A stretch of DNA of 64,000 bases from Sipunculus nudus (Eukaryota; Annelida; Sipuncula; Golfingiida; Sipunculidae), in assembly GCA_026874595.1 (NCBI GenBank), contig CM049310.1:35729558-35793557 (forward strand), given 5' to 3'. The stretch's first letter is position 1, and each line of letters opens with the position of its first letter. A program made the position numbers and the translations under genes. Below are positions 1 through 64,000 of the stretch, piece by piece. The notes under the pieces are model-generated. The model worked only from the letters and a program-made list of their open reading frames with translations, was not told the origin of the DNA and ran no database searches.

Positions 1-1225
1 ATTTTAACCAAAGGCAGATTAACAAATGGACACTGTGCAAACATGGTTGCAGGTGGCGCCACCTTTTGTTGTGTATGTTATAAAGCTATCCCAGGGCTAC
101 ATTTGTGTAAAATTTTTTCCGGATCGGTCATACGGTTCCCCAGATATATGGGTTTATGTGTGGAGCTTTAATGTGAATGTAGGTGGCGCCACCTGTCATA
201 AAATCAAGAAAGCAATCTAGGATGTATATGCATGCCAACTTTTAGGTGAATTAGTCAAACCACTGCAGAGATATGAGTGATTTTAACCCCAGGCAGATGA
301 ACAAATGGACACTGTGCAAACATGGTTGCAGGTGGCGCCACCTTTTGTTGTGTATGTTATAAAGCTATCCCAGGGCTACATTTGTGTAAAAAATTTTTCC
401 GGATCGGTCAAACGGTTCCCGAGATATATGGGTTTATGTGTGGAGCGTTAACGTGAATGTAGGTGGCGCCACCTGTCATAAAATCAAGAAAGCTATCTAG
501 GATGTATACGCATGCCGAATTTTAGGTGAATTAGTCAAACCACTGCAGAGATATGAGTGATTTTAACCCGAGGCAGATGAACAGATGGACACTGTGCAAA
601 CATGGTTGCAGGTGGCGCCACCTTTTGTTGTGTATGTTATAAAGCTATCCCAGGGCTACATTTGTGTAAAATTTTTTTCCGGATCGGTCAAACGGTTCCC
701 GAGATATATGGGTTTATGTGTGGAGCGGTAACGTGAATGTAGGTGGCGCCACCTGTCATAAAATCGAGAAAGCTATCTAGGATGTATACGCATGCCGAAT
801 TTTTGGTGAATTAGTCAAACCACTGCAGAGATATGAGTGATTTTAACCCCAGGCAGATGAACAGATGGACACTGTGCAAACATGGTTGCAGGTGGCGCCA
901 CCTTTAGTTGTGTATTTTATAAAGCTATCCCAGGGCTACATTTGTGTAAAAAATTTTTCCGGATCGGTCAAACGGTTCCCGAGATATATGGGTTTATGTG
1001 TGGAAACAGACGCACAAACGGACGCTGGGCAGAGACGAAAGGTCAGAGGTCAAGGTCACTTGGTTAGGCACCAGTTCACATGTGACCCAATAATTTGTGT
1101 AAGTTTCGGAAAAATCTGTCCAGTAGTCTCAGAGGAGTTCTCCGGAAACGAACGCGGCGGCGGCGGCGGCGGGGGAACCCGGTCAAAAACATAGTATCCG
1201 CAAAACTTCGTTTTGGCGGATACAA
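1..1225 (+). repeat. Hairpin-ended element with 280-bp tandem monomers (family 1)
   Basis: Nearly four copies of a 279-280 bp unit occupy 1-1005; the first is cut by the window edge. Corresponding points fall at 26, 305, 585 and 865. Each unit carries the perfect 12-bp palindrome GGTGGCGCCACC twice (52, 182, 331, 462, 611, 742, 891), spaced alternately about 130 and 149 bp, so the unit is itself two diverged half-units. After the last unit come a unique tail, a CGG run (1155-1171) and a hairpin at 1194-1223 whose arms are GTATCCGCAAAAC and GTTTTGGCGGATAC. The layout, a tandem core followed by a 3' hairpin, resembles the satellite-bearing Helitron-like/pearl elements of bivalves; this is inference. 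It lies in the UBR4 intron after exon 25. Confidence 0.75.
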
Positions 1226-1334
1226 TAATGAGAATACTAATTTTTACTTTAATAACAGTGATATCACAAGACCATGCAAATGCCATTATTTTGACAAATA
1301 ACAGAGACATTAGTAGCAAAAAATGAATACTAAC

Positions 1335-1426
1335 TTAATGTACAGCATGTACTCTTCAATCAACAGGAATGTGGCTGGCAGAAAGTCTGTAGCGATGCTC
1401 ATGGCCTTGTGTGGGTCTGTGTCCAC
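1335..1426 (-). CDS. UBR4: UBR4 exon 25 (last in window)
   Basis: Begins after a TTGTAG acceptor and ends before a GTTAGT donor, 92 nt, phase 0 to 2. It encodes VDTDPHKAMSIATDFLPATF and continues into LLIEEYMLYI, matching the TDPHKSSEITKNLLPATLQL segment of vertebrate UBR4. The gene continues off the left edge. Confidence 0.85.
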
Positions 1427-4400
1427 CTACAAGGGATTGTACATTATTTGAGCATTATATAACCAATAATATTTTTTTACACATGTAATTGACATGTTTT
1501 CCATACAAATGACTTTGTGATAACATTATGGCATAAATAAGACACAGGCAGATGTATAACTCATAAATTTTACGATCATACACTTTACCCACTGTCCCAT
1601 CTACATTATATATCAAAGGGGACAAAGTGACTGTTCTAAATCTGAGCGATGGATATTGTGGATCTGAAAAAGTTTAAAACTGACAATTCTCTTCTCTCAA
1701 TGGTTAGAACATTCTTGGCATTGTGCAACTTCACTGGTGGCATTACCCAGCAAACAGTGCCATAGAAAGCAGTGGTTAAATGGAATGAATTTCAGATGAG
1801 TGTATCATGAACACTGCCTAAGGAGTGCAGACAGATACACAATGGTGGAAACTGGAAAGTAAACACCCTCTAACTCTTACCATGGATTTAGTGAAAAGGT
1901 CATCCAGTGCCACCTGTACTTTAGCGATGACGGCATCGAGCATCATGACTGTGAACATGGTTGGGAGTGAGTGCTGGGGTATGATGTCTCCTCGAGCTGC
2001 CAGAGGCATCACCGAGATCTGTAACACATGATAATCAGGGATGCAGGTTTGACAGTATCATAACACCAACATACACCGACAACATTACAATACCTTGATA
2101 CCTCTACCATTAAAACATTTATGATATATCAATATTTTATCATATGTCATTAAAGTTTTTAGAACTGAATTAAAATGCATTTTTCATAACTATTTAAAAC
2201 ATATTTCAATTTTATGTAAATTCACTCATTTATATACATTTTCATATTTTCCATTACTTGAATAATGTATCAAACTATATTAGTATTTAACTTCCATCAA
2301 ATTACATATAAGTTTTACATACACTCAACCTGATTATATTTACTTCTTAACCGTGCTCAGCCAAATTCTAAGGTCCATTATCTTTTACAATAACAAAGCA
2401 TGAGCCACTGTGTTATTGGCTGTAGCCTAATTGCCTCCAAAAGGAGGGTATGTCTTCATTCCCATTTGTGTGTGTGTGTTAGTGTGTGTGCATGTTTGTT
2501 CCCAACATAACTCACAACAAAATCATGAAATTTTCAGGGGATTTCAGGAATTAGTCAATGAAGAAACAATAGATTTTAGTGTCGATCCAGCACATGATCT
2601 TGATTCAGGAGTACCATATCCCAGAATATTCACAAATGCACAATCACTTGTCCATTAATGAACCTGGAAAAAGAGGCCCAATAAGTGAAATTTTAGTGAC
2701 TACAAACACGGTTTTGGGAGTATCCCACAATAGTGACTCCTACAAGACAGAGACTTGCATTCTTGTTTACTTTCCTTCCAATAAAAATACTTAAAAAGAT
2801 AGTCACATTTATTTTATATTCTACCTTTTAAATATCTCCTAATGGGCAGTTCTAACATCAAGGCTTTAGGCATAATGAGGCATCCTTCAAGATGTTTATA
2901 AATAAGTTCTGGTCCATGTGAAAAGTTTTGTCAGTTTTCACCTCCAAGTCACTCACCTCTCCTTGAATGTAGTTCAGGACAAGCTTGACATCAAATAAGA
3001 CTGTGTTGGTGACAGTGGATACTCTTGTCACAAGGAAGCTGGCATCTTGAGTTGTCATACCCTGTCTAACCAGACAGTCCTGGCACAAAAATAATCAATA
3101 GTAACAATACCCTTTTTACAACTTAATAACAGTTACATATAATAGTTATAAAAATCTCCATCTGAGGTGTTCTCACTATGATCCTTTTGTACTATTTTAC
3201 ACACTAGAATACCAATTTTGACTCTGCTAAACCTGTTTATATCATGTCCACAGAGGTACACTGAATTTAAGTTAGCCACTCTTGTGTAGTCTGTATGTAT
3301 CAAAGCTGGAGTAATCCTGCGAAACATTGACTGAAGTATTATTACGTGTTCAACAAAATTTATAAAAACAAAAAAGAATGTACAACCTTGGTTGTTATAA
3401 CCTGAGGTGTCAATTTATATCCAGTTTATCATCCAAGGAAATGCAGTAATAATGCTTTCCTATGTTGTTTTAGTTACTATATGACCAAGACCTGCACATT
3501 ATTGATAACATCACAATTTCTCATTTGTAGCATGTGATCAAATTGTACAATTCATGTAAAATAACAATAAAGCAAAAACTTTGTATCCGAGCCCACATTT
3601 ATTTAAACAATTTGGCTATCCCCGGATATTTTTTTAATGTTTAAGGGAATGGGGTTGTATTATGGCTCACCTTGGCCCAAACAGAGAATGCCTTGTGTCC
3701 AAGCCTTGATGCCCAGCGTAGTGTGTGCATCACCATGGCGGGCATGTTGGGCACTGTGCCAGATTCCAGGGTCATCAAGTACTGTGTTGATGGAGGAAGG
3801 CAGGCCAGCAGCCGCCAAGTGACATGGAAATGGTAGTGCAGTGCACAGGCCTCCTGTAATATAAAATATACACAGTCATATACTCACAGAACAATATCAA
3901 GTATGCATAGCAGTATATGAAATCCTTACAACACATTACAATGCAATCACTGGAGCATGGAATTGATTCATATGCTTATTTGTGAATAAATTTCAAGGAC
4001 ATAACAAGAATTTTTAAGACTTTAAATCTGATCTTTCTGTAAGACTTGTAGTTTTTTTACTTGTACTTAATAAAGCACATAATTTAATGCATTCCCATAT
4101 TTTCAGACTAAACAAGATTGAGGCAATCAAACTGGTAAAAGAACTGTTCAATATATACACAGAACTGGCTAGCAGACATGTATAGGAAGAACGAAGGGTC
4201 TCTGCTTTCCATTCTGGGAATTTTCTAGGATTTCAAAGAAATTTAACTTTATCCTCAATCTAAACTAAAACACTTGAACAGTTTTCCAGGATTTCGTGCA
4301 CATTGTTTATGCAAGAAGTGAACTTTTCATCTAAAGCAAGCAAAAAAACCTTGACAAATGACTAAAATTTTTTAAATTTACAGTATTTTTGTACAGTCAA

Positions 4401-7400
4401 CTTACTAGTGCTGAGCAACGGTGACCCAGGTCCAGCCTTGAGCCCATTAGGAGCAGGGAGATACAGGCACTGTAGAGGCTATTGTAGCTCAAGACATCAG
4501 GGTTACCCAGCAGGAAGCTACAGGCCTGTAACAGCCATGTATTGCATGTCATAAACCAGAAAAGCTTGCATGATTAACCAATACATCAATACATCAATCA
4601 TTGAAACTAGACAAATATGGTTATCAATGGCTCTGACAGGAATTTATTTCTTTATACAGGTATATTCTTCAAAACTGGTATTAAACCAATGATATTCTGT
4701 TTCATATTTTATCTGTATTCTACAGATACTGTTTAACAGCTAAAAGCTCCAACAGGATATAGAGGCATTATAATTGTCCTCACATTTTCCATGAGAGATA
4801 TCTTTGATTTCTTACAATGAATTTTATAAGCTTATATAGGTGTACAATCTTACTACACCAAAAATATGCAATCCTTTCAGAGTCAAGAGTATTATCTGTA
4901 TAAGTCTTTGAGCTTTGTCTAGTCATAATCCTGATTGGCATTTGCTTAAGCCCAAATCCTGACCAAGTTTATGGTTTCTCATCATCCTGATAAGCAATTG
5001 ACCAGAGATGAAGATCTGGGTTAAAATATATTGACTGTACATTCATATATATATATATATTGTGTGATGTGACTGACCAGGCCATCCACTTTGGGGACAT
5101 CTTGAGAGCTGTAATCTGAGGGACTAAGGTTGTAGAACCGTGGCTTCATACTGTCCTGGTTGCCATTTAAAATGAAGGTAGTGTTCAATGTTTGATCTGC
5201 TTCAGCTGGAATAAAAAATGAATATTTAATAATATTCATTCCTCTCTGCTGTCATAACTGATTACATAATGATGGTCCAATGCTTATAAAATAAAGCAAT
5301 AAGGTAAGTGGTACTTAATGCAAAAGTCAATTTGTGATGATGTTTGAAGACTATCTCATGAAATGAATAAACCTGCACACATAAGAATAGGACAATTACA
5401 GAGAGACTGTGATACATACAAGATTAAGGGTATGCAGACTGCTACATATTAAGTTATTGAAAACTGGGAAAATATGGAGGGACTGTGTGATTTCATGTGA
5501 AATGGACCAGTTGAACTGAACAGTATGAACTGAGCAATGACAGGGTACAGAAGGGATGAAGACATATAATACTGTGGGTGACATCACACAGCTGAATTTA
5601 TTTCCTGTTTACCTTGTTCATAGTAAATGCACTGCAGGCTTCACACAGTGCAATTATTTCCTGTATATTCAACAGAATGATGTGCTACAATTTCATACAA
5701 TTTGCTGCCATAATATTAAAGAGCTCCTTGAAGGGACAACACAGTTCCCTGCAACTGTTTGTGAAAGACATACTTGTTTAAAAGAGGTACAATAGTCTGC
5801 CAATGCTGATGATTTACTGCCACAATTCAACATACATTATGACTGAAAACTACTGTATATTTGATACCCTACAATATGTGAAGAGACATCCACAACTTTT
5901 TAACATGACCAAACCCTATGATTTGCTATAATCTTCTGTGATTATGTGCCCTACAAATTGTAAAGACATACTTATCGTGGATGCTCTAACATGCAGTAAT
6001 TCCCTTTGATTTTTTAATACTTTGTAGAAAATCACTATAAATTATAGCAAATCACTCCATGTGAGACCTTCTCTACACTTGAAATCTCGAGGGCTGTTCC
6101 ATAAAAAGTAAAATCAGTGCCTCAACTTGGTTTTCATGCTATCCTACCTTTGTTGAGCTGGTTGATTTTCTGACTTTTCCTGTAGTTTTCTTCGACCTCG
6201 TTACAAGGGAAGTGTGTTTTGAAGATGTTATCCGAAAGTCCTCTAGCAGCGCTTCCGGCCACAAAACAACCGTAGAGATTCCACTGGACCTGGTCCATGA
6301 GGGCTGCGGGCGGGTCGTAGAAGTTGTGCAGCAGGTAGTCCAAGATGAGCACCATCCTCGTCACAGGGAGTAAAGGGGTCTCGTGAGAATCAGGGCTGTC
6401 ACTGTAAAACAGTGGTGAAATGTTCTATGGTAAACTGATCTAACTAAATAACAAGGGACCCATGGGTCACGGCGCTCAGCTGTTATATATGATAAAAAAT
6501 TTGATTTGGGAAAGAGGCACATGCTTGTTTTGTGTGGTAATAAATATAAGCTTTATTATGAGTTGTTGGTGTTTAGCTTATGTATGATTTTGATAGTATC
6601 TTTGGAGACAGGGAAGAGGATTGATTTCATTTATTTTATTAACAAATGGAGTACTATTGTCACACAGATTTTGACTTGGCCATATAACTTATAAGCAGCA
6701 CATATTATAAAAGAGTTTAACTATTTATTAAAATTTAATAACAAATATTGTGCCAATATAATTTTTATTTCAAAAAAATATTACGAAAATCATGATTTTT
6801 TTAAATAAAATATAACTGAAATGATTATTGAAATAATATTATAGAATATATTCATGAATGCATTCATGAATACATTTTGAAAGTATCTGCACTGGTATTC
6901 AAATACTTTCATTTTTACCTGAATTCCCATTCTTATGCAATAAAATTTTTTAATGCAGTACATATTCATATTTGTATTCAAATACATTTGCAAAGCATTT
7001 GCACCATGTCTAGTATTTTTTCAGTTTTAGCCAAACAAAGATGTTGAGAATCCAGAATATACAAAATTCACAAATTTAAACAATGATCATAAGTACCTGG
7101 TTTTATTGCTTTTATTTATATAAAAAAAATAAATGTAATATATTCACTTTGGACTACTTTCACATCAATCTACACACTAGACACAGTAGGAATCTAGATA
7201 AATATTATCAACTGCATCTTTGTCTATCATTTATTTCCTTCATATGATCCCTAATGATTAGTATTGAATAATATGATTTATTTTTTTATCATTAAAATTT
7301 CACTGAAAAATACCATAGGTGACTGCATGGTGTTATTTGGAATAACATTGACATTGACATTCTATCCATCCATACAAGATTCCTACATCATCAGTAACTG

Positions 7401-10160
7401 CAAGTTAATTTTCTGTTACTCATCAACTAACAAATTCCTTTTCTACTAATTTTCTTTAATTTGTTATAAAAAAAACAATACAAAATTATTAATTTATTGT
7501 TTATTGTTATGTTGTTTTTCAAAACAACTACTAGATGAGTTGGGTTGAACACCTGGATCAACTGTGGCTGGGCATTAGCTGCCTGGCTGCCCCAGTGTAT
7601 GCTTCGCTCAAGCATGCATACTCTGATGAAAGGTCAACAAGGTCAACATACAGGTGACTGAAGAGGGGCTGGATGTGTGCATGATATGAAAATTATATCA
7701 ACAGTGCTCTCAGGAAACAAACCTGCCATGGTCAAAGTTGGGCAAAATTTAAGGTACTAATTTTATATTTATACTAATAACTTATAAAATTTGAAAAATT
7801 CAGAACTAATTTTTGGTATTCAATTGAACCTTGATTAAATAATGTTACATCCCTGACAAAAAATCTCTAGCTTCAGCAATCCTCTTGTTAAGGGAGTAAA
7901 TACATTTCTTGATTTTTTAAAAAGTGCATTATGTTGGGGCCCATAACTTAAAACAATTACGCAATACTGACATCATTTCTGGCATGTGCATAGCGAATGT
8001 ATAGAAAAATATGTATATTATATATGATCAAAGTCAGATCAGTGGTTTTGATATTAGGCAGTCTTACAGTGTAACAATGGGTTTTAAATGGAAAAATGAA
8101 GTTTTTCATTAATATTTCAAAGAAATTAAGTCCTAGTGATAAAATTCTTGGCATGGTAGGGGATTTTGGAGACATCTAACTGTATGCTAAATTAAAGGAA
8201 CTTAGAGCTGAAGCTGGGGAGCTGAGCTCTAGCAAACTGCATAACACTAGCTTGATGTAAACTTGATGTGACATGGTGCTTGAAAACTTGAATAAAATCT
8301 ACAGTTTTTGATCAATTGGTTTCAAAGTTTTGGTGTTAACAGACAAAATGCTAACAAAAACATGCTGTGAAAATTAAATCCACAGTACTAATAGGCAAAA
8401 AACGTGCCATGGTCAAATTTGGGCAAAATTTAAGGTACCAAATTTATATTTTTGCCAATATTTAAAAAATTTAAACAGATTTTGATCTAATTTTTGGTAT
8501 ACAATTAAATTTTGATCAATTAAAGTTGTATTACTGAAAAAAAAGCCCCTACCTTTAACACTTTTGGCCTTAAGTGACCAAATATCTTTCCTGATTTTTT
8601 TACAAAGTCCATTATGTTTGGGCCCATAACTTTTTTAAATTAAATAATACTGACTTAATTTCTGGCATGTACATAGGAACTATATAGAGGAATATTTATT
8701 GTAAATATGAAGAAAACCAGATGAGTGGTTTTGATATTGGGCAGTCCTGAAGTGTGAAAATAGATTTCTAATAAAAAACAAGGGACCCATGGGTCACGGC
8801 GCTCAGCTGATCATGATTGGACTATAAATGTATCACCATTGTTATACTATATTGAGTAGAAAAAGCTTATGAATATCATGGTCATCACTCATGTTGGGCT
8901 TTTATAAAGGAATATAATATAATATGTGAGTAAATGATATATGAAATAATCTGACTGATGGATTAATATGGAGTAAAATATAGTGGTTTATTTTTTTATT
9001 TATTTGGGAGGGGTCGAAAAAAAAAACAATTTATTTGAGCAAATATGAATTCAATGACAGTATACTAAGCAGTGGTATAATGATGATAAGGCTATTTGTT
9101 GAAGGATCTATAGTGTATGGAAAACTGCAAGATTTCAATTTGACAGATACAAGGTTATGAAAAACTATGCTGATGAGGGGATTTATGAATTTGTGACTGT
9201 ATGACATGATATCTTGACAAGATCGGTCTTGACAAGGTACAATATTTTGATGACCCTCACGTCTACATATTACATAATATTGACATAATTTCTGGCATGT
9301 ACATAGGTACCTATGGACAAATGGTCAACAGTACTGAACCACCTAGAAGGTTAAAATATTAAAAATATGATGAAATGTAGATAAAGTTTGAGAGGAATAG
9401 GTAATTTGGGCCATGGTTGGTTTATATGATTGAAGAAAATGTTGCAAATAATATTTGAGATCTGATCATGCCTTTCCATTGGTTACATTTTTGATAAGCT
9501 GTTGACAGTTCAACAGTTTACACATTTGTCTGATGAGATCCAATTTATTTGGTAAACCTTTTTTTATCAATTTTATGATATGTATACAGTTGCCATAACG
9601 TCCCCACTCCACAGGTGCAATGACTTGATTGGGGGGGGGGGGGTGTTGTGTTATGATCAGAGTTACAACGCCTCTGTCTCTCTGTAGATATTTTCTTTAA
9701 TTATTAAATTTTATGCTATAGCCATAGAACTATTGTTCACAGTGCCAAGGAGCAAAGCCTCAGTGGGATGAAGAAGGGGATGGTGAGAGTTACAACACCC
9801 TTGCATATACATACAGGATATGAAATTTAATTCAACAGTGCTTTTAAAAAAAAAGTTTATTCATGAACATTAAATATTTAAAACAGTCAGAAAGATGGAG
9901 AAACAAAGCAAATCATTTTTTTTTCCCCATTCTACTGAGCCAATAAAAAATTAACAATATTTGCATTTATTCCTTTTTTTCATTACATAATTTTTATCCA
10001 GGTTTACGAATGTTATTATAAATTTACAGTATAACATACATGTGATTGTGAATATTTCAGTTGATTCACATTTCTAAATTGCATCAACATTTATAGCTAA
10101 TGTATCTAGTTTAAAGTACCTGTCAACAGAATGGGATGGAGGGAGGAAGGGAGGCAATAA

Positions 10161-10205
<45 letters not shown>

Positions 10206-10279
10206 ATAAAGAGAAAAAACAGAGGAGAGAGAGAGAGAGAGAGAGAAAGAGAAAGAGAGAAAGAGAGGGCTGGACTGCC

Positions 10280-10310
<31 letters not shown>

Positions 10311-13300
10311 GAGGCTCTCTGGTAATTACTGCCTGACCCATCCTGACCCAGACACTCACAGTGGCAGTAGGTCAGACCTGAAGGTGTTATGTAACTGCCC
10401 AGTACACTGCATTTATACTGACCTGATGTAAACAATGAAGACTTGGTACCTGGAAACTTGAATAAAATCTAGTTTTTGATCAATTAGTTTCAAATTTCAG
10501 ATTTTAACAGATGAAATGCTAATGTGTACATGCTGTGAAAATTAAATCCACAGCACTAACAGGAAAAATTTAAATATTTATATTTTTTTAAATGGTATCA
10601 GGAAAAAAGAAAAGTATTCTCAACTATGAAACTAATACATGTGTTAAAATTAATCCAAGGATCAAAACACCCAATATATTATACCAGGAGCAAACTGGAG
10701 TTGGGAATGTTTAATTTTATGAACTGAAATAAAGGATCAGCAATATAAATTTTGATTATTTAGCCAGTATCATGTAACAACTGATACAACCATGAGTTAT
10801 AAGTCAAACAAATTAAAATCTTTAATGAGCACTCTGATGAACATCCACACTTTCATAGCGATACATCACTTTGTGGACACAATTAAATGTGCACTTGAAT
10901 CATTGTAACCCTGGTGGTACAATACAAAATCTAAAATGTAGCATAGCCAAAAATAAAATAAAATACAGAAAATTATATCATTCATCTAGTTTATGCACCA
11001 GCTGGGAGGGGGGGGGGGGGGAGTGCAGGGCAGAGGGGAAGCCTGCTAGTAGTGGCCAAGCTCAGCCAAGGCAAGCTGCCTGGAGTGGGTTACATAATGC
11101 AAGTGAAGACTGTATTACTAGGTGGGCCACATGTAAACAACACTTGACATGGTGTATGAAAACTTGAATAAAAGCTATTCTTTTCAAACAATTCCTTTGA
11201 AATTTCAGATTTTAAAATATTGAATCCTTATGTATATATGCTGTGAAAATTAAATCAACAGTGCTTACAGGGAAAAAACGTGCCATTGCCAAAGTTGGAC
11301 AAAATTTAAGGTATTGATTTTTTATTTATGCTAATAACTTGAAAAATTTGCAAAATTTAGATCTAATTTTGGGTAAACAATTGAATCTTGATTAAACAAA
11401 GTTATATTCCTGAAAAAAAAGTCTCCAGCTTCAGCAATTCTCATGTTAAGTGAGCAAATACATTTCCTGATTTTTTAAGGAACTGCATTATATTTGGGCC
11501 CATAACTTCAAAATAATACCCAATACTAACCTAATTTTTGGTATGTGTACAGAAAATGTATGGAAAAATATGAATACTAAATATGATCAAAAACAGATCA
11601 GTGGTTTTGATATTAGGCAGCTTTGAAGTGTAACAATGGCTTTTTTATGGAAAACAGAGGTTTTTCCTTAATATCTCGAAGGAACGTAGTCATAATGACC
11701 CAATTTTCGGTATGGTTGGAGATTCTGGGGACATCTATTGGTATGCAGAATTTTGGATTCGTAGGTCCAATGGTTTTAAAATGTGCCCTGTTAACGGACG
11801 GACGGCCGGACGACGGACAAAGGACCACGACTATAGCTCAGATGACTTATAGTCAGCTGAGCTAAAAATTGAGGTTTTTCCTTAATATCTCAAAGGAACA
11901 AAGTCCTATTGACCCAATTTTCGGCATGGTAGGAGATTTTTGGGAAATCTAACTGTATGGCAAATTTCAGATTCGTAGGTCCAATGGCGTCGAAACATGC
12001 CAGTCTTACGGACGGACATCCGGACAGACGGACGGACGGACAGACAGATGGACGGACAACGGACAATGGACCACGACTATAGCTCAGATGACTTATAGTC
12101 AGCTGAGCTAAAAAGAGTTCTTCCATTATCAATTTGTGAGTGAATTGTGACATTCCATAAAAAAAATCTGTAGTCCCAATGACTAATGACCCTCATTGTG
12201 ACACTCGTGAAAGGATTTCCAAGTAGGAATTCTCTGATATTTCACAGACTTTTGGTTGTTTTTTTTTAAGGATAAATAAACATGTAAAACTCTGAATATG
12301 GCTTCTATAGTCTAATTTTACACACAAGAACCTGAATACTAGCTCTCCAATCAAGGGATACCAAACATTTTCAACCATATAACTAGCTCAGGTTGAAAAA
12401 AATGTATCTACAATTTGCTACATTTTCCAAAATGTCTCCTAGTATCTGGAAGACAGGACTGGTGGACAGTGACTGGAGGTGCTACTTACTCAGCACAGAG
12501 CTGTTCTGTGATGCTGGTGACCTGCTGACTCAACTGTAACAGCAGTGTCTTCTTCTGCAGCAGTGGCAGGCTGTGAAACAGCAACAGCAGCAGCTGAAGG
12601 TGTTCCACATTCACATCTGTAATACATGTAAGCAATATATACATAAAAACATGGTAATGGTGTATGTTTTGTGACCTCTGACCTCATTAGACATGCAGCT
12701 TTGCAGGAAACTGATCTCAGGCTAAGTACTTTTCTAGTTTAATATTCACAGTAAATTTAATCAAAATCCAATAAATTCTTGTCAAGCTTTTGCAGCTGCA
12801 ATGGAGGGTTAATGAAAGCGGAGACAATTAACAGATGAAATGCTGCCTATATACTGTATTATGTATATATAATGTAAAAAAATCTCAAATAAAGCAAGCA
12901 TGGTAATAAAGTCATTGTAAAACCTATGACAGAGAAGTTATAAACAGACAGACAAAGGCTGACAGAGATGATGGATGGATGCATCACCATGGCAACTTAT
13001 TACAGGTAACCTCAGAGAAACAGTCAAGAGTCTTACCTTCCACATTCTCCAAGTTATGTATTTCCAGTGTCAGTACAAACACAGATGCCTTCAGTGTAGT
13101 TAAGAAACGTGTCCAGATGTTGACGATGGCTGCCTCGCTCTTGCTGCGGACAAGTTCGCTCTGTCGTTCCTTCTGCTGTCGTTGAAGCAGGATGCTGCAC
13201 AGTACTGACAGTGTGCGGGGCTGGACTGTCATTGGCCAGGGGTCCTCAGCCAGAGGGTCCAAACCAAGCTCTGCCAGCAGGCAGTCCTAACAGATAACAA

Positions 13301-16300
13301 CAAAAAATCATTTATTAAGTGCGATCAAATTGTGGACAAAATATATACGCACCACCTAAATGAAGAATAAGAAGGCTGTGATGCACTCCAGCAAAATTGG
13401 CGTTGGACTGAATGACAGTGTCTAGTATAGATCCCACTGCTAGACATTGCGCACAAAATAACATGGAGTAAAGCTTGATATCTGAAAGTTTTCCCATTTA
13501 CAAAGAGTGCCTGAAGTCCAAAAGACTTAAAAATAAGATATCATCCTCATCAAATAAATATATCATCCTGATCACAGACGTCATCTGATTAGCATTGGTA
13601 CCTAGGCTAATGCTGTGATAAATAAATCTAAAAAGAGAGATATTGGTTCTAAGAAACTGAATTTAAGTACATTATAACACAGCTGGGCTTACAGAATAAA
13701 GCAGTAGGAAAGCCCTGGGTTACATGTCAGTGGCCTCCTGTCAGGCACAAGCGTGATGTCACATTACAATATACAGTCGAGTCCACTTTGTGTCATATCA
13801 GTTAATAGAAATACTGTTTATTGTCACATAAATCTGAAATCCCAAACCATTGAATATTGTCATAATCCTGTTTAATGTCATGCTTGGAACCCTTGGCAGT
13901 TGTACCATATCGCAGTTAATATCACACCAAATGCCGGTACGGCAATCGACAAGGCCATGAGCCTTTAACTTCAGGCGTATCAAAGGATCGCATTTCCTAC
14001 CTGTGTGCAGCAGGCAAGTGCAGTGATGAATGCGGGTCACTCCCCATCACATAGCTAATTAACGTCTTAAGATACGACTGTAATCCAGATCATTGCGTTT
14101 CTTCGTATGTTAACAAGGGCGATGTTTGCGATCACATATCATACATAATGAACTCCTGGCCTTTGAAAGGCCGTGGTTTACACCTCAGTGACGTTTCACC
14201 AAGATGATAGGAAGCAAGAGCCCTAAACGTTGGGTAAAACTAGAAATCCCCTTTAAAGGTCCACGAAAAGCTGGGGTTTTTGTGAGCACTGGAGGAGATA
14301 ACCGGTCCAAAACCTCATTCACGGCAAAACTTCAGAAAGTTGACAATGGCATGACAATGCCTGCTCCCCGAACAGTCCTATCATAAAGATGAGCAAGGAA
14401 GTTTGATCCATTAATAAGATATCTGGAAAATAAGGTGCAATAGTCAGGGAAAGAATTATCAGGTAAAATGGTTTGCCTACGCATGACATTATAACTGTGA
14501 TGCATATTTCCAGACATTTGACCTCATGACCCAGACGCTACATCCCTTTCTGTTGGCAAGTCGGATTTTTGTCAGTTATTATGGCATGCAGCACAAAACT
14601 TACAGAAAATAAACTGTCAGGTGCGCATAAACGTAATTTGATATGCTGTTGTGCAGTAAAACAATTCATAAACGTTTATGTTTCCTTTTTGTTAATGATT
14701 TATTTAATATCATATGAGACATAAGGCTTCTTTTATGACTCAAAAGGATATCAATGTTGAAGCCCGCATAATGTCACATCCCGGTTATTATCATAATTTA
14801 TGCATGCACCACTGACATGACAATAAGCGGGCTTGAAATGGTGTTTTCCCTAAAAATTTTGTGGTATGTGCCAATATACCATTAAGAAACCATTTGTGTA
14901 TTCCTATACATGGCTGGAAATAAGCTTGCATGAGGTATGATCAGTGGTGCAAAACATGAACAGATGGTGCACACCACATGTTGACAGTACCACGCAACTT
15001 CACAAATCAAGATTTTTCAAACTTAAAATGATTGTTTCTTCTGTGTTTCATGTTTCTACTCCCTGTATGGGAGTTGTCATAAAACAAGGGACCCATGGGT
15101 CACGGCGCTCAGCTGTTATATATGATAAAAAATATGATTTGGGAAAGAGGCACATGCTGGTTTTGTGTGGTAATAAATATAAGCTTTATTATGAGTTGTT
15201 GGTGTTTAGCTTATGTATGATTTTGATAGTATCTTTGGAGACAGGGAAGAGGATTGATTTCATTTATTTATATTAACAAATGGAGTGCTATTGTCACACA
15301 GATTTTGACTTGGCCATATAACTTATAAGCAGCACATATAATAAAAGAGTTTAACTATTTATTAAAATTTAATAACAAATATTGAGCCAATATAATTTTT
15401 ATTAAAATAAAATATTACTGAAATGATTATTGAAATAATATTATAGAATATATTCATGAATGCATGCATGAATACATTTTGAAAGTTTCTGCACTGGTAT
15501 TCAAATACTTTCATTTTTACCAGAATTCCCATTCTTATGCAATAAATTTTTTTAATGCAGTATATATTCATATTCGTATTCAAATACATTTGCAAAGCAT
15601 TCGCACCATGTCTAGTATCTATTCAGTTTTAGCCAAACAATGATGTTGAGAATCCAGAATATACAAAATTCACAAATTTAAATAATGATCATAAGTACCT
15701 GGTTTTATGGCTTTTATTTATATTAAAAAAAATAAATGTAATATATTCACTTTGGACTACTTTCACATCAATGACACACTAGACACAGTAGTAATGATTA
15801 GTAATGAATAATATGATTTATTTTTTTATCATTAAAATTTCACTGAAAAATACCATAGGTGACTGCATGGTGTTATTTGGAAAAACATTGACACTGACAT
15901 TCTATCCATCCATACAAGATTCTTACATCATCAGTAACTGCAAGTTAATTTTCTGTTACTCATCAACTAACAAATTCCTTTTCTACTAATTTTTCTTTAA
16001 TTTGTTATTAAAAACCAATAAAAAATTATTAATTTATTGTTTATTGTTATGTTGTTTTTCAAAACAACTATTAGATGAGTTGGGTTGGACACCTGGATCA
16101 ACTGTGGCTTGGCATTAGCTGCCTGGCTGCCCCAGTGTATGCTACGCTCAAGCGTGCATAATCTGATGAAAGGTCAACAAGGTCAACATACAGGTGACTC
16201 AAGAGGGGCTGTATTTAGCCTGGGTCTGACATGGTCTCATAAAAACATTAATAAAAGCTACAATATTTGGCCAATTTCTTTCAGCTGTCTAAACTACAAA

Positions 16301-19300
16301 GATGAGATCCTTATGTGTGCATGATATGAAAATTATATCAACAGTGCTCTCAGGAAACAAACGTGCCATGGTCAATGTTGGGCAAAATTTAAGGTACTAA
16401 TTTCATATTTATACTAATAACTTATAAAATTTGAAAAATTCAGAACTAATTTTTGGTATTCAATTGAATCTTGATTAAATAATGTTACATCGCTGACAAA
16501 AAATCTCTAGCTTCAGCAATCCTCTTGTTATGGGAGTAAATATATTTCTTGATTTTTTAAAAAGTGCATTGTGTTTGGGCCCATAACTTAAAACAATTAC
16601 GCAATATGACATCATTTCTGGCATGTGCATAGCAAATGTATAGAAAAATATGTATATTATATATGATCAAAGTCAGATAAGTGGTTTTGATATTAGGCAG
16701 TCTTACAGTGTAACAATGAGTTTTAATGGAAAAATGAAGTTTTTCATTAATATTTTGAAGGAATTAAGTCCTAGTGATCAAATTCTTGGCATGGTAGGGG
16801 ATTTTGGAGACATCTAACTGTATGCCAAATTTAAGGAACTTAGAGCTGAAGCTGGAGAGCTGAGCTCAAGCAAACTGCATAACACTAGCTTGATGTAATC
16901 AATGTGTGCCATGGTACTTAAAAACTTGAATAAAATCTACAGTTTTTGATCAACTGGTTTCAAATTTTTGGTGTTAACAGTTGAAATGGTAACAAAAACA
17001 TGCTTTGAAAATTAAATCCTCAGCAGTTACAGGGAAAAAACATGCCATGATCAAACTATGGCAAAATTTAAGGTACCATTTTTATATTTTTGCCAATATT
17101 TAAAACAATTTTAACAGATTTTGATCTAATTTTTGGTATACAATTAAATTTTGATCAATTGAAGTTGTATAACTGAAAAAAAGTCCCTACCTTTAACACT
17201 TTTGGTCTAAAGTGACCAAATATCTTTCCTGATTTTTTTACAAAGTCCATTATGTTTGGGCCCATAACTTTTTTAAATTAAATAATACTGACTTAATTTC
17301 CGGCATGTACATAGGAACTATATAGAGGAATATGTATGGAAAATATGAAGAAAACCAGATGAGTGGTTTTGATATAAGGCAGTCCTGAAGTGTGAAAATA
17401 GATTTCTTATAAAAAATTGAGGTTTTTCCTCAATATCTCGAAGGAACGAAGTCCTATTGACCCAATTTTCGGCGTGGTAGGAGATTTTGGGGACATCTAA
17501 CTGTGTGCCGAATTTCAGATTCCTAGGTTCAATGGTGTTGAAACGTGCCAGTCTTACAGACGACATCCGGACGGACGGACGGACATAGAGACGGACAGAT
17601 GACGGACAATGGACCACGACTATAGCTCAGATGACTTATAGTCAACTGAGCTAAACACAAGATGGGTCCTCTGGTAACGCAATAGTGTTATGGTAAACAG
17701 ACACTAGCAGACTGTGTTTAATCAGACAGAACCATAACAATGTATAAATCATGTGAAATGGAAATTGTAAACTTCTGTACCAATATAGTTTTACTGGGAA
17801 ACCTTTGTATTAAGGCAAAATGAATGAATAGCATCAGATAAGACATTTATTAATGGTTATTAAGGTTTATGTTCACTGTAACTGTTAGACATGGAGTACA
17901 CTGGAGATCACTATCAACATACCTGCATGCTCTCTGACAGCAGTTCTGTAGCTATTATGCTGTGGCTGAATCGGGACAGTGCTGAAGAGAATTCCTCATA
18001 AAGCTTGGCTGTAACAGATACAAAATCAATATATAAACTGGGCATTCATGTTGTTCAATGGTCAGCATACATACTACATTTGTCCAAAGGAGGCATATTA
18101 ATTATTATTTCAACTATATTGTTTAATGGAAAATATTTTTTTTCAGTAACCTTGAACACAAAACAGATGCAGCTTGAAAGAAGAGAGACAGTGTTCAATC
18201 ATTCTGGGCATTACTCAGGGAGTAATACTGTAATTAATGACTGACAGCTTGAAAGAAGAGACACAATGTTCAACTTTCTGGGGATTACTTAGGGGGTAAT
18301 ACTGTAATTAATGACTGACCTTGCTCTCCACATGAACATTCCTTGTCAAGTCCTTTGATGACATCAGCCAAACCAGCCATGTGTTGGGCGTTTAAGGATT
18401 GGCTGTAAAAAAAATTATTATTACACTAAGGCAGCAGTTACCATTGTTACCAGATGTAATGTACACCCTATACTTAAAGAATATAAAGCATGCAAAAACA
18501 CTAAAGTAAGATCTTACACATACAGTGGGTCAAATTCAATAAAAAAAATTTACTTTTTAATCAATTATTATTTAATTATCATAAATGTTGTGACCTTAAA
18601 TCTAATTCTTTGGAAAATTCCAAGGTTTAAAGTTGAAAGTAAAGCTACAATGTAATAGAGGATATAAGAAAATCTGAGTTAATGCTTCAACTTGAAAATA
18701 ATTTTTAAAAAAAGTGAAAAGAAATTATTCACTTATCAGAATAGTCTGATATCCCAAAACTGTATTTTTCTCATATCTATAAGGAAATCCTAAACAGCAA
18801 GTTCCTGTATTCATTTCATATGTCAATATTTCAAAAAAAGGGAAAAGATATGGGAGTCACTTTGAACCCAAAACATATGCATGGGGTTCACATGGTATAA
18901 AAACATAAACATAAAATCAAGACTGTGAAGCATCCCACAGACAGAAATGGTCATACTGAGATGTATACACAGACCTCTCAGAAAACATACCTGATGTAGT
19001 CCCTGTTTGTGGTGTCTGGGGATCCAAGAATTTGTGTGTTCATAAGCTGTAAGATGTCAGTGGCCAGGGAAATGTACTGTAAAAAATTAACATTCACACA
19101 CAGTTAAATTTAACATGTGGTCTCCTCCAATAGCAGAGCTCAACATGGACATTCACCTGATCACCCAGGGCTGGTAAGACTACCATGGGTAAGAGTTATC
19201 ATTTGTGTCGGGAATTGTCCTTTGAGCAATTAATATAATAAAATAGTTTTCAAAATCACTGTGATATAATGATTCATAAGAACAAGGGACCCATGGGTCA

Positions 19301-22300
19301 CGGCGCTCAGCCGTTATATATGATAAAAAAAATATGATTTTGAAATGAGGCACATGCTGGTTTTGTGTGGAAATAAATATAAGCTGTATTATGAGTTGTT
19401 GGTGTATAGCTTATGTATGATTTTGATAGTTTCTTTGGAGACAGGGAAGAGACTGATTTCATTTATTTTATTAACAAATGGAGTGCTACTGTCATACAGA
19501 TTTTGACTTGGCCATATAACTGATAAGCAGCACATATAAGATTTAACTATTTATTGAAATTTAATAACAAATATTGTGCCAAATATAATTTCTATTAAAA
19601 ATAATAACAGAATCATATGATTTTTTAAATAAAATATAACTGAAATGATTATTAAAATAATATTATAGAATATATTCATGAATGCATTCATGAATACATT
19701 TTGAAAGTATTTGCACTGGTATTCAAATACTTTCATTTTTACCTGAATTCCCATTCTTATGCAAGAAATTTTATAATGGAGTACATATTCATATTCATAT
19801 TCATATTCATATTCATATACATTTGCAAAGTATTCGCACCATGTCTGGTATTTATTCAGTTTTAGCCAAACAATGATGTTGAGAATCCAGAATATAAACA
19901 AAGGACCCATGGGTCACGATGCCCAGCTTAAGCTCGAAATTTTTGCAAATGCAAAATATGAAAAATATTCTATTTTAATGTTTTTCATTTATATAAGCAT
20001 ACAGGAAGCTAAGAGGAAAGGGCCCTCCTACTTGGTTATAGTAAAGCTCTCAATATATGATTGCAAACTAATACTCTGACAAGACTGTCATGAAGAAAAA
20101 ACATGTTTTGAGAAAAATTTACAGATGGACAGGCAAGTGGACAGAATGGACTAATACCTTTATTTCACTTTCAAGGGAATAATGCATTTAAGTTTATATA
20201 TAAGCCTCAGTATTTTTTTAGCATATCCACTTTTTTCATTAATAGTTTTTATACTGATTCATTTTTTTTATTTATAAGTGTTATTAATTTGTAATATAAA
20301 AACTGAAAATATAAGTTAAAATATTAGAATTCTAAGTTGCAATCATTATATATCCAGATTGTAGCTCATATTTGGTCATATTATGCATACACATATATTT
20401 TATTATTTTTAAATCAAATGTTTAAACTGAATGTAAAAGAAAATAATGCCACAACATGGCATCTACAAAATTATTCCTTGAATCCCTATTAAAAAGGTTT
20501 TGCACATTGGAGTTTTCAGTACATGCTTAATTTTATTCACCAAAATAAAATAAAAGATTCAGTAAATTTGATAAAAAAAAACATCTTTTCAAATAAAGTA
20601 TACACACTGTTGGTTGAATGAGGGACAAACAATATCATTATGCTAATTACAATCTCTGCTATATTTAATTACTGGAATTAATAGTCACACCTGGTGAAGT
20701 TTTACTCTTCTGAAGTAAAGCATTACTTATCTGATGAACATCCACACTTTCATAGCAATACATCACTTTGTGGACACAATTAAATGTGCGCTTTAATCAT
20801 TGTAACCCTGGTGGTACAATACAAAATCTAAAATGTAGCATGTCCAAGAATAAAATAAAATACAGAAAATTATAACATTCATCTAGTTTATGCACCAGCT
20901 GGGGGGGGGGGGGGTGAGTGCAGGGCAGAGGGGAAGCCTGCTAGTAGTGGCCAAGCTGGGCCAAGGCAAGCTGCCTGGGGTGGGTTACATAATGCAAGTG
21001 AAGGCTGTACTACTAGGTGGGCCAGATGTAAACAACACTTGACATGGTGTATGAAAACTTGAATAAAAGCTACTCTAATCAAACAATTCCTTTGAAATTT
21101 CAGATTTTAAAAGATTAAATCCTTATGTATATATGCTGTGAAAATTAAATCAACAATGCTTACAGGGAAAAACGTGCCACTGCCAAAGTTGGACAAAATT
21201 TAAGGTATTTATTTTTTATTTATGCTAATAACTTATAAAATTTGAAAAATTCAGATCTAATTTTGGGTAAACAATTGAATCTTGATTAAATAAAGTTATA
21301 TTCCTGAAAAAAAGTCTCCAGCTTCAGCAATTCTCATGTTAAGTGAGCAAATATATTTCCTGATTTTTAAAAAATTGCATTATATTTTGGCCTATAACTT
21401 CAAAATAATACCCAATATCGACCTAATTTTTGGTATGTGCACAGAAAATGTATGGAAGAATATGAATACTAAATATGATCGAAAACAGATCAGTGGTTTT
21501 GATATTAGGCAGCCTTGAAGTGTAACAATGGCTTTTTTATGGAAAACGGGAGGTTTTTCCTTAATATCTCAAAGGAACGAAGTTCTAATGACCCAATTTT
21601 CGGTATGGTAGGAGATCTTGGGGACATCTAATGGTATGCAGAATTTTGGATTCGTAGGTCCAACGGTTTTAAAATGTGCCCTGTTAACGGCCGGACGGCC
21701 GGACGACGGACAAAGGACCACGACTATAGCTCAGATGACTTATAGTCAGCTGAGCTAAAAATAATGAAAGGTTTTCATTGGTTTTATTACAAAATAAACT
21801 TTAAAATGCCATTTTTTTACAACACGCTGGAAAGAGTAGCATCAGGTTGAGTGTAATGGTGAGCACTTTGTTACTACCTGCACATTGAAGTTGACATTCT
21901 CACACAAACAAGTGTGTTAACTAAAATAAAATTCTGTGGAAAAGTCCAAGATTTCTAGTTGAAAGCAAGAATATTAAAGCAATGAAGTGTGCAACACAAG
22001 AAATAGCTGATGTTATTTAATATAGTTTCAAATGACATGAATATACAAATAGTAAAATCATAATAAACTGCTTTGAAAGAAATCAGCAACTTCTTGTGTT
22101 CCCTTTAAAAACATCTGTATATTGTATCTTTCACATTTTTCTTTATGAAGCAAATATGTTTGTATGAACACGAAAAACAATATTTTCACAAACAAGTATA
22201 TACTTGTGCCGCAAATTGACAGTGTCACTGGAAAAGACCAAAATAAAACAACCACAGAACTGACAAATTGCCTGCATCATGCTGTCATATTTTGAGTCAA

Positions 22301-25300
22301 TTTCAAAGACAGTTGGACAGCAAAACAGATGATCTGACTCTACAGTGACCTAATTTCAGATCATAAGGATATTTTGACTGGATTTTTCAGGTACCATAAT
22401 AACAGAGTAACCAGCCTCAGCAAAAGGTCTCAGTCAAAGCAGGAGTTACCACAGGCAATGTGGACAGGAAAAGGGACATGTTTGAGACCACTTACTTTCC
22501 TTTGTTCCTCAGTACTTACCCCATCTGGTTCTTTCTTGTCCGGTACGATCTGAGGCCCCTCACTGCCAGCTTTTTCTGTGGGCTCAGGTTTCGTCTCTGC
22601 CTCGGGGACCGTCGGTGGTGACGGGGAGGGCACCATGATGAGCTTCTCGCCCGGTGACAGCGTCTCTTCAAACCACTGGCCAAAGAGAGGCTCCGAGTCC
22701 TCATCTGAAGGGACAGTATGCCAGATGTTGTATATGGCATCTGAGTCCAAATCTGAAGGGAGAACAGGTGATTAACAGTCTGCTGACGAAGCAGACATCC
22801 CACGAACACGAGTGACACCAAGCTGTTGGCACATCAGTCTGAAGTGTCCGCTGATACAGCAGACATCTTCGGCAAGACTAGACACTGATCATACAGGTGA
22901 CTTGCCCAGGTATGGGTGACACTCAGGTGAAAAGTGCCAGTTTACACAGAAAACAAAACACTAACCGAAGATGATAACACAGTGCTACACACGACACATA
23001 TCCCAACAAAGACAGGATATTGATGGCACCAAGGTGGCCTACCATCAGTCTACAGTTACACAGGTGATACATTTCAAAGTTGATGACAAAATTGATAGAA
23101 GATTGATGAAAGTCTCATCAGGAAAGGAACGCTGATAAAAGAATCAAACACAATGTATGGAAGATTGCAAAGACTGTCTGAAAAATACAGCACAATTGCC
23201 TCAAACAGTGAACTGCAGCATGTGGCGTTATTTAGCAGATGCAACATCTAGTGAACATTTAAGTCAGTGATAAAGGCGTGATGTATGTTTTCTTGCATGA
23301 CAAGAAACATCAATAAAAAGAGAGGAAACAGTGACTCAGTAATAATAAGTGTGATCATAAAAGAGCATTGGGCTAATGATGTAGGAGTGATACAATTTTG
23401 CAGACTCAACAATTCCTGAGAAAAAAATCAACAGTGATGAAACTCAGATGACACATCTTTACACTAATTATACACAGATGACACATCTTTACACTGATTA
23501 TACACAGATGACTCATCTTTACAGTGATGATACACAGATGACACAATTTTACATTGATGATACACAGATGACAAAACTTTAGTGATGATACACAGATGAC
23601 ACATCTTAACAGTGATGATACACAGATGACAAATCTTTACAGTGATGATACACAGAAGACACATCTTTACACTGATTATACACAGATGGCACATCTTAAC
23701 ACTGATTAAACAAAGATGAAACATCTTTACACTGATTATACACAGATGACACATCTTTACAGTGATGATACACAGATGACACAACTTTACAATGATGTTA
23801 CACAGATGACACAACTTAACAGTGATGTTACACAGATGACACAACTTTACAGTGATGATACACAGATGACACATCTTTACACTGATCATTTACACTGATG
23901 ATACACAGATGACAAATCTTTACAGTGATGACACATCTCTGAAAAGCAGACACAACACTTTTACTGACAGCTGGAGGTACAACACTAACACATATCTGCT
24001 GATGGCAGCAGTTCCCCATAGAAACTTTAAAATCAGTTCTGAATATCAACCTTCATTTAGCAACTATTACCATGCCTTACAATATACTACAGAAAACACT
24101 GTCTCTACCTTCATCACTGGAGTCTTCTGAGCTGCTGAAGTCGTCCTCGTAGTAGGTGTTTGAGTCTGAGGAGCTGCAGCTGGTATCTGTGGGTTCCTGT
24201 CCGGACTTCTGCTTCTTAATGCTGGTTGCCTGTATCACCATCATAGTCATTATCATCAATTATCAATGGATGCATTATCTCACAATCACTACAATCACTA
24301 TCTCAACATCATGAGACATGATATAATTCATAACAACTGTGTTTATTCAAAAGAATGTTGATTTTCCTAAAGTGTAGTGGGACAAGCTTTCTGTAATGAA
24401 AAATTACTTTTAGGAAAAACTGTCTACAGTCTGGTTGCTAGTTTGTATGATGGTTAATGTCATTTTACTGGGGAACATTGTGTTTCTTGTCAACTTACAC
24501 AATGGATGACCAGACCAAATAAATGTTATTTAAAAAATACATATAAACTAAATGTAGGACTGTACGCTGATCTCTTAGTGGGATACTAACCAAGGAAAGC
24601 CAATACTAACCAAGGAAAAAACAAAAAAAAAGCAGATGGATGGGAGGGCAAGCCCTCTCAAACTGTATAGAAAATATTTTAAAAAATCATTTTGTAAATG
24701 GACACTTTCCCATATAACATTTTGGCCAATGGCCTAAATAAAATGTTAAAAATAAAATATATAAATATGTCAGTTAATTTTACACAATTAAATATATGAA
24801 AGGCAAATAGTTGGGCTGACAAACCCATACTCCCTACCCCCTAAATTTTATCGCCCCTTTTCTTTTCATTGAATATTTAAGTTACCTTTTTGAAAGCTAC
24901 AGTCAGCATGCTGAAAAGCATGTTAGCAAGTGGGACGTCGTTGATAAGTCGATGAACTCTCTGAGCTGCTTTGTACTGGCCCTCAATGTTCAAGCCAGCA
25001 CTCTCAGGTGTAGATGGAGGGGTATTCTGAAAAGTTCATGTACAGTTAAAAAGTCAGAGAAAATACCTCTAAAGCTGATAACATGGTACAATGGACTCCT
25101 TATATCATTAATGTAATTACATTTAATCTATTCAGCAAGGTCAACAACATGTGGTCAATAATATAAATGAGGATGGCCATGGCTGTATGATATTAAAGAA
25201 ATATTATTACCATTTTATATAATCATCTGAGAAACCAAAAGATATTCAATATTCTTCAGATGACTGTGTAGTTCACAGATGTAGAGTACATCACTTTTTG

Positions 25301-28300
25301 CAGCATTTAATTTAGGGGGACCTAATCAGGAGCAATATTATGCCTTTTCTTTCACACTATCAGTTCAGTTTTGCTTTATACAAAAGTTTCCTAGCAATAC
25401 CATCCCAGCACACAGTCTCAGTACCTCGCATACTGCTGTTTAACACCTTGTTATGGCTCCGCATGTTTGTAAACATAGTCCACGTTTCTGTTTACCATAA
25501 CAAGGTCGTGTGACCAGAGGTCCGATTGTGAACCACAATACAAAAAGTTTTAGCCAGTGGGAACATGTAATACAATTTGGGGCCAAGTCAGTCAGGGCAT
25601 CTCATGATTGGCAGGTGTTGTGGCTCGGCGATGCACAGTCCTACATGCTATGTTTATGTTGACACCTTTGACTGTGCCTAGTCCACTGTTTTTAACACTT
25701 GTTTACAGGAGTAAACAAACCGTTTCAGGGTATTGTTTTGGCAGGTAAAAATTTATTTTAAAGGTAAAAAGCTATTTTTCGTGTTAATTCAACATGCTTT
25801 ATAGGTGATTTGGCCCCTTTAAGCAGGATGTATTTATTAAGTTTTCAATTGAATTTCCTGAAGAGAATGACCAGTAACTTAAACATTATACAACCTGCCT
25901 GAACCTATCAAAGGCATAATGTCTCAAGGTCAACCAGGTCTTTAACCATCACAGATGCATAATGTAGTTGGCTTCATATTGGTGAAATTTCATGATACTT
26001 AATTTTTTTAAGTTTCACAAAGATTTCTTTTCCTTAATCTAGCCAGAACACAATACACTGGAGTAACAGATCATATGATTATTTTTTATAAACAAGATTA
26101 TAACCAGATACTTTATTTCATTTATTTTACCAGCTGCATTAATGACAGGAGTCTTTCCACATGGAAAATTTATTTATATTTGTCTTCCTGGTCTGGTTCA
26201 AATTCTATGCACTAAGAAAGCTGCTGCTGAGTGTACAATGTTTTATGAAAACCTCGCCTTTCGAGACATGCAAGATATGTAATGCAGTAATTCTGTATAT
26301 GACAGAGTCACTGGTGTTATATTCACACGAGTTTCTTAAAGCTTAAAACCCTTTCACTAATATTGCAAATTTTAAATCCTGATTAATGTGAAGCCAACAC
26401 AAAATGCAAGTGCCTGCATCAAGCTGACAGGCCTCTATCATTTTAAACAGTAAACGTATTTCCATGTAATTACCTAGCTAGTTAAAGGTTTATTGCTTGA
26501 GATGTAACGAACAATAAGAACACTTCCTTACCATGCTGACCAGGCTCTCCACGTTGACATCTTCAAGCAGGGCAGACAAAAGGCCAATAGCTTTTGAGGC
26601 CAGTGCGACCCCAAGTACTCCAAAGCCTGGGTAGCTGTTGGTAACATTATAGATGTTTAACATTGGTGTGTACTGATAAACTTTTAAAAAATAAATGTTT
26701 GACTTAAAACTTGACAGATCTTCTCCCGAAATCTCTATGCATTAATAATAATCATCTAATTAAACAATTAAATAAATTACATAATAAAACCATCCATCAA
26801 AACACAAGAAATCAAACATAAATGGTGTTAACTGAATCCAAAACAATTTATTAACTTATTATTTGTGAAATAATAATATATTAGATAATATACAGATATT
26901 CAATTAGTAAATTAAAAAAAACACCACAAAATTACAAAATGATTGAATAATCAATAATTAGCATGAATTAAAATAAAAACATTAAAGAAATAATAAAAAA
27001 ATTAATCAATATAGAAACTGGAAAGAAAGAAAGGAAGAGAATGGTGTTTGGTTGGAGAGTGGTTACCTTTTTGGTGATCCTGACTTGGAGCTGGTGCTGG
27101 TTGTGTCTTTGGGAGCCTCTTTAGGTTTTGCCTTCAGACCTACACCCTTCTCTACCACCAGCTGAGGCGACCAGTTCATCAAATTCTGCAGCCCCATCAT
27201 CAGAAACCAGCTTCCAAGCAGGTGAAGGTTCTGGAGGGCCTGCCACAGAATAAGGCATTATGGGTGTAACATTAACCTTGAAAATGTGATTCTGATGTCA
27301 TTTTTTTTCTTTTTCTTGGGGGGGGGGGGCTCAATTATATATGTCCAACTCAACTTAAAAAAGTCAAGGCTAAGATTTTTCCATCGCTGGGCAATCAAAA
27401 GTGTTTGAATTAGAAGTCATGTAAGCAATATGGTCAGCTAGTGACATGTTGTATTACATTATTTTACTGGATCTTCTTAAACAACTTCATGGTATATTTA
27501 AGAAATTATCTGAGAGTTTGCCTTGCTTTTGAATGGACTTTTACATATAGGGCATGATTAACCTTGAGCTTGATCAGATATCACACTTACATGTCCCCCA
27601 GCCTTGGTGGATGATCGTACAGCCTGGCAAACTGAATTGAACACTGCCAGCTGAAAAGAATGATTTACAGTTCATAAACATGATGCTTTACCCCTTGCTA
27701 ATGTCTGGTATATGTCGAAATCACAGAGCTGAATTAGTAAACATGATTACAACACCTTTGAAAAATATAGGTACATTTACATTTATATACTTTTGTAATG
27801 CAAAACATATAGGTTTTTCATTGCACATCAATATGGCAAATTATACACAACATCTACATTGAGGTAATACCAATTTAACACAATTTTTTAAATAAATAAG
27901 AATTCAAATAACTAATTTAAGCTTTCATTTTTTACTGAACATTTGCATGGTGTATTGTAAAACACTAAATTCTCTTGCCTTCTTATTTTCCAATTTGTTG
28001 CCAAAATCAAACTGGTTATGTAATATTAACAGAATCTATTACAGGGCTCCAATCAGAAATATAGGAAAATGTAGGAATTTTCACTGTACTGTTATGTTTT
28101 ACTCAGTGACATTCCATGACTATCCTCACAGAAACATTTTAACCTCTGTTTTATTGATTTAGCTACAGCTGTACTTGTATGACTGTGTACCTTAAATGAA
28201 CATTTCTTCAAAAGATCTGAATGTTTTCCATGACAGCAGGTCTATATCACAATAATAATTCAATACTAACAGTTATATTGGTAACTTGATTGTGCAGTGA

Positions 28301-31300
28301 AAAAATATAGGAAAATACAAAAGATTGAGGACTAAATGCTGGAAAATACAGGAAACTATAGGAAACAATATTTTCATAGGAAAATATAGTATTTGTCTAA
28401 AGCACTGCTATTATAATGCAAAAATATAACCAAAAACTTACACTTTTCTGCACAATTCCTGTGGCATGTGCATCCAATTCATCTTGGTCCTTTGTAACAG
28501 GGACTCCTTTCACTTGCATCCCAGCAGCCATGGCAACCATGCTGGTTGCTGTGGTGACCGTGATTGCTGTGTAGAGACAGGTCATGGCGACTGTGATGAC
28601 TTTCTCCAGGCGTTGTGGGGTCAGAGGTTCCAGTATTGGAAGAGAGAAAGCTTTCCATACAACTGATATATCAGTTAGCAAAAGGTGGAACCTGCAAGTA
28701 GTTACAGTCATGCATGATGGTGTTTTTTTTAAATCTTTGGGGGTTGATAAACAGGCAGGAGAATCATTCAAATACCGCAGCAGTTATTAAACAAGCCATG
28801 AATTTTGTACTTAAGATCTCATCATGAGCCAATCTTCTAAATGCTAAGGTAATATAACTATAAAATATCATTAGAGACACTGCTAATTCTATTTCATGGA
28901 ACAGAAAGCTAAAAGATATGGGTCTTAGTGTTCTGTGGAGTTTTTTTTTTTTTTTTTTAAGATTTTTTTGGTGGAGGTAACCGCCTCCATTTTTTTTAAT
29001 GCTTGCTTAACTAAGTATGTACATCTGCAGAATTCCATTTCGGTTTCGGACTACGTGAAAAGGCTTACACACAGTTTTCTTGCGTCAACCAGGCTCGGTG
29101 AACCACACCTGCAGATCCTGGGTGTATCTCATCCCCATTGCTGGGTCATAACACCGAGGAACCCCCGAAAGGCGCACTCGTTTGTGAGTGAAACACGACT
29201 GTTGGGTACAGTCTCCCAATTAAGCCTGCAGATTGCTCACCCTGGGTGGGGGCCGACCGTGAAAAATCTCACCGGCTCAGCTGAGATTCGAACTCACAAT
29301 CTCCCGGCTTTGAGCCCTGCGCTCTACCCCTGAGCCACAGAAGCCGGTCTGTGGTTTAACTAACAGAATTTTAACAAATCAAGCATAAAACCTTTTTAAC
29401 TGTTGCAAACATCAGGCAAGATCAAAGTCTCCTCCATTTTCCTCCAATAATTTACACATTAACACAAACATGCTGATGTTCAGTGACTGTTTGAATTTAT
29501 AATTTCAAAATAGGAACTTAAAACTTACGAATTACGTATAGCAACGGCATCCCCGATGGAGTTAGGCATGATGAACTCCTCCCCTCTCAGGGTGTCAAGG
29601 TATCTGTTCTTGTAACGCTTGATGTAGATCAGCTGTAGGCAAACGTCAAGCAGCACATTGGCGCCATCTAGGATCTGGAGGGTCTGAATGTTCTTGTTCG
29701 AAAATACGGTCTTGGCCTGTGCATGATAAATCAGTTTCCATTTTAGTTATGAAATGTATTTCTTAATTATTTAGGAAAACCAAAAAAGTGAAAAGTGCAA
29801 GCTTCATTTGATGGTAAAGTTATTCAAATGTCGTAAGATATGTGGACTGTAAGGTGACATTGATGAAGTGAGAAGAGCCTGATGAAAGCTCTTGTTGTGA
29901 TAGGCCAGGTTTTGTCGACATTTTTGAATTAAACACTAAGTACTCTGGAGTGGATCTCAATAATTTCTTTGTGATGATTTAAAAGTACAGGTTCAACAGA
30001 TCTTTTATAAAAAGATAATGGAGAAAGCCACAGGATAAGAATGGTCCGTGCCAATCAACCACAGCTTTAATCTTCTTGAATCTTCTTCCTAACATGATGC
30101 ATGAGAGAGGACCAAAGAGAAATTTCAGGACAAGGGACCCATGGGTCACGGCGCTCAGCTGATATTTATGATAAAAAAATATGATTTTGAAATGAGGCAC
30201 ATGCTGGTTTTGTGTGGTAATAAATATATGATGTATTATGAGTTGTTGGTGTTTAGCTTATGTATGATTTTGATAGTTTCTGTGGAGACAGGGAAGAGAT
30301 TAAATGCATTTATTTTATTAACAAATGGAGTGCTATTGTCATACAGATTTTGACTTAGCCATATAACTGTAAGCAGCAAATATACGATAAGAGTTTAACT
30401 ATTTATTAAAATTTAATAACAAATATTGTGCCAAATATAATTTTGATTAAAAATAATAAGAGAATCATATGATTTTTTTAAATAAAATATAACTGAAATG
30501 ATTATTAAAATAATATTATAGAATATATTCATGAATGCATTCATGAATACATTTTGAAAGTATTTGCACTGGTATTCATTTTTACCTGAATTCCCATTCT
30601 TATGAAAGAAATTTTATAATGGAGTAAATATTCATATTCGTATTCAAATACATTTGCAAAGTATTCACACCATGTCTGGCCAAGCTTAAGTTTGAAATTT
30701 TTGCAAATGCAAAATATTAAAAATATTCTATTGTAATGTTTTCATTTATATAACATATGAGAAGCTAAGAGGAAAGGGGCCCTCCTACTTGGTTATAGTA
30801 AAGTTCTAAATATATGATTGCAAACTAATACTCTGACAAGACTGTCATGAAGAAAAACAGTAAAAGTTTTGAGATACTGTGATGCATATGAAAAATTTAC
30901 AAATGGACAGGCAAGTGGACAGAATGGACTAATACCTTTATTTCACTTTCAAGGGAATAATGCATTTAAGTTTATATATAAGCCTATTTTTTAGCATATC
31001 CACTTTTTTCATTTATAGTTTTTATCTGATTCATTTTTTTATTACCAAGTTTTATAAATTTGTAATAAAAAAAACTGAAAATATAAGTTAAAATATATGA
31101 ATTCTAAGTTGCAATCATTATATATCCATAGTGTAGCTCATACTGGGTCATATTATGCATACACATATATTTTATTATTTTTAAATCAAATGTTTAAACT
31201 GAATTTAAAAGAAAATAATGCCACAACATGGCATGTACAAGATTATTCCTTGAATCCTTATTAAAAGTTTTGCACATTGGAGTTTTCAGTACATGCTTAA

Positions 31301-34300
31301 TTTTATTCAACGAAATAAAATAAGAGATTCAGTAAATTTGATAAAATAAAAACATCTTTTCAAATAAAGTACACACTGTTGGTTGAATGAGGGCCAAACA
31401 ATATCATTATGCTAATTACAATCTCAGCTATAATTTATTACTGGAATTAATAGTCAATTTCACAACTGGTGAAGTTTTACTCTTCTGAAGTAAAGCATTA
31501 CTTTTCTGATGAACATCCACACTTTCATAGCAATACACCACTTTGTGGACACAATTAAATGTGCACTTTAATCATTGTAACCCTGGTGGTACAATACAAA
31601 ATCTAAAATGTAGCATAGCCAAGAATAAAATAAAATAGGAAATTAATAACATTCATCTAGTTAATGCACAATCTGGGGGGGGGGGGAGTGCAGGGCAGAG
31701 GGGAAGCCTGCTAGTAGTGGCCAAGCTGAGCCAAGGCTAGCTGCCTGGGGTGGGTTACATAATGCAAATGAAGGCTGTACTACTAGGTGGGCTAGATGTA
31801 AACAACACTTGACATGGTGTATGAAAACTTGAATAAAAGCTACTCTTTTCAAGCAATTACTTTGATATTTCAGATTTTAAAAGATTAAATCCTTATGTAT
31901 ATATGCTGTGAAAATTAAATCAACAGTGCTTACAGGGAAAAAATGTGCCATTGCCAAAGTTGGACAAAATTTAATGTATTGATTTTTTATTTATGCTAAT
32001 AACTTATAAAATTTGAAAAAATGAGATCTAATTTTTGGGTAAACAATTGAATCTTGAATAAATAAAGTTATATTCCTGAAAAAGTCTCCAGCTTCAGCAA
32101 TTCCCATGTTAAGTGAGCAAATATATTTCCTGATTTTTAAAAAATTGCATTATATTTGGGCCCATAACTTCAAAATAATACCCAATACTGACCTAAATTT
32201 TGGTATGTGCATAGAAAATGTATGGAAGAATATGAATACTAAATATGATCAAAAACAGATCAGTGGTTTTGATATTAGGCACCCTTTAAGTGTAACAATG
32301 GCTTTTTTAAGGAAAACGGAGGTTTTTCCTTAATATCTCGAAGGAACAAAGTCCTAATGACCCAATTTTCGGTATGGTAGGAGATTTTGGGGACACCTAA
32401 TGGTATGCAGAATTTTGGATTCGTAGGTCCAATGGTTTCAAAATGTGCCCTGTTAACGGACGGATGGCCGGACGAAGGACAAGGGACCACGACTATAGCT
32501 CAGATGACTAATAGTCAGCTGAGCTAAAAATGGGTGGGGGTTCAGAAGTTTCAAGTACTATATATGCAAGAATAGGAGTAAATAAGGTAAAATTTCCTAA
32601 ATCAGTTAATTTCCTTAAATTTCTCAAGCCTGTTATAAACAGCAGTGGATACCATACACTTACCTCCTCATTAGCCTCAGGTAGTGTCCCTGATTCTCCA
32701 TCGCCGCTGATCATATCAATGGGACTGTCTTGTTTTCCAGTTGTTGGCAATTCATGAAACACTGATGTCAGCTGGTCAAATATGTTTGTACCTGTATCTA
32801 GCCTGGGGCGTTTGACATCCTTTGGTTCTGCTACTTCCTCAGTTTCTAAAAAGGAAGATTTGAATAATAATGTATAAATGACACAAAAACACCTAAAAAA
32901 ATATGTGGTGCCATCTCATGCAAGTGCTAAACAAGTACTAAACTTTCAACAATGAATGAATAACTGCTCCTAAAATTTTTTTTTCTTTCTAAAATTGAAA
33001 TCTCCCTGATTGCCAGTTTTTTTTTGGGGGTGGGGGGGGGGTGGGGGTGGGGGTAAAATTTACAGTTCACATATGACTGCCCAAATCTATAAGGTTTCAC
33101 ACTAGAGAAATAGAGAAATAAAGTATGACCCCAAGGACTGTGAAGCCCATAAAAAAGTCTCTTTGAGCTGGTCATCATAACCATAAATCTTCCAAAGTGG
33201 ATATGCTTCAACCCCTACCCCCCCCCCCCCCCACAGATAACATATGTACTGAACAAACTTAGTTTTCTGAGTTCTGCCCTCTGCGAGGAGGGTATGGCTT
33301 CACACCATGTGTGTGTTTGTGCACAACATGACTCACACAATCATGAAGAGAATCTCATAAAATTATCAGGGCAGTTTGGGAACGGGGAAATGAAGAATTA
33401 GATTTTGGTGTGAATCGAAATTATGATCTGGATTCAGGTAAATTCACAATTGCACAGTCATATATGCACAAATGAACCTGGGAATATGGAATGACAAAGT
33501 GAATGCAAATACAGTTTGGGAGCATCGTGGAGACTTGCATTCCTTTTCTAGTTTCTCAATAAAACATCTCAAGTTTGAGATAAATAAGATGTGTGGATAT
33601 ATATTGTCTAATTGTGATAAATATGATATGTTGATATAAATTGTCTAATTGTGTGGTTTTCTAAGCATGGGACATAAACTTGAAGAAAGAATCTGTAATT
33701 AATATATTATGGTTAATAAGTGAGGTTTTACTGAGAACTAGCCATTTTGCTTTGGAGGCTGATGGTTTGAACAATGAGCCATTATCTGTTAAGTCTGATA
33801 CACGCCAGTTCCCTGGAGACTTACCTTTTGATCTGATGTTTGGTGGTGGTTTTGCAGCCTTGAGGAGTGCTGTAAAGGTCACTACGTCAGACTTTGGTAG
33901 ACTAGAGGAGCCCTTACATAGGCTGCCAATCAAAACCATCAGGGTTTTCTGTTGTTGAAAATAGATAAGACGTTATTACTTAATTAATGAAAATACCTTA
34001 GTTGGAAGGTGAAATCCAATACTCTTCAAGCGGTAAGACAAGCTATATTATCACTTATCACAGTTTTGGACCTCTTTCTGTTTACATTATACAGCAAAAT
34101 GCTAAGGCTAGATTTGAAACATACTTGTTGGACAGATTAACCTAGTGTCAAGGAAGTGCTAACTAAATTCTTAAGTTGATATGGATTTCAATAAGGATAC
34201 ATAATAAAATTTTTGCCTGTTACTACATCTGGCTTCCCTAAAGGAACTGCAGCCAACTGTGACATCTGGTGAATGATGTTAGAGCTATAAGTTTTGGATA

Positions 34301-37300
34301 AAGAATACTTCATTTTAGAGTTCCATGATAATAAGACTGGTTGAGGTGTGCCCCATATATGAATACTGTGTATTTATAAGTTTATGATAAATAACAGTCA
34401 AATATTATTTTCCCCATTTTGTGACAAGAATGCAGACAGTTTTCCGTTACTCTATGAACTGCTCCACATCACAAATACCTTTTATAAGATTTTATAGACA
34501 TCTGAAATTGCGAACTGACTAAATAAGTACAACTTCAGCAAAGCACAGCCAATATTTATTAACTGAAACAAACTGTTAAAAGAATGAAACAAGTCCCTCT
34601 CAATTACATTTTGATAGCACATAACATCACATGATATGCATTTCAGCTGTGATTAACAGAAGATAGTGTTAATACTGTTTTTTCTTACCCAGAACCCCCC
34701 ATTCCCCTCCCCGTGAATGGTGGTTTTGTTAGTTAACGGATGTGAGCTTTTCTGCATTAATGAGAGAATATTCTCTGTTAGTATTCACACGCCAGAAGCC
34801 CCACTTACAAAATTTTCCCTGAGTAGGCCTATCATCGCCCACTTCAGTCTCATTCTCGGTATCTAGGTCATGCCTCGTTTTGGTAGAGACACTTATTCGA
34901 GGGCGAAGTAGGAAGTATTGGGGGAGGGAGAGATGATTGTAATACAGAAAAGCTCACATTGGTTTACTAACAAAACCACCATTCACGGGGAGGGGAATGG
35001 GGGTTTTATTACGTAAACATCGATGTGAGCGTTTTCTGTATTAATGAGAAGAAACAGATAAACCATAGGGAGGGAAATACTGACCTGGAACGACGAGGAT
35101 GAAGAGAATGCGGTCAGCAAGTAGTAGAAACCACAGCAGAAGATGACGTCAGCAGGCAGGGAGCGGCCCAAACATGAGTAGACGTCGAGGAAGCTGTGCT
35201 GGTGACGTTAACGATAGTGCCGGCGGCAACCACGGGACCCATGGCATATAGGCCGGAGTCCTGCTGGCGGACGTCCTTGAGGTAAAATTGAGTAAACATG
35301 GAAGGGGACTTCCAGATACCCTTTTTGACCAGCGCGGCAGGAGACAGGCCAGAAAGGTGAACAAAGGAGGAGGCTATAGCCCTGACCTCATGAGCCGAGA
35401 CATGGAAGGACTGGAGGTCAGCCGGACGTAAAGAGTCATGGGCAGCGATGATGGCAACCTTTATCCAGTTACTGATAGTAATAGGACTTATTTCTTTATC
35501 GGCTGCACCCAATTTGGAAGAAATAAAGTTTCTTACGCCCCCCCCCCCCCCCCCGAGTGATTATGTAACCTTAAGATAGTACCTTAAGGCCCGGACGGGG
35601 CAATTCGTGGCGCCGAACCGGTACCGGCCGTTAGGCAGGGCAGGAACGTGCCACGAAATTGCGGGGTCATCGTTAGACAGCAATTTACGATAAAAGTCCG
35701 GAGGAAATTGAAAGTCCGCTAACGAATTTTAGGATCGGCTATGAGAGCATGGAGCTCAGCTCTACCGCCAGCAGTGGCGAGCGCCAGGAGGAAGGCTGTC
35801 TTACGCGACAGATGGAGCAGGTGCGCGGAGTGGAGCGGCTCATAAGGAGCGCCGTGGAGGTGTCGAGGTACCACGTCAAGGCGCCAAGAAGGAACCACGT
35901 ACCGCGGGCGGGACAACGAGCGCGGACCCCCTGGAGAAAATCTGAAACAACGGGATGACGGAGAACTGAATCCCGACGGAGGGGGCGAAGCACGGAAAGA
36001 AGAGCCGCCCAATAGCCGCGAATAGTGGGGAAGGATAAACTTTTATCCTGTAATAAATGCAGTAGGAAATCAAGGAGCAACTGGACCAGCGGATCCAGTG
36101 GATCTATATGACGCTCCCATGCCCATCGAGAGAAGATGAGCCAGCGGGAGTCATACACACGGTCGGAAGATCGTCGACGGGGAGCCGCTGCCAGAGCTGC
36201 AACCGGTGTTGACAACCCCTGATCTTTGAGCGATCGGACGACAGTAAGAAAGCGCTCAGAGGTTAACGAACAGCGCCAGGACGGAGTGGAAGATCGACCG
36301 ACAGCGGCAGGAGAATGGGCGGACAGACGAGAAACGAACTGCACCGAGGAAACCACAGAGCCGCTGGATGAAACGGGACGATCAAGATGAGGTCTCTGAG
36401 ATGCGCAGCCGAGACAGGAGTAACTGGGGGAGCAGTGCCAGGGCCGGGAACCCCTACAAGAACCGGCCAGTCCAGGCAACGGTGGACCGGACGGAACGAG
36501 GGGCGGAGGGTCGGGAAATCGAACAGGTCGAAATCTGTCTGTCATGACCAGAACATGACTGGCAAGGAAGCGCAGAGACCAGCATTCAAGTGCACAACAG
36601 ACTGCTCTGAGCTCCAGAATATTGATATGGAGCAGACGCTCCCGAGGAGACCAGAGGCCGGAAATCCGAAGATCGGCCAGGTTGGCACCCCAGCCCAGCC
36701 GAGAAGCGTCAGTAAAGATCGCAAAGGTGACAGTCTGCGCGAACGGAATACTGCGGAGGAGAAAAGACAGCCAGAGCCAGGGGCGGAAGGCCCGCTAGGC
36801 CTGGTGGGCAGGGAGAATCGCCGTACGCTGAGACCCTGAACCCAGGAGACGCGTGGAGCGCAGGAGCGACTGCACCGGGCAGAGGAACAGGCGGCCCATA
36901 GGGAAGAAAGTGGCCGCCCAGTTGAGAGAACCGTGTAAGGAAGCCGCCAGATGGGAGCTGACACGACGAGCCAACAGAAGGGAGCGGATCCGCCAGCCCA
37001 GACTGACCTAAGTCGAGCAGGAGAGTTACACGACCGGCCTGAAAATCCAGGACCACGCCCAGAAACTGAATGGTCTGGGTAGGGACCAGATGAGACTTCT
37101 GGACATTGACCAGAAAGCCCAGATCGTGAAGAAGGGAAAGCACGAGGGCACGGTGGTGGAGAAGTAGAAGGGGCGTGAATGAGCCAGTCGTCCAAGTAAG
37201 GGAGGACTGATACCCCGACTGACCGGAGGTAAGTGATCACAGCATGAACAAGGATAGGGCGCAATATTGATCCTGAACGGGAGGGCTCTGAATTGAAACA

Positions 37301-40300
37301 CGCAGGCGCCGTAGGCGAACAGAAGGAACGGCTGAAACACAGGGTGGATAGGTACATGGAAATATGCGTCTGTTAAATCGATCTTGAACGCCCAGTCACC
37401 CTGGCGGATGGTGCAGAGCACGGCAGGAATACTGAACATTCGAAAACGGGGTGGTCAAATAAAGGCATTTAGGCGCTTCAGATCGAAAATCGGGCACCAC
37501 TGCCCGTGTGGCTTTGGTACAAGAAAGATGCGGGAATAAAAACCGGGAGTTCCGGGACCAACTGGGATAATGGCGCCCTTCAGGAGAAGGGACCGAATGG
37601 CATTTTCCAGCGCGAGACGCTTGCCCGGATCCCTGGATGGGGGAGTAACGAACGGAAATGCCGTGCGGGGCGGAGGAGAGAAAAACGAAATTCGGAAACC
37701 GAAAACTGTGCTTAAAACTAGTGGATGCGATGTGATACGCCTCCAGGCCGGATAACAGGCCTGAAGGCGGCCGCTGACCAGACCTGGAGATTCACTTATG
37801 GCCGTGACCCCTCCGAGCAGATTTTCCTAGAAAGGAAGAGGTCTGGGGAGACCCGGACGTCCGAGCAGACGGGCGGGTAGGAGCCACCGAGCAGCTAGCA
37901 GCCAGAGCCCGGACAGGAGCAGTACGGGACCGGAAAGGGCAAGACGCCTGTGAGGTCAGAGGAGGCGCCGACCGGAGGCGGGCCTGACAATCTGATCGAC
38001 CCAGGGCAGCCTCATACATGTGGGATAGATGACCCCCGAATAGGAGAGATCCTGTGAACGGCTGAGTGTAGAGATCCGAGAGCTCCGCGGGTGACAGCGC
38101 GGGCTGGACGGAGCGAAGGGTGCGGAGGAAAGTGTTGTAACTCGGCACATGCGTGAGCGAAAGCCTGCCATATATTATTTAATATGGTAGGAACTGAAGA
38201 AATAGACAACAGGCTGGTAACGGCCTGAAGGTCGTTGACAACGCCAGCGGCCTGGCGGGCGAGAGCCTCCATATCCGAGAGCTGAGAATCAGATACATGC
38301 GCCGTCCAGGAAATAAAGCAACCTACCGTCAGAGAAGGGTTGATCAAGACCCAATTCCGCCCGCATCGGTTCCGATGGAACAGCGGGAAAGGCGGGAGAC
38401 GGGACGAGCCTGTCAAGGCAGGTTGCCCGATACTCCTAAGGGGACCATAAAGTACCGATCTGCCAAGGGCACCGCGCGCCAGGCGGCACCGGCGACCCAG
38501 ACAATGAAGATATAGCGCAGGTGTTGGCGGCATGATGATTGTCAAGCAGCCGAGCCATCTCATCGGTAAATTCCATGCAGACCTGAGGCCCGGAATTCGG
38601 CACTGAGAGCGTGGACAGGTTCAGGTAGAACCTGGCCGACGCGGCAGAGGCAGGCGGTGGCGGGAGGCGCTGGAAGGTCAGCCTGTCCGTTCAAGAAGCC
38701 TGCATGGTGCGGACCACCTGATCAAGTAGGGCAGACTTCATTGTGCGCCACGCCTGTCTCTGCATATTGAGAGCAGTCCACTGATCCGTGCCAGCTGGAG
38801 GTGCCTGATCTGTAAATACAAGCGGAGAACTGAGGGACGGAGAATCAAGAGCTGACAAGGCCTCAGGAGCAGCCTGGACACAGACGGGGTCCATATCAGG
38901 AACCGCAGGGCGGGCGGGAGACGCGGACGGGAGGGCATGAACCGAACCAGCGGAAGGACGGTCAAGGAGGCGGTCCTTTAGAGGGCGAAGGGACCGATGG
39001 CTGGGAAGGGGGGGATCAAGCAGGGGGGGAGCACTTAACTGTGCCGGAGCCTGCAGGGAACAAGCGACCTCCACACGTTTGGGGGCGCGGAAGTGGGCGA
39101 TGATAGGCCTACTCAGGGAAAATTTTGTAAGAGGGGCTTCTGGCGTGTGAATACTAACAGAGAATATTCTCTCATTACTACAGAAAACGCTCACATCGAT
39201 GTTTACGTAATAAAACTGAGTGATTTTACATATTTATATTTAGTAGACTTGCTAAGTCAATATAACTATGTCATACCTTATTGATGGTGCATTCATCATG
39301 CTGGTGCTTGAGACGGTCCAGTAAGTATTTAAGCAGCACCTTGCATGCTGCTGTTGCATCTGACATGTTTCCATTTCCGACTGAAATATAAACAGATATA
39401 TCTCTCCAATTTTCAGGTATACTTATATTTATGTATGACTTTAACTCTGTTAAACTACAACGGTGGTGTTGTGACAAAGCCCTCTTAAAGACTCCTGGAA
39501 GGTTTAAGATTTCAGTAACAACAAGATGAGGTCGGACAATGGTCCTCAGAGGTCCCCACATTTCTGGTAGTGCTGGACTAGTTTACATATGGGAGAAAAG
39601 TTAAGGTTAAAGTTGAAAAATATGACAAACAAAATAAGGTTTTTATCCATATGCATGAGGGAAAAAATCCTACTTGTTCAAATAATATTAAAGAAGATAT
39701 GTCTGAAATAATGTGTGCAATAGAAAATCACCGATTGTACTCTGTTGCTCATATTTGATTTTGAGCAAGTCAGTATTTCAAAAGGTCAGAAGGCCCCATA
39801 TAGGCACCCATGGTCCCTGTGAATTTGAGAAGATCAAGCATGATCTTGTTGAGATATCGGGTGCGAAAGAAAATCAACGATTGTTCTCTAGCAGCCATAT
39901 TGGAATTTCAACAGGTCTGCAATTCAATAGAGATGGAGACCTTATAGGTGGCAATCATCTCTGTGAATTTGGGAAAAGTGAATAATGTTGTTGTTGAGTT
40001 ATTGCGCGCAAAAGAAAATCAGCAATGGGGCTGTGGCGGCCATATTGGAATTCAGACAGGTCTGTAATTCAATAGGTCTGTAGCCCTCATATGTACCAAT
40101 CATCCCTGTGAATTTGGGAAAGCTGAAGTATGTTGTTGTTGAGTTATCCCTCACAAAAGAAAATCAGCAATTGGGCTGTGGCAGCCACATTTGAATTCTG
40201 ACAGGTGTGTAATTCAATAGGTCTGTAGCCCTCATATGTACCAATCATCCCTGTGAATTTGGGAAAGCTGAAGTATGTTGCTGTAAAGATATTGAGTGCG

Positions 40301-43300
40301 AAAAAAAATCAGCAACTGGGCTGTGGCAGCCGTATTGGAATTCCGACAGGTCTCTACTTCAATAGGTCTGGAGCCCTCGTATGTACAAATCATTCCTGTG
40401 AATTTGGGAATGATGAAGTATGTTGTTATTGAGTTAATGCGTGCAAAAGAAAATCAGCTATTGGGCTCTGGTGGCCTTATTGGAATTCTGACAAGTCTGT
40501 TATTTGATAGGTCTGGAGCGCTCATAGGTACGAATCATCCCTGTTAATTTGGGAAAGCTGCAGTATGTTGTTGTTGAGTTATCGCACTCGAAAGAAAATC
40601 CGCAATTGGGCTATGGCGGCCATATGGGAATTCCGACAAGTGTGTTATTCAATAGGTCCGGAGCCCTCATAGGTACGGACCATCCCTGTGAATTTGGGAA
40701 AGCTTCAGAATGTTGTTGTAGAGTTATCATGCGCGAAAGAGAGTGTCACTGACGGAAGGACGGACTGACACGGTGATCACCATAGGGCACCACTTGTCAA
40801 GTGGGGCCCTAATTAAGGATTTCTAACAAATATAAAATTTGACAATTCACATCTCATACTGATAAAAATTTAGAGTATATTTTCATTGTAATTGTTAGAA
40901 TAGTACCATACATGAGATATTTTGCATAAAAAATCCACAATGGCCGCATGAAAGATTGGTAGAATTTCCCGTGGAAAAGCTGATTACTATGGGACGCCTA
41001 CCTAGGCGAATTTAACAATTCAATTAAATGAATAATTATTGAATTCAACTTCTTCAAGGGGACTTGAGTTAGCACCCTATTCATACAGGTCATACAGAAG
41101 TGCTCTGCCTTTTGCTGGTTTTGACAAGCTGGCATTATTTTGAATCATATGGTTACTCCAGTAAATATACTCACATGCTTTGACATTCTGGCAGACATAG
41201 TGTGTGGCCAGGGCAGCAAAGGCAGAATAGAAGCATTCACTCTCTGGTTCATGTTGAAGTATGTCATTCTCACTGAAAAAAAAATCAAATACTATGGATT
41301 AAGAAAACATGGGTTTTAAATTTCTAATTTTGGGTCCTGATTCTGGCGGATCAACAATACCGGCTGTGGCTTGGGCAGCAAAGCACAATTTGGGCCACCA
41401 GTATACCTCATTACAACAAACATGTGTACATAATAATATAGTAATTAAAACAAGCGTATTCAACCAGAAATATGATAGACGTAATTTACATATATTGCTG
41501 AATTATTATGTTTTATATATATATATTTATTCATATATATATATATTATATTTTATAATATATAATTACCGAACTTCTAATGATGATTGTTAATGAACTG
41601 ATATATGTGCATAGTTTACACGTATATGTGTAAAACCTGCGTACCCCAAATTTCAATGTTACGTTATCTTATTGCATGATGTAAATATGTATATGCATTA
41701 TATTTATATTTATTTCTGTTTGAGGGTGCTTGCATAGATGTTGTTTGAAGATGTTTATAAAAATAAGTACTGTTTTGTGTGAGCTGGAATTTTTCCAGTG
41801 AAAGATTCATATTTCAGGTTGAATAAAGTAGGTCTAAATATGTAGCCATGTATGTAGTAATGAGCCCATAAGAACAGCAGCTAGTAATGAGATAACCATG
41901 GGCCGAAACTGTGCTCTGCCACCCAAGCTGCGTTTCATATTGTTGACTGGCTAGAATCAAGGCCCAGCAGTGGCTTGTTTGGGGTTGCAGCTCAAATGGT
42001 CGACTGTTGAGCGCAAGCGGCCAATATGGTAGAATTGCATCAGGCGGCTGAAATCACCCTGTGCCTTCACAAGTACCTGTACCTAGGTACTATCGCATAT
42101 ACCTGGCCCAAACTCTGCCTCTGACCTCATTAAATATGCATGAACTTTGCTAGAAATCAAACTTATGCAAGATATTGTATTGATTAATATTTATATAGAA
42201 TTTTATGAAATACAAAATTTACAGCAACACATCAAATTTTTTTGTGACCCATGACCTCATTAAATATGTGTGGATTTGGTCAATATACAAACTTGGGCAA
42301 GATAATCTATTTGGAATTAGAACTTTATGGTGGGTTTTGTGAAAATCCATCAAAGAAAATTATTGCGGGGACACTAAAAGTTAACAGAGGGATGGTGGGT
42401 AATCCATAATGCTTTGTGTCATTGACCAACCTATAACTAGAATATCAGCAAAAGCTGACAAAAGCCCTCAGCCAAAAGAACAGTGTTTAAAGGTGGTAAC
42501 AGTTACAAGTATAGAATATTTGTTCTCACATGGATGTATATCTGTACATGTCTCAGTTATACATTTAAACTGGAGAAGTATGTAGTGCCTTTGCAAATAC
42601 TGTAAAACCGATCTCATGCAGGACTTAGAGATCATCAAGGCATATCATTATACCATGTTTAATAACAATCCATCCAGTGGTTCCTGAGAAATACGCTCCC
42701 GAGTGTTTTTTCTATTCTAAGCTCTGTGACCATGAAAAGTAGATCAAGGTCACCCATCTTTGAACTTGACCAAGATTTTGTTAATATGCATCAGCACTGA
42801 AGAAATGAAGATCCTGTGTTGAATACCTTTTGAGATATCCCGCTCACAAGACCAAAGTTGAAAAATCAGATAAAAATAAAAAATCAGAAATTGTAGGTGT
42901 AGCCCCCAAACTTGTGCAGCATGTACAGACAATCAGTCCCAATGATCATAGTAAGTTTTGTAAAAATTCACCCAATGGTTCTTGAGAAATAAGCTCCTAA
43001 GTTTTTTTCTAATCTAAGCTCAGTGACCTTGAAAAGTAGGTCAAGGTCACCCATCTTAGAACCTGACCATAATTTTATTAATATGCATCAGCTATGAAGA
43101 AATGAAGTTCATGTGTTGAATACGTTTGGAGATATCCCGCTCACAAGGCCAAAGTTGAAAAATCTGATAAAAATTCACTAAAAATTAGAAATTGTAGGTG
43201 GGGTGCCCCCCCCCCCCCCCTCAAACTTGTGCAGCAGGTACAGACCATCAGTCCACATGATCTTAGTAAGTTTTGTGAAAATCCACCCAATGGTTCCAGA

Positions 43301-46300
43301 GAAATAAGCTTTTAAGTGTTTTTCTAAAATCAGCTTAAAACGTAGAAAAATGGTCAAGGTCACCCATCTTCGAACTTAACCGAGATTTTGTCAATATACA
43401 TCTTCACCAAAGAAATAAAATTCCTATGGTGAATCCTTTTAGATATATTCCGCTTACAAGATAAAAGTAAACAGACGCCAGACGGACAGCTTGGGTGACG
43501 ACAATAGCCCATAAACCTAAGGGCTGAGGGCTAAAAAAGCTAACAACTGGTCTAGTTTATGCCAAATAGTGACCAACCTGTAGGCCACCAAGCTTTGTCA
43601 GAAATTATTATGACAAAATTTGCACCTTGAAGAGCTTTAAATAGTGTTCCTTGTTGAAAGATCAAGGATGTAATGGCACTGATAGTCTGTATGCTGGTCA
43701 AAGACTTTATAATGTTAGAGGGCCGAAATGGACCTACTATTTTGCCGAGTCCGTGAAGATCATTTAAGAAAAATTAATGCTAAAATTATGATATTTCATT
43801 AAAGAGAGTCACATACATCACAGATAAAGATTACCGTAAAAGTCATTGCAGAAGTCGCATCCTTATTACAAGTCGCACCCTGACTTTAAGAATTCCTCTG
43901 GAAAAAAGCTGTTCAATATTTTAGGTCGCACCCAGACTTCAGAGGCGTCACAACCACCTAATACTTATGGAATTTAAGTATCATCCCTTGTGGTGCAAGA
44001 TTACAATAAACGTCCCCGTAGTACTAATGTGGTTTATTAGCTAGTAAACCATTTAAACATAAAACTAATTGGACAGCTTTAATACTCTTATATTTAAGGA
44101 ATAACAAGAGAATCATTCATATAAAGTCGGGGTTCAATTGTCAGGTAAGATTTGTACAGTGCCAGAGTAAGCTGCGCCGGATAACATTTTGTGCTGTGAA
44201 ACGATGTCATTATTGATGTTTCTTACTAGTAACATTAGAATGCAAATATCAAGTTAAATGACTGTATTAATAAACTAAAAAAAGTCTGAAGCAAAATACT
44301 ATCACAATCAAGCAACTTTTTAAATTGTTTAAGATCGTCAAAAGTATGGAGGATTCATAACACTATGATCAGTTTGCGCACATGTGACGAGTCTCAAACC
44401 GTCGCATTTGGCATATTTTTAACTAAAGATTATTGAAGGATGGAAAGATTAATTTAGTTTGAATTTATTCACCTAATTTCCTAAATGGGCTCTCAAACTG
44501 AATTAAGTAACCTGAATTAATTGTTACAACTTACCATCAAGGCGCGGTACATGCACGGTATCATTTAAATCACTGAAATTTGTCAGTCAACAATGGGATA
44601 ATGAACGCTTTATTGACCGGTCAGTTAAATAAAAAAATAAACATAATTGAATTTATGGGTATTATTTTTACTGAGACTAATGATTTTATTCTGTGTTAAT
44701 ATCTGGAAAGTCCAATTTCCATCGTTATCAATGAATATTTTTAAATGGCTTAGATGTATGGCAGACTCAACAGTGTTGGACCAAATCCGTCAGGACACCA
44801 AACAATGCCGGTTCCCGTGGAATTTAGATACGTATGTGGCAATTTCAGAAAATAAAATATATACCTGTATAGTGTTTTTTATTTCATTGTATTTATTAAT
44901 GTGTCTTCATTTAAAAAAACATGAATACGTCAACGCACGATTGACCGTAATGCATGCATGCTGCTATATTGTATACAGGGCATATGATCGTCATGAAAGA
45001 GACATGGGTAAAACACGAAGCAAATCGTATCATTGCAGCTCACATGAAACGTTATAACATTGTTATCCAATACGCTTGAAAACCATGAGATGGTGATGGT
45101 GATCTGATGGTTCTTAAAATGGGAGTTTATAACTGTGGATATCAGCCATGGAAGGCTTAGTTGACCTGGGGATGTAAAGATCATTGAACGGGTGACCTGG
45201 GGCTTGAACTTCCGCTACACTGCTTCAAAGGTCAGCTGGTGCCCAGCGATCAACCGGGCAGGCAATAGAATTCATGTGTCTGTAGTGGATCAAGCTTGAA
45301 TGTGACGCAACTTTACATGTATAAACGGAAATGGAACCGCAAGTTTTTCATAATGACACGCATACCCATAAAGATTAAACTGAAAGAAAATGTACATCAA
45401 AGAGCGGCAGACTGGCATATGCGTCAAACTGACTCATAATATAACAGTAACACAGATTAGGAAGTGTCACTTGAATTGCGACTTGTCAGAACGAGTAGGC
45501 CTTGAACTGGGCAAATTTCAGGTTAATAAAATCAAACTTCCGTCAAATCACAAAATATAATGCAGGTTTTCATTAGAGATGGTTAAAGGTGTAAATTATT
45601 GGGGAGAGACTTGACACAAAGCACTGGTTATAGGTATCGCATATTATCGCTCAACTGACGTCGTTCCATATACCGGGAAAGCTGACTGGGACGGGTTAAG
45701 TACGTATTATAAGTTGCACCCCGACTTTTCTAGAAAATTCTTGTTTTTAGAATTCAATTTCCTAGTACAAGTCGTGACTTCTGCAACGACTTTTACGGTA
45801 TTTTATGAAAAAATTCAAATACATAAGTAACATACTACGGAGCCACTATAGAACGCGGGCTTCGTTTGTATTGAGGAACATATAAATAAAATTGTCACCT
45901 CTCATTCCCTATTTTAACTCCTACTTTTCCCTGTAGATGTCCCTACACTCAACTCTTCTAACATAAACAACTACTAAGCATCAGAAGTCGCCTGAATCGG
46001 GAATCGAACCTACGATCTCTGGACTATGAGCCCTACACGCTACTATGTGAGCCGTGAAGACGAGATACCAGCAGGAGCAAGTTTTGTTCATTTATATCTG
46101 CCATTGAAGAGGCATCTATCGCGAAAATGGGAAACCATTTACTATTTTAACAGGAAAATAAAGCTTTAGGTGGGGGCTCCGCCCCCACACCCCCATTCAG
46201 ACGGGGAACCCAGGTTCCCCGGACCCCTCCTCCTCTAATATAATAAACTCCAGCTATGAGCAAAATTAAATATGGGAATTCTAAGGAAAATGATATGTAT

Positions 46301-47167
46301 CAGCCTTTTCCAGGAAACAATTTATTATGCGACACCCGTTTTACCAGCGGTAGGCTGAAGCCCGGTTTCTATAGTTCTGCCCATACTACTTCAACAGTGT
46401 TTTCCACTTTAAAATTACTAAAACTATTTCTGCCCTAGACTACAAGAGCTTCTGTCAGAAACACAATATTTGATATCATTCAAATTTTTTTTTCCTGGGA
46501 AAACGTTTAAGTTCTAGTATTTTTCCCCAAGATTTTGAGAGTAAACTTTAATTTTGTTCAATTTAAATGCAAAGTATTTTTAAAAAATATGTAGCAATTA
46601 AGCATATTGGTATCCTAGCAATCACTTGAATAAAAGAACTATCCTTGGATCAAAGAGATAACCAGCAATAGCAATTTGTCAATGTAGCAGATCTTGGCGA
46701 AAAAGGGTCTGCGTCTGACTGTTTAATGTTTACAGTTACACTGCAATGCTGTTGTTGACTGTTATCAGACCAGGCAGATGATTTGTATTTTGTCAAAATT
46801 CATACATTTACACGGTAATCAGTTAATACAAAAATTAATACACTCAATCTTAAAACTACCAGGGCGTACTCCGGTCCAGCAAATAGAGTCACTGATTCCG
46901 ATATCCTGCTCTGTCATCATGACATTTCTCAGAAATTCCTGTCAAATTCTGACTCAGGAAAACAAGCTCTCATTCAGTCCACGTAAATGCCACTTTATTA
47001 TTCAATCAGCAACATATGCACCCACACATATGCGATTACACGCATTCTTACCATCTTGTTAATGCATTTAGTAGCTCTGGTAAATTGTTGCTCTTGAAAC
47101 TGGAGCAAGATGCGGCGATTAATGACTGGACGCAGGCCGACCAGTCGACCTCCGAGCCTGACGCCAT
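1335..47167 (-). CDS. UBR4: UBR4 (p600/POE) E3 ubiquitin ligase, N-terminal part, 25 exons
   Basis: UBR4 is a giant N-recognin-type E3 ligase of the N-degron pathway and cytoplasmic protein quality control, about 5,000 residues in animals. Twenty-five exons (listed separately) join in frame to 3,563 nt, about 1,187 residues; all introns are GT-AG and every phase agrees. The translation is colinear with the animal UBR4 N-terminus. Diagnostic blocks are SDSNTYYEDDFSS (exon 12), DEDSEPLFGQWFEETLSP (exon 13), DVNVEHLQLLLLLFH (exons 17/18), MVLILDYLLHNFYDP (exon 19), HTLRWASRLG (exon 22) and DAVIAKVQVALDDLF (exon 24). The visible part is the helical, HEAT/ARM-like region; the UBR zinc box, beta-propeller-like region and C-terminal catalytic module are beyond the left edge. 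I see no stops or frameshifts, so the gene looks intact. Orthology is very secure; exact exon ends rest on splice consensus and phase. Confidence 0.96.
1427..1880. other. UBR4 intron 24
   Basis: AT-rich intron. I see no gene, repeat family or structured element in it. Confidence 0.6.
1881..2018 (-). CDS. UBR4: UBR4 exon 24
   Basis: 138 nt, phase 0 at both ends, TTACAG acceptor and GTAAGA donor. It contains MLDAVIAKVQVALDDLFTKS, one of the best-conserved UBR4 blocks (vertebrate LDAAISKVQVSLDEHFSKM). Confidence 0.93.
2410..2790 (+). repeat. Dispersed repeat, copy 1 (intron 23)
   Basis: An interspersed repeat beginning near GGAGGGTATG and followed by a TG-rich stretch, CACAACATAACTCA-like sequence and a GAATTAG/GATTTT block. 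The same order of blocks recurs at 33265-33570 with moderate divergence. There is no coding capacity and I could not assign a superfamily. Confidence 0.6.
2957..3079 (-). CDS. UBR4: UBR4 exon 23
   Basis: 123 nt, phase 0/0, TGCCAG acceptor and GTGAGT donor. It encodes DCLVRQGMTTQDASFLVTRV, then a stretch ending LVLNYIQGE. This corresponds to the vertebrate DHLIKQGMKAEHASSLLELA segment. Confidence 0.9.
3671..3853 (-). CDS. UBR4: UBR4 exon 22
   Basis: 183 nt, phase 0/0, TTACAG acceptor and GTGAGC donor. It encodes EACALHYHFHVTWRLLACLP and, further on, VMHTLRWASRLGHKAFSVWA, matching the EACALQYYFLILWRILGILP and LHTLRWSSRLR blocks of vertebrate UBR4. Confidence 0.94.
4406..4525 (-). CDS. UBR4: UBR4 exon 21
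   Basis: 120 nt, phase 0/0, GTTACAG acceptor. The donor is GTAAG after a terminal A. It encodes ACSFLLGNPDVLSYNSLYSA followed by CISLLLMGSRLDLGHRCSAL, aligning with the vertebrate LYAALTALLAAGSQLDTVRR region. Confidence 0.88.
5078..5205 (-). CDS. UBR4: UBR4 exon 20
   Basis: 128 nt, TTCCAG acceptor and GTCAGT donor. It encodes a variable start and then SMKPRFYNLSPSDYSSQDVP, matching the vertebrate HPRFYCVLSPEASEDDLNRL block. A short TA tract (5045-5060) lies just inside the downstream intron. Confidence 0.88.
5206..6147. other. UBR4 intron 19
   Basis: A 942-bp AT-rich intron. I recognise no gene, repeat family or strong secondary structure here. Confidence 0.55.
6148..6401 (-). CDS. UBR4: UBR4 exon 19
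   Basis: 254 nt, phase 2 to 1, TTACAG acceptor and GTAGGA donor. It encodes MVLILDYLLHNFYDPPAALM, then DQVQWNLYG and a C-terminal NEVEENYRKSQ, matching vertebrate LLLIFDYLLHQYSKAPVYLF, EQVQHNLL and KEVEENWSKHF. Its local base composition is richer in GC than the surrounding intron. Confidence 0.95.
8778..11866 (+). mobile_element. Family-2 element B nested inside element A
   Basis: A complete copy of about 3.1 kb, with the 5' ACAAGGGACCCATGGG start at 8778 and the 3' hairpin at 11834-11864. It lies inside element A in the same orientation. Its interior carries a poly-G run (9631-9642), a long GA microsatellite (10164-10313), a second poly-G run (11007-11020), and a right half shared with copies D and E (from about 10830). 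Junctions fall in an A-run, so any target duplication longer than a few A residues can be excluded but the exact breakpoints are ambiguous. Confidence 0.7.
10164..10313 (+). repeat. GA/AG polypurine microsatellite
   Basis: About 150 bp of nearly pure purine, mainly (GA)n interrupted by short AAA and GGCTGGACTGCC segments, inside element B. The open frames across it encode only Arg/Glu or Leu/Ser runs and are not genes. Confidence 0.9.
12490..12616 (-). CDS. UBR4: UBR4 exon 18
   Basis: 127 nt, phase 1 to 2, TTACAG acceptor and GTAAGT donor. It encodes DVNVEHLQLLLLLFHSLPLL followed by a Gln-rich helix ending VTSITEQLCA. The first block is nearly identical to vertebrate DLNVEHLQLLLLIFHNF. Confidence 0.95.
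13037..13286 (-). CDS. UBR4: UBR4 exon 17
   Basis: 250 nt, phase 0 to 1, TGTTAG acceptor and GTAAGA donor. It encodes DCLLAELGLDPLAEDPWPMT, then VQPRTLSVLCSILLQRQQKE and IVNIWTRFLTTLKA, colinear with vertebrate LLQQLGVAPFSEGPWPLYIH, PQSLSVLSRLLLIWQ and VWDRFLSTMKQ. Confidence 0.95.
13774..14840. mobile_element. Possible pogo/Tigger-like non-autonomous relic (intron 16)
   Basis: The left boundary CAGTCGAGTCCACTT follows a TA. The right boundary, read on the minus strand, begins CATTTCAAGCCCGCTTATTG, and an internal copy of that arm lies at 14757. Motifs of the form TTATTGTCA recur through the segment, as in degenerate pogo/Tigger ends. No transposase frame is readable, and the right side lacks a clear TA, so the call is tentative. 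Confidence 0.35.
15084..17655 (+). mobile_element. Family-2 hairpin-ended element C (uninterrupted)
   Basis: A 2.57-kb copy running from ACAAGGGACCCATGGG to the hairpin at 17623-17653, ending CTAA. It matches the left part of element A (6451-8777) almost throughout. It differs by a short deletion near 15790 relative to A, and by a roughly 100-bp segment near 16215-16310 that A lacks. GGAC tetramer runs precede the hairpin. It gives the pre-insertion sequence that proves B is nested in A. No coding potential. It lies in UBR4 intron 16. Confidence 0.78.
17923..18008 (-). CDS. UBR4: UBR4 exon 16
   Basis: 86 nt, phase 1 to 0, TTACAG acceptor and GTATGT donor. It encodes AKLYEEFSSALSRFSHSIIA and then TELLSESMQ, matching vertebrate DEEFAAALYHFNHSLVTSDL. 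Confidence 0.9.
18171..18319. repeat. 75-bp tandem duplication abutting the exon 15 donor
   Basis: Two adjacent copies (about 18171-18245 and 18247-18319) share GCTTGAAAGAAGAGA at the left and AATTAATGACTGAC at the right. The right copy contains the 5' splice site of exon 15 (GTCAGTCATT on the minus strand); the left copy carries the same donor-like sequence inside the intron. Confidence 0.8.
18320..18402 (-). CDS. UBR4: UBR4 exon 15
   Basis: 83 nt, phase 2 to 1, TTACAG acceptor and GTCAGT donor. It encodes SQSLNAQHMAGLADVIKGLD, matching vertebrate SVSLSEHHMATLASIIKEVD. Confidence 0.9.
18403..18990. other. UBR4 intron 14
   Basis: AT-rich intron with no recognisable gene or repeat family. 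Confidence 0.55.
18991..19076 (-). CDS. UBR4: UBR4 exon 14
   Basis: 86 nt, phase 0 to 2, TTACAG acceptor and GTATGT donor. It encodes YISLATDILQLMNTQILGSP, aligned with vertebrate FLGLASNILNFITSSMLNSR. Confidence 0.88.
19282..21759 (+). mobile_element. Family-2 element D, composite
   Basis: It starts ACAAGGGACCCATGGG at 19282 and ends at the hairpin 21727-21757. The left 600 bp match elements A and C. At 19898 a second, slightly diverged 5' terminus (ACAAAGGACCCATGGGTC) begins, after which the interior and right half follow the element B/E type. It therefore looks like a truncated A-type left end followed by a complete second copy. A (TATTCA)n stretch lies at 19785-19815 and a poly-G run at 20901-20912. 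No coding potential. It lies in UBR4 intron 13. Confidence 0.72.
22520..22752 (-). CDS. UBR4: UBR4 exon 13
   Basis: 233 nt, phase 1 to 0, CTTCAG acceptor and GTAAGT donor. It encodes DSDAIYNIWHTVPS, then DEDSEPLFGQWFEETLSP, then a Pro/Glu-rich disordered tail. The second block is a signature of UBR4 (vertebrate DDDSEPILGQWFEETISP). The preceding DAIYNIWH segment has no counterpart that I recall in vertebrates. Confidence 0.96.
23431..23945. repeat. 30-bp minisatellite (intron 12)
   Basis: About 17 tandem copies of a 30-bp unit close to ACAGATGACACATCTTTACA plus TGATGATAC, with point variation and one or two short deletions. Because 30 is divisible by 3, it stays open on both strands and gives a spurious 141-codon frame with a 10-residue period. 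It is flanked by intron sequence on both sides and has no splice signals. Confidence 0.92.
24109..24229 (-). CDS. UBR4: UBR4 exon 12
   Basis: 121 nt, phase 0 to 1, ATACAG acceptor and GTAGAG donor. It encodes ATSIKKQKSGQEPTDTSCSS then SDSNTYYEDDFSSSEDSSDE. The SNTYYEDDFSS motif is identical to vertebrate UBR4 and was the first anchor for the gene call. The tail is acidic and phosphorylatable in character. Confidence 0.97.
24230..24885. other. UBR4 intron 11
   Basis: AT-rich intron with no recognisable gene or repeat family. Confidence 0.55.
24886..25026 (-). CDS. UBR4: UBR4 exon 11
   Basis: 141 nt, phase 0/0, TTTCAG acceptor and GTAACT donor. It encodes AAQRVHRLINDVPLANMLFS and MLTVAFKK, matching vertebrate SIQRIQRLIDSVPLTNLLLT and LLSTSYRK. 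Confidence 0.93.
25446..25505. repeat. Inverted repeat in intron 10
   Basis: CCTTGTTATGG (25446-25456) and its perfect complement CCATAACAAGG (25495-25505) can form an 11-bp stem around a 38-base loop. The flanking 25420-25780 is less AT-rich than its surroundings and may be an old non-autonomous element, but I cannot assign it. The rest of intron 10 (25027-26531) shows nothing else. Confidence 0.6.
26532..26634 (-). CDS. UBR4: UBR4 exon 10
   Basis: 103 nt, phase 2 to 0, CAACAG acceptor and GTAAGG donor. It encodes YPGFGVLGVALASKAIGLLS and ALLEDVNVESLVSM, matching vertebrate HQGFGVLSVILANHAIKLLS and SLFQDLQVEAL. Confidence 0.94.
27067..27239 (-). CDS. UBR4: UBR4 exon 9
   Basis: 173 nt, phase 0 to 2, GGCAG acceptor and GTAACC donor. 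It encodes ALQNLHLLGSWFLMMGLQNL and a Ser/Lys-rich tail ending SGSPK, colinear with vertebrate YQNFQLLGAWCLLNSLFLIL. Confidence 0.9.
27591..27650 (-). CDS. UBR4: UBR4 exon 8
   Basis: 60 nt, phase 0/0, TTTCAG acceptor and GTAAGT donor; too short for ordinary ORF detection. It encodes LAVFNSVCQAVRSSTKAGGH, matching vertebrate LEIYDMIGQAIKSSRRAGGE residue for residue in length. Confidence 0.9.
27651..28441. other. UBR4 intron 7
   Basis: A 791-bp AT-rich intron. A local motif close to AATATAGGAAAAT recurs between 28060 and 28390, which looks like low-complexity sequence and not a defined repeat family. Confidence 0.5.
28442..28691 (-). CDS. UBR4: UBR4 exon 7
   Basis: 250 nt, phase 2 to 0, TTGCAG acceptor and GTAAGT donor. 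It encodes FHLLLTDISVVWKAFSLPIL, EPLTPQRLEKVITVAMTCLY and DAHATGIVQKS, matching vertebrate FHSLVIDVTMALDTLSLPVL, EPLNPSRLQDVTVLSLSCLY and SDAATIVQKC. Confidence 0.96.
28938..29345 (-). repeat. tRNA-derived SINE (intron 6)
   Basis: On the minus strand a tRNA-like head begins near 29345. It carries a box A-like GTGGCTCAGGGGTAGAGC (29321-29338) and a box B-like GTTCGAATC (29285-29293). It is followed by about 250 bp of body and an A-rich 3' end (the T run at 28941-28958 on the plus strand). The head cannot fold into a full functional tRNA as read, so this is a SINE and not a tRNA gene. A plus-strand frame across it is incidental. Confidence 0.75.
29529..29716 (-). CDS. UBR4: UBR4 exon 6
   Basis: 188 nt, phase 0 to 2, CACAG acceptor and GTAAGT donor. 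It encodes KNIQTLQILDGANVLLDVCL, QLIYIKRYKNRYLDTLRGEE and FIMPNSIGDAVAIRN, colinear with vertebrate NVASLQELGGSEKLLRVCLN, LPYFLRYINRFQDAV and FFIMPATVADATAVRN. Confidence 0.95.
30130..32528 (+). mobile_element. Family-2 element E
   Basis: About 2.4 kb from ACAAGGGACCCATGGG to the hairpin at 32496-32526. It shares with copy D the switch from A-type left end to B-type interior, but the second 5' terminus is missing: the junction is at about 30679 (CATGTCTGG joined to CCAAGCTTAAG). This implies it derives from a D-like composite by a small deletion. The right half carries a poly-G run (31675-31687). No coding potential. It lies in UBR4 intron 5. Confidence 0.72.
32664..32845 (-). CDS. UBR4: UBR4 exon 5
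   Basis: 182 nt, phase 1 to 0, TTTTAG acceptor and GTAAGT donor. It encodes a variable Lys/Asp-rich stretch containing TNIFDQLTSVFHELPTTGKQ, matching vertebrate MNFLNQLTSVFNPRT, then an acidic disordered tail. Confidence 0.9.
33265..33570 (+). repeat. Dispersed repeat, copy 2 (intron 4)
   Basis: A second copy of the repeat at 2410-2790: GGAGGGTATGGCTTCACACC, a TG run, ACAACATGACTCACAC, and GATTCAGGTAAATTCACAAT blocks occur in the same order. Poly-G and poly-C runs lie nearby at 33024-33052 and 33215-33232. Confidence 0.6.
33825..33948 (-). CDS. UBR4: UBR4 exon 4
   Basis: 124 nt, phase 0 to 1, CAACAG acceptor and GTAAGT donor. It encodes KTLMVLIGSLCKGSSSLPKS and DVVTFTALLKAAKPPPNIRS, matching vertebrate KHLILLIKGLCTGCSRLDRT and EIITFTAMMKSAKLPQTVKT. 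Confidence 0.95.
34728..34842. repeat. DIRS terminal inverted repeat, left (3') copy
   Basis: About 115 bp, inverted with respect to 39093-39208. Shared features include GATGTGAGC, the palindromic core AGAGAATATTCTCT, TATTCACACGCCAGAAGCCC, and CCTGAGTAGGCCTATCATCG. Confidence 0.85.
34939..35050. repeat. DIRS internal complementary region
   Basis: 34939-35006 is the reverse complement of the outer left end 34690-34755 (shared ACCACCATTCACGGGGAGGG). 35007-35050 (ACGTAAACATCGATGTGAGC) matches the outer right end 39169-39212 in inverted orientation. It therefore carries complements of both termini side by side, as expected for the template-joining region of DIRS elements. Confidence 0.8.
35250..36160 (-). 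pseudogene. DIRS tyrosine recombinase, frameshifted
   Basis: The N-terminal SAM-like core-binding part lies near 36160-35900 (LIFSRWAWERHIDPL, FPTIRGYWAALLSVL). The first catalytic part is in another frame (KTAFLLALATAGGRAELHAL, catalytic Arg at 35763-35761). The C-terminal part is in a third frame, with HEVR (35392-35381) and the nucleophile context FTQFYLKDV (Tyr codon 35284-35282). All conserved catalytic positions that I can check are still visible, but at least two frameshifts separate them. Confidence 0.82.
36542..37439 (-). pseudogene. DIRS reverse transcriptase / RNase H, frameshifted
   Basis: The palm motif with catalytic Asp appears as FKIDLTDAYFHVPIHP (Asp codon about 37379), followed by VFQFRALPF. 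The YLDDWLIH motif (37198-37187) is in a second frame, and GFLVNVQKSHLVPTQTIQFL in a third. These three motifs and their spacing are typical of the DIRS RT clade. RNase H-like sequence follows toward 36542 but is corrupted. Confidence 0.85.
37792..39194 (-). pseudogene. DIRS gag-like region, broken
   Basis: Three overlapping minus-strand frames (39194-38691, 38563-38012, 38148-37792) with Pro/Ala/Arg-rich character and no recognisable enzymatic motif occupy the gag position, upstream of the RT. Sequence between 37792 and 37440 is presumably the RT N-terminus. Frame changes indicate decay. Confidence 0.55.
39093..39208. repeat. DIRS terminal inverted repeat, right (5') copy
   Basis: Inverted partner of 34728-34842, lying 69 bp upstream (in + coordinates) of UBR4 exon 3. 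Confidence 0.85.
39277..39380 (-). CDS. UBR4: UBR4 exon 3
   Basis: 104 nt, phase 1 to 0, TTTCAG acceptor and GTATGA donor. It encodes NMSDATAACKVLLKYLLDRL, matching vertebrate QLQSVAAACKVLIEFSLLRL. The DIRS end lies 69 bp from its 3' splice side. Confidence 0.93.
39700..40815 (+). repeat. 145-bp tandem array with terminal hairpin (intron 2)
   Basis: Seven units of 144-145 bp; the landmark GAATTT(G/A)GG recurs at 39821, 39965, 40110, 40255, 40400, 40545 and 40690. The last unit runs into GACGGAAGGACGGACTGACA and then a hairpin at 40784-40810, with arms AGGGCACCACTTG and CAAGTGGGGCCCT, ending CTAAT. The architecture is the same as family 1 (tandem core, GGAC-rich tail, hairpin, CTAA), but the monomer is unrelated. 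Open frames crossing it are by-products. Confidence 0.8.
41175..41272 (-). CDS. UBR4: UBR4 exon 2
   Basis: 98 nt, phase 2 to 1, TTTTCAG acceptor and GTGAGT donor. It encodes CENDILQHEPESECFYSAFA and ALATHYVCQNVKA, matching vertebrate SESEILHHEKQYEPFYSSFV and ALSTHYITTVCS. Confidence 0.93.
42660..43540 (+). repeat. 300-bp tandem array with terminal hairpin (intron 1)
   Basis: Nearly three units; the block CAAGGTCACCCATCTT recurs with its CACCC at 42751, 43048 and 43361, spacing 297 and 313 bp. A poly-C run (43206-43220) lies in the third unit. The tail has CCAGACGGACAG and a hairpin at 43505-43533 with arms TAGCCC and GGGCTA, ending CTAA. Related but degenerate sequence continues to the left to about 42060. 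Confidence 0.7.
43834..45798. mobile_element. TIR DNA transposon, non-autonomous, TA target duplication
   Basis: Terminal inverted repeats CCGTAAAAGTC(A/G)TTGCAGAA (start 43834; complement ending 45798) are flanked by TA on both sides (43832-43833, 45799-45800). Subterminal AAGTCGCACC-type motifs recur at both ends. TA duplication and these ends fit the Tc1/mariner-pogo group. A 136-codon frame at 44647-45057 shows no transposase motif, so the element is probably non-autonomous. It lies in UBR4 intron 1. Confidence 0.72.
45840..46060 (-). repeat. tRNA-derived SINE (intron 1)
   Basis: On the minus strand, a box A-like CGGCTCACATAGTAGCG and a box B GGTTCGATTCC (complement at 46000-46010) sit at tRNA-like spacing in 45990-46060, followed by an unrelated body toward 45840. 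The boundaries are uncertain. Confidence 0.6.
46170..46220. repeat. Two adjacent GC-rich palindromes
   Basis: GTGGGGGCTCCGCCCCCAC (46170-46188) and GGGGAACCCAGGTTCCCC (46203-46220) are near-perfect hairpins 14 bp apart in AT-rich intron DNA. Confidence 0.75.
47052..47167 (-). CDS. UBR4: UBR4 exon 1 with start codon
   Basis: 116 nt, starting at ATG 47167-47165 in a strong context (AACATGG, A at -3, G at +4) and ending before GTAAGA. It encodes MASGSEVDWSACVQSLIAAS followed by CSSFKSNNLPELLNALTR, which aligns with the vertebrate N-terminus GWEVAVRPLLSASYSAFEMK, ELPQLVASV. Vertebrate proteins have about 25 extra N-terminal residues, so the start fits well. Confidence 0.93.
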
Positions 47168-47230
47168 GTTTTCCTTCTTCTTTATCAACTTCCGGTGTAG
47201 TGGGAAAAAGGTTACAGTGGGTTTTAAGAG
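47168..47230 (-). promoter_or_regulatory. UBR4 5' leader with ETS-like site
   Basis: On the minus strand CCGGAAG lies at 47195-47189, about 21 bp upstream of the start codon. ETS/GABP-type sites are common at housekeeping promoters. There is no TATA box near by. The transcription start itself cannot be placed from sequence. Confidence 0.4.
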
Positions 47231-48149
47231 AAATAATGAAAATACAAACGAATGTGTATACGATTTACATAAACTTTTCTAAAAGCTAAGCCCTCTGTGG
47301 CCAATATTTCATTGCAAAGAGACTTTAATTTAAAAAATTATAATATAAAAGTATATTGTATGATGCATGGAGGGGGAAGTCGAATAATTAACATAATTAA
47401 CATTTCTAATAATTACGTGTGAAAATATTGGAATTTTACAAAATTTACAAATAGACATTTTTTGTTTAATCGTTCAAGCAGAGGCAAATGATGATGCTTT
47501 TATTCTTTTAAGACAATTCATAAATTCGAGATGCAGACTTATTTTTTTAATATAGATGGCGCCACTTAGTCTTCACAGAAATGTAGTTCAACTTAGATTG
47601 ACATTTATAAATTCAATCCACGAAGTCGTTGCCCAGGATTCTGATTAAAGTTATGAACTTGTCATAATTAGCCTTCAAATAAGTATTTTTTTTAAACTGT
47701 GCTCGCTCGTTAATAGGTAAGGACAGGTCGTGCATATTTTAATTTATATATATTTCTTATTATTACATTTTGGAAGTGTCTTGACAGACGACAGTGTCGG
47801 ATGCCTAGTCTTTTCACATTCTAAACCTTGAACAACAGCACTGTAATAAACTCACACTAAAAACACATGTATAAACTCATATTACAAGCTTTTGTTGACA
47901 AGTTAGATGGCAAACTTTGTAAACAATTGTATCATCGACGGCCTATTTATGCAGATATGCCCTTCGATCTTTTGCTGTAATACCGGTAATCTCTTCTTAT
48001 CTTTTCCCATTCATCAGATGTGACAAATGTTCTCCGTGTGTCAATATCCAAATTTTTATAGTCAAAACAAGCTTAGGATAAGAAACTTGTCAATTTATAT
48101 ACCTGGGGGGATGGTAAAGATTAAGTTATTACTAGAATATGGGCAGTCG

Positions 48150-49280
48150 ACAAGCCACTACAGATCTCCTCCGAATCACAGAGGCGTGGATAAAGTAAGG
48201 CATGGGATCCCTTTTGACGTGACAGCCATTGAAATATGTAGCATCAGAGATGCCCAAGTCCCCCAAAATGCACGGATGGACGAAACTACAAAAAAATATT
48301 GTAGATGGCACCACGTGTACAAGGTAATGCCATCCCAGATCTATAGATATGAAAAACTTCAGGCCTATGCGTCGAACCACTCCCTAAGATAAATACATAA
48401 ATCCGCCACTTGCCATGTATACTCGAGAAAGATATCTAAGTTGGATGTACATGCACAATTTCAGGCCGATACGCCCAACCACTCCTGAGATATGTGTGAT
48501 ATTCACCTAAAACAGATGCACAGATGGACATAGCGCAAAAACGGTTGTAGGTAGTACCAGTACCAGTCTTGTGTACAGATAAAGCGGTCCAAGATCTATG
48601 GACATGCACACCTTCAAGCTGATATATTAAATTTCTCCTGATGATAAAGCTTGGATGTATTCTCAAAGTACTCTAATGCCGATGGCACCACAAATCTCGT
48701 GTACGAGAGATCTAACCAAGATTGATGAATATGCAAAATTTCTGGCTAATCCGCCAAAACACTCTTAGGTATAGGGCATCAATGTATTCTATGAAAACCA
48801 TATGGTAGGTGGCGCCATCTGCCATGTGTATTGAGAAAGCTATCCAAAATGGTCGAACGTGCGAAATTTAAAGCCAATACATTGATGCATTCCTGAGATA
48901 TGAGTGACCTTAACCTTTAGCCGACACACGGATGGACGCCACACAAAAACAATTGCAGATGGCTTCACTATAGTCTTCAGTGCATGCGAGACCGAGGTAT
49001 CAAAGATCTATGAACATGCACAATTCAAGCTAAATACATTGACCACTCCTGGAATATGAGCTATTATCAATAAAATAGACGCAGAGATGGACACTAGAAG
49101 GATTGCAGGTGGCGCCACCTTTATTTGGCACTAGTCCATTTGTGACACGATAATTTCTCTGGGTTCCAGAAAAATAGGTCCAAGGGTCTCAGAGGAGTTC
49201 TCTGGAATGAACGTGGTGGTGCTGTCAGAAGAACTCGGCTGAAAACTAAGTATAAGCAACTGTGTTTTGGCGGATACAGT
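48150..49280 (+). repeat. Diverged copy of the family-1 element (intergenic)
   Basis: Degenerate repeats with GGTGGCGCCATC (near 48819) and a perfect GGTGGCGCCACC (49108-49119), then TCTCAGAGGAGTTCTCTGGA and a terminal GTTTTGGCGGATAC (49264-49277). These match the tail of the element at 1-1225 in order. The left boundary is vague. Confidence 0.65.
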
Positions 49281-49933
49281 TAATTGTATTAGTTATACAC
49301 TGTCAGATTAAATCTGACATTAAACAGTCAAGTCTAATATTTTATACATTATAAGATCGAATCAAATGATATAATGGAAACATCAGCTATAACAAAAATA
49401 AAAAGTCATGTACTTTATATTTGTTTTAATTGCATAACCAGATAAACTGATATGAACATATTGCTAATGAAGCCTACAATGCATAAATATGTACAAGTTA
49501 AGATGCTGAAAGGTATGAATTATCAGCACTGTGATCAGTGTAAATAACACGCACAATATTGAAACAAACTGTATAAAACTAGAAAAAAAACAAGTTCTTG
49601 TATGGATTTAATGTACGGTGTTTGTAAAGCTGTCGGGTGCGCAAGGTCTAAATTATCAAATATGTAGGCAGCCGATACTGTCTGCTGTTGGTTATCTGAG
49701 TCTGCCTATACGACATTCTCAGCCGAGTAGACACTTCCGTTTTGCGGCACAGCGACAGCTTGATTTATTCATGCTGATCAAGGATGTACATCGTTGTACG
49801 TTTCATGTAGATTAAAAGCATTTGCTTTGGTGTCTAATATTCCGAAATAACAAACACCATGTCGTTAACATTGTACATTGTCCAACAACCGCCAGGCACA
49901 TCTGCTAAGAGACGGAATACGGGCGGTCCTGAT

Positions 49934-50247
49934 GCGACAGTCCTGATAAGTATAAAACGCTGAAAACTCTGGGGATGTCTAATGGAAATAACAAGAAAAA
50001 AATATATGATAACTGATGAAAAAAGATAATTAGTTAAACAAATTTTCTTTCCTCGCCAGATATTACTTGTTTAAGAATGAACGGTTATGCCCGACAGTCC
50101 TAATAAGTATAAAACGCTGAAAACTCTGGGGATGTCTAATGGAAATAACAAGAAAAAAATATGATAACTGATGAAAAAAGATAATTAGTTAAACAAATTT
50201 TCTTTCCTCGCCAGATATTACTTGTTTAAGAATGAACGGTTATGCTT
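49934..50247. repeat. 158-bp direct tandem duplication
   Basis: Two nearly identical copies (49934-50091 and 50092-50247) begin CGACAGTCCT(G/A)ATAAG and include TAAAACGCTGAAAACTCTGG. Differences are a handful of substitutions and a 2-bp TA deletion, so the duplication is young. Confidence 0.85.
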
Positions 50248-50394
50248 CTTCTGTGGTTTAAAACACTGACTGAAAGTGAAGTCGGCGCGGGTCTCCGGAA
50301 AATCCGGCCCGCAATGACTCCCTCAGCAACGTCAACGTTTGATATATAGAGTCGGTATACAGTTAGATATTTAAGTCGAAAAAAGAAGATACTG

Positions 50395-50550
50395 ATAGAT
50401 CCTAGTGAGAGAGGTGGGGGAAGCCAGTGAACCAAATGAGAAACACCGACCTTGAATGGGCCACTTCAACCCACTCTCATGGCAGCACCTGGGATCGAAC
50501 CCGGGTCACCTCCGCCGAGCGTTTTACCGCTCAGCTGTCCAGGCCCCGGT
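50395..50550 (-). repeat. tRNA-derived SINE head (intergenic)
   Basis: On the minus strand, a box A-like CAGCTGAGCGGTAAAACGC and a perfect box B GGGTTCGATCCC (complement 50491-50502) lie in 50481-50550. The body continues to lower coordinates. The head lacks a complete acceptor-stem pairing, so it is not called as a tRNA gene. A TA microsatellite (50570-50620) sits on its other side. Confidence 0.6.
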
Positions 50551-50569
50551 TTAAAATTACCATACACTT

Positions 50570-50620
<51 letters not shown>
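50570..50620. repeat. (TA)n microsatellite
   Basis: About 25 TA units, uninterrupted. Confidence 0.95.
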
Positions 50621-50624
<4 letters not shown>

Positions 50625-50869
50625 GTTAACTAGAATATATGGGTAGTCTACAATCTATGACATATTCTACTTGTATCCAGCGAATCCAATTAAAAGGTAT
50701 ATACTAAGCGAGGCAAATATGATATATCCCCTGACGTAGTAGTCCTCGAAATGTCTGGCATCAGTGATCCCAAGGTATTCCAAGACACTGACGATACCAC
50801 CTGTTAACAAGTATTGTTTTATTTTTCACCAATCAATTGACATGCTACATATAGGTGGCACCACAAGTT

Positions 50870-51060
50870 ATGTTCAGTGGATACTTGTATGAATGAAAAT
50901 GAGATATGCATGACTTTTACTCGAAATAGACGCACAGATGGACGCATCTCAAACAGATCATAGATTGCGCCACTGGACTTGCGAATAAAATCTAGCTATT
51001 CAAAACTTTTTGACATGCAAAATTTCAGGTCAGTATATATCAGTATATCAGTATATGTCA

Positions 51061-51122
<62 letters not shown>

Positions 51123-51690
51123 TCCAGGGATATGTGCAGGGATTAAGGATTGTAAATGGGGCTACCAGTCATACGTAGGGAAAGCTGTCTCAGATATGTG
51201 ATAATGTAAATTTTTAGGGCACTACACCAAATAACTCCTGAAGTATATATCACTTTCAGCAAAAATACAGATCCAAATAGACCCAGAATGGTCACCACGC
51301 AAAACCAGTTGTATAGATTGGGCCATCAGTAATGCGTACGAGAAATTATGATAGCCAAGATGCATAAACATGCAAAATTTCAGGCATATAAATACATCGA
51401 ACCACTACTGGGATGTATATGTGAGATTGTCACTCAAAATAAAGGCACGGATGGCCGCCACAAACATAAATATTAGTTGGTGCTAACAGACTTGCGAACA
51501 GTTAAAGCCAACCAAGATCTGCGGAGATGCAAATTTTCAGGCTGGTACGTCAAACCACTTCCGATATATGCGCATCAATGAATGCTACGAAGTCACGCTT
51601 ATATAGGTGGCGCCACCGGTATTTCGTGCGAGAATGCTATCCAAGATGTATGGACGTGCAACATTTCAGGCTAAATATTATTTGACAGTT
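50870..51690 (+). repeat. Third, degenerate family-1 copy (intergenic)
   Basis: It includes the unit phrases GACGCA(C/T)...AGATGGACGC, TTTCAGG(C/T), and a perfect GGTGGCGCCACC at 51606-51617, interrupted by a (TA)n run at 51062-51119. No 3' hairpin is visible, so it is truncated. Confidence 0.5.
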
Positions 51691-52269
51691 AATGCACAGG
51701 TCAGATATATCTTCAACTTAAAGGTGCCCCCATTCACCTACCATTTTAAAAAGAATTTATGTGATTTCCGGCTTCCTCTGTGTATATATTAATTACCTAC
51801 GAGTATAATTTGGTCGTGAAAAATTCTTATATGGCATTCGTGAAGGATGTATATGACCTTGTTTATCAACAACATGTTTGTAAACACAGCAATTTAACAA
51901 ATATGTTAGTGATGATTAAACAAGATATTGGTAAAACATGCAGACCAAAACTATAGTTAGTTAGTATGTAATAAATCCAATCTAGATTAGTTAAAAATGC
52001 GATCAAAAAGAATGGTTGCTGTGACCATGAGATTAGTTGGAAACATATATCGGGCTGATTAGAATGATTCTCATTCCTTGGTCAAATTCTATTGAATTAT
52101 AAACTTAATTTTTAGGCCTACCTGTAGGTCTCTCTGAGTATAATATGCCTATTGCTAATATGCGACTTATACGCTAATCGATTATAACTTTCTAATTTGC
52201 ACATTCCAGGTTGCCCATGGTATGATCATGATATGAATATTATATGATATGATTTTTATGTAACATACA

Positions 52270-52480
52270 CCGTATGTAGAAGCGGATCCGGTTGGTAGTG
52301 GTGGTGGGGGGTGGGGGGAGCGGATCAGCCTTTTCGAGCCGCTGTAACTTTTAAGGGTTTCGGACCAATTATTTGAGGCCTGGGGCCCCCTTTTCTGGAC
52401 GGGGGACTTTTTCTTAGGACTAGTCATTGAACCTCCTGGGTTTGACCCCTCCTTTTCCGAAATCATGGATCCGCCCCGGT
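52270..52480. repeat. Possible short inverted-ended repeat
   Basis: GC-rich segment bounded by GCGGATCC (about 52283) and GGATCCGCC (about 52468) in inverted orientation, with a G-rich run (52303-52320) near the left end. It may be a small non-autonomous element. A minus-strand open frame across it has no recognisable product. TA (52513-52548) and TAA/ATT (52685-52800) microsatellites follow. Confidence 0.35.
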
Positions 52481-52510
52481 ATAGGAATTAAGGTATATAT
52501 ATGTCATGAT

Positions 52511-52548
<38 letters not shown>

Positions 52549-52743
52549 CTCATGATAGGCCTAGACACAGTTCTTATATGACAGGTGTAGGCCTATATAG
52601 CCTATATGATAACTGATATGATGGGATATTTTTCTTTTCGGCAAAAAAAAAACTTATGATCGCTTAATACCGAAAAGCATCCCTTTAATTATTATTATTA
52701 ATTTTATTATTTTTATTATAATTATAATTATTGTTATTAATAT

Positions 52744-52798
<55 letters not shown>

Positions 52799-53052
52799 TT
52801 TTAATTATTATTTAATTATTCGTGACACGGAATCTTAATTCACTCTCCAGTACAAGCAGATTCCGATTCGCATTGAACATTAAGTATTGCATAACCTGTT
52901 TAAAAAATGGTCCAATTACAAATGATATTAACTTAATATACCCAATTAGATTAGCCATTTGGATTACGTTACATTCAATGTAAGTGGCCTCGTATGGTTC
53001 CGTGAGCTAATTATTCATGGAAGGCCTTGGCTCAGTCTGGACTCGCCGTGTT

Positions 53053-53214
53053 TATGCCCAGCAACCACATGCTGATTGGTATCCATGTTCCGGGGCCGTC
53101 GCCATGTTTGTTTCCCCTGGATACAGAGCCGCGGACGGGACCGTGTTATGTGGTGGATGGAATGAACCTTTAAATTGATGTCGTGAGCGCACATTGTCCC
53201 ATCCACACCTCAAA
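53053..53214 (+). promoter_or_regulatory. AK5-like proximal promoter and 5' leader
   Basis: Within 165 bp upstream of the start codon are an inverted CCAAT box (ATTGG, 53075-53079), an ETS-like TTCCGG (53088-53093), and a half-good RFX X-box-like TATGCCCAGCAAC (53053-53065). Very short upstream reading frames start at 53148, 53162 and 53178; all end before the main start. Which lie in the mRNA depends on an unknown transcription start. Confidence 0.4.
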
Positions 53215-53295
53215 ATGTCTGTCGTACACAATAACGTCACCCCAGAGGATGCCAAGTCCTACCTGTCACGCCGGGAAATTCCCCAGCTTTTTGAG
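53215..53295 (+). CDS. AK5: AK5-like exon 1 with start codon
   Basis: 81 nt, ending before GTAAGT. It encodes MSVVHNNVTPEDAKSYLSRR then EIPQLFE, almost the same as vertebrate AK5 NDAKEYLARREIPQLFE near its N-terminus. The start has AAA before ATG, with A at -3. Confidence 0.9.
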
Positions 53296-55372
53296 GTAAG
53301 TTGTTATTAATGACACGCTGGCAGGTTCTCTTAAAAACATGGAGGACAACTTAGTTGGGTTGACATGTCTGTGGATACTGACAACCGTCAACAAAACCAA
53401 ACTCTGACCACTCCCTGCTTAGTTTCTATCAACCAAAGTGGACTTTTCGCATAACATAGTTTGATGTCAATAATTTAAAATTCGGAATTAACATTAATTA
53501 AAGATATTGTAATGATTGGTGAACTTCTTCAACTATATTGTACTTAAATAAATTATATTACATCTCTTTTTAAAGTGTGATGATATCATTTTACATTTAA
53601 ATATAATACAGGCTTTATTTAATTGATATTAAATTGGTCTTCCTTTATTTAATATAATTATTAATTTTGTAGCAATCCGAAATCCTATTAACTGTGTACA
53701 CAAACTTTACTTTTACCAGTGTTGGAGTAAATAAAATCTTAAAGATTTTTGTTTTGCTAAAACTGGTTGTAACATTAGAGCAATTAATGAATAATACATT
53801 ATAGATTAGGTGCCTACCGGAAAAATCATATATATATGAAATGAATATATATTTTCTTGCCTAGGTGCAAGGTGGAGAATAACACACCTGGGGACCCAGG
53901 CTCCATATCAGTTATGAACCCATAACAAATAGTTTTCATGCTAAAGAGGGCAATATATTTGATGGGGACAGAGTTAAAATAGAGTGGTGATCAACTGATA
54001 TGTAAACCATTGCATCCCTTCGGTCAGTATCTTTAAATTCATATGCACTTCTCCTTGATAAAGTAAACCCAGTAGGCACCTATTCTATAATAATACTGTA
54101 ACATTTAATCTTTAACGTTATTATAAGAGGTCTCTTGGTTCTGGTATAATTTAGCTTTTTTATATTTATTAACAACAAATGATTAGATTTTTTTTTTTAT
54201 AAAATTAAGGTAAAATACTACCAAAAAATTGATCCACTGCAAAAAGGATCGCTTAAAAGAGCTAGATGAATGTGAACCTTACTTGTGTTAATGGTGGTGG
54301 TATTCATAATTGTGACATTTGTCTCATTAATAGTGGATCTCTAAATATTGTGTTAAGCCAGGTACCAATTCACAATACTAGCTAGTGCTCCCTGGTCACA
54401 CATACTAACCAACGGATAGGTACATTATTTATTGTTAATTCATCATATATTTGAGACCTTTTTATTTTCATCAACTTCATGATCACTATCTCTATAATAT
54501 AATATCTTTAACATCTTTGTTCAGATATCACAAGCCAATGCTTCATTCAGTGTAAAGGGAAAAAATGAATTGGTATTTTGTCTAATTAAATTACTTGAAG
54601 AGGTATATGGTAACATTTATATTTATTAAAGTAATGATAATAATATTATTATGAATTCATAAGAAGCAGCTCTAGTTCATTGTATCAAGTGTAATTATTC
54701 TTAGTTTTGGCATTGTCACTTAAATTCATATATATATGCCTTAAACCATATGGTCATTCCATGTTGGCCCAATCAGAGCTGATAAAGAGGACTTAATGTA
54801 TCCAATTATATAAATTAGTATGAAGATCTAGGAGAGCTCCTCTTGATCCATCACCAGTCATCCAGGGCCTCTTAAACCTATAGCTTTTTAAAGAAAGTAA
54901 CGAGTGATAATCAATATTAATTACCAGGATAAAATGAGGTCATTCATCCTAGGAATCCTTATCCTGGCTAATCTTGCTTACTTTCTTTACAGGTATATTA
55001 TTGCATTCTGTTTATATTAACCCACCAGTTGTGCCCATTTGCATGTGAGGTTTTGTACAAACCTTTCTGACCTTGGGCTAAGGCTCTGGCCATTTTAAAT
55101 GTATAGTGGTGTATTAACATTCATGTTACCAAATCTGTTGTAATGAATGTTGTAGCAGACCTTCAGTACAGTGAGATGATGTCCTGTATATATACTGGCT
55201 ACAGTAACATTAGCTATTCACTATTAAATTCACAATGTTTTGTAAATTATACAGATTGTTCAGACTTCCACTGTTTCATTTTTAGTAGACTTTTTTTTTC
55301 TTTTTTGTATTCAGATTACATAAATGGTAATAAGTTTTACTTTATACTAATAAATATTTTTATGTATGTATG

Positions 55373-55424
<52 letters not shown>

Positions 55425-58400
55425 TATATATATAAATTTTTTACCAATTTCTGTGCATCAGATCCTTAGAATTTCAGTACTTTTTTTATTTTCATCACTG
55501 TTTTTTTAATTAACTTTTGACTGGAGCTTTTCTTGAATGGGAGAGAGGAAGCCTTATAAAACTTGAGTGCATTTGGTACAGCTCCAGAAGCCTACAAAGA
55601 TGCAGGACCATTGAATCCTGTTCATGGTTGACAACTTCCCTTTGGTGACATGAGTATCGATTTCACATCAAAGATGAACACAATATTTAACTGACAGTTC
55701 ATTAGCCGGGTCACCTGCGGAGATGGAGACTAGCAGGTCGTTAATGCTCCAATAGACGACAGTTCTACATCATCTTCCTCGGATCAATAAGCTAATGTCT
55801 TACCGAGGATGAGTTATTGGTGTTACATCCATAGGTGAGATCAAGGACGCCTGATCAAGGATGCATGCCTGTTTCCATGGCAGCAGTACTGTCTTAGCTG
55901 TTTTTATTATTTTTTCAGCTCAAGGATACAAAAATGCTGCCTTTATCTCTAATTATTCACATAAAATAATTTTTGTTCATCAAGATTTTAAATCTGTTAC
56001 TTTTTATATGCTGAATGTATTAAAATCCTCAGAACCACTAAATTTAAAAAAGCCCACATTTTCCTTGTTATCCATTTTTATATTTTAATGTTTACATAAT
56101 TAACATAAAATGTAACCAGATGGTTGTGATAATTTATAATGTTCAGATGTGGATAGCCTGAAAGGATTTGTATTTTATTGATATAATATTTTGTTCTGGC
56201 TAATGATTCCTTATGTCAAATATTCTGCAGGTCCAAAGAACCTATTTCAAATTACAATATTACAGTATGACCTATTACAGTAATGCACTGTTTAGTATAC
56301 TTAGTTCACTTGTTAATCTCAGTCTTTCATCATGGCTTTGTATCTGTTTGTCCCTGTCTCACAGTCTTCTTATTTAGTGAATAGTAATTTAATAAAATCG
56401 ATATTTTGTGAAATGGTGGACTTGGAAGCAATAATTAAGGAGCTGTCTCAGCTTCAGAATGCCAGGTCTCTGCTCAGATGTTGATCCAGGAATGTTTCTT
56501 CTGTTTCAAGAACACAGTCTGCCAGGAGGGGGCCACCAGTGGTGCTGATGGTTGTATCTATGATTTCAGTGAAACAAGTTAACAAGATAAATATCCCTGA
56601 TTGGCAGAGGTATGCACTCTGTTAGTGCTCTCTACTTACATGAATAGTACAAAAAAAAAGTATATTTATATGTTTTCTCTCCTCAACAGAGCCTGATGAC
56701 GGGATTGATGTACCACAGACCAGATGACCACATACATTACCTGCAGAGCTGTCTGGAGAAGGTCAGAGAGAAAGGGCTGGACACGGTGCGATGGAACCTA
56801 TTTATAGAACAACGTAGTAAGACCCCACTTCCCCCGATACCCCCTGGAAGCCGTGAAAATGGCCGAGTAGTCCCCCCACCCAGAGAACCTAGCTATATCC
56901 AAGGTTAGTATAATTATAAATTATTAATTATATATATAATGGTTATTGCCAAAACAACCTGCATTAATAACTTCCTGAAATTTACAGTGCCCATGTATAA
57001 CCAATTTAAAATTTCAATGGTACTTTTTATTTAGTTATGATTCCCTTGCTATTAGTGCATTACATAACATTTTCATATTTAATATAATTTCAGTGGAATT
57101 TTGTTATCGTCTTCATGTCCTAACAAAAATTGTGTACATTAGGCAGAAATCAGTGTGGTCTAGCATTTTTACTTTACCTTTTTTGTATATTTCATTAAAA
57201 ATATCATATGATCAGGGAAAAGCATGATAATAACAGATTTTTTTTGCTACAGAGGTAAAACTAAAGCACTACACAACAAAGGAAATCTTATCAAAATTGT
57301 ATTATTTTATCTTCTTGGAAGATGAAAATCAAAATTTTTTATGTGTACGTGGGCGGTGTATAAGAAACCATACTTTTTTTTTTGCCTTATGAGTATGTTT
57401 CTTGAAATATTTTCTTTCTATTTATAATCTCTACAAGACTGCTGTATTGTTGTAAGAAGTAATGTTTATCAGGTAGAAAAAACACACCTCTTGCATATGA
57501 AATTGGCATAACACACATGACTTTTTGGCACTCTGCTAGGAGACTGTTTTCTTAGTTGTCTTTCTGACTGATTTGAACCAAGTGAGGCAGCTCCAGACTA
57601 TCTGAAGCATAATAAGCTTGAAATTAACAGACTCTGAGTGTTTCTGTGATATGATGCAATTAGACATGAAATCAGCTTGAAGTTTTTGATCCACTTTCCG
57701 TCCACAGTTTCCTGGTGCTCCTGTATTGATTGAGTGAGACTAAGGAGTATGTTTACCCAGTATGAAACTGCAGGCTCCTGCCAAGTGTCTATCAATTATT
57801 ACTCCTTATGATCCATTGTGAATAGCCAAGTGAAAATTTTGCAAAAAGTGATATAGTGTACATAGTCCTTGGAAATAATCATGCAGCTTGTTTACATATT
57901 CCTGTAGAATTCTGGTTTTCCATAAGTCCAGTTCGTTATGACTTAACAACGTGAAAGCAATTTCTGTTATCATCAGATTTGGTCCAGCTGTTTGTCTGTC
58001 TGGCCATCTACTTGTAGGCCACAGTTTGTGACTTAATGCTATAGTTTGAACTTGTAATTTGAATATTGTGTGCATCAGGACAAGTTCTTCTGTTTGTCCT
58101 ATATAGCTGCCTCCCTGTTTATTCATTTATTAATTGTAACCCCATTACCATGGGTTGTATGGTAAAACATAATTATAAATGTTAAACCTACTAATAAATA
58201 TTTGGAAAAGTCCAAATTTCAGGTATTGTTATCACTAGAGAACTATATTCTTCTAACAAGAAAAGCATGTTTACCTACATGTTTGACTGTTTGTCTGTTG
58301 GTTTGTCAGAGATTCAGGCAATAAAATAGTGACCAAATTTTCACAATGTCTGATTTCAGTGTGTCTTAGTATTGTTAAGATTCTTGCCATTAGAATGCCA

Positions 58401-61400
58401 GTACAGTGTATTTAGATTGTCCAGCCCAAGTTGTTAACCGAAGGAGACTTTTTATTCATGTGGACCCCCTTTCTAGATCCCTTATTATCACTTCACAAGA
58501 CGTATACCCTGAAATTAGGGTTTCATCAGACGTAATGAACAAACCTTGACCAGAACAACAAATGTATGAATTTAATGAGTACTTAAAAAGCCACAGTGAC
58601 AAGCTCATAACATAGCCTGAGGAAGTTTATTGCCAGCCAGGGCAGCCTGACAGTTCCCCAGAATATCACCAGGTCTCAGCTTAGCCTTATTGACACAATA
58701 AACAGGTCCTACCTGGAGTGCGGCACTGTGTGATCAAGACTAATGTACACATTGTGTGGTGCTCTGAGGACAGTTTTTAGCATATCACCATACCTTAAAC
58801 CAATATACATAAGACTTCAGAAGAATGCAAATTAAAGCATAAAACCCAGATTATTGTATCTCTATCCAGCACACATTTTATCCTGGTGAAATAACTTTAT
58901 TGTTGCACCAATAACTTGATTATTTATCTGTAATCAACAGTTAAGCATAAATTATTCACTATCCTTGGTTATATCAAATAAATTTTTTCCTGTTTGATCA
59001 AATTATTTAAGACCAGGAAATAAATGCCATAGGATAATATTTATCAGGTATATATTTTTAATGAAAACAATTCTGAATTATTGCCTGTGCAAATGCCGAA
59101 TCATATACAAGCACAAACCTTGGCCACTGATGTTTGATAGTTGACACACCATGGTAACTGCTTTAGACCATAGTACTTTTGAGAGCACAACAAGGATGGA
59201 CTTTCACAATTAGAATACAGGAAATAATTTTGATTCTTAGCTAGTCCTTGAGCTTAACCATAGAAAACATAATCATGAACTTGACTAACACAATGGCTTT
59301 TCTTAAATGGCAATGCCATAAGATACATGCTGGATGGAGGCTGCCTCATCTAATGTATGCTGGAGGGAAGTAATCTCCTAACCTATGCTTAGACTAAGCC
59401 ACCAAAGGTTCTAATTGGCTTTCCCCAGGGCAGCCCATTGTTCTAAGAGGAACATGTTGCGGGTTAGTCCATTGTAGTGACGGATGGATACCTGAGATAT
59501 CTTACAATATGAGATAAAAATCGAATCTGCATGTGATGCAAGTATTAAACTCATAATACTTGTAAAATAAGCAAACTGCACATGTTCTTTGAGTTATTAC
59601 ATGAATTTGTGTGATTTGTTAACAGAGCGATCAGACCTTGACCTCAAGAGGAACAGCCCTCTGCCACCAATTGGACAAAGCCCAGAACCTCAAGACAGCT
59701 ACAAGAATGCGACAGCACCAGTACCAGAACAAGTTGACCGCATGGTCCTGCCACCATGTCCCATTGTGCTTGTACTTGGTCAGTATAAAATAAAAGTAAA
59801 CATAAACAGATTGTAGCAAAATAAGTCTAAGAATGAACTTGACTGTCAGCTGATGTAACTTGGGTCCAGTTTGGGTAGTGATACTATATTTGATGTTGTA
59901 TTTAATTATTTAGAAAAAGTTAGAATTATCAATTTAATGTTTCAGAGTTTTATTTCCTTCCTTATATGATAAAAAAGAAATATTATAATTGATTTTACTA
60001 TTACTCAACACTGCTGTTATTGTCTATTGACTGCAGAATACAGTGAATATATACACTGGGACTTGAGTATATGGCAGATAGCCCTTCTGAGGCATAACAT
60101 ATATTTCAGTATTATTGTACATAAGTGTACATGCTTTATGATTTTAATTAAAAAAGGGAATAATTAACTAACAGGCTGTATAGAGAGAAATACATGATCA
60201 TAACATAGAGGTTTTCATATTCAGTAGTGATATTGGTGATGTAAGCTCATCTGATAACCTAAGACTGTCCATATGGCTTATACATTGGTTACCAGTAGTC
60301 TTATACCCAAGATTTAACAGTATATTATGTTTTACACTTCAGAAGACTTTGACATATCTGTTTTGTTCTACAGGAGGACCAGGGAGTGGTCGAGCTACAC
60401 AGTGCAGGAAGCTGATTGGACGATACCCTGGCTGGGTGCATCTGTCCATGGGCGATCTTTTGAGGGAGAACATCTTCAAGAAAGGCAATGCTGATGTCAA
60501 ATGGGGCGCCATCAGTGATCTGGTATCACAGGGAGAAATGGCACCGGAGGTAGGTTCTGTCAGTAACAAGGAATTATCTTTTGTTACCTTTATTTTAATT
60601 TATTTTAATGGTCACCATAATAATATTATTTTAATCATTCCAATGTTTTCATTCCATATCCCGTTTTTGATTGGGCAGGATTTAAGTATCTTGAATACTT
60701 TGGGACTTCAGGAATATATTGATAAAATTATAAAAGTTGATTACGGTAATAAATTAATCAAGCATCTACTGGTTTTTTCTATCTCCCATCATGTGTATAT
60801 GAAATTATTTACTTGGTATGATTAATATTTAGGGTATAACTAATAGTCAGAACACCATCTACTCAAATATTTTTTTATGATTATATCTGTGTAAGCTAGA
60901 AGCATTTTGACACTAAATTTCTATATTGACATCAGTGGTGCAGCACCATGCCTGATATATGAAAACACCCATATATAAATGTTTTTTTATGAAGTTTGGT
61001 GCTGAAGAAGGAATTCCTGTCTTTTTAACCAGATTTCCTCTCTTATTTTAGGATGTGACAGTTGACCTCATCAAGAAGAGCATTCAGGGTCAGATGAAAG
61101 CAACAGGAATCATCATCGAGGGTTACCCACGCACCATGGGCCAGGTCAGAGAGTATGAGAGACTGGTAAGTGTTCAAATATAGATTTAGTACATACTGGA
61201 CTTTAGTGGAATTGTTACCGGAATAGTTGTGAAATTTTCATTTAAAGTCTTTTACTTTTGGTTTGGTAGGATACTGATGGTCTCTGGTTTGAACTCCGTT
61301 TATGGCAGCTAGATTACCACTTAGATTTCAGATCATATAATATTCTGAGCACATTAGGCTTCACCCATCATCTTTTCCTGGCTAGAAACCAGCTACGGCT

Positions 61401-63801
61401 TCTAAGGCTAAATGATGAAAAATCAACTGAATATCTTCATGGAACAAACCATGACTGCTTGATTGTACATAGCCCATTATATAGAAAATATATTATTTAG
61501 TTTCAGAAAAATAATAAGTAAAATATTATTATCATCATCACATGGTGATCTACTTCGATCCTTACTCCATAAACCATGTCATGTCACTCATGAGGCATAT
61601 TCTTGAAAATGTTTGTCACTAATGTAAACTTTTTTGTGTAAATCAGTCCTCTCTTGATTTTTATAATTGATCAAAAGCTGATAAAATACTGGCGTGTTCT
61701 TTTTGCCAGCTGCTGAACATAATTCAGGACAAATATCACAACATATACATATGACTAATGATGAAAGTGCTCACATGCACAGTCACTCAGAGATTAAAAT
61801 GAGTAAAAATGCAAAGATTGCCAGTCAGATTTGATTGTGACTCAAACCCAGATATTTTTGTTTCTTTGCTGGCTGCTCAGTCACAGGCTTGTCAATGTTA
61901 TAATCACATGACAATGTTTTTACCCACAGATTGGTCGTATAGATCTTGCGTTTGTGCTGGACTGTGAGGAGTATTATTCCACACAGCGCCTGCTGGAGCG
62001 TGGACGCAAGACAGGAAAGATCACAGACAACCTCAATGCCATAGCTGCTCGGCTGGCAGCATACAAGGAAAATACGCTTCCTGTCATCAAGTACTATGAT
62101 GACCAAGGAAAACTTGTTGTGGTAAGTTAATGCCGGTAATATTTTGTTCATATTGGATTTCCACATAAAAGTCCTGCCGCTGAAAAATTAGTAAAAAAGA
62201 ATTGATTCCTTAACCATTAAGGTATTTAGCCATTTAATATTTTGAGAATCGTACATAAAATTTGGTTCATAATGGAACTTTTAATCTGACTGAATTGCAT
62301 ATGATTACATACAAGAAAAGATGTATTAGTTTAAGCAGTGTTTTGATTTGTTTTTTGGGTCATATTGTTTTACTGTTTCCCATTAATTTTTCTTTTGATT
62401 TAATTGGATACACTGGTTAATAATGCTTTTTCAGTAATATAACATAAGTTGTTATTATTCATAGAAAATGTTTTAAGAAATGGCATATATGTACAGGGTA
62501 TCTTTTCCTTCTTGAATTGGCCAATTATCAAGCAATGTTTTATGAAATACCAATCATTACAGATTGATGGCGACCGTGATGCTGATGAGATTTTCTTTGA
62601 CCTAGCCGTCCTGTTCGACAACCTCTTCTACTCCCCTCAGAGCCAGGTTCCTGTGGCTGCAGGTATGTACAGCACACCCACCAGTCAGGGTGGCCGAGTG
62701 GTTTATGAAATGGACCACAAAACTGATAACTCAAATTCAAATTTCATAACTAACATGAACCTGCAATGTCTTTTGGTTGTATTCCCAGTCCTAACAGGTG
62801 AAAACAAATGCAGCATTTTAAAATGTTTGTCTAAAAAAACCCTTAATACCAGGAATTCTTCAGTGATAATAACACTTTTCTTGTCATTAGATTACATTTA
62901 CCTGTTTACCTTGCTTCAAATTTTAAAGACAGTGCCATCAAGAGACCTTGGACCTATAAAAAAACTGGTATAATACATGACTTCATTAATGTTATTACAG
63001 GGAAGCCCTCTTCCCCTCAAGTTCAGCCCCGCCCACCTAGTGGTCCAAAACCAACAAGCCCACGTCGTCCACGCAGCAGAGGTTCTGTAGGGCGCCCTGG
63101 CAGCGGCAGCTTTAAAAATGTTCCAAACCCCATCGTGCCAGCAGTACTAGACTCCGGGAGGCAAAAAGGCCTTCCTGATGTTCCACTTGTATTTGTCTTT
63201 GGTAAGTATATATTTTTTACAGAAATTTAATGTCTTTCAGGTTCAGAGCCTTTTAACAGAATGTACTACTTGCCAAGCTGAAAATTCAGGTCCCCTTATA
63301 TTGTATAGTTAAATGAAGTTGACATGAAAAGTTGATCATATGTTATTATTATTAACAATACTTGCATCAATACTAACTGTTGGTCTATTTAAATAAATAT
63401 AAACAATTATTCAAAAGTGTTTTGCTGTTGTTATCATGACTTAGTTTGAAATACATTTGACAAAGTTTCTGATATAATCAAAGTCACAGTAAATAATCAT
63501 TTATCAAAAATATAGTCTGTAAAATGGGTTTGCTGGAGCAAGTAAGTAATTATCTGCTTAGAGACAAAGTTAGCATCATAAGAACTCTACATTTGTTTTC
63601 TTTTTATATAAATTTCACAAGTATTTAATTGAATAGAGTTGAATTCAGTGTTGTAAGAACTCTAAATTTGGTATGTTATGTACAGGTATAGTGTCAAATT
63701 TTACAAACATATTTTATCCAGGTGGTCCAGGAAGTGGAACAGATGCTCATTGTAAAAAACTGGTCGCCAAGTATGGTGCCGTTCATGTAAAAGCTGAACA
63801 G
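53215..63801 (+). CDS. AK5: AK5-type adenylate kinase, N-terminal part, 9 exons, degenerate P-loops
   Basis: Nine exons join in frame to 1,311 nt (437 residues), continuing off the right edge. Residues 7-65 form a DPY-30/RIIa-like docking motif (YLSRREIPQLFESLM), as in vertebrate AK5. Residues 146-345 are a complete adenylate kinase domain; 345-400 are a basic Pro/Ser/Arg linker; 405 onward starts a second kinase domain. Adenylate kinases transfer phosphate between ATP and AMP. Domain 1 has GGPGSGRATQ (residues 150-159), replacing the P-loop Lys by Arg, and the LID Arg of TGR is Lys. AMP-site Arg in LLREN and GYPRT, and LID/core Arg in LLERG and AAR, remain. Domain 2 begins GGPGSGTDAH, with no Lys. 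Orthology to AK5 rests on domain order and the DPY-30 motif; a divergent paralogue is possible. Later canonical domains may lie beyond the window. Confidence 0.88.
53296..56689. other. AK5-like intron 1
   Basis: A 3.4-kb AT-rich intron. It contains a (TATG)/(TA)n microsatellite (55363-55430). I see no mobile element with clear ends and no nested gene. Confidence 0.5.
56690..56903 (+). CDS. AK5: AK5-like exon 2
   Basis: 214 nt, phase 0 to 1, CAACAG acceptor and GTTAGT donor. It encodes SLMTGLMYHRPDDHIHYLQS and CLEKVREKGLDTVRWNLFIE, completing the DPY-30-like motif (vertebrate SLLNGLMCSKPEDPVEYLES, CLQKVKE), then a Pro-rich segment. Confidence 0.92.
56904..59625. other. AK5-like intron 2
   Basis: A 2.7-kb AT-rich intron. 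No gene or defined repeat family recognised; small open frames on the minus strand near 57600-58126 have no supporting motif. Confidence 0.5.
59626..59778 (+). CDS. AK5: AK5-like exon 3
   Basis: 153 nt, phase 1 to 1, AACAG acceptor and GTCAGT donor. It encodes a Pro/Gln-rich linker and ends in the first kinase strand PCPIVLVL, immediately before the P-loop. Confidence 0.88.
60374..60549 (+). CDS. AK5: AK5-like exon 4: P-loop and AMP-binding start
   Basis: 176 nt, phase 1 to 0, TACAG acceptor and GTAGGT donor. It encodes GGPGSGRATQCRKLIGRYPG, WVHLSMGDLLREN and VSQGEMAPE. In AK1 numbering Lys21 is Arg and Thr39 is Met, while Arg44 is kept. Confidence 0.94.
61052..61165 (+). CDS. AK5: AK5-like exon 5: AMP-binding GYPR
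   Basis: 114 nt, phase 0/0, TTTTAG acceptor and GTAAGT donor. It encodes DVTVDLIKKSIQGQMKATGI and IIEGYPRTMGQVREYERL; GYPR holds the AMP-binding Arg97 equivalent. Asp of the usual (D/E)GYPR is Glu. Confidence 0.94.
61930..62121 (+). CDS. AK5: AK5-like exon 6: LID and core
   Basis: 192 nt, phase 0/0, CCACAG acceptor and GTAAGT donor. It encodes STQRLLERGRKTGKITDNLN and AIAARLAAYKENTLPVIKYY. The Arg132 and Arg149 equivalents are kept; the Arg138 equivalent is Lys and the first Asp of the LID DD pair is Thr. Confidence 0.94.
62563..62662 (+). CDS. AK5: AK5-like exon 7: end of kinase domain 1
   Basis: 100 nt, phase 0 to 1, TACAG acceptor and GTATGT donor. It encodes IDGDRDADEIFFDLAVLFDN, close to vertebrate AK5 domain 1 FDADRDEDEVFYDISMAVDN, which supports orthology to domain 1 specifically. 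Confidence 0.92.
63001..63201 (+). CDS. AK5: AK5-like exon 8: basic Pro-rich linker
   Basis: 201 nt, phase 1 to 1, TACAG acceptor and GTAAGT donor. It encodes a Pro/Ser/Arg-rich stretch (SGPKPTSPRRPRSRGSVGRP) followed by DVPLVFVF, the first strand of the next kinase domain. Vertebrate AK5 has an acidic linker at this position. Confidence 0.88.
63722..63801 (+). CDS. AK5: AK5-like exon 9: second domain start, altered P-loop
   Basis: 80 nt, phase 1 to 0, ATCCAG acceptor and GTAAGT donor. It encodes GGPGSGTDAHCKKLVAKYGA and VHVKAEQ. The fold pattern matches the P-loop and first helix of an adenylate kinase, but Lys-Gly-Thr is Thr-Asp-Ala. The domain continues off the window. Confidence 0.88.
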
Positions 63802-64000
63802 GTAAGTCCCATCAAACTGTATGTTCTATCCTATCCCTGGAGATTCCATAACATATTAGATCTTTCAATCTAGAGACATTTGTGCAGCTTTACTGCTCAA
63901 TTTCGTTCATATCCCATTGTAAACAGCAGCAGTCTGGCTTTCTTGATAATGGCTCAGGGGTTGTCACATGACCACTGGGATCAAGCACACCAAACTGCTT

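Follow-up and report, generated by a model that had tools for sequence, protein, structure and literature searches.

An AK5-type adenylate kinase gene of Sipunculus nudus with an arginine P-loop in its first kinase domain, which may bind nucleotide without turning it over

The window analysed here, a stretch of 64,000 nucleotides (C5:35729558-35793557) from the 1.43 Gb genome assembly of the animal (G000), contains the 5′ part of a gene on the forward strand which, judged by sequence, is the animal's AK5-type adenylate kinase, i.e. a multi-domain protein built of AK1-like units. The first kinase domain (domain 1, 60374-62662) has an arginine in place of the P-loop lysine, and five further family-invariant residues are altered. 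The reading that we consider reasonably likely is that domain 1 is an old and selectively altered domain that no longer performs useful phosphate transfer and probably binds nucleotide in a structural or regulatory role, with an eroded second domain beside it and catalysis left to a canonical domain further downstream.

The gene opens with a start codon in exon 1 (53215..53295, MSVVHNNVTPEDAKSYLSRREIPQLFE), which encodes the first half of an AK5-type RIIa-like segment and ends at a GTAAGT donor. Exon 2 (56690..56903) supplies the second half of this segment and a proline-rich linker, and exon 3 (59626..59778, AG/GT borders, phase 1 to 1) leads from the linker into the first beta strand of domain 1 (PIVLVLG). 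Domain 1 then comprises exon 4 (60374..60549), with the P-loop GGPGSGRATQ and SMGDLLR, exon 5 (61052..61165), with EGYPR, exon 6 (61930..62121), with the LID stretch GKITDN, and exon 7 (62563..62662), the C-terminal part that completes it. A proline/arginine-rich linker and the first strand of domain 2 (PLVFVFG) are encoded by exon 8 (63001..63201), and domain 2 itself starts in exon 9 (63722..63801); its later exons, 64539-64652 (LLEGYPTSKDQ), 65023-65184 and 65610-65687 in window numbering, lie on the same strand beyond the window. Over the eight exons from 56690 to 63801, 410 codons are free of stops, with AG/GT borders and matching phases, and when exon 1 and the three exons past the window are included, the twelve exons together give an open frame of 555 codons that runs from the start codon through domain 2. 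Exons 4 to 6, on which an earlier note on this DNA had concentrated, were found in place, with AG/GT borders and an open frame.

The assignment to the AK5 type rests on several comparisons. Two tandem AK1-type, short-LID ADK domains stand in a single open frame, which is a feature of AK5, and the joined protein (the part inside the window) matches the Pfam ADK family with E 3.7e-34. The N-terminus also agrees: against the human AK5 sequence, tblastn gave 14/20 identical residues (70%) for the product of exon 1 and 49% identity (E 2e-11) for exon 2, and the human protein shows the same order of an N-terminal segment followed by tandem AK1-type domains, the second of which is available as structure 2bwj. 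The solved structures closest to the gene product are yeast uridylate kinase, human AK5 domain 2 and AK1, and in NCBIfam domain 1 scores best with adenylate kinase isozyme 1, reaching 156 bits where the curated cut-off is 284. Upstream of the gene, the opposite strand encodes fragments of the UBR4 N-terminal region (22433-32915; Pfam PF19423, E 6e-25, 6e-11 and 0.0025). The minus strand also carries a retroelement at 35117-39233, parts of which, in several frames, resemble reverse transcriptase and RNase H; its Pfam matches (E 0.0066 and 0.013) fall below the curated cut-offs, and a DIRS/tyrosine-recombinase type was guessed by eye.

From the alignment (AK1 numbering throughout), domain 1 carries Arg21, Ala22 and Met39 in exon 4, Glu93 in exon 5, and Lys138 and Thr140 in exon 6, while Arg44 (exon 4), Arg97 (exon 5), Arg132 and Arg149 (exon 6), as well as Gln101, Arg128 and Asp141, are unchanged. 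The P-loop GxPGxGKGT of active kinases is replaced by GGPGSGRAT, the DG[YF]PR motif by EGYPR, and the LID residues Arg138, Asp140 and Asp141 by Lys, Thr and Asp. The canonical catalytic residues expected of an AK5 enzyme are incomplete in both domains, owing to K21R, D93E and D140T in domain 1 and to K21T and further changes in domain 2. Human AK5 domain 2 reads GGPGSGKGTQ at the P-loop, as does human domain 1, whereas here a first domain with Arg21 and Glu93 is followed by an eroded one. When 39 canonical domains were used as references (AK1, AK5 domain 2, E. coli Adk, yeast UMP kinase, and 30 viral and five bacterial loci), domain 1 was found to keep 22 of the 28 positions that are invariant in the family, i.e. 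at least 90% conserved among the references, and the six that are lost (21, 22, 39, 93, 138 and 140) are all positions of the active site. Since 35 of the 39 references were picked by a pattern fixing Lys21, Thr23, Gln24 and Gly or Ala at 22, some of the conservation at 21-24 follows from the selection itself; the other positions were left unconstrained by this pattern. Among these is Asp93, present in 39/39 references and the Mg site within DG[YF]PR.

The earlier note had listed K21R, T39M and R138K as changed and Arg44, Arg97, Arg132 and Arg149 as kept, all of which is confirmed, but its list was too short, as it lacked G22A, D93E, D140T and the erosion of domain 2. Its summary that the ATP and LID residues are lost and the AMP site is kept is partly right; Thr39, an AMP-site residue, is nevertheless changed, and Arg132 and Arg149 are retained. 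Moreover, R138K and T39M appear to weigh less as marks of inactivity than had been claimed, since the human AK5 domains also deviate there: domain 2 (2bwj) likewise lacks Arg138, and domain 1, for which a look through solved structures gave none, carries Val at 39.

That these changes might be an assembly or annotation artefact is extremely improbable. Codon 21 is CGA, which is at least two base changes away from any Lys codon and so speaks against a one-base error. The AK5-like exons map to one locus in the search of the animal's own genome, where no second copy of the gene was seen among the best candidates scored, and the active-site changes are independent and spread over three exons. A differently spliced transcript supplying a canonical GKGT loop had been named beforehand as a refuting observation, and no exon of this kind was found in the window: a six-frame scan for the P-loop motif gave 60373 as its sole match (domain 2 has changed too far for the motif to detect it), and tblastn with AK1 and AK5 placed P-loop matches at 60373 and 63709 only, among the stronger matches listed. 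Other ADK genes recognised in the genome are AK2, AK3 and UMP-CMP kinase, and the P-loop exon, read for the latter two, has Lys in both. A scan of the genome contig collection with domain 1 gave pattern matches in 76 stretches, none of them a relative, and K21R may be confined to this species. On contigs C61-C90 (e.g. L161-L168) the same assembly has 12 matches to adk genes that lack introns and are of bacterial type; eight were read and hardly differ from one another, and these contigs are probably bacterial, from symbiont or contaminant strains.

The replacements in domain 1 can also be read differently, namely as those of an active though slow adenylate or other NMP kinase, in which Arg21, Glu93 and Lys138 conserve charge and Met39 perhaps alters the choice of NMP. 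Since Arg, Glu and Lys are mild replacements, weak activity of domain 1 is indeed possible, and it would fit the retention of Arg44, Arg97, Arg128, Arg132 and Arg149 along with most of the invariant positions. Human AK5 domain 2, which is active, manages without Arg138. AK8 of the radial spokes (9fqr_G8) has lost Arg97 in its domain 1 (DGIPE) and Asp93 in its domain 2 (HGFPR), with the P-loop Lys present in both, yet it is described as having two catalytic domains (PMC11779644), so that a single lost residue is no proof of inactivity. Against a slow kinase stand the non-conservative D140T and the occurrence of Glu93 and Lys138 also in the eroded domain 2, and we find this explanation rather doubtful. 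The same D93E and D140T changes, and the Lys138 of domain 2, make a compensation between K21R and R138K, which the earlier note had entertained, less likely.

Domain 2 is far more eroded than domain 1. Its P-loop reads GGPGSGTDAHC (K21T, G22D and T23A), Arg97 is replaced by Thr, and both the stretch that would carry Thr39 and Arg44 and the acid pair of the LID have been lost; three candidate exons inside domain 2 were judged by eye for the missing Thr39 and Arg44 segment, and none resembles it. On these grounds domain 2 is very unlikely to function as an adenylate kinase. The two domains are 41% identical to each other, and domains 1 and 2 share 31% and 29% identity, respectively, with the canonical domain downstream. 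Since Glu93 and Lys138 are common to domains 1 and 2, both changes probably predate the duplication that gave rise to the pair. One could suppose that domain 1 is itself drifting under relaxed constraint toward the state of domain 2, serving for spacing only and owing its conservative look to chance. Domain 2 shows what the end point would be, and in a one-step model 22% of the non-silent changes of a Lys codon lead to Arg and 20% of those of an Asp codon to Glu, meaning that mild replacements are not rare. However, such drift is hard to reconcile with six losses at active-site positions when the other invariant positions are kept, or with the intact frame and splice sites of domain 1, and we regard it as very unlikely.

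A parallel from bacteria bears on how an arginine P-loop may be read. A scan of the prokaryote genome collection with the pattern GxPGxGR[GA]TQ returned at least 119 stretches, of which at least six are ADK-like (6/120 among the matches listed). Five of these six listed matches come from two-domain adenylate kinases, where they form the second domain behind a first one with GKGTQ, i.e. the non-canonical half of a tandem, which also argues against a slow kinase in the animal protein; the sixth (L046) stands alone as one domain, and its genome has another ADK with GKGTQ. In viral contigs, ADK-like sequences make up 0/9 of the R-type and 30/32 of the K-type matches. The second domain of L067, used as query over 198 genomes of one order, found a match in 189, ordinary single-domain Adks included, and the frames that contain the best 30 loci of this search range from 388 to 413 codons. 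These 30 (L192-L221, with L067 itself, found by the R pattern, included as L192), together with L005, L014, L035 and L078, which came in via the R pattern, and L186, L187 and L188 from the same genomes, make a set of 37 tandems.

In this set, the first domain is canonical at 22 key positions, except for Ser39 in two tandems, and has Arg21 in none of the 37. In the second domain, Asp93 is lost in 36/37 (Lys in 34, Asn and Gln in one each, Asp in one), Asp141 is kept in 0/37 and Arg138 in 6/37, and every one of the 37 has Asp at the place that aligns with Asp140. At position 21, 27 of the second domains have Lys and 10 have Arg, a share that is no unbiased rate, because the set was drawn by the R pattern and one query. 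Asp93 is lost in 10/10 of the Arg cases and in 26/27 of the domains that keep Lys21, so that on these counts loss of Asp93 before Lys21 would be the simpler order. For the R-type domain, dN/dS comes to 0.07 (L067/L035) and 0.17 (L005/L078), compared with 0.03 and 0.24, respectively, for the canonical domain of the same two pairs, eight of the ten bacterial pairs having been dropped because their synonymous sites were saturated. Such low values indicate that an Arg21 adenylate kinase domain can be selectively kept when its fused half is canonical; for the animal domain this is an analogy and proves nothing by itself.

In two Bacteroidales assemblies (G003 and G005), which may be incomplete, no ADK other than the tandem was found, and two or three tandem genes each are present in three genomes (G001, G002 and G006). 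In the two Bacteroidales assemblies it adjoins HPRT-like and Obg-like frames, named by eye. A whole bacterial tandem, used as query, had no match among solved structures at E up to 1e-60, and a full-text literature search, with most subscription journals outside its scope, returned nothing on adenylate kinase pseudo-domains or bacterial tandems, which may still have been described. The bacterial tandems resemble the animal gene in their fused adenylate kinase domains, one of which has lost Asp93 and has a weakened LID, as well as in the Lys-to-Arg change of the P-loop seen in a part of them. They differ in that the canonical domain precedes the altered one, Lys rather than Glu mostly takes the place of Asp93, most keep Lys21, and all keep the Asp140-aligned residue that is Thr in animal domain 1. 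The two are presumably of independent origin.

A canonical AK1-type domain lies on the same strand ~18 kb past domain 2. Its exons (83470-83505, 85885-86048, 86391-86507, 88474-88665 and 90059-90124, the last with the stop; window numbering, beyond the window) encode GGPGSGKGTQC, DGYPR and SGRVDDNEETIKKRL, and the domain is 62% identical to human AK1. A phase-1 intron occurs at the identical place in the P-loop of all three domains, and the donor site after exon 65610-65687 means that the gene continues past domain 2. Perhaps, then, the canonical unit is the third domain of the same protein, the alternative being a neighbouring AK1 gene. Codon scoring of the ~18 kb between them did not find an exon chain joining domain 2 to the canonical domain, and nothing convincing appeared there aside from a strongly acidic ORF of 471 codons (71401-72813, window numbering), which may be a linker exon or a separate gene; the ATG near its start would also fit the latter. 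Further on, at about 98118-98210 (window numbering, beyond the window), there is an AK-like fragment with an internal stop, perhaps a relic copy.

The sea urchin flagellar adenylate kinase has three domains, as cited in PMC2680645. Compared by domain number, the two domains described here and the canonical one on the same strand would possibly follow the same three-domain plan, with the differences that two of the three are non-canonical here and that a joint transcript is a candidate.

The N-terminus invites a second comparison with the axoneme. AK8 docks through its RIIa segment on RSPH3 there (PMC11779644), and it is similar to the present protein in its RIIa docking, which here is putative, and in having two kinase domains without the full canonical residues; it differs in the Lys of both its P-loops and in not being an AK1-type sequence. 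The joined N-terminus of our gene matches EFCAB10 of 9fqr weakly (E 0.012). At G000:C11:47488563-47488811 (L178), part of a second gene likewise encodes an AK5-like N-terminus (36% identity), and an AK8 query against 8 kb around it gave no match. The AMP- or nucleotide-sensing role suggested by the earlier note would make domain 1 a sensor that controls the protein or the axoneme. The retained Arg44, Arg97 and Gln101 would suit such a function, and small-molecule density has been reported in both open and closed axonemal adenylate kinase domains (PMC11779644). A sensor is, however, difficult to square with the changed Thr39 of domain 1 and with a domain 2 that lacks the whole Thr39 and Arg44 segment, and we think it unlikely.

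Taken together, G22A, D93E, D140T, the eroded domain 2, the canonical domain downstream and the bacterial parallel make the pseudokinase reading that the earlier note had put forward a likely one. In the mechanism that we favour, the P-loop arginine would keep the positive charge and the phosphate contact and at the same time hinder transfer, and Glu93 at the Mg site and the weakened LID would add to the catalytic loss. Domain 1 would thus retain its fold and probably bind nucleotide, acting as a nucleotide-occupied structural or regulatory part, while domain 2 would descend, with more erosion, from an ancestor that resembled domain 1. Catalysis would be left to the canonical AK1-type unit downstream, whether third domain or neighbouring gene, and the RIIa-like N-terminus may tether the protein to an axonemal partner, by analogy with AK8 on RSPH3. 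That the loss of catalysis could leave nucleotide binding intact we infer from the bacterial case and from RAD51 K133R, a Walker A Lys-to-Arg variant that binds ATP and is defective in hydrolysis (PMC3155514, PMC10681713). AK4 is likewise described as inactive but nucleotide-binding (PMC2680645).

Fused adenylate kinases may even offer a repeatable route to such nucleotide clamps, in which Asp93 and the LID are lost first, Lys21 gives way to Arg later, and selection keeps the clamp because it steers a canonical partner, with independent outcomes in animals (domain 1 of the AK5-like protein) and in bacteria (domain 2 of the tandem Adks); this is a speculative proposal that we advance with considerable reserve. 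The lead of wider reach is the bacterial tandem family, which provides a simple system for testing the role of such a domain. If an AK5-type enzyme does possess nucleotide-binding, non-catalytic domains, then care would be needed when the catalytic domains of multi-domain adenylate kinases, the axonemal ones among them, are counted.
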